Source of the DNA: Lepraria neglecta
Taxonomy: Eukaryota > Ascomycota > Lecanoromycetes > Lecanorales > Stereocaulaceae
Direction: 5' to 3'
Assembly (NCBI GenBank): GCA_033220425.1
Contig: CM065648.1
Location: forward strand, 620,001-684,000
DNA: 64,000 bases
In this document: piece by piece, positions 1 through 64,000 of the stretch
Position numbering within the stretch: the first letter of the stretch is position 1
Layout: each line of letters opens with the position of its first letter
Notes under the pieces: model-generated
What the model was told of the DNA's origin: nothing
Databases searched by the model: none
The model's input: only the letters and a program-made list of their open reading frames with translations
Made by a program: the position numbers and the translations under genes

Positions 1-844
1 ACTGATATCGCTCCAAGCAACATACCTATTTGATACAATAATCGATACAGTGATAGATTTCATTTACATACGGTTATTGCCCATCCCATAAGCCGGCTCT
101 ACTATCGCGCTTTCACTAATATAAGACCTATACCGCAGATATTCTAATTAACTTTCCTACCTCCTATCGACGTCTGCAATCCGACGACATTGTTACTATT
201 ATCCGGAGAGCTAGCGGTAGCTTGCGGAATAGTAGTGGCCTCGCTATTAAAGACCGCGGGGTTATCCTTAGTTAGGTAAGAGCTTGGTATATACGGATAG
301 TCAAGAACGTGGGCGTTAGTTATAGAAGAATTACTACTATTATACGAAGCTTTTAATAGACTAACGGTGGAGAGACTTACTATAAGGGGACTATTTAACT
401 GGCCTAACTTTGGGACTCATTGCCACCGTCGCGCTTCGCAGACCTCTATCCATTATATACTACCTAGTAGATCCTATTGGATACTCGATAGACTATCCGC
501 CAGATAGATCTTTCATCGCTATTATCTTTTCTATAGTACTATCAGTTATATTATTAATCTTGCTCGTAATTCGCGCTCTAGATATATATCTGGCTCGGTT
601 TAGCTATCTATCACGTCGTAATTGCAAGGAGTAATCCACGCTCGTATAGGGAAGTGCCACCTGTAACGTTACCAAGCCTCCTCGGTGATTATAGCGTTGC
701 CCTTTACCGGTATTCTCCTTACGGTCTACACCGACTTTAACTAGTCTATTAAGGCCTAATACGCTTCGGAGCTATATATTTAATTAATTCATTCCGCTAT
801 ATATAACGGTGTCCCTCAGTGACCCTATATCTGTAGTAGCTACT

Positions 845-915
845 TGTTGAATCAGCCAGCTTAGGCCAAGCTTGGGCGGAACTTGGGCGGAACTTGGGCG
901 GAACTTGGGCCCAGT
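845..915. repeat. GC-rich island with 11-bp tandem repeat
   Basis: The 11-bp unit CTTGGGCGGAA is repeated about 3.6 times from position 871. It is preceded by TTAGGCCAAG and followed by GGGCCCAG. It is one of at least seven islands of the same AGCTTGG/GGCCCAAG vocabulary spread through the AT-rich block. Confidence 0.8.
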
Positions 916-3900
916 TTGATTCTAATCCGACTGTTATAGTACTACTCATTCTATTTCCTAATAAATAACCCGCTGTTATATTTGACTATAGCTTCCTTGC
1001 TAGACGATCTGCCTCTCGAATTCCTTTAGCTTTCTAGTCTTTATCAAATAGTATATTATATAATTCTAGATCAATCTAATTATTAACGAATATCCTAGTC
1101 CCTTGTTCGTTCGATGGGACTATATATACACTTCGTATAATCGTAGGCATCTCGTATATACGCCTTGGTCCCAGTTTGCGTAGGTTTCTCGCATTATTTA
1201 TCGGATAGCGCTCGACTTCGAACATACTATATATATCGTTGTATTTACCGCTATTACACCAGCGAAAGGCTTCGATAAAGGCTCTAACGTATCTCCTCGT
1301 ACGTCCTTTCTAGTTATATCTCTCGTTATTAAGAACAGTCAGGATTAATTATAGTTAACCCAGTAGCCTTCCTTCTTACCTATTCGGATGACCTAGTCCT
1401 TATACCTCTGCTACCGTATACTCTTATACCTATATATAGTCTCGTCGCCAGTTATTAGCCTTCCTATACCAATTCGGTAAGCAGCGTATATACTCCTCCG
1501 TTCGCTTTTCAGGGTTCGCTCTATCCTTCCTATCTAATCTCTAATATACTATAGAGGAATAGAGCCCTATAAATAGGTTATAAGCCTACCCTATATCTGC
1601 TTCCCGCTGATCTAGCTCGTCGCTACTTGAAAATACCCCGTCCCATTTCTTGCGATTCTCCCGGATAAATACTACTAGGGCTTCTATAAGACCGTCGAGC
1701 GTCAGGCAGGATACTACTTACCCCGCGCGCCGCTACTGCCTGTATATCGCAGAAGAAATAGCTAATCCTACTAGGTGATATATATCTACCGGAGAACACT
1801 CTATTCCTAGTTACAACAGGTCGAGGCGGTCTCGCGAGGGTTTACTTAGCTCTAGTTCTATATTCGCTTCAGCTTGGTTTTAGATAATGGTTTTTCGATA
1901 GAGTATTATATCCGCTATAGTAACTATATTATACCGACGAATATTATAGAGTAAAATCTACTATTAGAAGGTTTCACCTTTATTAGTCCGGGGAAAGAAT
2001 TCTTTTACTAGGAACTTGTAAGCTACCTCCCTATAGTATATATCAAAGCCGGTTATACTCCTATACTTCTTAATAAAGTCGATATAATATATTATCGCAT
2101 AGAGTTTTAGAATATTAAAGTATCTCTCTTCTATATCCTTCGCCTGGGGGCGTAACTCCTTGAATACCTTTTTAAGCTTATCGATCCTATATAGTACATA
2201 ACTTATATAGCTCAAAGTATCTTCGTTATAATAATTATACTAGGCTATTATCACGAAGTCTAAGACTACCTACACGCAGTATAGGGCGGCTAGAGTATAG
2301 TCTACTAGAAGTAGCGCGACAACCGATATCAACTATCGTAATATTTATTTCTATTCGTTTCCGGTCTACTACTAAACCTCGCTAAAGTAGGTAAATTACT
2401 TAAGGCCTCTATAGACCGGTACCTACCGAAATTATTCATCTAATTAGAAGATCGCATCAGATTCTTTAACGGTCCGGTTACCTTTATATTTACTTCTCTT
2501 AGTTATCTTAGTAACAGAGATATTCACAAGGGCTTGAATCCAATATATCAACATTATAATAATACCCTTCAGTAGCTAATATAGAATATCCGACATTATA
2601 TAGGCGTAGATATTAACTATGTAATATTACCATACGAAGTTCCGTATAGGATATACCCAGTCCTTGTCCCCCTTCTAGAACTATTTGTTTTATGCCTATT
2701 TTTGGATTTATACTTATGTGTCCTAGTGTGTACGGGGTTCCTATATTTCTATAAGGTTTTCGCGCTCTTTCGGTAGGACTTTACAGATCGGGCACTACTA
2801 GTTCTTCTTGATCCTAGTAATTAATACTTATTCCTTATAGTCGGCCATCATTCCTGAAACAAGAGGGTAGTATTACCGAGTGAAGCCATCCGCATATATA
2901 ATTGGTATGCCTAATTCCGATAGGTACTCTAATACTATAAGGCTAACTATTAGCTGGAGTTCTATCCCTCTATACTCGGCCTAAGTACTTATATTTTAGT
3001 ATAAGTCCCATTACGGTATAGTATACCTTATACTTTAGGTACTCGGCGTACTCAGTCCCTATCTTAACTACTAGTATTATACCCAGCAGCACGAACCCCG
3101 GCCGAGTTTGGCTTATACGCGTCGCTTTGTCCAGGTTACCGACTGTTAGATAAATAGGCTATATAGATAGGTCACTATAATACTATGTAAGTACTATCTT
3201 GTCGGTAGATAATAAGAGTAGTACCGCCGTTACTCTATCTAGCAGTTTCTCTTATATCTCCTACTACTAGTCGCTAGTATATATCTCGCTCTATAACCGG
3301 TTATTATTAGTATTGAATTACTAAACTAGTACGTATACCAAATAGTCTTAGAAGGGCCCGTATCCTAGAAGGAACTATACTATATTGATTACATTTCGAA
3401 AGCGTATAGTATATTCTAGTAACCGAGCCCTAACAATATCCGAGCGAATAGTAAAGGATTCCTCGAGCTAATAATCATCTTCGATCCCCTATAGGACTGC
3501 TTCTATATTACCTTACCATTCTTCTATAGAACTAAACCCGCAGTATAGCCGAATTGCTTATAAGTCTAGGTTCTTGGCGAGGTCGTTCACGCCCCCTTTG
3601 GAGCACTTGTTTCGAAAGAGCCATTAGGCTATTATATACTGGGTTTCACCCTTAAAGGGGTAGTAAAGATTATTAGGGTTAGGGCCTCGTGCGAATATAT
3701 CTACCTTTTCGATATCGGCAATTGGTTCCCTAGCCTGCTTGCCCGTCGCTACCTTATATATTATAATTCTAATCGATAAGGACGTTAATCGAGTGCTAGA
3801 TATCTATAGCGCGATTAGGAAGGCGTTTATCGCGGGTTCGATAGGTATCTATCTTCGTTAGTACGTCTTACCAATAGTAATAGCCTTTACTAACAGCGGG

Positions 3901-4267
3901 GGTTACTAGGTCATCCTCTTCTACTGCAGGGACTAATATTAGTCCGTTTTCGTTCGTCTCGTTATTATTAATATTAATATCTATACCTAGATAGAGGAGT
4001 ACTTAATCCTCTCTTATACTAATAGCTTCGTTATAAACTATTCGCCTTCTCTTTATACTATGTGCTACGAGGTATTTATTAACGTGACGCGTAAGTGCCA
4101 AGTTATTACCGGACTTAGAGATAAACCTGTAGGCTTCGTATTATCTAGTTATAGTAGAGGGGTCTTTAGTAATAGAAAGTTGCTATAGAAAGCTATCTTT
4201 CTTCCTATCGCCTATAGAGGAACACAGAAAGCGTGCTAAGTAAATAAAGAATTAGTACGCGATACCT

Positions 4268-4368
4268 TTAGGAGGGTTTGGGCCCTAAAGCACTAGCGCA
4301 AGTTCCTGGCCTAGGTACTTAGCCCAAGTTCTTAGCCTAAGCTCTTAGCCCAGGTATCTAATAACTGG
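4268..4368. repeat. Degenerate AGCCCAAG island
   Basis: The words TAGCCCAAG, TAGCCTAAG and TAGCCCAGG recur here between TTTGGGCCC and a return to AT-rich sequence. It appears to be a RIP-worn member of the GC-island family seen at 845-915 and elsewhere. Confidence 0.55.
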
Positions 4369-5450
4369 TACTTCTGTTACTATCCCAGATTCGGTCGTCC
4401 TGGTATAGGGAGTATATATAATATATATCCTATACCCTCTCTTCGTCCCTAGACCTATATATAGCTACTACTATAGACGATTTCGCCCCTCCGAATCTAT
4501 TCCCCGCTGTTACTTTCAAGAACTCTGCCCGGTTCTAGCCTCCCTATCTAGAGATCCCTTCTAATTAGAAAGATATCGACTATATTAATACGGTATTTTT
4601 TTAACGGCACTAATAGTATATATACGCTATTCTAGGGATACTGTCGATAGTCCCCGAGACTTACTACCTCCTGCCCGAGTGGCGAGGAGAGCTAAAGCCT
4701 CTAGTAGAGCAGCTATATATAGACCTGCGGTTTAGGTTAAGCGGTAATGACTGGGATCGACTAAATATAGGCCTAAGGGAAGAGTATTTATACGGGAGGA
4801 TTTATATTGAACTGAGTATAAAGGATTTAAGCCTTAAGGACGATCTCTTTGAAGAGTTAGAACTATCTCTCTACGCGAATAGTACTAGGATAGGTTCGCT
4901 AGAGATAGACTATAAGAGTACGTCGTCATTAACGGCTTTATTGTTAGAAGTCTTCCTATCTAGCCCTCCTCTACTACCTTCGATACTAATAAGCCCTTCC
5001 CTACTATATCCTAGCGCTCCTCTACTATCTTTAATACTGCTACGGTTCCAGTCAACCTTAAAAAAGAGAAGGTATAATTTAAGTCCTCTACCGGTACTAG
5101 GCTTAAGCCCTAGATTTAAGCCTCTTTATAATACTAGGAGGCTGGAAACGGAAAGATGATAGCAGTTAAGACAGAGAGAAGACTCTAGAAACTATAGAAC
5201 TCGATAGTATAGCTGATCTGGCTAAATACGCATATACCGGACGGCTATATAGTTGTCTATGGTATGATTCATGTTGGTATTTCGTATATAGACGATTAAT
5301 AAACAAAGTTAGTCGTGAAGGGATAGTAAATAGAGTAGTTACTGCTATTAGAAGATATCAAAGATACTATAAGTAATATAGAATGTAAGTAGTCATATCA
5401 GATTAGGGTGTTATTATACTGTTTACACTTCTAGTATAATTGTATATTTT

Positions 5451-5740
5451 ACGTCGGCGTCAGTCCTCAGCTTAAGCAGCCTAGATAGTTCTAGTATGAA
5501 TATATATTATATCGAATCAAATCCAATATTTATAAGGAACGCTATTATTTATAGGAATGAGGTTATCGCTCCAGATAAGCTCGGCCCAAGACCCAAGCTA
5601 GGGTTTCGCCTTAGGTAGGCCTCAGCTTGGCCCCAGCTTGGCCTAAGCTCCGCCCTAGCTCCATTCAGAATACACGATGGCGATGTTGCCTCTATCTCTC
5701 GTAACCAACGTCTCTATAATACGCTATATTATATTAGCCT
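5451..5740 (+). repeat. LTR-like direct repeat, left copy
   Basis: It begins ACGTCGGCG, with a TGT-type LTR start presumably mutated. It shares an ordered series of blocks with 9991-10325: GCAGCCTA, TATCGAATC, GGAATGAGGT, CAGATAAGC, a GC-rich run of AGCTTGGCCCC words, and then GGCGATGTTGCCTCTA. The copies are in direct orientation about 4.5 kb apart, as expected for the LTRs of one element. The right boundary is approximate and I found no clear target-site duplication. Confidence 0.6.
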
Positions 5741-7619
5741 AAAGCTCGTGAACTACTCGTAACTATTTAGTACTCTCGTCTAGAGGATCGGATACTAGGC
5801 TCCTTATATGAATTCGTAAATAATACGGTAGTCTTGGCGCGTAGAATTTTCAGTGAATTTATAAACAAAGTCGTTACCTACTATCTTCTTTCGCACTATT
5901 CTATCTCTTCTTATTAATCTTAGATAATACCAGCTACCTTTATCTACTACTAATACTACTTATATTCTAATTCGACGACATTCACCAGATAATACGGTAC
6001 CTACTATTACCAAGCTCAGATAAGCCTAATTACTTATCCCTTACCTTTCATATCTTAGCCCCTTACCCTATATACTATATTAGGCTTCTAAGGCTTCAAC
6101 CAGAGTCAATGGCCCCTAAGACAATTTACCAAGATATACATTATAAGTAGCCTGTAATTCGCAGATAACACTACCCAAAATAGAGTATAGAGGAACTAGA
6201 TAGCGTGGCTAGAGCCAGCGATCAGAGCAGCCGGTTTACTAGAGCCAGAAGACAGAACCGTTCCTGATTACTAATCTACTAACCAAACCAAGTCGACCGC
6301 GATTACTAAAAAATAGGTACAATAATTCGCTAATAACTTAAATACTAACCCGAACGCTACCGACGAGTAGAAACTCCAGGCCGGGAAAAGCCTAGTCTCC
6401 TACCTAATCTCAGAGAAGCGACTTAGGGTTAAACCTGACCCCGAAGCAAAATCTGAGTATAGGAGAACAGCTATATCGGAGTATTCCAGATTGACGTCTA
6501 CGTCCGTTACACCCTCACCGGCCGTCTACGAAGGGCCAGTTCGACCTATCAGCGAGCTAGAGATCGTTATTCGCCGTAGTCGTCCCGATAGCAGCTACTA
6601 GTATACCTATAGTGCCGCTACACTAAAACGCCCCGGAGTTTAGAAGTTAGAGTCCCAATTAGAGATCAGTAACCTCTTATTTATAGTATTACTCGAACTC
6701 CTTAAGGCCGATAATCTTATAAAAGACAGTAACGAGCGCTTAGTCACCGGGCTACTTGAGACCCTAAAGCCTATTATAAACGACCGATATCTCTATGATA
6801 CCATTCGGTATATATAAGGCTAGCGACGCTACGAGAATCTCTTTTAGATCCTTTTACCAGTAGCGGAAGGCCGGATTAGCCTAGGTATATAATTCTTTTC
6901 TATATAATATCGTAGCTAAGCTAATACTATAATTAGATCTATATCTCTCTTCCTACTACCTCTCGAAATCATATAAGTTAAATAAGGAGAAATCTGGGCT
7001 AGTCTCGCCTAAGGCGCAGGCGTCTAAGAAGAAAGCTCCTTCGTCTAAGGGAGATAGTCGGGTAATAGGGTATATAGAAGGCTTATAGGCAAAGGATGGT
7101 AGGTTATTATAATCATCCTAGACCTGTATAGTACTTCGCGATTAATGTCTCTAGGGTCTAGAAAAGCCAAGCTACTATTATACCAAGGTTAATAGCCGAG
7201 AACTCTATCCCCGTAAAAGGATCCCTCTAGTAAAGATAACGAAGATACTATCCATCCTCCCTCGCGCTATATACGCCGTATATATTATATAGGCCGTTCC
7301 TTATCCTTCAATCTAGACTATAATATAAGTAGTAAGGAGGGGAGTAAAAAAGAAAATAAGAGCGCTCCGCGGTTATTAATCGTAATACTAAAGCTACTAG
7401 AGTCGCTGTTTAGTATAAAGAATATAACTATCAACGAGGATAACGCTATAGGTAATAATAAAAGCTCGATTTTTATAGATAATAGCGAGGAGGAGGATAA
7501 TAATAATCCTGAAGCCCTATAGGAAAAGTATATATTATATCTACTAAACTTGGCTATTGGCTAACGTTTTATCTAGATTTATAGCGATATAGAATTCCCC
7601 GCTTTATAAGCAGTAGGAC

Positions 7620-10010
7620 GAGGATAACTAGGTTCGAGATTATGAAATCGTCGGACATCCACCGAACAAGACTAATCAAGCTATTATAGTCAAGATTATT
7701 GGCCTCGAGGTCACCCTATACAAACATTAACTTATCGCGGGTTTCTAGATAATTTTCCACGAGAGGGGCGAATATGAGGGAGGTTAGCTTACTAATAATA
7801 TAGGACTAGGCAAGGTATATACCCTTCTGCGTACCCAGGTACAAAAGCTTGCGCCGGGCTTGGGCCAAGCTGGGGCGGAGCTCAGGCTAACTTGGCCTAC
7901 TCTAGACATTCACTAAGCTTTTCGTCTACTATTTCGAGATATTCCTAGATATTATATAGCATAAAATCGATATATTAAGAGTCAAGAATAGCGAAATAGC
8001 TTATAAGCACTATTAACCCTCGGGGGAGAGCTATAAACAGCCAAGTGATGCCGTCTGTCCCGGCCAGCCTGATCTACCCTTTCCCTACCCATACGTAGAA
8101 ACCTTATATACCTCTCAGCTCAAGCCGAAGCGCGGGCCTATTCTTTTAATTATCCCTCCAGGAAATATTAGTATATAGATTAACAAAATCTATAAGACGT
8201 TTAGAAAAAGCGGGGGAAAATATAAGGTCAAGATTATCCTAATCTAGAACTAGGCCCCCCTCGCCCTGAAGTAATACTAATTCAATCGTAAAAGGGACTA
8301 TAACGATATTATTATAGGCGATAACTGGAAGCTAAAACCAGGATAGACTCGTATCTTCTATATTATAACTCTATAGTCTTATAAGAAACTTATAAATAAA
8401 AACCTATCGAAGATATAGGTCCAAATCACGGGAAAAAAACGAATAGGGAGAAAATTCAACAGTTAATATAGGGTATATTACAGCCGTATTATCTTTAACA
8501 AAGCCTACAGATAGAAAAACGCTACCACTAATATTATAACATTTATTAGGGGACTCAACGGCAAATTCGCGGATCTTAGAGATACTAACTTCGGCGAACA
8601 TCCGGGCTTCTATAACGACGACCGACCACGTAAATAGTTCCTCTCGGGGACACCTATTGATACCTCCCCCGGCGACTTTATAGGTTCTATATCTTACCTT
8701 AAGCGACCGAGCTGGTCGAAGAAGGACGAATCCTAATACTATAATTATAGATTAGCGTTTATAGAGAGATAGGGAAAGGTATTTATAAGCTATCTAAATA
8801 TAAATAATAAAGGGTAGTAGAAGAAGACTATCGCTGAAAAGAGAAACGAGCTTTTAGAGGCGGAAGAGTATTTCCCTAAAATACTACTATTATTTCTAAT
8901 TAGACGAACCGATAAAACCCTACTATTTAGTAAGGAACTACTTAAGCTACCGGACCTACATATGAAAATAGTAGAATATACTACCCCGCCGCCGCTGAAG
9001 ACCAAGATCTAGGATATCTATACCTAGATTATTAACGACCTTACTAAGGAGCGAGAGAAGGTACGGAGGGACTGGGTAAAGAATAGCTCCCTAGGTATAG
9101 CTCCGCTCTTAGCGAATAAAATAGTCCTAATGTTAACATATCGCTTACGCGTACTGGCAGATCTACTAGGCATAGTAGACTTGGTCAGGGTATAGCGTTT
9201 AGCGTGTATATTTAACGAAGCGTAGAAGATGAAATAGTGGCTGAATAATAAGAAATCCCTATAGCGCAAGCGAGTTACTAAGGTCTGCAAAGGGAGTGGT
9301 AAGGTTACTTTCCTAGAGAATCTCCTTATACGAACACTCCCTTCTAATAAGAAGTTAGTATATATAACCGACTTTCCTATTATCGCGGAACTGCTCTCTC
9401 TAGTATATTTATCTTCTTCTAAAGTATATTCCTACTCTATATCTCTACTATCTTTACCCCTATTCCCTCTTAATAAAGTATCTCTCTATATTAAAGATAG
9501 ATTACTAATACGGCTATAGTATATCGAGAGAGTATTATATATTATAGTCGGCTTTTTCTATAGTAGGACTAAGCTAGGGATACATAAAGCCCTAGTAGAT
9601 AGCTTTTAGGAGTATCTCGACCCTAATAACAATAACCTCGCCGAGCCTAAATATAAGTAGGACTTCCGGCCACGTATTCTAATAGCGGTGACGGGAGTTA
9701 TAGCCGTAGGATTTATACTTACTATAGCCAACAACCTCGTTAAGTTCGATATCTATTACTCTTCAGGGACAGATAGGTAGGTATATAAGAGAATATATCG
9801 GATAGGCCAAAAGCGGGAATATACTATATGGAAGTTTCTCTAAGAAGATTCGCCGGATAAGAAGGCCGTTATAGTAAGGGCAGAGAAGAAGTTAATATTT
9901 ATTAATAAGGTATACGAATTGAAGCCTGAAGATATTAAGATACTAGATACAGGTATTAATATATAAGAGGTTACTAGCCTAATTCGGTACTGTCGGCGCC
10001 AAACCCTGTA
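7620..10010 (+). pseudogene. SNF2-family helicase relic, RIP-degraded
   Basis: Conceptual translation with stops ignored gives SNF2 landmarks in order. A HQLIAGF-type segment precedes motif I near 7690-7810, read as LTNNIGLGK where the family has ADDMGLGK. A LLIIPP-type motif Ia follows near 8140. FLIRRTDKTLL near 8890 matches the LRRT region between the helicase lobes, and YRIGQKRE near 9800 matches the family's RIGQ motif VI. Many TGG (Trp) positions read TAG, as RIP predicts. SNF2 enzymes are ATP-driven chromatin remodelers, and nothing functional remains here. The upstream stretch 6100-7600 may be its N-terminal part, but I recognise no domain there. The relic lies between the two LTR-like repeats, and I saw no reverse transcriptase with it. 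Confidence 0.65.
7848..7900. repeat. GC-rich island inside the helicase relic
   Basis: CTTGGGCCAAGCTGGGGCGG words interrupt the helicase relic shortly after its Walker A region. The words match the islands at 845, 5580, 10140, 11725 and 14233. Confidence 0.6.
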
Positions 10011-10325
10011 ATTTAGTATATCAATAGGGGTTAACTCTATTAGAAGCAGCCTATACGGTTCTAATACGAATAGATATCGAATCGAAACCAATATCTATAA
10101 GCTATATTATCATTTGTGGGAATGAGGTCGTCGCTACAGATAAGCTTGGCCCAAGACCTGAGCCAGGGTTCCGCCCCAGGTCGTCACCAGCTCTGCCACT
10201 ACTTGGCCCAAACTACGCCCCAGCTTGGCCCAAGCTTGGCCCCAGCTCCGCCTATAATACGCGGTGGCGATATTGCCTCTACCTCTTGTAATCAGTATCT
10301 CTGCAAGTAGCTATACTATATAGTA
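9991..10325 (+). repeat. LTR-like direct repeat, right copy
   Basis: It starts TGTCGGCGCC, a canonical TG-type LTR start, and shares ordered blocks with 5451-5740. The GC-rich core at about 10135-10255 is better preserved than in the left copy and is built of GCTTGGCCC and CCCCAG words. The helicase relic reads up to its left edge. Confidence 0.6.
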
Positions 10326-10502
10326 GTTGATTAACTTATTCAAGATCATTAAATTAATGGCTAATACTGCCGACTTTGGCTGAGAAGCTTGGATAGTTAA
10401 TAGACCCAGTCTGCTCTAGCTAGACTTAACTACACACTCTCTCTAGAATTTGAAGATCTCGTATACTTATAGCCGGAAGTGGAAGATCGGTCCTATACTA
10501 TT

Positions 10503-10892
10503 GACTATTCGCTATAGTAGGACTGTGGGTTAGTATATCTTATGATCAGATACGGTTTTAGCTATACGCTATAACCATAGGCTATAGCGAGAGATCCGTG
10601 CTTCCTGAGAGCACTATTTATATGAGTATCCCACCAGTAGTTGGCTCTTTAGTCGAGTTCATCTCTTTCAGAGCTATAGCAGTTCTTTCCCGCCCACCTG
10701 CACCTTATACAAAGCCTATATATAGCCTATCTATACTCCAGGTCTATGCCGCCTAGGCATAGGAGTTTTCTAGCGCTGGGGCACCTGTTGTAGCATTTCT
10801 AGGCCTACTAGCCCTAGCGTTAGACCGCCCAAGCATCTATTTACATATCCACTTGTGCCGGTATATATAGCTTCAGGAGTGAGAACACTAAT
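10503..10892 (-). repeat. 390-bp dispersed repeat, RIP-mutated copy
   Basis: This is an inverted copy of 31757-32144. The match runs essentially end to end, from a GACTNNTCGCTA start to an ACACTAA end. Nearly all differences are C-to-T or G-to-A and fall in CpA/TpG contexts, for example TTAGTGTG against TTAGTATA. The next base on the right resumes the second helicase relic, so the element seems to have inserted beside or into it. Confidence 0.8.
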
Positions 10893-11690
10893 TAGGCTAT
10901 CAGACCTACATATCTAACTAGTATAATATATTATCCCCTCACCGCTGAAGGAAAAGATCTAGGACCTCCGCACCGGCGTCATTAAGGACCTTACTCAAAA
11001 GCGAGAGAAGGCCAAAAGGACTAGGTTAAAGGTGGCTCAAATAGACCAGCTTCGCACGTAGGCAATCGCATAGTACTCAGGATGGCAAATCGACTGCGCG
11101 GTCTAGCGGATTCGCTAGATATAGTAGACTTGGTAAGAGAATAGCGGTTAGCCTATACGATCAGCGAAGGGTAGAAGTTAAAGTAGTATCTAGACGATAA
11201 GACCTTTCCATAGTACAAGCGAGCCGCTGAGCTCTGCCAACGTAGCGGCAAGGTCAAATTCTTGGAGAAGCTTCTTACGCGACGTCTTACTAGTACCGAG
11301 AAGTTAATATATATAACTGATTTTCTAGTAGTAGCGGAACTATACTCTCTAGCATATTCGACTCCTAAAGTATATTACTACTCTGCGTTCTAGCCGTCGT
11401 CACCCTTATTCCCTCTTAATAAAGTATCTCTCTATATTAAAGATAGATTACTAATACGGCTATAGTATATCGAGAGTATCTAGTATCTAAAGGCCGGCTT
11501 ATTTCGCGTAGCAATAGAAATAATACGATGTACTACTCTAATGGACTACTTTTAGGAGTATATAGACGATAATATCGGCGACCGCGACGGGCCAAAATAT
11601 AAGTAACAGTCTCGGCTGAATATTATACTACCGATAATAGGAGTTATAGTAATAGAATATATACTTACTAATAGAAGTACTATTACATAT
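10893..11690 (+). pseudogene. Second partial SNF2-helicase relic
   Basis: This stretch is collinear with 8930-9690 of the first relic. Shared blocks include CAGACCTACAT, the ACTCAAAAGCGAGAGAAGGC region, GTAGACTTGGT, AAGCGAG and a block ending GTATCTCTCTATATTAAAG. It covers only the middle of the protein, between the LRRT region and the second lobe. It begins at the edge of the 390-bp repeat, which may have truncated it. Confidence 0.6.
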
Positions 11691-11721
11691 TCTATTAACT
11701 GAAATAATAAGGGCCTAAGTA

Positions 11722-11790
11722 TACTTAGACGGAGCTGGGGCGGAGCTTAGGCCAAGCCGGATTAAGCTAGACCGAGTCGGCTGATACTAG
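11722..11790. repeat. GC-rich island
   Basis: GGAGCTGGGGCGGAGCTTAG and GCCAAGCC words follow the second helicase relic. It belongs to the same family as the other islands, here in the opposite sense to the 10135-10255 copy. Confidence 0.55.
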
Positions 11791-12689
11791 TCTATTGATA
11801 CGCTAATAACCCTTTGTTTTAATCTACTATTCTCGCTGTTTCTTGTACCTACACATCCTTTATATCCCAATTATATTTTACGTCTAAGTTTATTAATATC
11901 GGCTCCCGTCTACCCTATATAATTGGTATAGCTTATAGTAAGAGAATAACGGCTAGAGAGTAGGAGAAGAAGCACACAGTCTATCGAGCGTATATTTCCT
12001 TCCCTATTACTTTAAGACTAACGGCGTGAATAAGGACTACTACGGAGACTAGGGCGATACGTCTAGTAATAGTAACGATATTCGGTAACCTGGTAGCAAA
12101 CGACAACGAACAAATAATAGATATAATAGTCTAGAGAGGGATATCTACGCGCCTCCGCAAATACAATGTACGGTACCTATACCTATCCACAGTTTATGCA
12201 GCGCGAAATACCTTAGCTAACTAGTTATAGTTATTATCCTCCTTACTAAACGTATATAAGAGGCCTTCTACGTCGCTAGCGCCCTTACCTTCCTCTCGGA
12301 ACCAGTTATCCCGCGACTCTCGCTCCGAGATATCCTCGACCTCCTACTCTCGCTCTATAGTATCCTCGAGCTCCTCTTCCTTAATACGCATATTATCCCT
12401 CTAGTATATAGAGATACGGCTTCTCTAGGGAAAAATAAATAGGAGGCCCAGCTATACGTTGACCAAGGTATATAAACCCGTAATAGATCAGGCCAAGCAC
12501 TTTATAAAGGCTACTATTATAAGTAGTTTAGATATAGGAGGCTACTTACTATAGCCAAATATTTACTAGAATACACTACTTAGTGAACTAATAGGCAGGA
12601 TATAGAGAAAGCTGGCTGCTAACCTCGGTTAAGTACTAGGTTACAGAGATACCGACGTAAAGAAGACCCCAGAACAAGAAGAGGCGCGA

Positions 12690-13220
12690 ATCGTATATAC
12701 TTCTACTCCTATAGATACGAGAATCATACTAACATGATATAGCTCTACGACTATATCGGCGACTTTAGGGGACATATAATAGAGAAGGTGCGAGAGACAG
12801 TTCGCTACCATTATAGCTTCAATAAGCAGAGAGATCCCTACAGGTTTATGGCAGGCTTATTAAAAGATGATCGTTTCGCCTATCAGGACGAGATATAGGT
12901 TCGTATTATCCCCGATACGCGTCTACTGCTAACGAATATATACTAGGGCAAAGGTAAAGGCTATTCCGATATTATCGTCAAGGCGATTAGCTCTATTTTC
13001 TTCGGGAATTAGAAGGATAGCTTCGGTCGAATAAGGTTAACTAAATATATATTTAACCCTATTACTGGGAGGACTATTATAATAGTTACAACGATAATTA
13101 GGTATAGTATTAGGGAATATAAATACGGGGAGAAGAGAATAATCAAGTTCGAGGGACCGGCGGTAGATAGTAAGTAGGATAATACCTGACGATATATAAT
13201 AAATATGAACTAATAGTACC
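12690..13220 (+). pseudogene. DUF6532-like relic
   Basis: With stops ignored the frame reads FRGHIIEKVRE near 12755, a DPYRFMAGLLKDDRFAYQDE-type stretch near 12830, then IIVKAISSIFF and a FNPITG...IIIVTTIIRYSIREY stretch near 13060. The order and spacing resemble DUF6532 as I remember it: a central helix with a phenylalanine, then F-P-I-P and a conserved helical block. DUF6532 has no known function and is usually seen near repeats. The match is from memory and the sequence is RIP-worn, so the call is tentative. Confidence 0.35.
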
Positions 13221-14200
13221 TAAATATATAGAAACGTTCCAAAGACTTAATTCCTGGTGGAATACCGTCCCTCCGAGTAGACAGGAGAAAATCCAACAGG
13301 TTATACAAGTAGAAATTATAGTATATACCCTTATAGACGAGACTGCTGATCCTGAGGAAAATGAATTTATAGACCTATTTATAGATAGTTTGAGCGATAT
13401 TAATAACTCTATCCTATATTCTCGTCCTTCTATATAAAGTTAGTAATTAGGTAATAGAGATAACCTAATCGATAGATCTAAGGGCGATATAGATCGGAAT
13501 AGTCGAATGGTTTATTATTCGATTTATCTTTACTAAGATATATTATTTACTCTTTACTAGGGTATCTCGTCGAACTCGGATATAGTATTTAATATAGGAG
13601 ACGAGGATAGCGGAGGATGGTATAATAATATAAAGGTAATTGTCATCCCGATTATCAAAGAAGTAAGTACCTGCTGAATATAAGGTACTAGGGCGATAAT
13701 ATAATAATCCTATCTCTATCGGATCCGATCGATAAGGGAGAAACTTCCGGCGGTATTATACTATCGTAAGCCTAACACGAGGTATAGTAGATATGGATAT
13801 ATATAATAAAACTAGTACTTACGAAAGGTTTACAATAGGGCGACGTACCCGATAAGGAGATTACTAAGGACGATGATATACAAGAGTTAGATATACTAGC
13901 GGACGAATATATAATAAAGGTAAAGGGTACCGACGAGCTACAACGTATAAGGTTAGGGATTATATATACCACGTAGTACAAGAAACTTGGGGTGAAGAAG
14001 GGCCATAGGGTATGGTACCGTGCGACGCTAAAGACGCCTCCAGTGGTTATACTCGATGAGACCATATATAAAAGGCTACAGTAAGTCGCTCGTCGAGATC
14101 AGCAAGTAGATGTCACTATAGGCGATAATAATGACTTCAAATCACCGTTACCTCGAATATAAGTAGTACTAAGTATTTATCAATCTCTAGTGTAATCATG
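13221..14200. other. RIP-degraded sequence, no recognised feature
   Basis: A plus-strand frame near 13830-14070 reads fairly openly, with EITKDDDIQELDILADEYI. It has stops and no family I recognise. It may be the downstream part of the same element as the DUF6532-like relic. Confidence 0.4.
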
Positions 14201-14232
14201 ATCACTATATATAATAAACGTGAGCAGAGTAA

Positions 14233-14480
14233 TTTTGCTTGGGCCAAGACTCCGGCCAAGCTGGGCCCAGGTTCTACACTGGAAAGTTTATTCTCTCTGA
14301 CAAGGATCTCTAACGAAACCGCATTTCCAGCTCGATCAGCTCGAGCAGCTCGAGCAGCTCGACTAGCTCGGGAAGCCCCTAGCTGGTTGCATGGGGGCTC
14401 GACCAGCCCCTAGCTCCCGTGAGCTGGCACTTGGGCAGATCGGCCCCTCGCGCCCGGGGCTAGCCCCTTGGGCCCTGAGC
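14233..14480. repeat. GC-rich island plus AGCTCG low-complexity run
   Basis: It begins with CTTGGGCCAAG and CCAAGCTGGGCCCAG (the island family). From about 14330 AGCTCGAGC is reiterated several times. A CCCCTAGCT/GGGGCT stretch with local inverted repeats follows, up to GGGCCCTGAGCTGG. Confidence 0.65.
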
Positions 14481-14499
14481 TGGTGCTCCCGACTTGCTG

Positions 14500-15100
14500 A
14501 TGCTCCTTTTTCCTATTAGGTTTTAGAAGGTTTTTAATAAGCTCTACCTACTGACTATTAAGCCTCTCTACTACGTATACGCCGTGAAGGCGCGCCGCTG
14601 TAGCTTTATACTAGAGGGCTAGTACTTAAGGGGGGAGATAATTATAATACTAACTATTATATTAGAAGGGTCTGTCTTATTAGTCAAGTTATTCCGATAT
14701 CTCCTAGTACGCGGAGCGCCGGAGTAGGTCGGGATAATGTTCGACCGACTTGGCAGACGTCAGGAGCTAGGCTCTTAGTAGTACGTTAGCTACCTGATAG
14801 CGGCTATACGTTACCCGCAGAGAGAAGCTTAAGGAGCGGTCTACCCACTTCTTTCCTGAGGATCCTTAGTAATTAGTTCTAATATAGAATCACCTATACT
14901 GTGCCAGTAATATGACCACTTCACGTCTTTAAATACCTTTGTATATAGTAGCGTAGCAACAGCGAGAAGCTGAGCTGTAGTCCAACATCGTAGCGCTAGC
15001 GGGACGCAGTTCCTAGAGCGCAGCAACGGTCCGCCAGCGAGGAGTCTATCTCACGGAACGATAACGGCCCGCTGACGGGGAGCATACCTCACACTCTTCC
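14500..15100 (+). mobile_element. Retroelement 3' edge and LTR start (degenerate)
   Basis: A purine run AAGGGGGGAGATAA at about 14627-14640 looks like a polypurine tract. It is followed by TATAATACTAAC, which could be a mutated TGTAATACTAAC LTR start. I did not find a partner LTR in the window, so the element is truncated or the left end lies outside. The right end of the LTR is not resolved. Confidence 0.35.
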
Positions 15101-15378
15101 TCTTAATACCATTAATTACTAATCTCTAGTTATTCGCTTTATACCAAGTTATATATCTAGGCGCAGCTCCCGGCTATTATACCCTCGTATTCGATCCACG
15201 TATTATAGGAGCTAAGCATTCTCTGTGTATTGGTATCCTATATAACCTTTCTCCCCTACGCCCTTCAGAGATATCTATATCTGGTCGAGCCATATTAGCT
15301 GCAGCGGGCTGGATCTTCGAGCTGAGACTCTATAACGTATCGGCTGTTCCGCGCCGTCTACCACGCCTGCCTAAACAC

Positions 15379-16413
15379 AAGATCGGCGTCTCGAGGCCAC
15401 GTTACTAGAACAACGTAATTGCGGCATCCTTGTCGGCGTGGCCAGGTAGATATATAAAGGAGTAATATCGATCGTGTCGAAGCCAAGGCTCCTTTAATTC
15501 TATCCGATTATGGCTGAGGTGCGATCCTTATTAACGCAGCCAGATAGATAAGTAGAAAGCCCCAGTGATCGTGAAGAGAGATAATCATTTTGATAGTCGC
15601 TTCGCCGTAGGGTCCTCGCCACAAGCTAGATTCTCAACCAGTACCGCAGATCAGCTGAGTAGTGGTGAAGCTGTGGCCGGTAAAGGAAGGCAAAGGCAGG
15701 AGGCTCCGGAGCGACGTAGTCGAGCGAAAAGGTGCTCTAGCATGCTCTAAAAAGGAATCATCTCCGTTCGAACTGAGCTACTGCGCGGACGAGGTCCGAG
15801 GCGGCGAATGAGACGACCTGGCTGTATCGCTGGCCCAAGCCGTAGACCGAAGAATGGATTGTGGAGGGTGAAAGCACCTGGTTGAGTATGAATTCAGAAG
15901 TACGATGGATCGCGATCGCTGGGGAACTCTCTCCAAATGGGTCGTTGGCGCTGCAGCTGCGTCCGGGGAAGCGATCGTCAACATACTCCAGGTTGTGGGC
16001 GGATTTCCTAGAGAGACGGATAGTAGGAGCCGACAGCAGAGACAGAGTAGTTGAAGGACGACCTAGGGGCAGACGGTATTTCACAAGTGTAGGTCATGAT
16101 GGGTCCGGCCATGTTAGCTGTGCCACGTAGGAGGGTGCATCTAGGCAGCAGTCCAACGATGGCAATTGAAGCCGAACCATTTCAGGCCGCGGCGTGCTGC
16201 GCCCCTGCACTGCCCCTGCACTGCCCCTGCACTACCCCTGCACTGCCCCTGCATTGACCCCGGGGGCTCAGCTCAGGCGCGGCTCAGGGCCGCTCACCCC
16301 GGCTCACCTTAAAGCAGCCGCTGCTCACCCGCGAGGCTAGAAGCGGAATGGGGGGGAATTTCTCGTGATCATGTCTAGAGAGGTAATACTCAACTTGTGG
16401 TTCTGTATATCGA
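15379..16413 (+). repeat. Direct duplication, left copy
   Basis: The copy shares a long series of blocks with 24938-25811: TCGTCTCGAGGCCACGTTAC-type start, TATCCGAT, GTAGAAAGCCC, CGGACGAGGTCCGAGGC, GAAGTACGATGGATCGC, AGGCAGCAGT, GGCAATTGAAGCC, CCCCTGCACTG repeats, GGCTCAGGGCCGCTCACC, TTAAAGCAGCCGCTGCTC and GTGATCATGTCTAGA. It is somewhat longer and more diverged at its left end. It ends about 75 bp before the membrane-protein pseudogene. Reading frames inside it (15758-16130, several strands) overlap each other and look like chance ORFs. Confidence 0.8.
16200..16256. repeat. 11-bp tandem repeat TGCCCCTGCAC
   Basis: About five units are present, one with an A substitution (CTACCCCTGCAC). The right copy of the duplication has only about two units at 25625-25650. 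The array has therefore changed length since the duplication. Confidence 0.85.
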
Positions 16414-16489
16414 ACCACACTCTGATTCAAAACAACATACAAAGCCTGTACAGAATTGCTGGGCGTGACGAAGCGCTAGTATATCTGTC

Positions 16490-18098
16490 ATGTCTCGGCA
16501 TTCCTTCTTTGAACAAAACAGCTCTCTGCTGCGGAATGGAAATGCCACCGGTATCGTTGAATTAGAATTGAACGAGCGGCACAGAGAATCAGCCGCTTCC
16601 TCCTCAGCAAGGCTCGCGCGAGCAGAGACACTTCCACCCTTCGACAAAGCTTCTGGGACTCGTCTTGCCTGTATCGCAGGCATTGGGGCGAGCTACATAA
16701 TTGCGCTGGTATGCCTTGCGGGATCAATATACCTTCACATCCAAAATGCGGACACGGGCTCTTCGTACTTCCAAATCCGCACCTGGACCATGAGAGTTCC
16801 TCTCGCATCCGCCCCCCGGATCATCTTGAATCTTATCTTAAACATCGCTGTGACCCTCTGCACAGAGTGTTTAGGCTATGTTCACTACACATCCCTTCGT
16901 TGGGCGTTGTGGAGTGAGGGTTGGTTGCTTGCAATACAACTCGAACCTACGTCTTTTCATGCGAGCTCACAAGTCTGCCGTCAACTCTTGGTACGCGAAT
17001 GTAGCCTCTGCAGCCGCCTTGATAGCCACGTATACCGCCGCTTCGCAGGTTTTGCTGGACGACTTCGATTACGGAGAAGCCGAAGTCAATGGCGTTGCGC
17101 TGCTTGTTCTCGGTATCGGTCTGCTAGTGCAGGCATTGCTTGCTCAGGCGTGTATCATGATAAAATCGAAGCAAATCTTGACATGGAGCTCCAACGTGCT
17201 TACGGTAACACTTGCGTGTCTCCACAGTCCTGAAGAGCTAAGACATAGGGACGGACGCTGTATGATACCCGCGGCGGAGGCCTCCAATCATGTAGATGGC
17301 CCGAGGCGTCCAAGTGTTCATCAACCATCGCTGCGCGAGACAGATGCGTCGGCCCGCCACGTGATCCGCTTTGTTTGGCTGCTCGTACCGGCAGCGGCTC
17401 TCTGGGCTGTGGTGCTTGCTGCAGCATGGACCAATGGACTCAGGTTCGCCTTCCGCTCTGAAGCCTCATACATCACGAAGGACAACATATCTTCCCACGG
17501 CTATGGCCTCTTGATCGTTGGGGTCTGCCAAACGTTCATCACAATGGGACTTCACTGCGTAGAGATTCTGGTCAATCGCTCGCGCGACGAAGTGCTCTGG
17601 AGGCAGGCAGCTTCCCGGAAGCGCAAATCCAGGACACCGCCGCAGCAGAAATCCAGTGGTGCACCGAAAAGCTATAGCTCGATCGCAGCTGCTATGACGA
17701 GTTGGCAATCTCTTACCCTTTTTGTCTTCAAGCCCATCACTCACTGGTAGCGTTTCATTAGTAGTCCAAGATGGTGGCTACGTGGTGATCGATTTTAATG
17801 TCACGTACATCGGTGTGCTGTGTGCTCTCGCCTTTCTTTTGGCCACTTCGCAACACTGCTGTCCAAGAAATGTTCCAGAGACGTCGTGCCCGCCGCTTGG
17901 GGCCACCTGCAGACACTTGCTGATCTCATCGACGACTGGGGCGATGGACAGGTGGAAAAATTGTACTGGGGCGACAAGGGGCAGAATTCCGACGGAACGA
18001 GACATGCTGGCACTTCCAACGACGTGATGGCAGTGGGCGAGATCTATCTGGAATGTTTGTACAGTGGAGACTGCTTCTTTCAGCCTCTTTGGCAGTGA
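16490..18098 (+). pseudogene. Polytopic membrane protein, frameshifted
   Basis: The conceptual protein matches a large fungal family of uncharacterised integral membrane proteins. Hydrophobic segments alternate with family-like words: TSLRWALW near 16895, YNSNLRLF near 16940, VWLLVPAAALWAVVLAA near 17370, SWQSLTLFVFKP near 17700, SLVVQDGGYVVIDFN near 17760, and the C-terminal WGHLQTLADLIDDWG...LYWGDKG...RHAGTS block near 17910-18020. These words lie in different frames. Shifts occur between ALWSEG and YNSNLRLF (about 16915-16935), at ITHW/SLVVQDG (about 17745-17757) and near 17850. The gaps are too short for fungal introns, so this is a pseudogene, unless the assembly is faulty. Its upstream region is the left copy of the duplication. 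Confidence 0.75.
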
Positions 18099-18540
18099 TG
18101 CAAGGAAATAATGAACATGGGTTTGAGTTAATGATATCGCTTAGGTTGCGAGGTCCCGCATCTCTACTATGGAATGTTGGCCTCGTTCACAAAATGAGAG
18201 CAGGAGAGAACGATCATGTCGACTGGAAGTTGACGTGATGTGTGCTGTGCAGAAGGCACTAGGCTGACTTCTAGTGTCTCTTCCTCCATCGCTGCATTGG
18301 TAGCGAATCAGTGATTTGCATAGTCGTGTGATCGAAAGGAGGCTAATAAGGAATGAATGCATTAGGTATGAGAGTTATAGGTAGAATCTTTACGGGACGG
18401 AGATCCATCAGCTACACTGCGATTCGAAAGCTTGGACCAACTTCCGCTGCACGACAACTTGACTTCCAAAACCCCGTTCACTATTCAGGAACTCGGATCA
18501 TAATCCTACCTCCTTGCGTGAACTTTCCCACCTAGCACCA

Positions 18541-19143
18541 CAATAGCACCACAAACAGGCCAGAAACGCAAACGAATGCAATACCAAGGCACGAAAAGCA
18601 TGCGACCGCGCTCGAGAAAACTCAAGCGGGCAGGTCCTACAATAGTCCCTCGGAGGATGAAACAGAAGCTATTGGGAATGATTCCGGAGGATGAGTCAGA
18701 ACGCGAGGCACAAGAAGCAGACGGAGACGTGGACGATGCAGAAGAAACAGACTGCGACGACGCATTGTCCGCCCAAGACTCGGACGCCCACTCCGACCCA
18801 GCCTCCACCTCCACCACAACGCGCGCCCTTCGCAAACGCAACAATCCCTCTGTCCTTGCAGATTCCATCTAAAATCCTTAACGCGAAGCTCACTTCTTCG
18901 CAACGAGCTGATATAGTCCTCTCTCGAAGTCGCGGCGCCAGCGACACAGCGAAGAAGACTGACGAAAGTAAGCTCGAGGCCAAGGCGCGGCGGAAGCTGC
19001 GGGAGGATAAGAGGGCGGTGAATGAGAAAGGTCGAGAGAAGGATCTGCTGGGATTGGAGCGGGTAGATGTGGATATAGGTGGTGTTTTGGAGAAGGAGAA
19101 GCAGTTGAGGCAGACGGTTAACGTAAAGCTTTATTTGTATTGA
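18541..19143 (+). pseudogene. Basic/acidic low-complexity protein, frames broken
   Basis: Protein-like character moves between frames. An acidic stretch SPSEDETEAIGNDSGG sits near 18650, then EDESEREAQEADGDVDDAEE in a second frame near 18690. A lysine/arginine-rich C-terminus in a third frame near 18840-19143 contains IPLSLQIPSKILNA and ARRKLREDKRAVNEKGREKD. The order suggests one nucleolar-type protein with at least two frameshifts. The C-terminal part faintly recalls Rrt14-like rDNA regulators, but I would not name it. A spliced intact gene is possible but I found no convincing intron. Confidence 0.35.
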
Positions 19144-20072
19144 TTGTTTCATGAAAGCTCGCGAAAAGGAAAGAGAACAAGGATAAATGGAGATAAAAGC
19201 TACAAAAATAATGCGCGATAATCTTAGTAGGGACTTTGAAACTCGACAAAAGTCCCTGAACAGTGCCTTATACTAATGTAGTGGTAAACCGGCGTTTACA
19301 TTGTCGATTTATAGCTTAGCCGATCCAAGTCAAAGTCCTTACAATGTTCGGGCTACTTAAAGTAGCTTCCACACCAGCTCTTTTCGGCTACTAAAACACG
19401 TTAACCGAGATACTATATGTTATTTGTTTGCAGATTTTTGGCTCCTCAGAACTTGGCCTCCCATTGATAGGGAAGTGTGGCTGGTACAGCCCTCCGCTGT
19501 GGCAACGCAGATACCCCGGATTGACACCCCTCATCACCAGATCATGCTGTCCTTTACCCGATGCATTAATCTCTAAATCCGGGCGAGGCGACTGCTCACG
19601 TCCGCGACCTTCCTTTCCCTCATCGCATCAAGCGGGCTTTGAACTTTTGCGTTGTTATCACAACTGCTTGATCGCTGCGCGCCTGCAGAACGCTGTGTCC
19701 ATATTGCATTCCAGCCGCTTTCATGACCGCTACATCAATAGTCCTGCTTTCACAGACAGAAAATGTTGCCAGGGCTAAGATGACCCTATTCTTTAAGCAA
19801 CTGGCAGGCATGTACCCAAGGTCCAACTCGTGCACGTCAGCACGAAGTAGCAGGAGGGTTCTAGCGCCATGGAATACGCGGTGCGAAGTCTCTATGGCTA
19901 GTGTAATACGAATCTTGACCAACGGTAAGATAGCATTCATCATTACCCTAATCGGTTCTGCCTCCTTGTATTCAACGAACGAAGCTTTCTCCGACATCTC
20001 TATAATTTGTCACGTTGTTGTCAACTTCATGTCCCTTTCTGGCTTGCAAACGCTTCCCATGGTAAGCAATGA
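19144..20072. other. No supported gene
   Basis: Open frames of 116-128 codons occur on both strands over the same bases (19428-20109). Neither shows a domain, a codon bias I can see, or a signal peptide. I regard them as chance ORFs. Confidence 0.5.
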
Positions 20073-21263
20073 TCAAAGCCCTTTAACAATCTCTCTCTGC
20101 GGAATGTAAATATCATACGACCGTGCACCACCCGGCTGCATCCAATGCTCCATCCTAACCTTCTTCGCCGAGCCCCACTCACCGCACCTGACCCTCTTCC
20201 AGTACCCCCCAACTCTATCCAAGAACAAAACAATAGCCCTCAATTTTCCCTGTTGCATTGTCCAGCACTGAATCGTCATTTCAACGACTTTGTTCTTCGC
20301 CCCAAAGAAATGCGAAGGAGTTTTGTTTTCAACATCCCACACCAAATAGAGCGGAGCCGGAAACCTCAGACCCTGACCCGTCATCTGATAAGCTGCTCGA
20401 GTATAGGAAATCTTATCTAGCCTCAGCATAACATCGCCAGAATATCTAAAGCAATCCGGCCACGGGGCCAACAATCCCGAACTTTCAAACTTCTCTAATC
20501 TCCAAGCGAAGATCGATTCATCAGAGCTACTGCCAATGATCATCTCCTGTAGCCTCACAAACGCTTTCTTCCCCTCCCCATACCGCAGATCCATATTGAG
20601 ATCAAAGATCCCCAGCATGCAGTACGCCATATCCTCCTCCTCAGTCGTTGTTCTATCAGCCATCCAACTCATTTTCTGCGCGATATTCGCGCGGCGGAAA
20701 TCCCTCAGATGCTCAGGGGATATCCTCGTCGCCCTCGAAATCAATGGTGTGAGCTCGCTCCGCGATCCGAGCGGCTCCCAATTGGCATCAAGGAATAGAA
20801 TTGAGCGCGAGGCGAGCATCTCCTGCAGCGTCCAGCCTCGTTTGAACCATTCGCTGTTCTGGATCGCGCCGGCGACCTCGCCTTCGCTCGTGTTTTTGGC
20901 ATCCACATCTGCGAGGTGCGCAAAGCAAATCTGGGCGCCTTCGTACCATTTGAACATGGAATTGATTGACCTGCTTAACTCGGTGCTGTTCGTCTTGTCG
21001 ATGCAGCAGGTGTCGATCCAGATCCATTCTAGGCCTGCTTTCCTCGCTTGAGCGCAAGCATGGGCGATTTTGGAGGCCCCTGCATTCTTGTCGATGGCTT
21101 CACGTAGTAGCCCATCATGGAAGTCATCTTTCGGTGTGTCTGTGAAATTTTGGTATGAGACTTCGTGCTTACCCCATCTGTGAGAGAGTATTGCATAAGG
21201 TGGAGTTTGGTTATGACCAAATTGGTCTTGCTGCTTGAATGTGTTCACGTCGATGAGACGCAT
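20073..21263 (-). CDS. HET-domain protein
   Basis: This is an intact intronless frame of 396 codons from an ATG reading MRLIDVNTF. An open extension upstream starts only with TTG. Heterokaryon-incompatibility landmarks appear in order: PPYAILSHRWG at residues 22-32, a GLEWIWIDTCCIDKT block near residue 85, SINSMFKWYEGAQICFAHLAD near 100-120, and EWFKRGWTLQEMLA near 140. A MAYCMLGIFDLNM-type segment and an YGEG motif close the domain. HET proteins take part in non-self recognition and programmed death of fused fungal cells. The C-terminal 150 residues have no domain I recognise. It is the only clearly intact gene between the two duplication copies. The short leader before the HET box is typical for the family. 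Confidence 0.9.
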   Translation of the reverse strand: MRLIDVNTFKQQDQFGHNQTPPYAILSHRWGKHEVSYQNFTDTPKDDFHDGLLREAIDKNAGASKIAHACAQARKAGLEWIWIDTCCIDKTNSTELSRSINSMFKWYEGAQICFAHLADVDAKNTSEGEVAGAIQNSEWFKRGWTLQEMLASRSILFLDANWEPLGSRSELTPLISRATRISPEHLRDFRRANIAQKMSWMADRTTTEEEDMAYCMLGIFDLNMDLRYGEGKKAFVRLQEMIIGSSSDESIFAWRLEKFESSGLLAPWPDCFRYSGDVMLRLDKISYTRAAYQMTGQGLRFPAPLYLVWDVENKTPSHFFGAKNKVVEMTIQCWTMQQGKLRAIVLFLDRVGGYWKRVRCGEWGSAKKVRMEHWMQPGGARSYDIYIPQREIVKGL

Positions 21264-21278
21264 TTTAAGCACGATCAA

Positions 21279-22335
21279 GAATAATAGCTACTACGTGAAA
21301 GAAGGAAGCTTCAGATTATTTTTTGAATGAAGAGGCGACGTTTGTTACGGCGCTGGCCTGCCTTATGAGCGCTGACCTTCCATGGTCTTCTACCGCTAAC
21401 CCTATTAGGCCTAGCCCAGGGGCTGCCGCAGCCGCCCACCTATATAGATCCTTCGTCGCGCCCATATGGCCTTCCTTAGATTCGATATCCTAGTCTATTC
21501 CACCCCTATGACTTGACTCTAGGCGACACCGTGACAACGTTGTTATAGTAGGCAGATTCCCAAGCCGGACTAGATGCAAGCTCCGGGAGCTAAACCTGAA
21601 GGAATAACAAGCTAGCTTTATTAGGACTAGTTCCCCTGTTTAGGCTGTCTTGCCTGACAAGCCGTGCCTGCAACTGGGCCGAGTCTGTATGGTCCGTATT
21701 GTGGCGCAGACAGAATTCAGCCTCGCGTGGCTGAGTTTCCGCCTGCCCATGACGCAGTAGAAGCAAGAGCTGCTGTTAACATTCGCATGCCTTCATTCCA
21801 AGTATGGATACAACAAGCATAAACATAGCATCGGAACGTTGCGATTTGAATACCCTGCATTTTTATTTTCTACTAAACACCAGCCTAATTCTCCAAGACT
21901 AAGCCTCAAAATCGTAATACTGAACAATACTCTTCCAACCCAGATGCCTTGATCTCACGCATAACACGTTCCAGCTCTTCCATTCGTGATTTTCTGCTTT
22001 TCACCCGGGGCAAGGTTTTAGCCCTTGCGACGAGCTGTCTTCGTGTCTATTATAGTGGCGTCTATAAGATCACGCTTCCTCTGTGCCTCAATAATGTCCT
22101 CGTAGGTCATGACTTTGGCGGTGCCTGTTACAGTTGACCTAATGGTTGATTAGGTTCTGTTCTCGTTATTTCGCTCAAACAACTTGTTTTCGTCAAGGAG
22201 AATATCACGGTCGGCAAAGGCATTCTCTGCAGTATCAGGCAGCTTCTGGAATCGATGTTTACAAGGAAAATTTTCCGTCACATCTACGGCATAAAATCCC
22301 CTTATAAAAGTCCCTAGGGGACTTAATCCCCTAAG
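21279..22335. other. Repeat-like intergenic sequence
   Basis: No gene is supported. The part from 21350 to 21700 is rich in CTAG and TpA steps and reads like a partly RIP-affected repeat. A 62-codon frame at 21949-22137 has no visible features. Confidence 0.4.
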
Positions 22336-22476
22336 GTATAAAATCCTCTACGGCATAAAAACCCTCTACGGCATAAAACCCCCTACGGCATAAAAACCCT
22401 CTACAGCATAAAACCCCCTACAGCATAAAAACCCCTTACGGCATAAAACCCTTTACGGTATAAAATTCCCTACGTG
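22336..22476. repeat. 17-18 bp minisatellite
   Basis: About eight tandem units of the form CATAAAACCCCCTACGG, alternating 17 and 18 bp, run from TATAAAATCCTCTACGG to TATAAAATTCCCTACG. Degenerate units extend left to about 22285 around a CCCTAGGGG palindrome. It lies just past the 3' end of the RING-ankyrin pseudogene. Confidence 0.9.
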
Positions 22477-22510
22477 CCAACAATACCAATAGCTGATGTT
22501 TTGTTTTTCA

Positions 22511-23250
22511 TTACATAATGCCTGCAATATTACTGAGGTTTAAAAGCAAGTGTAGTAGCATCTGCCCCTTTTCATCCATGGTTGACATATCTGCTCCTCG
22601 AATAAGAAGCTCCTCCGCCCAACACAGCGCCGCTCGTTGATATCTGTCCAGCTCCAACAATGAGGCACCATGTTCCAACAGTAGCTTTACAACCTTTGGG
22701 TGGCCTTGACGAGCAGCCTGCAGAAGCGGTGTTTTGTCGAGTTGACTGGATCTCTTGGATAATGCTGGGTGCCCTGTTCCAATAAGCGGCTGACTTCACC
22801 TATATTTCCTTCGGCTGCAGCTTTGACAAGGCCAATCTCATCATCCAAAAGGTCAATCGACGTTTGGTAAGTCGGACAACGGCAAGTCTCGAACATGGAT
22901 TTCGCCAAACAGGCCTCATGTGTCCAGTAGGGATATCCTTAGCGTCACCACTTTGTCCCCAATCTCCAAGCCTTCTAGGCAAATGCAGCATGGTTCTGCG
23001 GCCGTGCTGCCGTCGACATTCCTTCGGTGTACTACGGTGTCCGACAACGTCAGGGTCCTATCACGACAAGCCCGGCGCAATGTATCAGGGTCTAGATAAG
23101 CGCCTCCACTGGGATCTGAAACCTGGAAGGTGATGCCAGACAGTGTGGAGATAATGGTTTCGATCGACTTTCCGGCCCGGTTGACGACCGAGAGTGGAAT
23201 TTGGACTGAGAACGCTTGGTATCGGAAAAGCCCACCTTTGTCCTGCTTCA
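22511..23250 (-). pseudogene. RING finger plus ankyrin-repeat protein, frameshifted
   Basis: Read from right to left. The first frame (about 23250-22960) contains AFSVQIPLSVVNRAGKS, then SGITFQVSDPSGGAY and EPCCICLEGLEIGDKVVTL, the first half of a RING. A frameshift near 22955 leads to YPYWTHEACLAKSMFETCRC, completing a C-x2-C...TH..C...C-x-C RING-like set, and then DDEIGLVKAAAEGNIGEVSR. A second shift near 22745-22770 leads to ankyrin-type DKTPLLQAARQGHPKVVKLL and LLIRGADMSTMDEKG, with a stop at 22511. RING fingers usually mark ubiquitin ligases and ankyrins mediate binding. The gaps between frames cannot hold introns. The upstream start is not resolved, and a stop lies before AFSVQIP. Confidence 0.7.
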
Positions 23251-23715
23251 GAGATCAGGGTGGAGAACCGCTACTCCTAGGTCCATACTGCTTTATCACA
23301 GGCGACTGCGTGGGCTCTGTCCTTGAACAAGTAGCTTGCTAATAGCATCAAAACCCCAGAAGCAGATCCCAAGAAGATGAGGTGCAGGGTGCCAAGAAGA
23401 GGGTGCCACAGTCACGTAATGTACCAGCCACCTGGTGTGGCTATGCAGATGGAACTCTCGCGTGGTTTTATCGTCGCGCCTGAAAGTTTCCTAACAATTT
23501 ACTGAGGCCATCGCATCTTCACCTACTTGCTGTACAGGACAGTCGCCTGTTCACCTGGACATTTGGGAGCCAGACCCAAGCACGGACTGAAGGCTCTGTC
23601 GAGCGATGCCCGTCTAAATCTATTGTCTGCGTCCCGGAAAACTGAGAGCTGATGTTGAAGCATGGATGGACGACAACGCAATGAAGGGCATGGGCAAAAG
23701 AACAAGTCATGAGTG
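23251..23715. other. No supported gene
   Basis: Short overlapping frames occur on the minus strand (23519-23710) with no recognised features. The stretch separates two oppositely oriented pseudogenes. Confidence 0.4.
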
Positions 23716-23719
23716 CACT

Positions 23720-24284
23720 TTATAGCTGGCGGGTACGCATTAATCCCACTGTCCCTCTGTCATGGTCGTTTTTGATGGATCGACTATTTCAAAGGTATTG
23801 CAGAACGGTCGAGCATGTCCAATTTCTCCTCCAAACTGAGCGCTCGGGCACTCTGTTGACGACAAATCGCTACTTCAGCGAGAATTTGGACAAATGCTGC
23901 TCTTAGCGTAGCTTAGAACAAGGCGATGGCTTTTCCTTCGGCACGGGTAACGCCTCGCAGAAAACTCACGTTGGCAACATGGAACACACCGTGAGAGACA
24001 TCCACGACATCCTGAAATCGTACTACAGGGTTGCTCGAAAGCGATTTGTAGAAAATATCTGCATGCAAGGAAAAGATTACCATCTGATCACGGAACCTGA
24101 TACCCCTCTTCGTGTCCTCTCATCGCAGTTTGTCATAGATCTATCGGTCGAGCAGCTGGAGGCAGTAGCTGGAGAAGATACCACATCGATTCGACAACGC
24201 AAAGCTATCGAAAGGGAGATCGAAAACTTGACGGAGAAAAGGAGGATTCTGATAACGCGAAAACTGCTTCGTCGTGGTACATGA
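23720..24284 (+). pseudogene. Dynamin GTPase-effector-domain relic
   Basis: The frame 23979-24284 is open for 101 codons and reads DIHDILKSYYRVARKRFVEN, then PLRVLSSQFVIDLSVEQLEA and REIENLTEKRRIL. This matches the C-terminal GED end of fungal dynamin-like GTPases. Just upstream, in another frame (about 23810-23900), FLLQTERSGTLLTTNRYFSE resembles the segment that normally precedes it. Between the two are TAG codons and a frame change. No GTPase domain is present, so this is a 3' fragment of a dynamin-family gene. Confidence 0.7.
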
Positions 24285-24937
24285 AGACCTTGGGAACCTG
24301 TCACCTCAGATAGAGTCAAGACCACACATGCTTCTTCTGCGAGCAACGAAAGTAGCCAACGATCACGAAACCTTGTGTGCGCGAGCGGATCTGGCCCATT
24401 TTGCATCCACGCTGAGCGCGGTCTTTTCCTTCGAACTCCCGCAACAACCTCTATACGTTTCTCAATTCGCTTCTGAGCAGCTACCGTTGTCGTCCGTCTC
24501 TTGCCAACAATCCTCGCGAATTTCCCATTCCTCCTCTTCATCCAATGCTGACGCTCTTTGGTCCTGAGGCTGCTGGGGAAAGTGGTGGGTTGACAATGAT
24601 AGAGTGAGGGGAATCCCGAGTCTTTCTAGAGTCATTAGAGGCGCCCACGGCGATTGGGACCTGCGTACTGACCAGGAGGCCTTCTCCAACCTAGGCACAC
24701 CTTCGCTACCCTCGTTCAATCCTGCACTGTCATGCGCTAGGAGGAATCCCGAATGCCAGTAGGGTTTGTTGCCGTCATAGATTCGTCGGCTGTCCCTGCG
24801 TCTTTATCCTCACACTCATCTCCTTTGTTACCCTCCTCTTTTCCTCTCGTCGGTTGCTGTTGCGTGAATCTTCAAGCTGAGACTTCTGCAACGGATTGGG
24901 GGCACAGCGCCCTTCCCAATCCACGGCGAGAGATGAG
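24285..24937. other. No supported gene
   Basis: Frames at 24274-24567 (+) and 24462-24719 (-) overlap and show no features. The stretch ends at the start of the right copy of the duplication. Confidence 0.4.
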
Positions 24938-25811
24938 AACGTCGTCTCGAGGCCACGTTACTAGAAAGACAGCCATTACTGCATCTTTGCCGGCACATCT
25001 AGGCAGACACGCAAATACCGCTGTCGATCGAGCCAAGATCCACAATCCTTTGCTTCCATTTGCTGGCTCTGACTCACTACCGCTGTTTGGCTTTATGCTC
25101 AGCCCCTCGATGTCAGGCTATCCGATCACGGCTGAGGCGTGATCCCAGTCGATGTAGCCAGGCAATCAAGTAGAAAGCCCGTACGGACGAGGTCCGAGGC
25201 GAATGAGAGGACCTGCCTATATACCTGGCCCACTATGTAGACCAAAGTCCAGGGAAACGATGAAGTCAGAAGTACAATGGATCGCAATCGCCGCGGGACT
25301 CTCTTGGACTGGGTCGGTGGCGCTGGAGCTGCGCCTGTGAAGCGATCGTCGAGCGAGAGATAATAGGAGCTGACTGCAGAGGGAATAAGGCAAAAGGGTT
25401 ACGAATAGTACCTTAGCCCGGCAAATGTTGGACACCATGGGTCGGGCCATGATAAGCCGCGTGATTGTGCCGCCTGGCCAGGTGGGATGTGAGCAATGGT
25501 GAATCTAGGCAGCAGTCGTTGCGGTCCCTAGGCAGCAGCAATTCGAAGAGTCTCAGGAGCAGGCGGCCGCCAACAACGGCAATTGAAGCCGGGCTCAAGG
25601 CAACCGCTTCAGGTTCTGCATGCTGCGCCCCTGCACTGCCCCTGCACTGCCCCCTGGGAGCTCACCTCGGCTCAGGCACGGCTCAGGGCCGCTCACCCCC
25701 CGGCTCACCTTAAAGCAGCCGCTGCTCGCCCCCGAGGCTAGAAGCGGAAGGGGGAAAAATGTTTCGTGATCATGTCTAGAAGGGTAGGCATGCATACTCC
25801 TGGCTCTACAT
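24938..25811 (+). repeat. Direct duplication, right copy
   Basis: It is collinear with 15379-16413 and in the same orientation, about 9.5 kb away. It is shorter in the middle and carries about two instead of five TGCCCCTGCAC units. The C/T-rich end TTAAAGCAGCCGCTGCTC and GTGATCATGTCTAGA are nearly identical in both copies. The sequences downstream of the two copies are unrelated. Confidence 0.8.
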
Positions 25812-25843
25812 ACAGCCGTTGCTAAGACCAGAAAAGAAACGGA

Positions 25844-26398
25844 ATGGCGCAAGAATCCTACACATCAAGGAGGCTTTCTTCTGGACGGCGGCATACATCA
25901 TACTGCTGGCTTACGACTTCTGCTCGGGGAGGATACGATTTCTCGTGTATCGGCAGATACATACCAGAATCAGAAACATCTTCCTCCTATAGATACAGTC
26001 GATACTACGATGAAGACCAAGTCTAGTACTACTAGCACTTTCTCGATATCAACGGGCATGTCCTTTGCAGGTAGTGAGTGGGCTATTGCCTGTGAAGGCG
26101 GCAGTGTCAGTATTTCTCGGTCTACTATCACTACAGTGTTCGACGGCAAGGAAGAGAAATAGATGTCGAAGATGAGAGGACTGGAGTGCCTCGCGAGGTG
26201 AGAAAGTGGAGAGAAGCGTTGGCGGCAGGAGAGCGCAATGAAAAGCAGGTTCCCGAAGAGGCTTTGGCGGATCTGGAGCTGGTGAGTGCATTACTTGTTT
26301 TACGGCTGAGTGAGGAGCTGACGTTTGCATAGCTTGAAAAAATGTTGAGGAGCGGAGAAGCTAATGGACAGCCGATGGATTCTAAATTGCAAACCTGA
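25844..26398 (+). pseudogene. Hypothetical protein, probable broken spliced gene
   Basis: The last part is gene-like: a frame with REIDVEDERTGVPREVRKWR and NEKQVPEEALADLE, then a good intron at 26282-26332 (GTGAGT, GCTGAC branch, GCATAG), then EKMLRSGEANGQPMDSKL and a stop at 26398. Upstream, a serine-rich stretch (TSSSYRYSRYYDEDQ, then SSTTSTFSISTGMSFAGS) changes frame near 26016 and again near 26155 with no obvious introns. It may be a decayed gene or have introns I missed. No family recognised. Confidence 0.4.
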
Positions 26399-26454
26399 CT
26401 GACAGTATGCTAACAGCCCATCTAAATGTACATCAAGCTTCACACACTCCCTCA

Positions 26455-26845
26455 CTATGCCTTTCCATCCGGCATCGCCTCCATGCTTCCCCCAGACTCT
26501 CCGGCCTGCTCGTTCTTGCTCTCGTACACTCTTGGCAACTTCTGTCTCAACGCTGGTAGGTCTTTGCAGAGCGGACAGTCCTTCCTATTGACCCCTCATC
26601 GAGAACATCGAAGCACGGGAACCGCTACATGCGTACTTCTCCTGGCTCTCGATGGTGATACCATCGCGTATGATCTTGATTTGGTGTTTCTCGTCGATCG
26701 GGGTGAGGAGTCTGGGCATGAAAGGTTGGAGAGGTTTCAGGCAGGCTTCGGGGTGGGCGTTTAAGTAGAAATGACAGTGGTTTATTGGTTTGAAGAGGTA
26801 TTTGCATTTGCAGGTTTGGTAGTGATAGTAGCTTTGTAGGCACAT
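26455..26845 (-). CDS. Small Cys protein, MC-CxC-CPxC family (member 1)
   Basis: The protein starts MCLQSYYHYQTCKCKY, with Met-Cys and then CxC at residues 12-14, and carries CPLC at about residue 73. The frame ends early at 26585 unless an intron is removed. A 52-nt intron at 26585-26636 (GTACGC to CAATAG) joins the frames in phase to give ESQEKKDCPLCKDLPALRQK. The product is 112 residues with a stop at 26455. The layout equals that of 28687-29214, 33934-34296 and 34699-35133 although sequence identity is low. The paired cysteines suggest metal binding, but that is inference. No signal peptide or transmembrane segment is visible. A 112-codon plus-strand frame covering the same bases has no such support. 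Confidence 0.6.
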
Positions 26846-27019
26846 GGTGGTGGACAGATGCTAAAGAAGTTGAGCCTGGAGAATGTCAAGGTCCTGTTGG
26901 GTTTGTTGTTCTCGCTGATATTGGGTGTCTAGAAGCTTACCTGGGTATGGTGTTTGGTAATCAAGAAGGCGAGGTAGTTAAGGGCATGGTCGGATGAGCG
27001 AACACTTTATACCTGTGAT

Positions 27020-27187
27020 ATGACTCACGAGCATCAGGTGTTATGCTCGGGCATATTTCGATACGAAAACTTCTGCTACTTCGGAGACATTCTGGGGTGT
27101 GAGTCGGACTGTGTCGACTGTGGTACACCGGACGAAACAGCGCTCATTAAGCTATTTGAAAGAACGAAAAGCATTTACCTGCATTGA
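27020..27187 (+). CDS. Cys-rich small ORF
   Basis: This is a 55-codon frame from an ATG reading MTHEHQVLCSGI, followed by a dense cysteine stretch NFCYFGDILGCESDCVDCG. It has five cysteines, a C-x-x-C pair and charged ends. An in-frame Cys-Asp precedes the ATG, and a TAG lies about 60 bp upstream. It could be the last exon of a larger gene. It has a cysteine pattern like its neighbours but no clear homology, and it is on the opposite strand. Confidence 0.3.
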   Translation: MTHEHQVLCSGIFRYENFCYFGDILGCESDCVDCGTPDETALIKLFERTKSIYLH

Positions 27188-27313
27188 ATTATGAATTGAA
27201 ACGAAAATGGGAAAATGATAATGGCCCAATGGTTGACTGGACTAGAATGGGCTGATCGAAAAGCTACCGAGATTGCTTAGACCTTGAACTTCACAAAGCC
27301 AAACTTGATATCC

Positions 27314-28157
27314 CTACGATTTGTCCCCAGTGGTGCCACCATTCTTGAGCAGTGATTGCTCATGGAGCTCGTTCGACAGCACGTCCATAGCCTCGTCCAC
27401 CGTATCGGCTCGATTGACAGTCCTTTGCAATTCCCTCAATGCGGTATACTGCTCCCTTGCCTTCTTGATATCCGTCTCCCTTAGGTCCTCCTCCTCGTCG
27501 ATCCTTGGAATGGTATTGTCCCATGTGCGGATCTTTTCCTTGTTCTTCAGACCCCATCCCAGCGCCAAGTTTATTCGCGACCCCACGATATCGTGCCAGC
27601 TCTCATGTCTGGCAGCCACTTCGATCATCTGCTGCTCCTTGCCAGCTGCCGTCCAGGGAGATCTTCTTTGGATGAGATCATCCGCATCTCCTACGCTTTG
27701 AGCATGCCGTGCCATCTCATCGAAGTACTCGTTCATGTCGATTCTGCCGCTTCTATCAGCATCGCCTGGATGGCTTTGCCGATGTTCCTCGGCTGCAGCA
27801 GCTACAAGTTCGGGATGGTCGTCACAGAGTGGGCAGCGACCAAGTTTTGGGTCTTGTGGGCCGTGCGCACTGTCACTGGGAACTGTTGAGTTGAGATTGA
27901 AATCCTCACAAGTACGGTACTGATCGCTCCAGTCGGGTAGTTTCTTGTAGCTGTGGATGAACGTTTCGTCTTCCGCGGTATCCACATGTTGCAGGGTGCC
28001 ACACTCGCTTCCATACGTGATGAACCTCGGCTTGAAGGTTTTGAGGAGGCTAAGATTTTCTGTCTTGTTTTCCTTGAGGAAATTACGGGCAGTAGTCTGG
28101 TGGGTTCGATACACTGATTCATCCGCACGGACGGTATTCGAAATTGTGGAGGCACAT
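27314..28157 (-). pseudogene. MC-CxC-CPxC family member 2, one N-terminal frameshift
   Basis: The start ATG at 28157 reads MCLHNFEYRPCG and then meets TGA. A second frame begins within a few bases, ADESVYRTHQTTARNF, and stays open for 266 codons to 27314. It contains RCPLCDDHPELVAAAAEEHR, the CPxC motif, and then a long charged tail that includes EKIRTWDNTIPRIDEEEDLR. A single-base change near 28122 separates the family-type N-terminus from the body, and no intron fits. It may be a recent frameshift, an assembly error, or translation may begin elsewhere. The tail is much longer than in members 1, 6 and 7. No family outside this cluster recognised. Confidence 0.5.
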
Positions 28158-28686
28158 GATATTGGATTCGATAGAGGTGATGTGTATGAGACAAAGGATT
28201 CTTGGCTTGAGATGTTGTTTGAATAGTAGTAGGTCTATGAGTGAGATGGAGAGGAAGGATAGTAAGAAACTGTGTCTCCAGAATCTCTGGGAGCACAAGG
28301 GTCGGTGCTTATGGCAAATGTCATAAGGTCATCTGAACAAAAAGCCGAAACCTTCGCCTGTGCGACTCGATTGGGGCATTAGCCACAGACGCAAAGACAT
28401 CATGAGACCCAGATAGAGCACATGGACCAGTGATAAGATTCATTTTGAACATGGGATACTAAAGACGACCGAAACAGGAGGACTAGATGGGAAATTGAAT
28501 TTTGACTATCAAGGAAGGCACTACTCTAGCTAGAGAAACAAGTTAGGCATTTACCCTCTGATATCAATGGCCAATACTGGCAAGGAGAAAAAGTGGTAAC
28601 GAGCGTCCTAGGTGATGAGTTTGATCGAGCCGCCCAAATGACAAGTCATCTGCATTGATGGTAGTCGATATATCAATACTTTTATT
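28158..28686. other. Intergenic, no feature seen
   Basis: No frame with recognisable protein features on either strand. It separates two family members that share orientation. Confidence 0.4.
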
Positions 28687-29214
28687 CTAGCGTGCGTATT
28701 TGCGCAACGTCCTCGGCTTCCAATTTGGCTCATCAGGCTTGTTCGGCTGGGTAATCTTCTTCAAAATCTTCTCACCCTTCCCCAACAGGCTTTGCTCCCA
28801 TTCTCCTTGCTTCTTCTTCGCCATTTCCCTTGTTGCCTTGATTCTCCTCCTAGCCGCCTCCTGCTTCGTCCATTCACGCTCCTCCATCAGCAACCAATCG
28901 TGCCAGGGGCACTTGTTTCTGATAATCCCCTTAGAGAATACCTCGCCCTGACATCTCGGCCAGAGCAGGTCTCGATAGCTGTGTTGGGTGACGACTCGGT
29001 GCAGATAGCCGTCCTGGCAAACTTGGAAATTGTCCTCGCTGGACAGATTCGGCATTTGCGTCTCGTATTTTCGTCCTATGACCACGGTGCGGATCCAAGG
29101 TCCTGGCCTCGGCCCACCTTGAGCTTTGATGATTTCGGGGCAGTATTGCGGCTCGTGTTCGAATAATTCGCAGCCACATGACTTGTAGCGAATGAGATTT
29201 AGACGTCGGCACAT
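28687..29214 (-). CDS. MC-CxC-CPxC family member 3
   Basis: This is an intact single-exon frame of 175 codons with an ATG start. The N-terminus MCRRLNLIRYKSCGCELFEH has Met-Cys and then CGC at residues 13-15, followed by PQYCPEI. The C-terminal pair is altered to CPWH near residue 103. The tail is strongly basic: EEREWTKQEAARRRIKATRE followed by MAKKKQGEWEQ, likely helical. It has no signal peptide or membrane segment. By position, strand and N-terminal motif it belongs to the tandem family. If CPxC is a metal site, this member has His in place of the second Cys, which would still be compatible. Confidence 0.65.
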   Translation of the reverse strand: MCRRLNLIRYKSCGCELFEHEPQYCPEIIKAQGGPRPGPWIRTVVIGRKYETQMPNLSSEDNFQVCQDGYLHRVVTQHSYRDLLWPRCQGEVFSKGIIRNKCPWHDWLLMEEREWTKQEAARRRIKATREMAKKKQGEWEQSLLGKGEKILKKITQPNKPDEPNWKPRTLRKYAR

Positions 29215-30059
29215 TGTGATGCTTTTGATTTTGAAGTGAGGAGTTCCTCAGCTTTCAGACAACTACTCAGGGGAAATAACGATGATCTCCGCCAGGTTTG
29301 TCTTTGGTAAATTTATTTAAGCCAAGGGAGCTATATTGTTCATATATTGTTGGAAATCCTTCAAATGTTATGAACAATGGGCTTTCACAACAAAGGTCGG
29401 GCTCCAAATATGAACAAAAGAGAATCAAAGGGATAAGCGTCGACATTGTCTTCTGAATGAGGTGATACACTCCCAATTAAAGACCCGCAATTCCATTGTG
29501 GCAATGTGGCATGGTAACACCAACTTCATGCTTTTTGAGCTATTCTTGGCACTGATGCCTGGAGAATGAGGTTATCGGAGAACAATCAGCGTGATGCTTA
29601 TGTAATTGTCTCACCGAAATACTGCGGGATTAAGCGACTGTTTTTGCTTATTGCTCTTTCTCTTCCTTGTTCAATTCTTTTGCCATCATCATCCAAATAC
29701 CTGGTTATGTTCGAAACTCTTCGAACACCGAAGGTTGCACCGAATGGGGAAATATGACCAACCAAACAGGTGGTCTAGTTCTTCGACCTGCAGGTTCTAG
29801 CTGAAATATCCAGATCTCATGACAATATCCGACATTGTGCTACTCGCTAATTGCAAGCTTGTTAGTGTTGATAAGGCAAGCTTTAGGCAATTTGGCGGTG
29901 TCACTCCTCAATATCTTGCTTTTCCTTGACGAAACCTGGAAATTTTTTGACCACTGACGCCTTTCACAGAGTTTAACAACATCATAGGGTCTTCAGTGGA
30001 GGCGATAATACGCAAGGGGTCCGATGAGTGGATTGTAACGGCCGTAAGGCGTGGCGTCT
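29215..30059. other. Intergenic, no feature seen
   Basis: Short frames of 62-69 codons on both strands lack support. It presumably holds the promoter of member 3 (minus) and of the plus-strand gene at 30060. Confidence 0.4.
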
Positions 30060-30806
30060 ATGCGTTGTGCCTTCAAAGACTCGGTCATTTACTTCCCCTT
30101 TCGCAACAACGTCGCTCATAACACACCTTTCCTTGGCCATTGCTTTTCTATTTTTCCATTCCTTCCGTATGGAGACCTTCATTTATAACACGCCTCCGGC
30201 TATGGATCCTGGCAATGCTACACAAATATTCAACTTCTGCGTCTCCTGCTTCTTTTAACTCCTTCCCTCTTTGCCCACTGCAGCTTGTCCATCTCCACAA
30301 ACATCACACTCAAATACAACACCTCCCAAATCAACCGTCTTGACCAACGCCATGGCAAAGAAATCCATTACAAAGCAAAGCCTGGTCTCGAATCCAGCAT
30401 TCTCTTTAAGCTATGCGTATACTACATCTATCTCACCGATGACACCGACAACATCGACGAAGACCATAAAAAATTCGCTTCCGCCTTCATAAAGAACCTC
30501 GCGGGTATGTTCAGAGCCAACGGCCAAGTCACGGCAACCTATCAATATCTGCATGATGTAAAGCACCCATCGTGGTTAAGAGCCAAAGACTTGAAGATCG
30601 AGAGACCAAAGCAGCGTAAAGTTTTGCTCCTAGACAGAAATATCCGTGGAGATGCTAATTCAATTATTGTAGTAAGGTCCATCCTAAGGGATGAGATTCA
30701 GCTACCGGAGGAACAATGGAATCGACCGGTCATCCAGCCTGTGGCACCAACGGCTCAGTTGAGGTCGCCGGTCGAGAAGCCGGCCGGGCAGCAGAGATGG
30801 CGATGA
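30060..30806 (+). CDS. Hypothetical two-exon protein
   Basis: The large exon from 30284 is open for 174 codons, but its track-like start is only a TTG. A 117-nt intron at 30167-30283 (GTATGG start, TTTAACTCC branch region, CACTGCAG end) joins it in phase to an upstream exon. That exon starts at an ATG at 30060, reads MRCAFKDSVIYFPFRNNV and lies directly after an in-frame TAA. The predicted protein is 209 residues. Visible segments are QINRLDQRHGKEIHYKAK, VYYIYLTDDTDNIDEDHKKF and a basic PKQRKVLLLDRNIRGD. It has no Met-Cys start or CPxC, so it is not part of the Cys family, and it lies on the opposite strand. I do not recognise its family. The exon 1 choice is tentative. Confidence 0.45.
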
Positions 30807-31038
30807 AAGAGATTGTATCTTTTGGTCAAAAGCATGCACTATGAATCAGATTAGACCAAAACATGAAACAAGGGGGAAAGAGTTTTTGATGAATGCGAAT
30901 ATTTCCTCTTAAAGTATACAGAAAAGATCACAGATCAGATTTGACCCAGATTGCATCCTCTACCTCTACAAAAAGCTTGGCTACGTCCGGGCGACCTGTC
31001 GTCAGCATCTTGTTCTTCCTCAAGTACCTGAATTCTGG

Positions 31039-31560
31039 CTATAGGACTGCATATTCTGCACGTATGGGCTCAAAGCGCCACAATTCTAAGTAGATGCATT
31101 CGTTTTTCGCAGTGAAAAGAGCATTATGGAAACAAGACTCGTCCGCAGATGCTGCGTGGATAAGGTTGTTTGCCTCTCCCATCATATCATGTATTCTAGT
31201 CCTGGCACCCATTGGTCCAAATCCTTCAGGTGGCCACTTCACACCCACCACTTTCGGGGAGACGGATTCTAATACGGTGGCTAAGTCAGAGACTTTTTTT
31301 CCCTGTCCTTTGTTCGCCTTCTGCTCACCGAACGTCTTCTTCAGCTTGTTTTGTACAACCCTACCAATTCAGACTGGGCACATGATTCCTGACTGCTCAG
31401 GAGGCTGAAGTTTAAGATTGGAACAAGCAAGACCTTTATGCATTATTTCATCATACACATTAACAATTTCATAATTAGCATGTTGCACAAGTAATGTAAG
31501 CATCTGCTGTTGCGAGGGAGCAAGCATTCCATTATGCAAGAATACACTTGTAGGTCCACC
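31039..31560 (-). pseudogene. MC-CxC-CPxC family relic (member 4), C-terminal half with in-frame TGA
   Basis: From right to left the frame reads YEIVNVYDEIMHKGLACSNL, then GIMCPV followed by TGA where the family's second Cys would be (TGC or TGT to TGA). It resumes in frame with IGRVVQNKLKKTFGEQKANK, and an IRAEYAVL end leads to a stop at 31039. KGLAC corresponds to the VPKGxxC words of members 7 and 8. The N-terminal Met-Cys and CxC half is not recognisable upstream. A single nonsense codon in the CPxC motif makes it non-functional unless read through. Confidence 0.5.
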
Positions 31561-31656
31561 ACGAAGAATCTGATTCTACAGACAACGCCCCATTCCGAGT
31601 CATCAAAGTATCACGAAAGTTCCACCACGTCCGCCCCTTTGTCTCTCAATCGTTCG

Positions 31657-32378
31657 TTACTCGGCGGCTAATATCCTCTCCTTCACCAATGACTCTAGTC
31701 TCCGTCGCATTTCTGGGTCATCACACACGAGGCAATGTGCTTCCGGTATATCAGACCTTAGTGTGCTCACTCCTGAAGCTATACACACCGGCACAAGTGG
31801 ATATGTAAATAGATGATTGGGCGGTCCAACGCCAGGGCTAGCAAGCCTAGAAAGGCCACAACAGGTGCCCCAGCGCTAGAAGACTCCCAGGCCTAGGCGG
31901 CATAGACCTGGAGTGTAGATAGGCTATATATAGGCTATGTATAAGGTGCGGGTGGGCGGGAAAGAACTTCTCTGGCTCTGAAAGAGATGAACTCGACTGA
32001 AGAGCCAACTGCTGGTGGGATGCTCATATAAATAGTACTCTCAGGAACCACGGATCTCTCGCTATGACCCATGGTCATGGCGCATGGCTGAAACAGCGTC
32101 TGATCATGAGACACACTAACCCACAGTCCCACTGTAGCGATGAGTCCTGGGTCGTTCGAACAATTAAGGTGCTCCGGTACGATGTTATCGTCAACACTCT
32201 TGGTAACGAAACGAACACCATCAACTTCGTAGTCAAACGCACAATCAATGCCCTGAAAGTCCTCGATAATGAATTTGGGTTTGAAATTGATATCCTTGGC
32301 GGGATGTTTGCAAGCAAAGATATGCATTACGTGCTTGCATCCGCAATTACGGTGCGGGATTCAGAAGACTCAGCACAT
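31657..32378 (-). pseudogene. MC-CxC-CPxC family member 5, split by a repeat insertion
   Basis: The 5' half begins ATG TGC TGA GTC TTC TGA at 32378, with stops at codons 3 and 6. It then reads NCGCKHVMHIFACKHPAKD, DYEVDGVRFVTKSVDDN and VPEHLNCSNDPG, ending at about 32144. The 390-bp repeat follows. On its far side the frame continues with PEAHCLVCDDPEMRRRLESL and VKERILAAE to a stop at 31657. CLVC is the CPxC position and the following charged helix matches other members. Removing 31757-32144 brings the halves together at the expected spacing of about 12 residues between the Cys of HLNC and CLVC. An ORF of 130 codons running from the 5' half into the repeat is an artefact of the insertion. 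Confidence 0.65.
31757..32144 (+). mobile_element. 390-bp dispersed repeat, low-RIP copy
   Basis: This is the inverted counterpart of 10503-10892. It carries CACACTAA-type and TTAGTGTG-type words near its two ends, possible short inverted termini, although homology to the other copy extends about 27 bp past one of them. The interior has a TATATGAG/CTCATATA box and a TATATATAGGCTATGTATA stretch. It has no coding capacity. Size and lack of coding suggest a MITE or a solo LTR, and the class is not settled. A three-base AGG occurs at both flanks and may be a target-site duplication. Confidence 0.7.
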
Positions 32379-32649
32379 TATGGCAAAATACTAAGAGAGC
32401 AGCAAGGAATTGAAAGATGGGCTTGAGAGAAATCAGGCCTGGAATTATCTCAACATATAAGTGAGATCTCCTTGCAAACTCATATGCAACTGCAAGGGTC
32501 TTAAGGCAAACAACCTCGACGAAAATACACGAGAAGGTGGAAGTATCCCGTTAAACCGCCGGTTTGGAGTCATATTGGAGCAATCATGGCTACCATCTAC
32601 TCACCAAGAATTTGATAAAGCTGCCGATAAACTGGTATTGTCCCGTCCT

Positions 32650-33110
32650 CTATTGGTTTTGAGTGACGCTGACCACGCCCGTATCTTCCGAACTACTACT
32701 CGAAGCAGCAGAAGCCTGTTCTGCATCCAGAGCCGTCATTTCAGTAATCTCGCTGTCTTCCTTGGCCTCCTCTTTGGCAGCCTGCTTGGCCAACTCCGCA
32801 TCAATTATCTTCCTCCCCTCAGGATCTTCACAAAACGGACAAGTTGCGCCGACTGGGGAGGGTATAAGAACTTCCGCGATATTAGAGTACTACAGTACCT
32901 TCGGAGCTTTCCTCATATCAACGTCAGGACTAACCATATCGATATTGGGAAGGCGGATATCCAGACCCTGGCGTTCTGGGGTAAGCAATTTTGCGAAATA
33001 ACTCTTCTCATGCACTACAGGATAGTTTTGGACATAACGAAGGCAGTATTCAACATATCCCCGTGAATACACTTGCAACGCTCGAATCCGTAGGCGGTTC
33101 TCCCACACAT
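32650..33110 (-). pseudogene. MC-CxC-CPxC family member 6, frameshift and stop
   Basis: The start ATG at 33110 reads MCGRTAYGFERCKCIHG, an excellent family N-terminus with Met-Cys and CKC at residues 12-14. A one-base frame change near 33063 leads to VEYCLRYVQNYPVVHEKSYF, then LDIRLPNIDMVSPDVDM and RKAPKVL. A TAG falls at the position corresponding to the Cys of the family's VPKGxxC. The same frame then continues with PVGATCPFCEDPEGRKIIDA, the CPxC motif, and an acidic-serine tail ending TQNQ at 32650. Two lesions make it a pseudogene. Confidence 0.6.
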
Positions 33111-33466
33111 TGTGGCCAGGTGCTGGACACTTGATCAAGAAGAAAGCGTGGAGAACGTGCAAGCAAAGGTACTGATAGATGTGTCAAATGCTTTGGCAAA
33201 GATGTGTTGTAATTTTGGTCATTAACACATAACCCCAAAGCTGGATTGTGGTTTATACAACCTCATTGTTGTGGACACGTGCCGTAATAAGAGACTCGTA
33301 CAAGGGAGGTGGCCGATGCCAAATACTAACATGCAAATGCAAAATTGGAGTAACACTATCTTTCCGATCTAAGTTTGCTTAGGGGTATGGCAAAAGAAAT
33401 TGTTACAGTCATCTGATTGTTCATCAGGAGTGGAGAACTTGGTGGCCGAATCAATGAATTCTTGAG

Positions 33467-33760
33467 TCACTTACTTCTTGAACGTCGGATATGGCCCTTG
33501 TATCTCTCATCCACGACATGCCATCTATATTGCACTTCAATTTCATTTTCCAACATATCTACTCTGAATGGTCCGCCAGCTATACGAAGGTCATCATCGC
33601 ACGACGACGACGACACACTAAACCTGTTCGAGGTTTTGAAAACTCCTCTGTCGAACGTCTCGCACTCAAATGGGCAAGACCATAATGGTTTGTGGCATTT
33701 CTAGTGGCTTGGCGTCAGTTATATTCGTGAAAGGCTTTGTTTACGGATTTCCGTTTTAGG
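33467..33760 (-). CDS. Possible spliced Cys protein
   Basis: An exon at 33467-33700 reads KCHKPLWSCPFECETFDR and continues to VQYRWHVVDERYKGHIRRSR and a stop. It is preceded by a convincing 44-nt intron at 33701-33744 (GTAAAC, TAACTGAC branch, CACTAG). The upstream exon reads VHLTPNVLKRKS but I see no start codon, only a TGA. The C-x-H and C-x3-C pattern suits a small zinc-type protein. It lacks the Met-Cys start, so membership in the tandem family is unproven. Confidence 0.3.
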
Positions 33761-33933
33761 ACGTTAGGCGTCAGGTGGACATTTCTTCAACCCTAATAAA
33801 GTAATTACTAGTAAGCATTCACCCTTTCAAACCTTGGCCTGCCAAAACACCATTATGTGGCTTTATCGCCAAATTCGACAATGATGCGATCTACGGGTCA
33901 GGTAACGTTCTCAGAACATTCAACACTGTGATC

Positions 33934-34296
33934 TTATCCATGACATTTCCTTTCTCCTTCCAGGATAACTCCAACTCCCAACGCGTCCAAAGCCTTCAAA
34001 ACCCTAGCATTCCCACAAAATGGATAATTCTCAGCAAATAAATACTCCGCCAACCTGTCTGTCTTGCAAGTAATTCCTTTAGGTAAAACGGAATCACAGC
34101 CTGATTCCAACTTATCCCAGCTAACACCATGAACGCTATCGATCTCAACATCCATGCCCTTTCGTGTATCAGTGACGAATATGGGCATTACATCGGTCTT
34201 TTCTTTCTGGAATTTGGCGGCGGGACAGGGCTCGAAGTTCTTCAGGACGATTCGACAGCTACAATGTGTATATAATTGTATGGATATCTTGCACAT
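33934..34296 (-). CDS. MC-CxC-CPxC family member 7
   Basis: This is an intact 120-codon frame with an ATG start. MCKISIQLYTHCSCRIVLKN gives Met-Cys and CSC at residues 12-14. PCPAAKF follows, then the central KGMDVEIDSVHGVSWDKLES region and VLPKGITC near residue 80. The C-terminal motif reads NYPFCGNARVLKALDALGVG, so the first Cys of CPxC is Tyr here. Members 8 and 9 share the centre (EIDGVDYVS) and the VPKG-x-x-C word. The missing Cys weakens a simple four-Cys zinc model. No signal peptide or membrane segment. Function unknown. Confidence 0.65.
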   Translation of the reverse strand: MCKISIQLYTHCSCRIVLKNFEPCPAAKFQKEKTDVMPIFVTDTRKGMDVEIDSVHGVSWDKLESGCDSVLPKGITCKTDRLAEYLFAENYPFCGNARVLKALDALGVGVILEGERKCHG

Positions 34297-34698
34297 TGTG
34301 AACGAACTTGAGGCAGTTGCCGGTTGAGAGGTGTCTAAGATTCAACACGGCGTCAAAATAGGAGGAGTCTGGCCGGATACTTGAACAATGCGGATAGGAA
34401 GCTTCTTTTATCAAACCCATCGGATTGCAGTGCTGAGACTGCTGCTACGCAAATGCTAAGGTAGAGATCCCAGGCGAGAATGAGGCGAGAACAACCGAGA
34501 ATGTTTGCTTGAATGCTTCTTTCGAGCCACGAGTTGGAATCCATTAATATCATCCGGCAAGCCGCTAGAAAAAGTAGGAATCTCTTGGACTCAGTGACTT
34601 GGCTTGCTTCATAAACATAGCTTTCTGATTGACTTGAACTAGTTCAAGGATCACTGCTGAAGCGGAAATATCCTTGTGCTTCGACGGCAATCATCCCG

Positions 34699-35133
34699 CT
34701 AAGTACACCAACGACTCCAGCAATGCTCCAGATTCTTCTTCGCATCATAAGTCTCCATATCCCTAGTTCCTCTGCCGCCATATGAAGACACCACATTCCG
34801 TTCAACATTCATTTCCCTCAAAGTCTTTAACACTTTGGCATTTTCACAGAGTGGACAAGCTGTATGCTGCGGCTCATGTCGTACTTCGAGATTCCTGCAC
34901 GTAAAGCCCTTCGGAACGTACGGATAGCTTAAGTCAACTTTGTCTGAGCTGACGTAGTCGACGCCGTCGATTTCTTTGCCGAGGTTTTTGCTGGTGAAGG
35001 TGAGGAACTTGGCTGTGAAGACTTTGTTCTCGTTGTTGACGTGAGTGTCGAGGAAGTCGACGCAGGGGTCGCCTTCGTTGCGGGTATATATGCAGTCGCA
35101 GTGCTCGTATCCATGGATGTAGATACAACACAT
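34699..35133 (-). CDS. MC-CxC-CPxC family member 8 (best preserved)
   Basis: This is an intact 144-codon frame with an ATG start. It holds all family marks: MCCIYIHGYEHCDCIYTR (Met-Cys, then CDC at 12-14), GDPCVDF, KNLGKEIDGVDYVSSDKVD, YPYVPKGFTCRN and HTACPLCENAKVLKTLREMN. I use it as the reference for the cluster. Eight cysteines occur, four of them in the two motifs. It has no signal peptide. The nearest relatives are members 7 and 9 on either side, which suggests tandem duplication. The tail after CPLC is short and ends WSRWCT. Intracellular metal binding is plausible but is inference. Confidence 0.7.
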   Translation of the reverse strand: MCCIYIHGYEHCDCIYTRNEGDPCVDFLDTHVNNENKVFTAKFLTFTSKNLGKEIDGVDYVSSDKVDLSYPYVPKGFTCRNLEVRHEPQHTACPLCENAKVLKTLREMNVERNVVSSYGGRGTRDMETYDAKKNLEHCWSRWCT

Positions 35134-35434
35134 CGTAGCAAATGTTCGAGGGTTTCTGGAGAATTGGTTAGATCCCAGATGTTGAACGAAGGCTGCAAAG
35201 AATATACGGAGTAAGTTGCCAGTGTAGGAGTATAGAGAATTTAGTTTACATGATGATACATCCTAGTGCTACAACACAGATAAGACGCCTCTTGACTAGT
35301 ATAGTACAACAACTCAAGCTAGACACGCAAGATCAATGGATATGTTTTGTCATTCGACACGCATTCTGAATCACAACCAAAGAGTCACTAGATCATTATC
35401 AATCACATGTTCTACTGCCGGCATAAGCAGCTAT

Positions 35435-36062
35435 CTAGTCGACAACTTGAGAGATAGTAACATGAGCCGTAGAACGGTCATCGACTCTATCTTTGTCCCT
35501 TCCCACTGCAGCATTCAAAGGTGAAGAAGCCGGTGATGCTGCGGAAGCGATCGATTCAGCATTCCCAACATCTCCGTTCTTCCCCTTTGAGGTGGGCCCT
35601 CCCTGTTCAGTCAACAGCGAATCCGAAGTCTCATCATCTCCCGTTCCACATGTGCCAGCTTCTCTCCGTTCAGCCCGCCGCTGTTCCGCCTCTTCCCGTT
35701 CCTCCGCTTCCTGTAGAGCCAACAAATTTGCATCCAACTTCTCCACCAACATCGCATCCAACCTTTCCTTGCGCAGCGAATCACCGCAAAACGGACAACT
35801 TGCAATCGACTTGACCCACATCTCCCTAACTTTTTCACATGGAAGGCCCTTTGGGACGTGAGTATGATCCACGTCGCGGCTTACAAAGTCGGTGCCATCG
35901 AGTGGGAAGCCTAGATCCTGCCGCAGGGTAGTGATGAGTTTAGGGTTGTAGTGCGTGTAGAATGCCTCGGGATGATAATTTAGGAGATCAGAACAGAAAA
36001 CATTTGAGGTCAACGTAGATGCAGTTGCAGTTCTCGTAGCCGTTGAGGAAGACTCAACACAT
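35435..36062 (-). pseudogene. MC-CxC-CPxC family member 9, nonsense and frameshift at the N-terminus
   Basis: The ATG at 36062 reads ATG TGT TGA GTC TTC, a stop at codon 3 where member 8 has TGT. It then reads LNGYENCNCIYVDLKC, which keeps the family CxC. Within 30 bases the frame changes, and an open frame of about 190 codons follows to 35435. It contains LRQDLGFPLDGTDFVSRDVD, THVPKGLPCEKV, SIASCPFCGDSLRKERLDAM and a long Glu/Arg-rich coiled tail. The body is well preserved and so recently coding. An unseen upstream exon could bypass both lesions, but I found no good splice sites. Confidence 0.55.
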
Positions 36063-36495
36063 TTTGGCCGGATGTTGGAAGGCTTGCTGATGATATCGAC
36101 GGAAAAAGGGGACGGTGTGAGGACGTCGGCACAAGCTCAGAGGGATCCTTATATCCTCATTCTCGGAACGCCTTGTGAACATTTTGACAACGTAAGCAAA
36201 CGCGAGAATACTGCCAAATGTTTGACTCGGCGCTCTTCCGAACCATGAAAACAACATCATTACAATCGTCTAATTATCAATCCTCTTCGAACGATGCCGC
36301 ACTAATTCCCCTCTGACAACAATCCAACGCCATCTCTTCCCATGGAAACACTCCGGCGCCTGGTATACCGCTAACAAGATGCGAAAAACTTCCCATCTTC
36401 GAATTCCGCCTTTTCTCCAGGGAGTACCGTATTGCCGTACAAACTTGACAAGATGCCTGGTCTTAAACCGAAAGAGACCGCCAAATCGAAACATT
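36063..36495. other. Intergenic, boundary of the Cys-family cluster
   Basis: No gene is supported here. It separates the accessory cluster from the conserved gene block and should hold the promoter of member 9 and the 3' region of the E2 gene. Confidence 0.4.
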
Positions 36496-37396
36496 TCAAA
36501 GGAGAATCTTCCTCATGACCATGAACGCCAAAGCTGCCACAAGCGCCGCGATAACTTTATCAATCCAAGCAGGTACTCCGCCCGATTGGGCTTGATGTAT
36601 CGGGGGAGCCATTCGCATTTGTGGTTGTGCTGTAGGGGGGACGGAGATCATATGTGTTGGTTGGAGAGCTGTCGATGACGAGGACGCTGGCGGTACTGTT
36701 GCAGCTGTTGAAGTCCCAGCTGTGGAGGCCGTGACGGGCGTCGTCTCGACTGGAACAGATGTAGACGTAGATTGAGATTGTTTCTCGTTCTCCTTTGCAG
36801 CCTCTCCACCTTCAGCTTTGGCCATCTCATCCCTAAAACCAAACTTCAGCTCCTCAGGCACTTCCTGCTTCCCCTCTCTCTCCTTCGCCTCTCCGCCCTC
36901 CTCTTTAAGTATATCCTCATTCGTTCTGCCTCCACATCCCACACACCGCCAGGTCTTAGACTCCCCCAGCCAACCTCTCCCTCTCCACCTTCCCCATCTC
37001 CATCCCCCCAACCTGCCCCCTAGCATCCCCCTCCATAAACGCCCTCAACGCCCAAAGCGCAGTCCTAATCCCCCAAGCCGGCTGCCACGTCTCCTCATGA
37101 TGCCCACTTATTGACAAACAGATCTCCCTATTAACCTCAAAGCGTCCACTGGGCGTCAAAAACCGGAACGAAGGCGGGCGCAAGGGGTAGGTAGGCGGGA
37201 GAATAATGCGGCCGTGGTAAGCGCCTGTGCAGTAGGGGGTTGAGGGGGGGCCGCGGAGGGTGAAGTGCCATTCGAAGAGGTTGGAGTCGAGGGGGGCGGC
37301 GTGCAGGGTGGGATCGGGGTTGGAGGAGAGCTCGGAGGCTTCCTTTAGGATGCGTTTTATTGTTGGGGATTTGGTGTTGAATGTGGGGAGGGCCAT
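36496..37396 (-). CDS. Tail-anchored ubiquitin-conjugating enzyme E2 (UBE2J/Ubc6 type)
   Basis: The first frame, from ATG 37396, reads SPTIKRILKEASELSSNP and FEWHFTLRGPPSTPYCTGAY. It then has the E2 core TPSGRFEVNREICLSISGHH with the catalytic Cys in ICLSIS and ETWQPAWGIRTALWALRAFM after it. This is the pattern of UBE2J/Ubc6 enzymes, which act at the ER in ERAD. The frame ends at a TAA in AGGV. One base of shift at the GGGGG run near 36964-36968 joins it to ESKTWRCVGCGGRTNED. A Ser/Thr/Pro-rich linker follows, then the C-terminal membrane anchor WIDKVIAALVAALAFMVMRK. No intron fits. I treat the shift as a homopolymer error or a recent mutation. The product would be about 300 residues. Confidence 0.8.
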
Positions 37397-37964
37397 GATC
37401 TTTGGGTCGTCGAGGAGAGATTCTGATGACAGTGTGGATGGAATAATTGGGGATTGAAGAATTGAGTGACAAGGGATGATGTATTAGAGTATATGTACTA
37501 AGATGGATGGATTATCAGCGATTGAAGTCTTGATAGGTTGGCATCCATCCAACTGCCAAGGCTAAGTGGATATGGTTAGCGTGACATATCTAATGCTATT
37601 GTGAACCCGTCCAAGTGTCATCATTTACATCTTTCTCACCGAGCTGTGTCAAGGTCAAAGAGCCCTTGATGTGTCCTGTTTTTATCTGGCTCAGCTAAAC
37701 ATTTGTCATTCGAGGTCGGTAAATGATCAAGAAAGAGTTGGTTATGAGGCACTCGTTCCTATCTAAACTATATATCATCTCGGCATGTCCGCATGTCCGC
37801 ATGCAATATCTATTGCCAGCTCTAATCTAAAGGGGTATCAAACAAATAAGTGATGGCCTCCAAACTCTGCCTGTTCAGCACGGGAAAGAGCCGTCGTGCA
37901 GAGCCACGCATGATATCCCATCAGTCATCCTCATCCAAGATTCATAACTTCCACAGCCCTCCCA
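37397..37964. other. Intergenic
   Basis: No gene is supported. It contains the E2 promoter and the 3' region of the Tfc3 gene. Confidence 0.5.
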
Positions 37965-40900
37965 TCATTTCCCCTTGCCTTTGTCTTTACTTGCAATTCC
38001 ATTTGAACCACTTCGCACCTCCCCAAGGCTCCCCAGTGCCAACCACCACCACTCATCAACAACGCAACCTCTTCCCACCTTCCTTGCAGCTTTTGCACTG
38101 ACCAGCCACTCCAACACTTGCTCTATCTCCCAAATATCCATAGCAGGTGGGACAACCTTCTCAAGTTCCTTCGCCCCTATCCCAGGACGTATTGCCAATA
38201 AGGCCAATATAGCTGCAAGAGCCATTTCCCACATCACCGGCACAAGCTGGCCATGAATATCGTACCATAGCGGAATCTTCGCATTAGGATTATGCAGATG
38301 ATGTGACGGTGGTGGAGGGAAAGGTGAAAGAGGAACGCCCTCGATATAAGCTGGTAACGGCCGTAGCTCAATATCGAAGTTGAGAAGTTTCTTGTCCATT
38401 TGACGAGTCTCGTAACTACCATCCGTCAAGCCCCATTTCTTCGCTGGAACGCTCATTGGCGTTAAGGTGATTCGCTTCTCTGCCACCATGTTGATGATGG
38501 CGAGAACATCGCCATCGTCCGCTGTAAGGGAGTATGGGGCAGACCCTCTCTCTTTGAAATCAAGATCAAGTTGCTTCTTGTAAGCCAAGGCTCGCTGAAA
38601 GTGTGCAGGTAGCAAGTTCTTCTTCAGACGGCTGATTAAAGTTTCGCTGACGTCGTAGTTGCGACCAGGGATGAGGCGGCCTTTGTTTTCTTGCATGAGA
38701 ACGCGGTCGATGAGGAGTTCTTTCAGCGCATCCTCAATAATTCGATCAGAGAACGTGGAGAGTTTGTCGCGAGCAATTTTTCCGTTATAAGTTTCTTCTG
38801 GGGTGATGACGTTGGCCCGCACCCAAGTCTTTGCAGTAGCTATCTGTTCCTTACTCTCTAGCGACGCTAACTTCGGTTTGAGGTCCGTAGGATATACGTA
38901 AGCGCTGTGGTTCACGATGCTTGTCCTCTTCGCTGTGTTCGAAGCGCCATCTATCTCGTAAAACCCGCTTGTGTCGTCCTCTGGCGTCTCATCAAACGTG
39001 TATACGTCATCAAATTCAAGACGGTCTGCCGGTAATTCTGGCTGCGACTGCAAGTCTGTACCGAAAGTGCCCATAGTCCAATCGACTAGCGATTTCCAGT
39101 CATAGCCAGTAAGATTTTCAAAATCCAAAGAGGGAACCTTTCCTTCCTCGTACGCTTTTGGAAACATAGCTTGGAAATCCTTTTCCATTTTCGGAATTAT
39201 GAGCCTGTTCTTCTCACGTATGTGGCCCCACCTACTATGGAGGAACATCTGCTCATGTGTGCCCTCGAATGCTTTCGCTATCAGGACCCAATCAATGTGC
39301 TGTTCAAGTCCTCCTGTCAGCGTGCGAATAGCCACGACAGCAGTGAGCAGCCGCTTCTCGCCCTCTTCGCCCATCGAATTTGCACCTCGTGGCCCGCGCA
39401 CCCTACGAAACTTAGTCGGTCTGCTGTCCGGATCCAAATGTACTGGACTTGAAGTCTCATCTTGATTGCTGTTCACGGCCAACGAAGTCAAACGGCGGCG
39501 CTTGAGAGGCGTTTTGAGTTGAATCCTTTTGAGAGCTTCAGCTGCTGCGGGAGAGATGTCTTTACTCCCTATATTAAGTACGCTGTGCCCAATCCTTGAT
39601 CTAACGTATTTACGTTTTTTGGCAGGATGACTAGATTCAGCAGATTCGGCGTAGTCGTTCGCCACAGCTCCTATTGTCTCAGCGGTCGTGTGGGGGTGTG
39701 GGAATACGTGATTGATGATGGGCCAGTCCGTGAACATTGTATCTTGCAGGTCCTCAATATTGAGCTCCAGCTCTAGTAGTCCGTTTATGTCATCTTCGAA
39801 CCGCCCGGTAGGTCTTGGTAAGAGTGCCTGAGGTGAGGAGATGCTAGCTATTCTCTTGCGCTTCCGCGTATAAGGCGTGACGGGCCGGAGCGTATGTGTA
39901 TGTGGACGCACTGCAGTACCACGCCCACCAAGATGTTTCAAAGGAGGCCTGAGACCTGAGAAAGAGACTGAGAACGTACCGGTGGACCTGTTGAAGTAGT
40001 GGACTGGATCCATGAAGCCGACCAACAAACGCCTCCTGAGATCGGGTTGCACGTTTTGCGTTTGAGAGAGACCCGGCTGCCCTACCAATTCAGGGTGAGG
40101 CATATCTGGCGATGGAAGTACTATCCTTGACCCGCTACTTGCATTTGCTTCTGTTGGAATGTGCCGCGTCTGTTTCGGACCATACTGACCTTGGCGGGTA
40201 TCTTTCGGCTTTGATCGTGACCCAACAGTCGCTGGAGAGCGCGGGCGCATGGGTGGATACCGAGACTCGAAGGGGTTGGACTGGAAATCTGAAAAGAGCA
40301 GGGATGGTCTTGCAGTTTTCGCCTGTGCTTGATTACGCTCTATTCGGGCCGCGTTTTCCTTGATCTCCCACATCCGCTGACTGGGTTGTTCGCCGGACTT
40401 GGTGGATGATGGCATATTTTTTGACAGGTCAATTTTCCTTCCGTATCGAGCATATTGAATACGTGTGTCTTCGCTAATAGTTGGTTTAACGAGCGTTGGT
40501 CTATGATCTTCGAAATTGACCTCCGAGAACGCATATTCGGACGACAGCCAAGTCAGGGAATCTGCACCGTCCGCTACGACATTTGACGTTTGTGGCAGCG
40601 GTAATGGGGGCGGTATAGTCTCGTCTGGGGTCTTCTCGATGCTGGACCGTTGCTGGACGATTTCCACTGACCCTCTAGGCCTGCCGACGGGCTTTGGAGG
40701 AGGATCCGGCGGAATAAAGAGCATTCTTGGTCTTGGGCCAGAGTCACCATCGCCCTGAGTACCCCTGGTCGTCACTAGCATATCAGGATGCTCCATCTCG
40801 CCTCGCTCCTGCGCCCTCAATGCTTCCAATCTGGCTTCCACGACTTGATTTTTGCCCTTCGTCATACTCCTACCCCAATTGAGTCGCTTCAAATCAGCAG

Positions 40901-43900
40901 CAGAAAGTTCAGATACATTCCTTAATCCGCCGTCAGGGTTTTTGCTTGGGTCATCGTTCTCCGGCAACGATGTATCATGTTGCGCGTTAGTGCTCCGTAG
41001 ATCCTCTGTTGGCACTAAAGCTTCAGGCACGTAGTACCGAGGATGGTATGCTATCATGTGCGTTTGAGTCTCTTTCACCCTGGAATCCGCGGGGTCAACG
41101 TTTGCCAACGTAAACATTGTCTTGGTCGCAACAATTCCGTGCTTGTTCTGGTACGTAAAAGTTATTCGCCGAAGCTTTCCCTCCGCACACAGTTGGTTTA
41201 CGGTATTCTGCACGGTTCTTTTCTCAGGAGTACCCTCGAGCCCTCGTTTGCTCCATTCAGCAGCGAAGGGCATAACCATTTCACCATGGCCCGAGAAAAT
41301 GCCATCGCATTTCTCTACAAGATCCATTACAATGTTCTTGCGTAGCATTGCCACTGATCCGCCTAGACGACTCATCTTGTTGAAGTTCTTCTTAATAGGG
41401 AGCTTCGCCTTCCCCACATCAACACTAGGACGTTTCGGTGTCGATATTAGAGTATTTATGCGATTGTCTGCTGACTGTTCGATTGAGATACGATTATCTA
41501 CAGGCGTGGTGCTAGGGGAATGTATAACGATTGATCTGTCAGTCGTTGGGGTATCACTGCGATTGTTGGCGGATTGTTTGTCTATGGTAGGAGCCTCCGG
41601 TGTCATTGAAGAAAAGGGCTCTATGGGCTTTGGTCTCTCTGGCGTATGGTGGGTCATTTCGGGCTCCACTGTCGTATCATCATTAGCCGGCCAAACTTCT
41701 GCAGAAGTCTTCTCAGCCTCCGGACGGGTGCTAATTTTCAAAGTGACTATCAAGGACCTCGTCCTTGGCCTTGGATCGTCACTGTACGAATTCTTAGAGA
41801 AGGAAGCAGGCGGAGGTGGATGTGACCCTCGAGTAGGCTGCGGAGAAGCCCCGCGCTTTCTCTTCGCACCAGTGGTGTCAACATAGGGGGAGACGTAGCT
41901 TAGGGCAGGCCTGGGATTCAATTGAGCGACGAGAGGTGACTGTCGAAGGGTGGAAATTGGCGGGCTGTGCAAATTCTCTGGTATAGGTACTGGACCAGTG
42001 CGTAGAGGAGTCTTAGGCTCGGTATGCGGAGGCGCCAAATCCTGGCAAAGGCTGGTGAGAGACAGGCCTGGCTCCGGTGTCTTAGGTTCTGTAACTGGGG
42101 GCAACGACTCCTGGTCTCGGCTGTCGAGTGAAGGCACTGGCCCAGGAGCTTGAGGACTGGTTACAAACCACTCAAATTCCTGCAGACGAGCGAGCTTAAA
42201 GATTGCGACCTTGAATTCTCGGGGCCGAAGGTCTGGCGGCTCACATTGTCTTTTCCTGCGTGGCTTCGTAGGGCCGAAAAAGACTCCGTCATAGGGCCGA
42301 TAAATGGTCTCCAATTGATTTTGGTAGTATTTTGACATGAACTTGATCCAGCCGGGATACGCTCCTTCACCAAGGATTCTAGAACTGACAGAGGTAAGAT
42401 CAATTGTTGCCTCTCTTGTGGGAGCAGTCAGCGGTGTATGCGTTACCGCCGAAGAAGTCACTGGTGTCGTAGATTCTTCGCCGTGCGCTGCGGGTTCCTT
42501 TAGGAACTCTTTTCGCTTCGAGCTTTGATACGGCAGGAGGAAGGAGCCGGAGTGTGCCGCTATCGATGGAAGGTGTTTGTATCGGGGAACAGCCTGCTTG
42601 TGTGTCTTTGGAGACAGAGAAACAGCCTGCTCGTTCGTCTTCAAAGATAGAGCAGCCTGTTTATTTGGGTTCCTGGGCCTACCTTTGGGTTTCTTGATCT
42701 GCGGCACTTCTGTCTTCGAGACGAGATTTGAGACACGAGGCCAAGAGTGGGCCGCCACAGATGGCAGGTAGTGCATAACAGGTCTGGTTTCCGGAACAAT
42801 CTTCTGGGCCACTACAGCTGGTCGGCGCTGCTCTTGATGTCTTGTCCTCGTTGACAGGATCTCCACATCTTTGCTTGGCCTTTCGCGCTCGAACTCTACA
42901 GTTGGATACCTGAAAGGAATGGGGACCCAGACAGTATGTGCAGCCATAGAAGGCCAATATACCCTCTTCCGGCGACGGCCAATTCCTCCCCTTGGCAAAA
43001 AATAGCTGGAAGGCAGCATAGACTCAATGCCACCATTGGCACTGTCAATGGGTTCTGGCGTTGGGCCACCAGCAAATTGATGGAGTATCTGTGCTCTTGG
43101 GAAGCTAGGTAACGGCTCTCTACCGTCTCGCTTTCGTAGAATATCCGCCGCATTCAGAACATCTTGAGTGACGTAGACAGGGTCCTCTCCATCTCGGACA
43201 CGTTCAGTAATCTCGTACTCAATTTTGCTCCTCTCGTACTTCTCAGCCATTTCCTGGGAGTCGCGAAGTTTCTTGATCTCGGAAGGGGTCATTGTCTCAA
43301 GATTGTCCGGTATCCCAGTCTTGGGATATTTCCGAGGTCGACCTATACGCTTACCAGGCTTGCGCACAACATTCTGCTTTGATTGGTTCTCAAAAGCTCC
43401 TGCTCTCGTCGGGTCGACTTGTGTCGTCAAGAACACAAGCTTCTTGGGAGGTGCGATCTCTTCTGGCCTGTACCGGGCAGGCGAAGGGGCTGTCTTCTCG
43501 GGGGTGTTGATGGCCCGTTGCTTCGTAGATACATGCTGTGTAGGCGAAGAAGTTGTCTTCATGGGAGTCTCTATAGCACGTGGCTTCGGAGCCCCATGTC
43601 GGGCGGGCGAGCCAGCCAGCTTTCTTGGGCGAGGCTCATCACTATGGCCCGTCCCAGATGCTTTGTACTTGATGACTAAAGGGAGATTAGCGTCATTGAG
43701 CGGGGCCACTCTAGATTCATGAGCATACCAGAAGTACCGTCGACTCGCTTCTGGAGGAATGTATCATTCATGTTGAGACGGAAAGTGCCCACATTGAGTG
43801 CGGAAACGCATTCTCCCAGGGTAGCATCGTTATAGCGTCCTTGAAACTGATTTTCATCGAGCTTTGGGAAGCCGTATTCATCAACGTCTGGCGCCTCACT

Positions 43901-45712
43901 CAACGAAGCAGCAACATTACTCCCCTGTCTGACGGTATCTGGCACAGTTTTCACGGCTTCCCAAAACCCTGTACCCGCTTCTACAAGCTTCTTGAAATTC
44001 TCGTACGTATAATAGACGTAGATTTGACTCTTCCCTCTGAGAAGGGTGTCTCGGACGATAGACAGATGACGAAGGTGCAAGGGCTGGGACAATTGCCAAC
44101 ACTCCACTAGTCTCGAAATATAGTCTTCTGTGACTCTTCTAACACCTCCACCAAAAAGACGACCTCGAATTTCCTGTTCGAAAAGTGAGCATACATGCTG
44201 GCGGATTTTTCGCAGAAAGAGCGGGTAAACTCACGTTCATACTACTTCCTTGAGTGCCGGACTGATCCACTAGGTCGAAGATTTGATTGTTCACTGACCG
44301 GTCTGCTGTCCACTGAGGAACCAGTTGAGTCTCTGATTGGGATGGAAGCTCATTCGGATTGGTCGTTGCAGCTGGTAAAGAATTTCCACCACCGCTAGTA
44401 GCGACTTTCTTCTTTTTCCTCTCTTTCTTAGTCAACGGAGTCCCTGCTTGCTCTGCCTGGCTTGCAGTGGACTTAGCATATCGCGTCAGCGTGCAACGAC
44501 TCGTGTGTATCATTCGTTGCCCTGTGCCGTCGTCAGTCATTAACCGCTCCTTGACGATGTATCCAGCGTCATGTAGGCGGTCGGTTCGAGCAGGGAGTGA
44601 TCTTTTGTCCTGGCCGCTGATTCTAGTCAAGTCGTGTTGCAAGATTCCTCTGGGTCCGCATGTTGCAATGATGGAAAGTGCGATGAAGTCTAGGGCTTTG
44701 ACCTTGCTCAAGTCAGGGCCATGGCCTGTCAGTGCGTACCACATGCGATTTTCGCTAGTGTAAAGCCGGATACCAGGTTGAAAGGTAGAATTTGGCAAGA
44801 CTGTGGCGGGCTTCGCAGGTGTGACCGGTACCTCAGCAGCCATGCCGGCTTGCGAGACTTCACAACCTTGTCTATTTCCTGGATTGTTCTCAGGTTCGTG
44901 AGACGCTGGAAGAGTCCTTAGAGCTTCTACTACTCTGGGAGCTATGCCAGGCTGTACGGGTTGCACCGCGCTATTTCCGATTGCTGAGTTGGTAGCCACT
45001 TCAGTCTGGGCATTGCGATGGTCTTGGCTGTCTGCTCCATCCTTCGAGGCTGGAGAAGCTGCACTTGGTGAGCCTTGGTCGTGTTGCTGAGTAACTGAGT
45101 TGGATTGGTCGAGCTGTTCGATGGCCGCATTGCGTGCCTCTACTTCAGACAAGGTTAAATGCTTGTGTCCAGTATGATCTCCCACTCGTATCTCAGGGTT
45201 TTTGGTAAGCCATTTCCATATGTACGCTAGGAAAGCTCTGTCAATGTTAGGAGAGGCTTTCTGGCCAGGAGCTTCATTCTCCCCATTTGCGTCCCGAGCT
45301 CCTTCAGACAGTGTTACGTAGTAGCCTTTGACATAGCTTATAAAATCGGATGGTAAGGCTCCTGTGACTCAGATTAGCGGTTGTAACAGCCTAGATGATG
45401 TAAGAAGTCTGGCAATGGTGAAGCTAGATAAATATTTTTGTAGACTGGGATCAGAACGAGGCATCACATTACGGTGAAGTGGCTCCAAACGACGAGGCTC
45501 TGATTTGGGAAGTGAAGCAATGGAGGCAGCGACTTCCTGACTCGGAACTCAAACCTTCGCAGCTAAAGAGCATGCAACCCAGGTCTACAGCCTCGAAAGA
45601 AAACCAAAAAAAACCGTGAGACTCGAACATAGAAGATAGACGTACCATGCCCCCCACAAAGCGCAATCTGATCCAATACATGGCGGATCAGGCCATCCAA
45701 ACTTTTAGCCAT
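37965..45712 (-). CDS. TFC3: TFIIIC large subunit, B-block binding factor Tfc3
   Basis: The product (about 2,400 residues) is the RNA polymerase III factor that binds box B of tRNA genes. The start ATG at 45712 reads MAKSLDGLIRHVLDQIALCG. Exon 1 ends at 45646 with a GTACGT donor. A small second exon ends near 45473, and exon 3 (44235-45361) has FLAYIWKWLTKNPEIRVG. The B-block domain follows: RMWYALTGHGPDLSKVKALD and GPRGILQHDLTRISGQDKRS. A clear intron lies at 44174-44234 (GTGAGT to GAACAG), followed by EIRGRLFGGGVRRVTEDY and SQIYVYYTYENFKKLVEAG. The long last exon has an AT-hook-like GRPRKYPKTG, MLRKNIVMDLVEKCDGIFSG, and the conserved C-terminal region with RLLTAVVAIRTLTGGLEQHI and HSRWGHIREKNR. 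Near 43740-43775 the frame changes from LQKRVDG to EASRRYFWYAHES without a clear intron. The first splice acceptor is tentative. Confidence 0.85.
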
Positions 45713-46189
45713 ACCCTGCTCGACATCGTGACCCCCCAAGAAGGGTCAAAGAGAGCTAAAAATTACGCCATGACTGGCAGTATATTAAGCAGTCGGCGAG
45801 ATTCGAATGTCGGTCTGTGAAGTGTTTCAAGAGTTTGCCAAATTGGTAGTGGTATCTGGTAGTATGGTGTAGTGGTTTTGAATGACTGTCAAAAATTGAG
45901 GCGGGCGAGGGCGGGGTTCGATTCGGCAGAGCCGGCGAAATTCTCGATAAGAGTGGCGCTAGTGCCTCGCTTATGATAAGCTTCTCATAGCGTATAGGCT
46001 GGTTATAATTTAGGAGTATCGTCTATTTATGCATGACAAGTGTTACGTATAGCAGTTAAATGGTATGGCTTTCCAATGAAATTGAACCGCTAGAGTACAA
46101 GTATGGTATCTTAACATCTATGAATCCAACACCGACAAATGCCCCCGAAATGCTCTCAACTCCGTATCGCATGCATGCATCTTAAACGT
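45713..46189. other. Intergenic between Tfc3 and AIM6
   Basis: Apart from the tRNA-like remnant I see nothing structured. It should contain the Tfc3 promoter and the AIM6 3' end. Confidence 0.4.
45855..45931 (+). tRNA. Degenerate tRNA-Asp(GTC)-like remnant
   Basis: It carries a box A-like TGGTGTAGTGGTT, an Asp anticodon context GACTGTCAA and a box B-like GGGGTTCGATTC. The 3' half of the T stem and the acceptor stem do not pair (CGGCAGAG follows). It is probably a pseudo-tRNA, or a tRNA-derived end of a mobile element. Confidence 0.35.
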
Positions 46190-47745
46190 TCAAAAAACAG
46201 CCCCTGCAGGCCCTTCAATCGACCCGTCAATACCTCCATTGACATCGTACGAGACACTCTTCGTGCGTTTCCACCATCCGTGGTGCTTATTCCAATTCCT
46301 CTTCGTAGCGCCCTTAAGATCATCAACATTGAGCAGGTCCACGCCCTCTTTAACCAGAACATCCCACACATGGTTTCTTAGGCTGATCGGCCAGAATGGG
46401 AGGTCCCAGTATCTGGCCTTCAGCCCTCTCTTGTGCGCTCCTCGTATTTGACCGCGAAGCTTGTCCAACTGGTCCTCCGAGAATTTTCCATCCCACAGTT
46501 GACCTATCGCTTCGCCAAAGGCGACGCTAGCATAGTAGCTGTTGCCAGCATTGTAGGCGTCTGGATTATCTGATGTAGTACCAGATTTGCCCTGACCTTC
46601 CTCGTCGGATCGTCTTTCCATATTTGTAGCATCCCCGGTGGACGGCGCCTCGGCCTGCATTCCTTCTTTTGAGGTAGCCTCAGGCGGGTTGGTTCCAAGT
46701 GGCAAGCTTTCGCTATTCGGGTCTTCATACATATCAGCAAGGGGAGAATCGAAAAAGATGTCGTGGTGAGGATTAGAAGTATCAGAGTCGACGAGATCAA
46801 AAGGCGTATTGCCGGTTCCCACGACAGTGATGGGGCCAGGTATTATTTCGGTGCCATTTGCGCGAGTAAGGTAGTTCTGCTTCCGCAGTGGTTCAAGCGC
46901 AGACTGAACGTAGGGCCAGAGGGCGGCTCCAGCGGTCTTGAAATCGATGAGAAAAATGAGGGTTTGTTCAGGGTCGGTGTCAAAGACGCCATGAATCTGT
47001 GGGTCTCTTTCCGGTGTGAGAGTGTGTTTAGGGTTTTGTTTCGATAAGATGTCGAGGAGTGGATAGATATAAAGGCTGTTGAGTGTGCGATTGGGCGTCA
47101 GGCTCGCAATGGAGTGTCCAACAAATAGCTCATCCTGGAATAACCAGATATCCGCCTCGACTCCAATACATCCAGCTTCGATCGCAGAGTATAGTGGCAC
47201 TCGTCGCCAGTAATCATTGTGCGAGTGACACCGTATGGGGGTAATGTCGCGCGAGAAGTCCGTCGGCCAAGAGGCCAGATTCGCCCCAATGAGCCCAGGG
47301 CGACCCCATGAGTCAACAATCTTGTGGACTCCGTGTGGAAGAACAAGTACGACGAGACTGCCTATCAGACTCAAGAGCTGTATGACTCCGCTATGCAAAG
47401 AGTGAGCACTCCCAATGTAGAAGGGTTGGGGTTCCCATACAGCAATACCAGTATGCCAAGTCCGACTTTCAGACATAATCGGGAACCTTTTCGCTTGCCC
47501 AGAATCCTCTTTTCTCTCGTAACATTCCCGGCGTTTGAGGACTTCCGCCGCGCTCTGTTGGTAGTTTTAGAAGAAAATAGTGTCCTCCACTTCGGCCTTT
47601 GCTGAAAGTTCTCATTCAAAGAATCAGAGTCGTCTTCAAGTAATGTGTCTGAAACCGAGAGGTGGGAGTCGCTGTACGCGTTGGCGTCGTCAAGGTAGGG
47701 CCCCCTAGCTGTGAGGCCAATGGATTCCGCCGGGGAGGTATGCAT
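46190..47745 (-). CDS. AIM6: AIM6-like phosphodiesterase-fold protein
   Basis: Two exons, 47441-47745 and 46190-47390, are joined by a 50-nt intron (GTATGG, GCTCAC branch, GCATAG) in phase, giving 501 residues. The join completes a membrane segment, GLGILVLLGVIQLLSLIGSL near residue 100, so the protein is membrane anchored with a charged N-terminus. The catalytic-type region follows: PIRCHSHNDYWRRVPLYSAI, then GCIGVEADIWLFQDELFVGH, then LIFLIDFKTAG. This is the GDPD/PLC-like (TIM-barrel) arrangement of the Altered inheritance of mitochondria 6 family. A low-complexity acidic insert lies near residues 290-340. The C-terminus carries KARYWDLPFWPISLRNHVWD and EGVDLLNVDDL, as in the family. The true substrate is not known. 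Confidence 0.85.
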
Positions 47746-48034
47746 GGCGCTTCAGCGCAGGAGAAAGTCGAGTAGAGAATGGTTTTCGCAGAGCTTTGTA
47801 CTCGATCCGGATGTCTCCGAAATCGTTAATGAATGTGATGTAGTCGCAGAGAAACGATTGTAGCTGATCTATCAGCAGAGGGTCGACATGGAGTGACAAC
47901 GTGGTTGGTTTGTGCCCCGGCGGAGTAGAGGGGTGGGAGGCCTTGCGCGATCCTGACGGCGCAGCTGACACAGCTCCGAAAATCTGACGGCGGTATGGTT
48001 CAATGAGTGGAGGGTTTGACAGCTGATCCTGCAT
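47705..48034 (-). CDS. Short hypothetical ORF upstream of AIM6
   Basis: This is a 109-codon ATG frame that ends 41 bases inside the AIM6 start. It contains LSLHVDPLLIDQLQSFLCDY and ITFINDFGDIRIEYKALRKP, which look protein-like rather than random. It could be a small gene, or an upstream ORF in the AIM6 leader. No family recognised. Confidence 0.3.
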   Translation of the reverse strand: MQDQLSNPPLIEPYRRQIFGAVSAAPSGSRKASHPSTPPGHKPTTLSLHVDPLLIDQLQSFLCDYITFINDFGDIRIEYKALRKPFSTRLSPALKRHAYLPGGIHWPHS

Positions 48035-48758
48035 CGCTTGTGAAGCAAAGAAGTAAAGGGAAAGGCTAGACTTTTGGGGGTTTCCGTTGTCTCGATATCT
48101 TGGCGCTGGAAGGTGTGCACGCTAACAAATTCGCAGTACGAGCGACTCGAAATACCCTCAATATTCTCTCCAAATGGTTGTAAATGCGTGAAAGGTTGAT
48201 GCAAGTTGAAGCTATTGAGAAGTTAATGCCCAACCAATCTCGTCATGATGTCGCTATGTTGCTGTTGTTAGACATACACCAGTAATAGATTCGGCCGATT
48301 GTCTCGGGTCCGCAAATACGTTTGCCCACGTCGACCAAACTGAAGCCATTTGTTAGTCCAGACCCCAAAGGTACCCCAACTCTTCGGGGTATGTCCGCGC
48401 TGCATATTGGACCCTGGTGTACTTGAGGCTCTGTAAAGTTCAAGCTTTTTCGACCTGAAACCCAAAAAAAATTGCCTCTTTTGGTTTCTGTACAACCTCA
48501 ACCAAGCAGGAGATATCGGCGCTAAATTGAAGCTTTGTGGCATACTTCAAAGGCTTTTTGGGGTGACAAAGATCAATGATTTCCGTCTTGAAACCCAAAC
48601 AGCTGCAATTATCCAGGGTCGAGTGGAAGCTCATTGGCATAACTGAAGCTCTACTGCAGTATCAAAAGCCAAGCTTTTCCGGCGTGAACCCCAGATTTGT
48701 GCACGAAGCAAAGCATGCACAAGCATACACAAGCTTAATATTGACACCTTGTCCCAAT

Positions 48759-48785
48759 AGCTTGTCGAGCTTGTCGAGCTTGTCT
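48759..48785. repeat. 9-bp tandem repeat CTTGTCGAG
   Basis: About three head-to-tail units lie 60-90 bp before the start codon of the gene at 48848, so inside its promoter or leader. Confidence 0.75.
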
Positions 48786-48847
48786 CCACAAACACACAAC
48801 AACAGCTCCCCCAAAATTTGATGCTACACTAACTCTATACAACCATC

Positions 48848-49714
48848 ATGCCTCACAAACACAAAAGAGACAAGTCCAAAGCCGACACCTCCTCCTACGA
48901 CCTCCCACCCTCTAAATCAGCGTATGCTCTCCCTGTCAAAAAAGCCCCGTCTACTCTCGCCAAAACCTCAAAGCGCAAGCATGCCAACCTCCAAGATGAC
49001 ACCCCCCGAGCCTTCGCCCGCCTCCTCCATGCTTACCGCCCTCCGCGCTCTGGCCTTGACGATGGGAACCGTCCTTCCAAGAAGCGCAAAGTCTCCTCCA
49101 AAGCCAACGCGGAAAACGACACTGCAGCCGTCCCTCCCTCACTACCACCGCCAACAATCCTCCCCCACGAACCGCTCTCCGCATTCAGCGCCCGTGTCGA
49201 CGCCGCGCTCCCCTTTTCCGGCCTATCCAAGAAGAGTGGAGGCGGAAAGGATTTAGCTAAAGAGAAGCAAACCAAAACGGAGCGGAAAATGCAAAAGATG
49301 CAGAAGGAGTGGAGGGAGGAGGATAAGAGGCGGAAGGAAAAGCGTGAGGAGGAAAATGACGAAGCTGGTGATGAGGATGGGGCTGAAAAGCTGGTTACTA
49401 TTACGGGAAAGAGCAAGAAGGGAAAGAAGAGTAAGAAAAGGGGGGGAGGGAATGGGGTGGAGGAGGGTGATGAGGATCCTTGGGCGCATATTAAGGCGAA
49501 ACGAATCGACACAGCTGGATCAGGTCTTGTAGGCCTACATGATGTTGTGCTTGCGCCTCCTAGATTCTCTAAGGTGCCTAAGGGAAAGGAGAATTTCGGT
49601 ATTGGGAAGGGAGTTGGTGGGTTGAAGAGACAGGAAGAGTTGGGCGAAGCCAGGAGGAGCGTAATAGAGGGGTATAGACAGTTGATGAGGGAGAAGAGAG
49701 GAGGTGAAGGGTAG
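48848..49714 (+). CDS. Basic coiled-coil, probably nucleolar protein
   Basis: This is an intact single-exon frame of 288 codons. The N-terminus is basic with likely nuclear signals (HKHKRDKSKAD, then RPSKKRKVSSKA near residue 80). The middle has a Lys/Glu coiled coil, EKQTKTERKMQKMQKEWREE followed by DKRRKEKREEE. A Lys-rich run GKSKKGKKSKKRGGG follows, and then a conserved-looking C-terminus with EDPWAHIKAKR and GLVGLHDVVLAPPRFSKVP. The DPWA...GLHDVVLAPP pattern recalls fungal homologues of CCDC137-type nucleolar proteins, but this is from memory and I do not assign a name. A pyrimidine-rich leader precedes the ATG. Confidence 0.8.
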   Translation: MPHKHKRDKSKADTSSYDLPPSKSAYALPVKKAPSTLAKTSKRKHANLQDDTPRAFARLLHAYRPPRSGLDDGNRPSKKRKVSSKANAENDTAAVPPSLPPPTILPHEPLSAFSARVDAALPFSGLSKKSGGGKDLAKEKQTKTERKMQKMQKEWREEDKRRKEKREEENDEAGDEDGAEKLVTITGKSKKGKKSKKRGGGNGVEEGDEDPWAHIKAKRIDTAGSGLVGLHDVVLAPPRFSKVPKGKENFGIGKGVGGLKRQEELGEARRSVIEGYRQLMREKRGGEG

Positions 49715-50116
49715 CATATACGACAATCACGAAATGAAAAGGAATTGTTCGCTACATCCCACCATTTCAAACAGAATTGGGCATCATGCACCATTTGTCT
49801 GCAATCCATAAGCTCGATCGAGTGAGAGCAATACAAGAACGAGATTACTATCACAGGCGATCTTTCGCAATCAATGCAAGGAGCAGCTGAGCTTGACTTT
49901 TGCATAGATGAGTCGAGGAGCTAGAGATTGCCTCATGCGAAAGGGGATGGGGAGCTGAGCAGTGTCGGATCAGTAGAGCATAGGAGCTGATGATCTGGTA
50001 AAATGCCAGGTGGAGGAGCTGCATGGTAGTCACTAGGAGCGGATTGAAAGCTATATACTGCGAATAGTAATGAAACGAACAGGCAGGCTCCGTCTGCCTG
50101 TAAGACTATAAAGCCA
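49715..50116. other. Convergent 3' region
   Basis: This lies between a plus-strand and a minus-strand gene, so it holds both terminators. No further feature seen. Confidence 0.5.
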
Positions 50117-53100
50117 TCACCTATCCAGCCCATCAAGCTCCACCAACTTCCTCACGACGCTCACAACCTCACTATTACCGATATCCAATCTGGGATCATC
50201 TATTTTCCTCGCCAAAACATCATCAAGCATCATCCTCAGCCTACTAATCAGCACCCCAATCCTTGCCCACCCTCTTAACCTCAACCAGCCATCAACAACC
50301 AAGCCCCTTCCAAGCGTATCCAGGGTAATCGGCCCAGAGAACAGTAAGAGCGAGTAGGCGTTGAAAGGCGTCAGTTCCCTAACAAAGACCTTGCTAGTCG
50401 CCATCTTGTTGAAGTAGCTCAGGTAGACTGATCCACCTGGAAAGCCCTGAGCACCGAAGAGCGTGGAGCTAGGATGAACGAAGACACGGCCGTTGTCCTG
50501 GTTAAAGAATTTGATGGTCCGTGCTTCTGGATCTAGTTCGACAGCGCCGGACATTGAGGGCGCAAACTTCTTGTCTGGGAAATCGATGCGGGCAAGTTGG
50601 GGGTTGAAAGCACCTGCAATTAGGGCGCGGATGAGAGCTTGGTTGGAATTTTGAGCGTTGAGCGGAGAATCCTGGGACGAATGATAGGTGGAAGGGAGGA
50701 AGGCGGCTTCTTTGAGTGACGACAAGTACTGCGTACGGTTGGAGGTGATGTCATTGAGTGTTTGGTTGGATAGGTAGTTCTGATCACACCAGGACTTGAC
50801 GTCGCGGTAATGGGAGGTTGCCTTCCGTTGCAACCAATCCTCATAAGCTCGAAGGTCACAGATGAGGTCACCTTGCCCTGAAGAGAAGGACGTTCTAGCT
50901 GCCTTCGACTCTTCGCGTTTGGCTTGCGGAGAAATGAATGGGCTCTTGACTGTGAGAATGGCTGCAATCGTGAGGCATGCTTCGAGACATCCGAATGTAG
51001 CACCATAGACCATGAGCTTCCCGCAGCGTAAATCAGCAGGTATCATAGATAGATGCCTTCCCAGAGCGGTCAGCTCATCTTCATCTAGAGCGCCCATCCG
51101 ACCAAGCAGGTCCACTGCCCCTTCAACAGCAAGGGTATCGGGCGGTGTCAGAGCGCTCGCCAGGAAGCTTGATACGTCAATTATCCCCATTGCTCGGACA
51201 GAAAGACATAGTTGCTCCAGTGGTACACGTCTGATCTCGGGCTCTGGCCTCTCTGCCATCTTGTTTTCGGCGTTGCGGGTGTACAATTTGTAACAAGTTC
51301 CAGCCTGTACCCGTCCAGCGCGACCACGGCGTTGCTTAGAAGCCGCTCGAGATGCCCAAACTTCCTCAAGCTTGACCATATTATTCTGTGGGTCAAAGCT
51401 CGTCTCCTTCACTTTTCCGCAGTCAATCACGGCAACAATGTCTTCAATGGTAATGGAGGTCTCTGCAACATTGGTGGCAGCGATGACCTTTCGCTTGCCC
51501 CTGGGCGCGGGTGGGAAGACCCGACGCTGCTCCACAGGCATTAGAGAAGCATGCAGGGGTAAGGCATGCATGTTGAGCATTTTCCTCTGGATAGCGTCAA
51601 GGGTGCGGTTGATTTCCATTGTCCCAGGCAGGAATATGAGGATGCCTCCCTCTTGAGAACCTAATTGTGAATCAATGGCTTGCACAGTGCTAGCAATAAG
51701 GTCGTAATTTATTCTCATGCCAATGCCTTGAATCGCCCTGGCAAGGGACGGATCTCCATCTTCTGCATCGCTATCGTCCATATTATGATTTCGTGGGTCG
51801 GCATTGAAACCAGTCAACCGAATGATGTCGTCGAGGTAGTAGTCTTCGACCGGATAAGTACGTCCTTGGATCTCGATCCTTGTCACGGTAGATGCAGAAA
51901 AGTAGTTCGCGAAGACACCAGCGTCCAGCGTGGCGCTCATTAGTATGACTTTAAGGTCTTTCCGAATAGCCAGTACATCCCTTAATAAGACGAGAAGAAA
52001 GTCAGTATCAAGACTACGCTCATGGACCTCGTCCACGACAACGTGGCTCACGTCCGCCAAAGCAGCTACGACATCTTCCTTACTGCCTCCGGAGGTCTGT
52101 AGCCGTCTCAGGAGCACACCTGTAGTGACGAACGTTATCTTCGTGACACCTGGCTTCTGTTTCGATTCACCTCTTATAGCGTAGCCCACTTCGTCGCCAA
52201 CGATGGAGCATCGTTCATCACTGACTCGGTCCGCGAGGCCTAAGGCTGATATCCTGCGCGGCTGTGTACAGACGATGTTTGCAGAAGCTCCAACTTGGCG
52301 TTGGATCATGTCATCTAGGATGAATTGAACAGACTGTGTGGACTTTCCTGAGCCCGTTTCGCCGGAAATGATAGTGACTTGATGGCTGTTGACAGCTTTG
52401 ACAATATCATCCCGCAGCTTCCAAGCTGGTAAAGACATCCTTGCATTTAACATCTTGACCTGCTGTGGTGTTGCTTGTTTGGCTTGCCAGCGATTTAGAA
52501 CATCAGCATGCGGGAGTTTTCTCCGATTGAGGTCCGTTCGCGCTGGTCTCTTCCGAGCTTGCACGCGGTGGGGACTTTGCTGTGTCTCGCTATAGCCAGA
52601 TGCAGCAGCGGAAATATCGCGCAATTGACCTGGGTTTTCTATAATCCCGGGTACCTCGTTCTCAAGCCAGTCTACTAGATTGAATATCATGGGTGCTCCC
52701 ACGAGGTCCGCATTTGCATATTCGATCAATTGGCGTATGATGCTCAACCGAATGTATGCGGGCAGCCCGGGTGACAGGATTGAGACGAGAGGAGGCTGTT
52801 GAGGGTAGTGTTTAGACCTCCTGGCGCCTATGATGCATGTTTCTAGACGCGGAATCTGCAGTTGTATTTGGTACAGGTCAGAGGCAATACGCATAAATCG
52901 CTCGCCGTAGATAGCATTAAGAGTGTCTTGCTCTTCAGTCCATGTCGAGTTTCCTTCTCTAGTATCTGCTAAGTCCAAAGACGAAAGTTTTGGAACGGCA
53001 GAGCCCATATCGGAGTCCTTGTAGACGAGCCTATTCTGCAGCACTTCGGCTGCTCTGCTCTCGCTACCATCACACTCATCAAAAATCCTACCACAGAGCT

Positions 53101-54277
53101 CACTAGAGTAGCCTGCTTCTGCAAGTCTCTTAATGGAGGCTTCTCTTTTCATATTTCCGCTGGCCATACTGACTCCGGCCGTGTAACCCTCAGGAAGACT
53201 CCACTTGGGCAAATCGTCTTCGGGGACATGAACTAGTAGCCATTCAAGAGTCTCTTCGCGATCTTTACACTCCGCGACTGCTTCTTCTACATGGCTTCTC
53301 CTGAAGCCTAGATCCGTAAATTCATTAACAATGTTTCGGCGTTGAAACTCAGAGATCCGAGACTGATGAGGGTTCCAGATAGCATCTCGCCGCACGAGTC
53401 CCTCGATCTGTGTTCGAGTACGTTTTCCCATCTCGATTTTTGGCACGTTCGTCCACCCTCTCATGACATTTCGATTTGCATTGCCGCCATTCGATCTGGC
53501 GGCAGCAAGCACATTCGCAGGAGTTTCTGCTTCCTTAGCTTTTTGTTTCTCCCGATCATCTATCTTCTTTGCCATCAAGACCTGGGCTTCCTCTCGCTCT
53601 TGCTTAGCAGCAAATGGATCTGCCTCATACATCCAGCCCCTGCCTTCCTTAACATCCTCAGACTTCAGTTCTTGGAACTCTTTCTTCCAAAGATCGCGGT
53701 AGGTCGGTGGTAGCATCATATGTATATTTTTCATACTGCACACCCGGAACAAAGCATATGTAGCAGCAAAGTGGCGAGCTTCCACCGCGGTATCCTGAAT
53801 AGCAAGGTGCTTGAGACTCAGTGGTAGCTTGAAAGGAGGCAGCACGACGGTCTCCTTGGTCTTCGTGTTCGTAGCTTTGAGGATGACCATTGAGGAAAAT
53901 CCTTCTGGTGTTTTGCTCTGCACCGCAAGATTAGTGATTTGATAGCGCTGGGACCGTCAGGATATCGGTACCATAGTATACTCTGGCTTCGCCCATTTCT
54001 GCTTTTGACAATGCTCTGAGAGCATATTCACAGGTAGTTTGCCTGTCCATGAGGCTCCTCCAATCAATTTTCTAGTATCTGGCTTCTTTGGAGCATCGCT
54101 AGCCTCTCCTTGGGCATTTGCTGCCCCGTTCGAAGCTGAATCAAGGCCCCCACTCCCCTTTTTCGGCTTCTTCTTCGAGTTGGGATCTCCAAAGACGACA
54201 TTGCTCTCTTCTTCGTTCGGAATGGGCGGTGCTGATGGTTTCTTGGAGCTGCCGCCGCGGCCTCCACCTTTGGGCAT
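50117..54277 (-). CDS. DEAH-box RNA helicase with UBA and RWD domains (DHX57/Ucp12 type)
   Basis: Two exons, 53972-54277 and 50117-53917, are joined by a 54-nt intron (GTACCG, CACTAATC branch region, GTGCAG), giving 1,368 residues. The start is the ATG in MPKGGGRGGSSKKP, since the open extension upstream begins only with GTG. In order: a Lys/Gly-rich N-terminus; a UBA-like RRSHVEEAVAECKDREETLE near residue 310; an RWD-like segment from TEEQDTLNAIYGERFM near 430; helicase motif I GETGSGKST near 620; DEVH in VVVDEVHERSLD near 730; motif III SAT; motif V TNVAETSITIEDI; motif VI QRRGRAGR; and the C-terminal HA2/OB region. This matches S. pombe Ucp12, yeast YLR419W and human DHX57. The likely role is ATP-dependent RNA remodelling, and the exact substrate is unknown. 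Confidence 0.92.
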
Positions 54278-54929
54278 TGTCCAAGTCGACAGCACCAGTG
54301 AAGTATGAAGTAGTTGCCAGATCCATGAGGCTTTTAAGAGCGTACTACTAAGTGGTGTCAGTAAGGAAGGTCTGTGTCAAAGACAAACTTACTCGGGGTT
54401 AGCTCGGGGATATCTATCCTGCTAGCTTGGGATGCGACTTCTTCTACGTGAGGCTTGCCCCAAGTACCCTGCCTTCAGATCTACTTGTTGATCCCTGGGA
54501 CTCTCGTTTAGACCGTTATATTCATTTCCTACAGATCCAGGTTTTCGGCGTTCTGTTGAAACCATCTTTGATTATAGGCTAGACTGACGCAAGAGAAGAT
54601 CACATACAGCCACAAGCTTCTGGTAATGAAAAAGGAAAAAGCGAAAGGAAATCCGCCTCTGGTATCAATGAGATTTAGCTGATCCGGCTCATCCTATCTA
54701 GACAGAGCCCTTCTGATGGATTGAGGTTTTCTCGTAGCTAGAGTATACTGCCATTACCTTTTGATAGTGGAAGTTATTAAATAGGTAAAGGAATGGCCTC
54801 GCATGACAGTCACCGAATGGTGTAGTGAGGATGTTAGAGGGTATTACCGCAAATCTCGGCCCTCCTTCGCGGCATTGACAATGAAAGGTATACCGAATAG
54901 GGTAAGGAGCCTGTCAGTCCGCAAGGCTC
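54278..54929. other. Intergenic
   Basis: No gene is supported. It holds the promoter of the helicase gene on its left and the 3' end of the CCCH gene on its right. Confidence 0.5.
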
Positions 54930-56597
54930 CTACTTTTTGCCCACCTTTGTGGTCCTGACAACGGTCCTGTCAATCCCGTGCAACTCCCTGTCGAAACGGC
55001 AATTTTCTCCCCATCGGCAGTCTTTCTTCCCCTCCTGATCACTAGGGCATCTATGCCCATAGATGCACTTCAAATCATCACACTCACTGCCAAATTTGCA
55101 GGGTGTCATACGGCTCACATATCTCAGAGTGGCCAATTCGTTCTTATTCGGCTTATAGTGGTGATCGTGTGTACACGGATCATATGGACAGTCATTTCGT
55201 AGGAAGTGAACATTGCACATCTTTAACTTTTTGATGCGTTTTACTTCGTTTGGATCATACTGGACAACGGGATCGATGCGTTGACCGTATCGGTTTCGTG
55301 GAACTTGTTTGACCGGGGGCTGTGGTGCTGGTTGTGGTGTTGGGGGTGGGGAAGCGACCAGGGGCGCCGTCATGGCCGTGGAAGCCCATGTGGGGGCTAC
55401 GGGATTGTGTGCTGCTGCTGCATTTCCAGGCGAATCTGAAGTCGCACGAGAAAATGTTGGCTGGTATGGTGATTGATACTGCGCAGGCGGTGGTGGCAAG
55501 CCGTTCGTTTGCGGCGTCGGCGGCTGTGGTTGCGGCACTTGTACCTGCATTGGCTGCTGAATGTAATGTTGTTGATAAATGTTGATCTTTGTAGTTCGAA
55601 ACAGTCCTTCAAATCTTGTTGTTCGGTATTTTGTTTTCAGCTGAGCGAGCTCCCTCTCAAATGGAACGCCTTCAAGGAGAGTGATACTGTTCAATATTGA
55701 AGGTTCAGAAACGTCTTCGAGTAGTCGGGCGTAACCATTATCATGAGAGCAACCAAAGACTATTTGGCGGCAGTGACAGTCGTAGAGATGTAGTTTGAAT
55801 ATTTCTGCAAAAAATCAGCGATGTTTGAGGACCCAAGAGAAGCAGGTAGCTTACCAGATATCTTGTCATCAGCACGGTCTTTGCCCATACCGACCTGCTT
55901 TTATTTAGTTGAGATCTACCATGTTGAGTTCAAGGGAGTTATACATCAACAAAGTCAAACAGCTGCTTGCTACCAGTAAATCCACGAGCAAAATCGTCAA
56001 GCATTTCCGGTCTCTCGGTGATTCCAGATCTGTGGCATATATCTCCCAAACCTTCGAGGTTGGCATAAATCCTTGTAACGACCTTATAATCCGAGGGCAA
56101 ATTTGGGACATTTTGGTGCACGAAATCTGTCACGGAGCTCCAGAGGAGTCCAGCTGCTTCTCTACCTCCAAGCTCACCTCTCGAGGTAAGCTTGTCGTCA
56201 AATATCATCCCATCTCCATCAATCAACACGAGAACGAAGGCATCACGGTCCTGTCTTCGATCAGCCAATGCTTCACTCATTTGCTTCAATGCCTGATCCT
56301 TCCAGACAGAACCCACCATTACGGTCTTGTATTTGCGTAGCTCATCTTGTAATTCCATCTCCCTTCGCTGAACTTCTCGATTAAAGTGCGATTCCCGGGC
56401 GTGGTCTAGTCTCTCCTGGTGATAATCTTCGGTGAGTTGATCGACACGTCGTAAAAGTTCCTACAAACAGTCAGGTCAGATGCGTTTGGTGAGGATGGCC
56501 CCCGGTAACGTGCCTCAATGAGAGCGTTTTTATGGTGTTCAGCTCCTTTCAGCAGCTCATATCGCTGCCTTAGAGCAATGTTCTCTTCATGAGCCAT
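54930..56597 (-). CDS. CCCH zinc-finger protein with N-terminal DUF7923-type domain
   Basis: Four exons: 56514-56597, 55945-56460, 55855-55894 and 54930-55804, together 504 residues. Introns 2 and 3 are 50-nt GT-AG introns. Intron 1 (56461-56513) starts GC and ends GTAG, joining NALIE to ELLRRVDQL in phase. The N-terminal half has VLVLIDGDGMIFDDKL and LLWSSVTDFV, the pattern of the uncharacterised domain found with fungal CCCH proteins. A Pro/Gln-rich linker follows. The C-terminus has CNVHFLRNDCPYDPCTHDHH and CKFGSECDDLKCIYGH, then CRWGENCRFDRELHG. The fingers suggest RNA or DNA binding. The gene is head to head with IRC22, 298 bp apart. Confidence 0.88.
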
Positions 56598-56895
56598 GGT
56601 GGAAAGCGGACCTGGAACCGCAGGGCATCCGCCAGTTTGATTTGTCTGTAGGAGATATGGCGATGGAGAGGGTGTTGTGTGGGGTGGGTGCTGTGTACAA
56701 GTAATGTGTCTCAGACTTTAAAATAAACGCGGTTGATTCGCGAGGAAACGTGAAGCTCCTTAGGACTGCTAGCGCCGGCTATAGTGATTGGCTAGCGGTT
56801 GGACACATTTGAGAGGTAATTCTCTAGCCTCCAATACACATCAATTGCTTCACTCGGCCTCCGGATTTCTCCTCTACACCTTCAGATACAGCATC
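56598..56895. promoter_or_regulatory. Short bidirectional promoter region
   Basis: The CCCH gene (minus) and the TRAP-alpha-like gene (plus) start 298 bp apart and face away from each other, so both promoters must lie here. A TTTAAAATAAA stretch sits near 56715. I cannot mark specific factor sites. Confidence 0.5.
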
Positions 56896-57843
56896 ATGGT
56901 TCTCTTCTCACTGGCTACAGTAGCGCTGCTTGCACTCCGCGCTTTCAGTGCCCTGGCACAAGATGTATGTCCCTTAATGTGAGGCCATATGACGAGAAGT
57001 CACTAACAATTCTCCCACAGGCGGACGAAGAAGTGGAGATACAAGCTCCCCCTCCTGGCCTTAAAATGAAGATCTCGACATCTTTCCCAAACTCAGAGAT
57101 CTTCGGCATCAAGCTCGTCAATGGCCACCCAACCCAGGCACTCCTCTCCATCACCAATGACGAGAAGGAGCCCGTCGGCATCAGCTTCGTTGGCGGCAAT
57201 CTCTGGACCACTGCCCTTAATCCTCAAGGAAGTCCTCAAATCCTCCGTAACCTGACGACTACGAGGTACAATGTGGAAATCCCCGCCGGCCAGACCGATA
57301 GCATCAGCTACAATTTCGTCACCGAGCTTCACCCTCAGGACCTGAGATTGAATCTCGCCGCCGTCGTCACTGACAGTGAAGGAACACCATATACTCTTCA
57401 AGCCTTCAATGAGACTGTTAGCGTTGTCGAAGCTGACACCAGCATTTTCGACCCGCAAGTGTAAGCATTACCTGATCTCCACCTCTAGACTTTTCAGCAG
57501 GTCCAGTGCTAATCGTTACAACAGCGTTTTCCTCTACCTGTTCCTCGGAGCCGCCTTCGGAGGCACCTGCTACTTCATTTACAGCACCTGGATCACCACA
57601 CTCTTCCCTCAAAAGCGTCGTGGAGGCAAAGGCGGCGAACGTGCCAAGAAGTCATCTGGTCAATCGAAGAAAGTCGACCCCTCTGATCAAGTCTCTGTTG
57701 TCGGGGCAGATGGACCAGCTGTGGCTACTGGTGCGAAGGCATATGATGAGAGTTGGATCCCTGCGCACCACATCAATAAGCCACAAGCTCAGCGCGTGAA
57801 GAGTGGAGGGAGGCCAAAGAGCAGGAGCAAGCAGCCGGAGTAG
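56896..57843 (+). CDS. IRC22: ER membrane protein, TRAP-alpha/IRC22 family
   Basis: Three exons (56896-56964, 57021-57460, 57525-57843) give 275 residues. Introns are GTATGT/CTAACA/CACAG and GTAAGC/CTAATC/ACAG. A signal peptide reads MVLFSLATVALLALRAFSAL. A luminal beta-rich domain follows with SFPNSEIFGIKLVNGHPTQA, SITNDEKEPVGISFVGGNLW, NPQGSPQILRNLT and NFVTELHPQDLRLNL. A single transmembrane span, FLYLFLGAAFGGTCYFIYST, precedes a basic cytosolic tail ending KSRSKQPE. This is the layout of the translocon-associated protein alpha subunit and its fungal relative IRC22, a component beside the Sec61 channel. The fit of exons, phases and topology makes the model firm. Confidence 0.9.
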
Positions 57844-58172
57844 TAAAATCTCCAGTCCGGGCCGAGAAAGTCGATATTTTCAAGGTGGGATGACATGTGT
57901 TGGAGGTTCATGACATGGATGGTCATTATACAATAAGTCTTGATCCTCTGGGGCACGGTTGACCTGATTGGACGGTGGTCGAAAAGTGCATGCTACAAAA
58001 AGTAACGTATTTGGGCTCATGCCTTCATGTCTATGCTTGCCTTCTCCTAATGGCGATGAACCAATAAGTTACCAAGTTGTTGAATGACGAATTACTCTCC
58101 GCTATGCTGTATTGCAAATGTAACCCTCCTCAGCGACAACCGCCATTGAATCTTTCACCCTCTGCTCCTCCC
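57844..58172. other. Convergent 3' region
   Basis: This is intergenic between IRC22 (plus) and aprataxin (minus). No feature beyond presumed terminators. Confidence 0.5.
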
Positions 58173-59101
58173 TCATTCCTTCCTCCACGCCTCAAACTCC
58201 TCACCCAAATGCTCCTTCAACCTAGCAAACTTATTCCCAAACCCCCTCCCACACCGCCAACAAAGCAAATCCCACTCCATATACCGCTCCCTCCCCGGAT
58301 GCCTCCTCGGATCCTCTTTCTCCAACGGAAAATTCTCCACAGGGACAAAAAACGGCGTCGAGAAACTGTTGTAATGTTTCCTATGCCGTACACACTCGCT
58401 ATGTCTGTCTATTGAGAGGATGTGGACGTGTAGGTGGTTCATGCTTGGGCCGGCGTGTATGCCGGAGATGATGGATGTGCTCCAGTCGCGGTCCGGGGGT
58501 AGGTTAGGTGACGAGGTGTCGCTGGGGTCGTTGAGGGCGTCGAGAGCTTTTTGGCGTTTTTGGTCGAGGGCGGAGTATTTGCCGAAGCGGCGGTGGAGTT
58601 CTTTTGCTGCTAGTATTCGCAGTTTTTCGACCTCTGCCTGCACCTCATTCAGGAAGTCGAGGTCTTCGAAGGCGTCGAATGGATGTAGCATTTGTTTCGC
58701 AGGATCTCGAGGTAAGAGAAGTAGATGTATGGATGATTTAGGGAAGAGGTCGTTTATGACGACCCATTTCTCGTCATAGTAGATCACCCTCGAAGCTGGG
58801 AAGGAGGCAGGGTTCGTGATGTACGCTCCCAGGCCGTCGCGGCCGAGAAAGGTGGTGATGCGCGCTGGGTCTGATTGGGGCGTGCTTGAGTGGGGTTGCT
58901 TTTTGGATGGTGAGGGTTTCTTGTGGGACATGAGGTCTGTGACTGGGGCAGAAGTTAGAGGTTGAAGTTGAGAAAGGGATTAGAGGAGGGACTACATGCG
59001 TTGCGTTTGGGAGGAGTGCCATGCTGTGCTGAGGGTATCGTGGTGCTTGCGATTTCTTCTCCGGTGGTTGCATCTTGGGTGTTGTTCGGCTCTGAGGCCA
59101 T
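58173..59101 (-). CDS. HNT3: Aprataxin-like DNA deadenylase (Hnt3)
   Basis: Two exons (58996-59101 and 58173-58942) with a 53-nt intron (GTAGTC, CTAACTTC branch, CCCCAG) give 291 residues. The splice gives PKRNAFTDLMSHKKPSP, typical of the family's start. The HIT domain has VIYYDEKWVVINDLFPKSS, IHLLLLPRDPAKQMLHPF and the catalytic triad motif MNHLHVHILSID. The C-terminal zinc finger is MEWDLLCWRCGRGFGNKF followed by ARLKEHLGEEFEAW (C-x2-C...H). Aprataxin removes AMP from abortive ligation intermediates during DNA repair in the nucleus. It lies head to tail with POT1, another DNA-end protein, although shared control is not implied. Confidence 0.92.
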
Positions 59102-59452
59102 ATTGCGGAGAGGACTGTATACTCTTGAGCAGTAAAAGAGCGGCCGAGAGAGGAGTCGGTTGGCACGAAGAGAACAGTGTTGGATGTAATACATGGAAGA
59201 GCAACTTGTATTGTTTGGTTCTACATCAGCAGCGGAAATTGGCCGCAAGCGGTAGGGCAAGGCTGAGAAAGCATGGACTCAACCGCTACCATACCATGAA
59301 TGCCCCGATACACCCTATTTAGAGGCTATGTCTCAGGGATCAAGGTATGTAGTACAGTAGAATGAGAGCAAAGCAGTATCAGCAAAGGGGTATATCATCT
59401 TTCCAATAGCCAGTCCATCACATGCAAACGCCTGTACCAACCACCGCACCCT
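59102..59452. other. Intergenic
   Basis: Promoter of aprataxin and 3' end of POT1. No other feature seen. Confidence 0.5.
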
Positions 59453-61931
59453 TTAGATGATAGTACATCCGAACATCCTCCATCTTCTCTCCCAAGTCCA
59501 ATTGCTTTTGAAATTTGTCCGCTCTTGCCCGCTCTGACCCTCACTTTCACTCCCACCTTCATTCCCACTATCACTCTCTACCTTCTCAACATGTTGCTCT
59601 ATCCTCTTCTTGACGCCATACTCCTTAAGGCAGCACTGGAACGGTCTGTTTTGCCGGGCTTCTTTCTTATTGGGCGAGCGTGAGTTTCCATCGATCTGTC
59701 TCGGAGCCAATGAGTTCCGGAGTTTCTGCTCTTCGAGATTACCCCATAAAAGGAAAAGTTTCTCACGGAGGGCTGCTAGATTAGTGGGCGACTTTCGAAG
59801 GCTTGAAAGGGATAATGAATTAGCGACGTACATAGAAAAAATTGTCACAATCATACTTACTCCTCAGCATCCAGTTTGAGCAAGAACTCTGCATCTTGAC
59901 CTGCTACATAGACCTCCATGGTTGCTTTTGCTCCATTCTTTGGGCCTGAGGCATCTTCGAGTACCAAACCAAATCTCCACTCCCATCGTCGTCCATCCCC
60001 TACCTCGCTATCAACATCTTCGCTTGAGTCTTCGCTTTCGCCTCCGCTTTCGCTGTCCTCTCGGCCGGACAGAATGTCATATTCTGAAGATTTAGGGCAA
60101 GGCACAGCGAAGTCGGCAAGGTCGGAGGGGAAGAAGTTGATGATGCGAACAGTGGCGCGTGACTTGATATTTTGAAACGGTAAAGAGTATGATGTTCCAC
60201 TAGGCGTAGAGTTGGTGTGATTGTCGAGCGAAAGTATGGATGATAGGGGTCGTGGTGTGATAAAGTGGTGCGAGCAATGAACTAGGAACCAACGATGTCA
60301 GCCTCGACCACTTGAAACCAGAGAGTGCGAATCACAAAAAACATCAAAAGCATCCAAAAATGGAAGAGTATCTATCATCCCAAATTTCAAGGTGCAAAAA
60401 TTTAAAAACATACAGCAGTCAGTATTCGCTGGTCGTCACCGACCCAACTACTAATTGACCGATCTGAAACTTGTCTTTGGCAGAGCGGACGGGATGCCGA
60501 TTATTCTTCAGTCTGTGGCCGTATGTACTGGTGAATGACATAAAATGAGACATATTGGCGAACGAGCAACTTTGAAAGCACCAAAAATGAGCGACAGAAC
60601 GTACCATTGCAGTTCAATCCCTGCTTCTGTGCCTTGAGTGGTGGCGCATTGTCGTGCAGTTGGTCCTTGAGAGGGAAACTGGAATTGCTCGCCTGATTCT
60701 CCTTGTCATCCCCATTCTCTATGTCTTGAGCCTTGGTGTTTACAAGCTTCTCCTTCTTCAAATTCCTTTTCTTCCTGGCTGCAGTCTTTGATAGTGGTTT
60801 GTCCTCCTCCATTTCCTTCCTCTTCTGACCCCTAGCATTGGCAACGAACTCCCCGCTCTGTGCTGAGAATTTCTTCGCAAGGTCGCGCTTTCGTCGAAGT
60901 ACGTCTTTGACGCGATCATCGTCTGCGTTGTTTTGCAACAAACTTATGTCAACGCGATCAGGGTAGCGTCTGTCTGAATGGAGGACGCCTTCCATTTTCG
61001 AGTCTTTGCTCCACTTGATGTGCACATTACGTAGGTGTGCGAAGGCATTTTCCGTTAGGTTTTGCAGGCCAAAGTAGGAATGGGGAGGAAATAGAGTGAC
61101 AGTCAAAGTCCTGTATCCTGGGGGCCCGGGCCATTTTCTATCGGTATATTTACGGGGAGCGTAGTTGTATTGGTCGCCTTCTCGACCAGACCCATCGACA
61201 TCATCTTGTCCCCATTCGTGGTTGAAGAGCAGGCGGTTCTCGGTATAATCCGTAATGTACAGCTCAACACAGCCATTGCTGGGATACACCTTGACAACTT
61301 GCCCAACGAGATCATAGTACGTATCTATTTGCAGGTCCTTGATCAAAGAAAATTTTTCTCTCCTGGGCATGGTTCCAGATAGCGCTCCATTTGGTGATGG
61401 AGCAATACTGCTGCTATAAGGCGTAGAGGCTGGTCCAGTGAATGTGCTTCTGTCACAAGAGTTGCAAAGGCTGATGGCGTATTGCATTTCAGAGAAAGTT
61501 GGGGCAGGCGCACGCGGCCCTTTGACATTGCTCAACTGCAGAGCCGTTTGTGGAGCCGTCGCTGGAATTGAAGCTGCTGGAAAGACAGTCCAGGACGTTG
61601 TCCGGGTTGAAAGGCCGATTGTCATGCCACTCCATTCCTTGATTTTGATTCCTCTGAGTAAAACAACGTCTCCTGTTCCCCTGATCGTAGGCAACTCATT
61701 CTCCATGGGCCTAAAGAACCGGATTTTGAGACCTTCATTGCAGATGCCGCTATATGATGAATCCCTAATTGAGAAGGAGCACATCCAGTCCGTTCCACGT
61801 GAGCGCCCAGGGGCCAAGAAGTCTGTGACCGTGCCCATGATACTGACCTCCGCATTTTGACGACTTAAGGCGGAGTTGAGATCCACAAAATTGGGTGGCA
61901 AAGCCGAAGACATGAATGAGTGCCCTCCCAT
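59453..61931 (-). CDS. POT1: Telomere end-binding protein Pot1
   Basis: Three exons: 60605-61931, 59861-60281 and 59453-59801, together 698 residues. Intron 1 is 323 nt (GTACGT to TTCCTAG) and joins LNCN to VHCSHHFITPRP in phase. Intron 2 is 59 nt. The start is the ATG in MGGHSFMSSALPPNF, since the open extension upstream begins with TTG. The N-terminal OB fold has SIMGTVTDFLAPGRSRGTDW and GDVVLLRGIKIKEWSGMTIG. The second part has YDLVGQVVKVYPSNGCVEL and APRKYTDRKWPGPPGYRTLT. The C-terminal exon has IKSRATVRIINFFPSDLADF, WEWRFGLVLEDASG, VYVAGQDAEFLLKLDAE, CCLKEYGVK and RRWRMFGCTI. Pot1 binds the telomeric single-strand overhang and caps chromosome ends. It is head to head with importin alpha. 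Confidence 0.92.
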
Positions 61932-62379
61932 TATCGATTTATGAGATAGTAAGGTCAAGTCCTAGCTGTTTGCTGTTCCTGCATACAGAAGGGACGAAAG
62001 ATCAATAACAGACGTAACGCGTATTGCAGAACAGACAAACACTGTGTCCAGGGCAATCATTGCGTTGATCGACCCATCTTAGCAAACACTCGTAGAAGTA
62101 TCTGACGCTTTAAAAAGACAATCAATCCGCTACTACACGTGGTTTCAAATGTTTATCCGTCTTGGTCTGACTTCACGCGTTATACTTAAGCTCCAAGGTG
62201 TTGCTTAGAATAGTAAAGCGCTGACGCGCTAGTACGTTAGACCCAGTCTTCGCAGAAGACTGGTTCACAAAATACAACTATCACTCTCCACAACACAACA
62301 GACTTGACACCAAGTCAGCCTTGACCGTGAGCTGTATCGTTGTCCGAATCTAAGAATACAAGTGATCTCCACCGCCACG
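61932..62379. promoter_or_regulatory. Bidirectional promoter region POT1/importin alpha
   Basis: Two divergent starts lie 448 bp apart. The region includes GCGCTGACGCGCT near 62220 and a strong hairpin at 62243-62263. No recognised factor site. Confidence 0.5.
62243..62263. other. Perfect 9-bp hairpin in the importin-alpha leader
   Basis: CCAGTCTTC and GAAGACTGG form nine uninterrupted pairs around a GCA loop, 117 bp before the importin-alpha ATG. It could be an RNA structure in the 5' leader or a dyad factor site. Confidence 0.7.
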
Positions 62380-64000
62380 ATGTCGGAACGCTTCATTCCA
62401 GAGCATCGACGCACACAATTCAAGGCCAAAAACACCTTCAAACCGGATGAGCTCCGTCGTCGTCGTGAGGAACAACAAGTCGAGATCCGGAAGGCAAAGC
62501 GAGAAGAGAATTTGGCAAAGCGAAGAGGTATCACTGGTCGAGATGGAACGCAGATGTCAGCTCCTGGTGCCTCTCTGGGTGCATCCATCGACAGTGACGA
62601 TGAAGGGGGCACAATCGAGAGCCAGGTACGTCACACTTGAACTGTTTCTTAATCTGTATTCTTCTTGAACAAACCATCTATGGGCCGCTCCGGAACGATG
62701 AAGCGTGTGTTTGATCCTTTCAACATACCCTGCAGCTCTCTTGGCTTCAACAGTGCTTATGCTGTGGGCATACGGTCACGCGACATAGCTGCTCTTACGA
62801 ACGAGTTCCGATCTCAAATTGAATCTAGAGTAACAAGCTGACCATGGTCTCTACCTTTAGCTTACTACCGAACTCCCTCAGATGGTGGATGGAGTCTTCT
62901 CCAACGAGATCGATTCTCAAATTTCGGCTACCACGAAGTTCCGCAAGCTTCTATCAAAAGAGCGCAACCCACCTATCGAGAGGGTCATCGAGACTGGGGT
63001 CGTCAGCCGATTTGTGGAATTCCTTCGCTCGCCTCACACTCTAGTTCAATTTGAGGCAGCCTGGGCCTTAACTAACATTGCCTCTGGCTCAGCCCAGCAA
63101 ACCCAGGTCGTCATCAACGCGGGTGCTGTACCCATCTTTGTCGAGCTCCTCAGCAGCCATGAACCTGATGTTAGGGAGCAAGCCGTGTGGGCTTTGGGCA
63201 ATATTGCTGGTGACAGCCCACATTGCAGGGATTTTGTCTTGCAGGCTGGCGCCCTACGACCGTTGCTCGCTCTTTTGGGCGACAGCCGCAAACTCAGTAT
63301 GCTAAGGAATGCTACATGGACTCTTAGTAACTTCTGTCGTGGAAAGACACCGCAGCCCGATTGGCAGACGGTGTGTTTCCTGTTTCCTTTCATCACTGGC
63401 TTTCTAACATGCTGACCAGTCACAGATTCTTCCTGCTCTTCCCGTCCTAGCAAAGCTCGTCTACTCCCTTGATGACGAAGTCCTCATCGATGCTTGCTGG
63501 GCTATCTCATATCTGTCTGATGGAGCCAACGACAAAATTCAGGCAGTCATTGAAGCGGGCATCCCTCGTCGCTTGGTGGAGCTCCTCACTCATCAATCGA
63601 CCTCCGTGCAGACACCTGCTCTTCGGTCCGTGGGTAACATTGTTACTGGCGACGACGTACAGACCCAAATTATCATCAACTGTGGATCGCTGCCAGCTCT
63701 ACACTCTCTCCTTAGCTCCTCCAAGGATGGCATCCGCAAAGAAGCATGCTGGACCATCTCCAACGTCACAGCCGGAAACTCCACTCAAATTCAGGCAGTC
63801 ATTGACGCTGAGATCATTCCTCCTTTGATCAATCTACTCTCGCATGGAGACTTCAAGACTCGCAAAGAAGCGTGTTGGGCCATCTCCAACGCGACCTCGG
63901 GCGGCCTTCAAAAGCCAGAGCAGATCCGCTACTTGGTACAATGTGGCTGCATCAAACCGCTGTGCGATTTACTCGCCTGTCCAGACAACAAGATCATCCA
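62380..64000 (+). CDS. SRP1: Importin alpha (karyopherin alpha), 3' end outside window
   Basis: Exons 62380-62625, 62861-63370 and 63426 to the window edge. Introns are 235 nt (GTACGT to CTTTAG) and 55 nt (GTGTGT to CACAG). The importin-beta-binding domain has [18 protein letters not shown] and [20 protein letters not shown]. Armadillo repeats follow: [102 protein letters not shown] and [14 protein letters not shown]. The Trp-Ala/Ser-x-x-Asn positions that line the NLS groove are present. It carries classical NLS cargo into the nucleus together with importin beta. Roughly the last third lies beyond 64,000. Confidence 0.95.

Follow-up and report, generated by a model that had tools for sequence, protein, structure and literature searches.

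On the minus strand of Lepraria neglecta, positions 26455 to 36062 of the window (the whole 64-kb stretch of DNA analyzed in the present study) carry a row of small Met-Cys reading frames, and the question raised by this locus is whether these frames form one family, what kind of protein they encode, and how open and broken copies came to lie side by side. Nine units were found, comprising eight Met-Cys starts, after whose positions the units are named, and one orphan C-terminal scrap (Table 1). The starts are spaced 0.7-1.3 kb apart within two runs, 36062 to 32378 and 29214 to 26845. A CxC motif is present at residues 12-15 in seven of the eight, the exception being 28157, which reads CG and then a stop. 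The start pattern used requires Cys2, so that its presence in all eight N-termini is partly by construction; independent support for a conserved Met-Cys start comes from the frames that protein searches picked up (29214, 34296, 35133, C3:734594 and C3:735660), which likewise begin with Met-Cys. A motif scan of the window returned 11 places, the seven array starts with CxC and four others, of which 31735 (plus strand), 36652 (plus) and 28423 (minus) were taken as chance matches and 55220 (minus) was assigned to a CCCH-finger frame.

Table 1. Units of the Met-Cys array and the repeat that lies within it
Feature	Coordinates	Strand	Remarks
Unit 36062, type A, broken	35438..36062	-	ATG TGT, TGA at codon 3
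Unit 35133, type A, uninterrupted	34702..35133	-	144 codons
Unit 34296, type A, uninterrupted	33937..34296	-	120 codons
Unit 33110, type A, broken	32653..33110	-	ATG frame ends at codon 32
Unit 32378, type A, broken	31660..32378	-	stops at codons 3 and 6; split by repeat 31758-32140
High-copy repeat, 383 bp	31758..32140	-	inside unit 32378; at least 40 genomic copies
Orphan type-A C-terminal scrap	31372..31575	-	KGLACSNL...CPV, then stop; 3/500 shuffles vs 35133
Unit 29214, type B, uninterrupted	28690..29214	-	175 codons; longest uninterrupted unit
Unit 28157, probable, weakest member	27317..28157	-	ATG frame ends at codon 13
Unit 26845, link between types A and B	26458..26845	-	MC and CKC within an 86-codon frame; CPLC outside that frame

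Several lines of evidence bear on the relationship of these units. First, profile searches across 210 kb around the window, run against decoys (8208 fragments, reversed once and shuffled four times), recovered five related units, 35133, 34296, 36062, 33110 and 32378, together with 26845. A three-member type-A profile scored pieces of 26845, 33110 and 32378 at 23.1, 21.3 and 15.3 bits, compared with 9.9 bits for the best decoy, and it still found each training member withheld from it (E 8e-16, 1e-12 and 5e-8). Second, the tandem copies are 23-36% identical to 35133. Third, the coding score was the best of six in the expected frame for eight of 12 pieces, including 35133, 34296 and 36010, and not the best for the other four. 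The family is real, with homologous units, a tandem layout, two types and breaks in the present assembly. An earlier note had proposed a nine-unit minus-strand family, and the eight starts, the scrap and the similarity above decoys agree with it, with 28157 as the weakest member. The single layout that it assigned to all units applies in part: the MC and CxC start is widespread, and the EIDGVDYVS-like centre and the VPKGxxC word are confined to five or six units. A CPxC pair in every unit does not hold, as YPFC is observed in 34296, CLVC in 32378 and CPWH in 29214.

Among the type-A units, 35133 has the full layout (MC, CDC, C24, EIDGVDYVS, VPKGFTC and CPLC), and in 34296 the replacement of CPxC by YPFC means that the pair is degraded in an uninterrupted unit. 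In 36062, the CxC region lies in the ATG frame, and a different frame, open to 35438, carries the centre, VPKGLPC and CPFC; in 33110, the centre and CPFC also sit in frames other than the ATG frame. The C-terminal piece of 32378, CLVCDDPEMRRR, is encoded at 31660-31757. Single GT-AG introns of 40-130 nt (donor GT[AG]NG, acceptor [CT]AG) were considered for 36062, 33110 and 32378, and none opens the frame, the best result being 42 codons in 33110. Reading an in-frame TGA as selenocysteine was considered and rejected on general grounds. For 26845, the frame ends at 26588, and 112 codons are open if a 52-nt intron is assumed; for 28157, a long coding-like frame with CPLC lies downstream, and 254 codons would be open if a 79-nt intron, whose donor is poor, were removed. 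No branch-site match was found in either candidate intron, the 52-nt or the 79-nt one. These two units, which appear broken, could be spliced genes. For 28157, the best shuffle-test results were 18/500 with the 12 N-terminal residues and 14/500 with the long frame, which matched only itself when searched against the whole genome.

Only three units, 35133, 34296 and 29214, are uninterrupted from the Met-Cys start. Of the four units previously regarded as intact, 35133 and 34296 remain so, the frame at 35435-36013 is without a Met-Cys start and 26845 needs an assumed intron, and the longest open unit, 29214, had been omitted. At least four of the nine units are broken or scrap, and 28157 and 26845 are open only if the assumed introns are real; these breaks are known from one assembly, and the frameshifts could partly reflect assembly errors. 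The array might be a mostly dead relic, in which the three uninterrupted frames, too, drift without being expressed, as would fit the number of broken units, the low coding score of 26845 (0.008, with a median near 0 over 211 frames) and the YPFC of 34296. However, open frames of 120-175 codons have kept their spaced cysteines, and the expected frame scores best in 35133, 34296 and 36010; we regard the relic reading as rather unlikely.

One break has a visible agent. The 383-bp repeat inside 32378 begins with 5'-TC and ends with a 3' hairpin followed by CTAA, and no target-site duplication was seen by eye. These features resemble those of Helitron1-type non-autonomous elements as described in PMC5148889, although in those elements the hairpin lies 10-12 nt inside, whereas in the repeat it stands directly at the CTAA end; the repeat is tentatively considered Helitron-like. 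Repeat-induced point mutation (RIP), whose signature is a high TpA/ApT together with a low (CpA+TpG)/(ApC+GpT), was excluded as the origin of the broken copies because the indices of the cluster are normal: at 31340-36100, the two ratios are 0.71 and 1.26, as in the window outside the RIP-marked island, and each of the eight units has a negative composite RIP index. In the island itself (windows 1001-15000), which ends about 12 kb from the cluster, the ratios are about 1.4-1.7 and 0.37-0.66.

Unit 29214 has MC, CGC, YC, HR, CPWH and a charged C-terminal helix and is without the EIDG/VPKG centre, thereby defining the second type. Two type-B homologues lie at C3:734594 and 735660, on the same contig, 85 kb away and on the opposite strand, and C2, C13, C15, C25, C88, C102 and H105 are invariant in all three rows of the alignment. 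At whole-genome scale, the two frames of this second cluster match each other weakly (E 0.022 in one direction, absent among the matches listed in the other). The link between the types comes mainly from 26845, which scores 23.1 bits with profile A and 15.0 bits with c734594, and a whole-genome search with it returned only itself and c734594 (E 0.67). Types A and B might instead be two unrelated small cysteine-rich families that lie adjacent and have only the Met-Cys and CxC start in common, through chance or convergence. Their centres are unlike, profile B recovers no type-A unit above decoys (34296 at 6.5 bits; 26845, at 6.4 bits, also falls below them), and with profile A c734594 reaches 9.6 bits, just below the best decoy. 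Set against this are the connection through 26845 and the common order of MC, Y, CxC, third Cys and CP-x-C/H on the same strand of one array, and we consider a separate origin improbable.

Relatives were also sought elsewhere. When 26845, 34296 and the 28157 frame were searched against the whole genome, no unit beyond C3 came to light; more distant members may be missed because single-sequence searches are weak. A match on C7 (E 8e-4), with stops inside, and one on C4 (E 0.24) were not taken as members, as no Met-Cys unit was seen in the frames inspected around either. Pattern matches for type B in viral contigs (28) and for type A in prokaryotic contigs (70) yielded no confirmed case. In the literature, no description of the array family was recognizable from the titles and opening lines of abstracts among the matches listed.

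The nature of the protein was approached through domains and predicted structure. In Pfam, nothing exceeded the cut-off for eight window pieces and the two C3 homologues (best 15.1 bits, cut-off 22), with the 36062 N-terminus, the 33110 centre, the 32378 and 26845 C-termini and the scrap lying outside that scan. Below threshold, 35438-36010 matched zf_Rg (14.0 bits, cut-off 25.5) and Rad50_zn_hook (13.4 bits, cut-off 24.3); like such zinc-ribbon and zinc-hook folds, the piece has a helix after a CPxC knuckle, but it matches one half-site only, below the cut-offs. Against the PDB by sequence, type A gave one non-significant match (E 0.91) and type B none up to E 1, and Rfam gave two matches in 26000-37000, both under the gathering score. 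The predicted models of 35133 and 29214 (mean pLDDT 35.7 and 49.2) show no confident fold, with pLDDT below 50 over residues 1-98 and 1-101, respectively, which include nearly all Cys positions; the confident part is the C-terminal helix of 29214. The spaced cysteines are conserved among units, although YPFC and CLVC occur as variants; the spacing of the Cys/His pairs makes metal binding plausible. Read by eye, the N-termini consist of charged and polar residues with Cys from residue 2, and no hydrophobic leader was seen. Unnamed fungal proteins exist that start with Met-Cys and carry a CGH/CGC motif as well as a Cys pair at the C-terminus; the array proteins resemble them in this start, in the second Cys motif 10-13 residues on and in the CPxC-like pair, and membership among them is no more than a lead.

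Herein, we propose, with a probability of roughly 0.6, that the array represents an unnamed family which evolves by birth and death and whose members are intracellular proteins that probably bind zinc. The members would be tandemly duplicated small proteins of about 110-175 residues, without a signal peptide by eye, each probably with a fold organized by one structural zinc site or by two. Cys2, the CxC pair, a third Cys near residue 24 and another one further on would serve as ligands together with the C-terminal CPxC/CPxH pair, and the charged helix that follows this pair could bind a partner. Local duplication would supply the copies, which would grow too divergent for RIP to act on and would be removed by stops, frameshifts and mobile-repeat insertion. 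That the proteins bind zinc and a partner and reside inside the cell, and that the uninterrupted copies are expressed, is what we infer. The birth-and-death mode named in the earlier note suits the array well: the units are divergent and spaced, one copy is split by a repeat, and, in this assembly, homologous uninterrupted and broken copies stand next to each other, as such a mode would require. Hydrophobins are secreted; the array proteins differ from them in having no leader by eye and in their Cys spacing. They are like class II hydrophobins, for which PMC2253510 describes birth-and-death evolution and eight conserved cysteines, in being small proteins with spaced cysteines that evolve in this way. 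The family is nameless in the libraries searched, but its mode of evolution is ordinary.

A role in fungal conflict, also suggested earlier, is not supported. The array could be a fast-evolving allorecognition or defence family whose copies are kept or lost as opponents change, which is compatible with the birth-and-death reading and would suit a HET-domain ORF 5 kb away, NPHP3_N and ankyrin (NLR-like) frames adjoining the second cluster, the strong divergence of the tandem copies and the presence of broken ones. The HET neighbour is unremarkable, because at least 150 HET matches occur in the 42-Mb genome; moreover, the scanned pieces hold no Pfam domain over cut-off and selection is hard to test at such divergence. 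We hold this role to be less likely still than either a relic array or separate families. Finally, that the Met-Cys start is itself functional, Met removal exposing an N-terminal Cys as metal ligand or oxygen/redox-sensitive degron in a set of short-lived sensors, appears very improbable. It would suit the gene that, among those with a Pfam match, lies closest upstream of the array, which encodes a ubiquitin-conjugating enzyme (UQ_con, 36959-37396); a literature search that joined N-terminal cysteine, N-degron and filamentous fungi gave no paper.

Thus, under the birth-and-death reading, a family with no Pfam match above cut-off and no sequence match in the PDB is observed in mid-turnover in a genome that carries RIP marks. 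Copies that are uninterrupted, frame-broken or split by an element share a stretch of less than 10 kb, and the array could serve as a small test case for the survival of short diverged duplicates near RIP-marked DNA.

The tandem array represents a real family that carries no name in the libraries searched, and the motif sighting of the earlier note was good. First, a motif scan combined with stop-to-stop translation revealed eight minus-strand Met-Cys starts between positions 36062 and 26845, each unit being named by its ATG, and one orphan C-terminal scrap, in agreement with the nine units claimed; the scan of the 64 kb gave 11 places, seven of which are units, and 28157 came from the stop-to-stop list. 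In single-sequence searches of the whole genome (42.0 Mb, 11 contigs), 35133 matched 34296 (E 1.6e-8) and 36010, the open frame of unit 36062 (E 7.3e-6), 36010 matched pieces of 33110 (E 1.9e-8), and 29214 matched a second cluster on the same contig, namely frames 734594 (E 1.6e-11) and 735660 (E 2.3e-10). As queries of the same genome, 34296 found only 35133 besides itself, 26845 only frame 734594 (E 0.67), and the 28157 frame only itself; the second-cluster frames matched each other in one direction only (E 0.022). Across 210 kb, translated in six frames into 8208 fragments, a profile built from three type-A members (profile A) added 26845 (23.1 bits), 33110 (21.3) and 32378 (15.3); the best decoy among one reversed and four shuffled sets scored 9.9 bits with this profile and 9.3 with the type-B profile. 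Near or below the decoy level were the N-terminal piece of 36062 (10.2 bits), the C-terminal piece of 33110 (10.1), frame 734594 (9.6) and the C-terminal piece of 32378 (6.7). Pairwise shuffles gave 0/500 for the 36062 N-terminal piece against 35133 and for each of two 33110 pieces against 36010, 4/500 for the 32378 C-terminal piece and 3/500 for the scrap, with weaker support for the 26845 C-terminal piece (9/500), weak support for 28157 (best 14/500) and none for frame 31042-31368; because the 11 pieces were picked by eye and entered 55 comparisons, an isolated value of a few in 500 carries modest weight. A codon-usage score trained on six long frames of the window ranked the expected frame first among the six in 8 of 12 pieces, the exceptions being 32360 (a piece of 32378), 29214 (a near tie), 26845 and frame 734594.

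Features in and near the array (positions in the window, C3:620001-684000, unless marked)
Feature	Position	Strand	Remark
383-bp high-copy repeat	31758-32140		splits unit 32378
Orphan C-terminal scrap	31372-31575	minus	motif scan and stop-to-stop translation
HET-domain ORF	20073-21278		5 kb from array
2-kb stretch bearing the HET ORF	19390-21441		98% identical to C2:4674564-4676623
High-copy repeat overlapping that stretch	~21372-21548
NPHP3_N and ankyrin frames (NLR-like), in pieces	C3 (CM065648.1):731007-733793 (L007:1007-3793)		directly upstream of second cluster
AT-rich RIP-marked island	1 to ~14500		continues left of window; right end between 13 and 16 kb

Second, the motifs of the shared layout are seen, and its proposed universality needs correcting. 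An EIDGVDYVS-like centre or VPKGxxC marks type A (35133, 34296, 36062, 33110, 32378 and the scrap); type B, comprising 29214 and the second-cluster frames, has MC, CGC, a third Cys, HR, Cys and CPxH, with 22 invariant columns across its three aligned rows. Unit 26845 scores with both types (15.0 bits with frame 734594), and over the same fragments the type-B profile did not raise type A above decoys; types A and B are thus likely, rather than proven, to be one family.

Third, three units rather than the four counted earlier are uninterrupted from the Met-Cys start: 35133 (144 codons), 34296 (120) and 29214 (175). The first stop falls at codon 3 in 36062 and 32378, codon 32 in 33110, codon 13 in 28157 and codon 87 in 26845. 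If one GT-AG intron is allowed, 26845 opens to 112 codons (52 nt) and 28157 to 254 codons (79 nt, poor donor); neither candidate intron contains a branch-site match. Directly after ATG-TGY, 36062 and 32378 have TGAGTCTTC in common, the same codon-3 stop, despite which 36062 is closer to 35133 over the first 45 bases (35/45 versus 27/45). The repeat within 32378 occurs in at least 40 genomic places including its own (346-bp query, whole genome; 40 scored of 199 candidates), the other 39 listed at 96-97% identity. Its ends shift by no more than a base among nine other copies examined; they consist of 5'-TC and a 3' hairpin followed by CTAA, and inspection of the ten copies by eye showed no target-site duplication. 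These ends resemble the description of Helitron1 (PMC5148889) except for the hairpin position, so the repeat is only tentatively labeled Helitron-like.

None of ten pieces scanned met a Pfam cut-off, the PDB sequence search gave no significant match, and no confirmed relative was found for type B in viral contigs or for type A in prokaryotic contigs. AlphaFold models of 35133 and 29214, based on 6 and 4 window sequences, were poor, with a mean pLDDT of 35.7 and 49.2, respectively; the latter model is confident in a C-terminal helix only. Judged by Cys/His spacing alone, the units might bind zinc. The genes near the array include UQ_con, TFIIIC B-block, a DHX29-type helicase, POT1, HIT/zf-C2HE and the HET ORF, and the second cluster adjoins the NPHP3_N and ankyrin frames. 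The suggested conflict role needs correcting: the 42-Mb genome has at least 150 HET matches (of 196 candidates, 150 were scored, and some genes account for two of them), or roughly one every 280 kb, and a HET or NLR-like neighbour is therefore no strong evidence. Many of these matches carry internal stops, and the HET repertoire of this genome is large. Taken together, the neighbouring genes, the many HET matches and the RIP-marked island suggest a filamentous ascomycete. The HET-bearing stretch is without RIP marks.

RIP was ruled out as the cause of the broken copies. Over 2-kb windows from -4999 to 15000, TpA/ApT was 1.40-1.71 and the substrate index 0.25-0.69; the type-A cluster, at 0.71 and 1.26, is like the rest of the window, and the highest composite indices among units (-0.27 in 35133 and -0.26 in 33110) are negative, so the breaks are not RIP scars. 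The units are short and their proteins share only 23-36% identity with that of 35133, both compatible with an escape from RIP, and the birth-and-death evolution proposed for this family is borne out.
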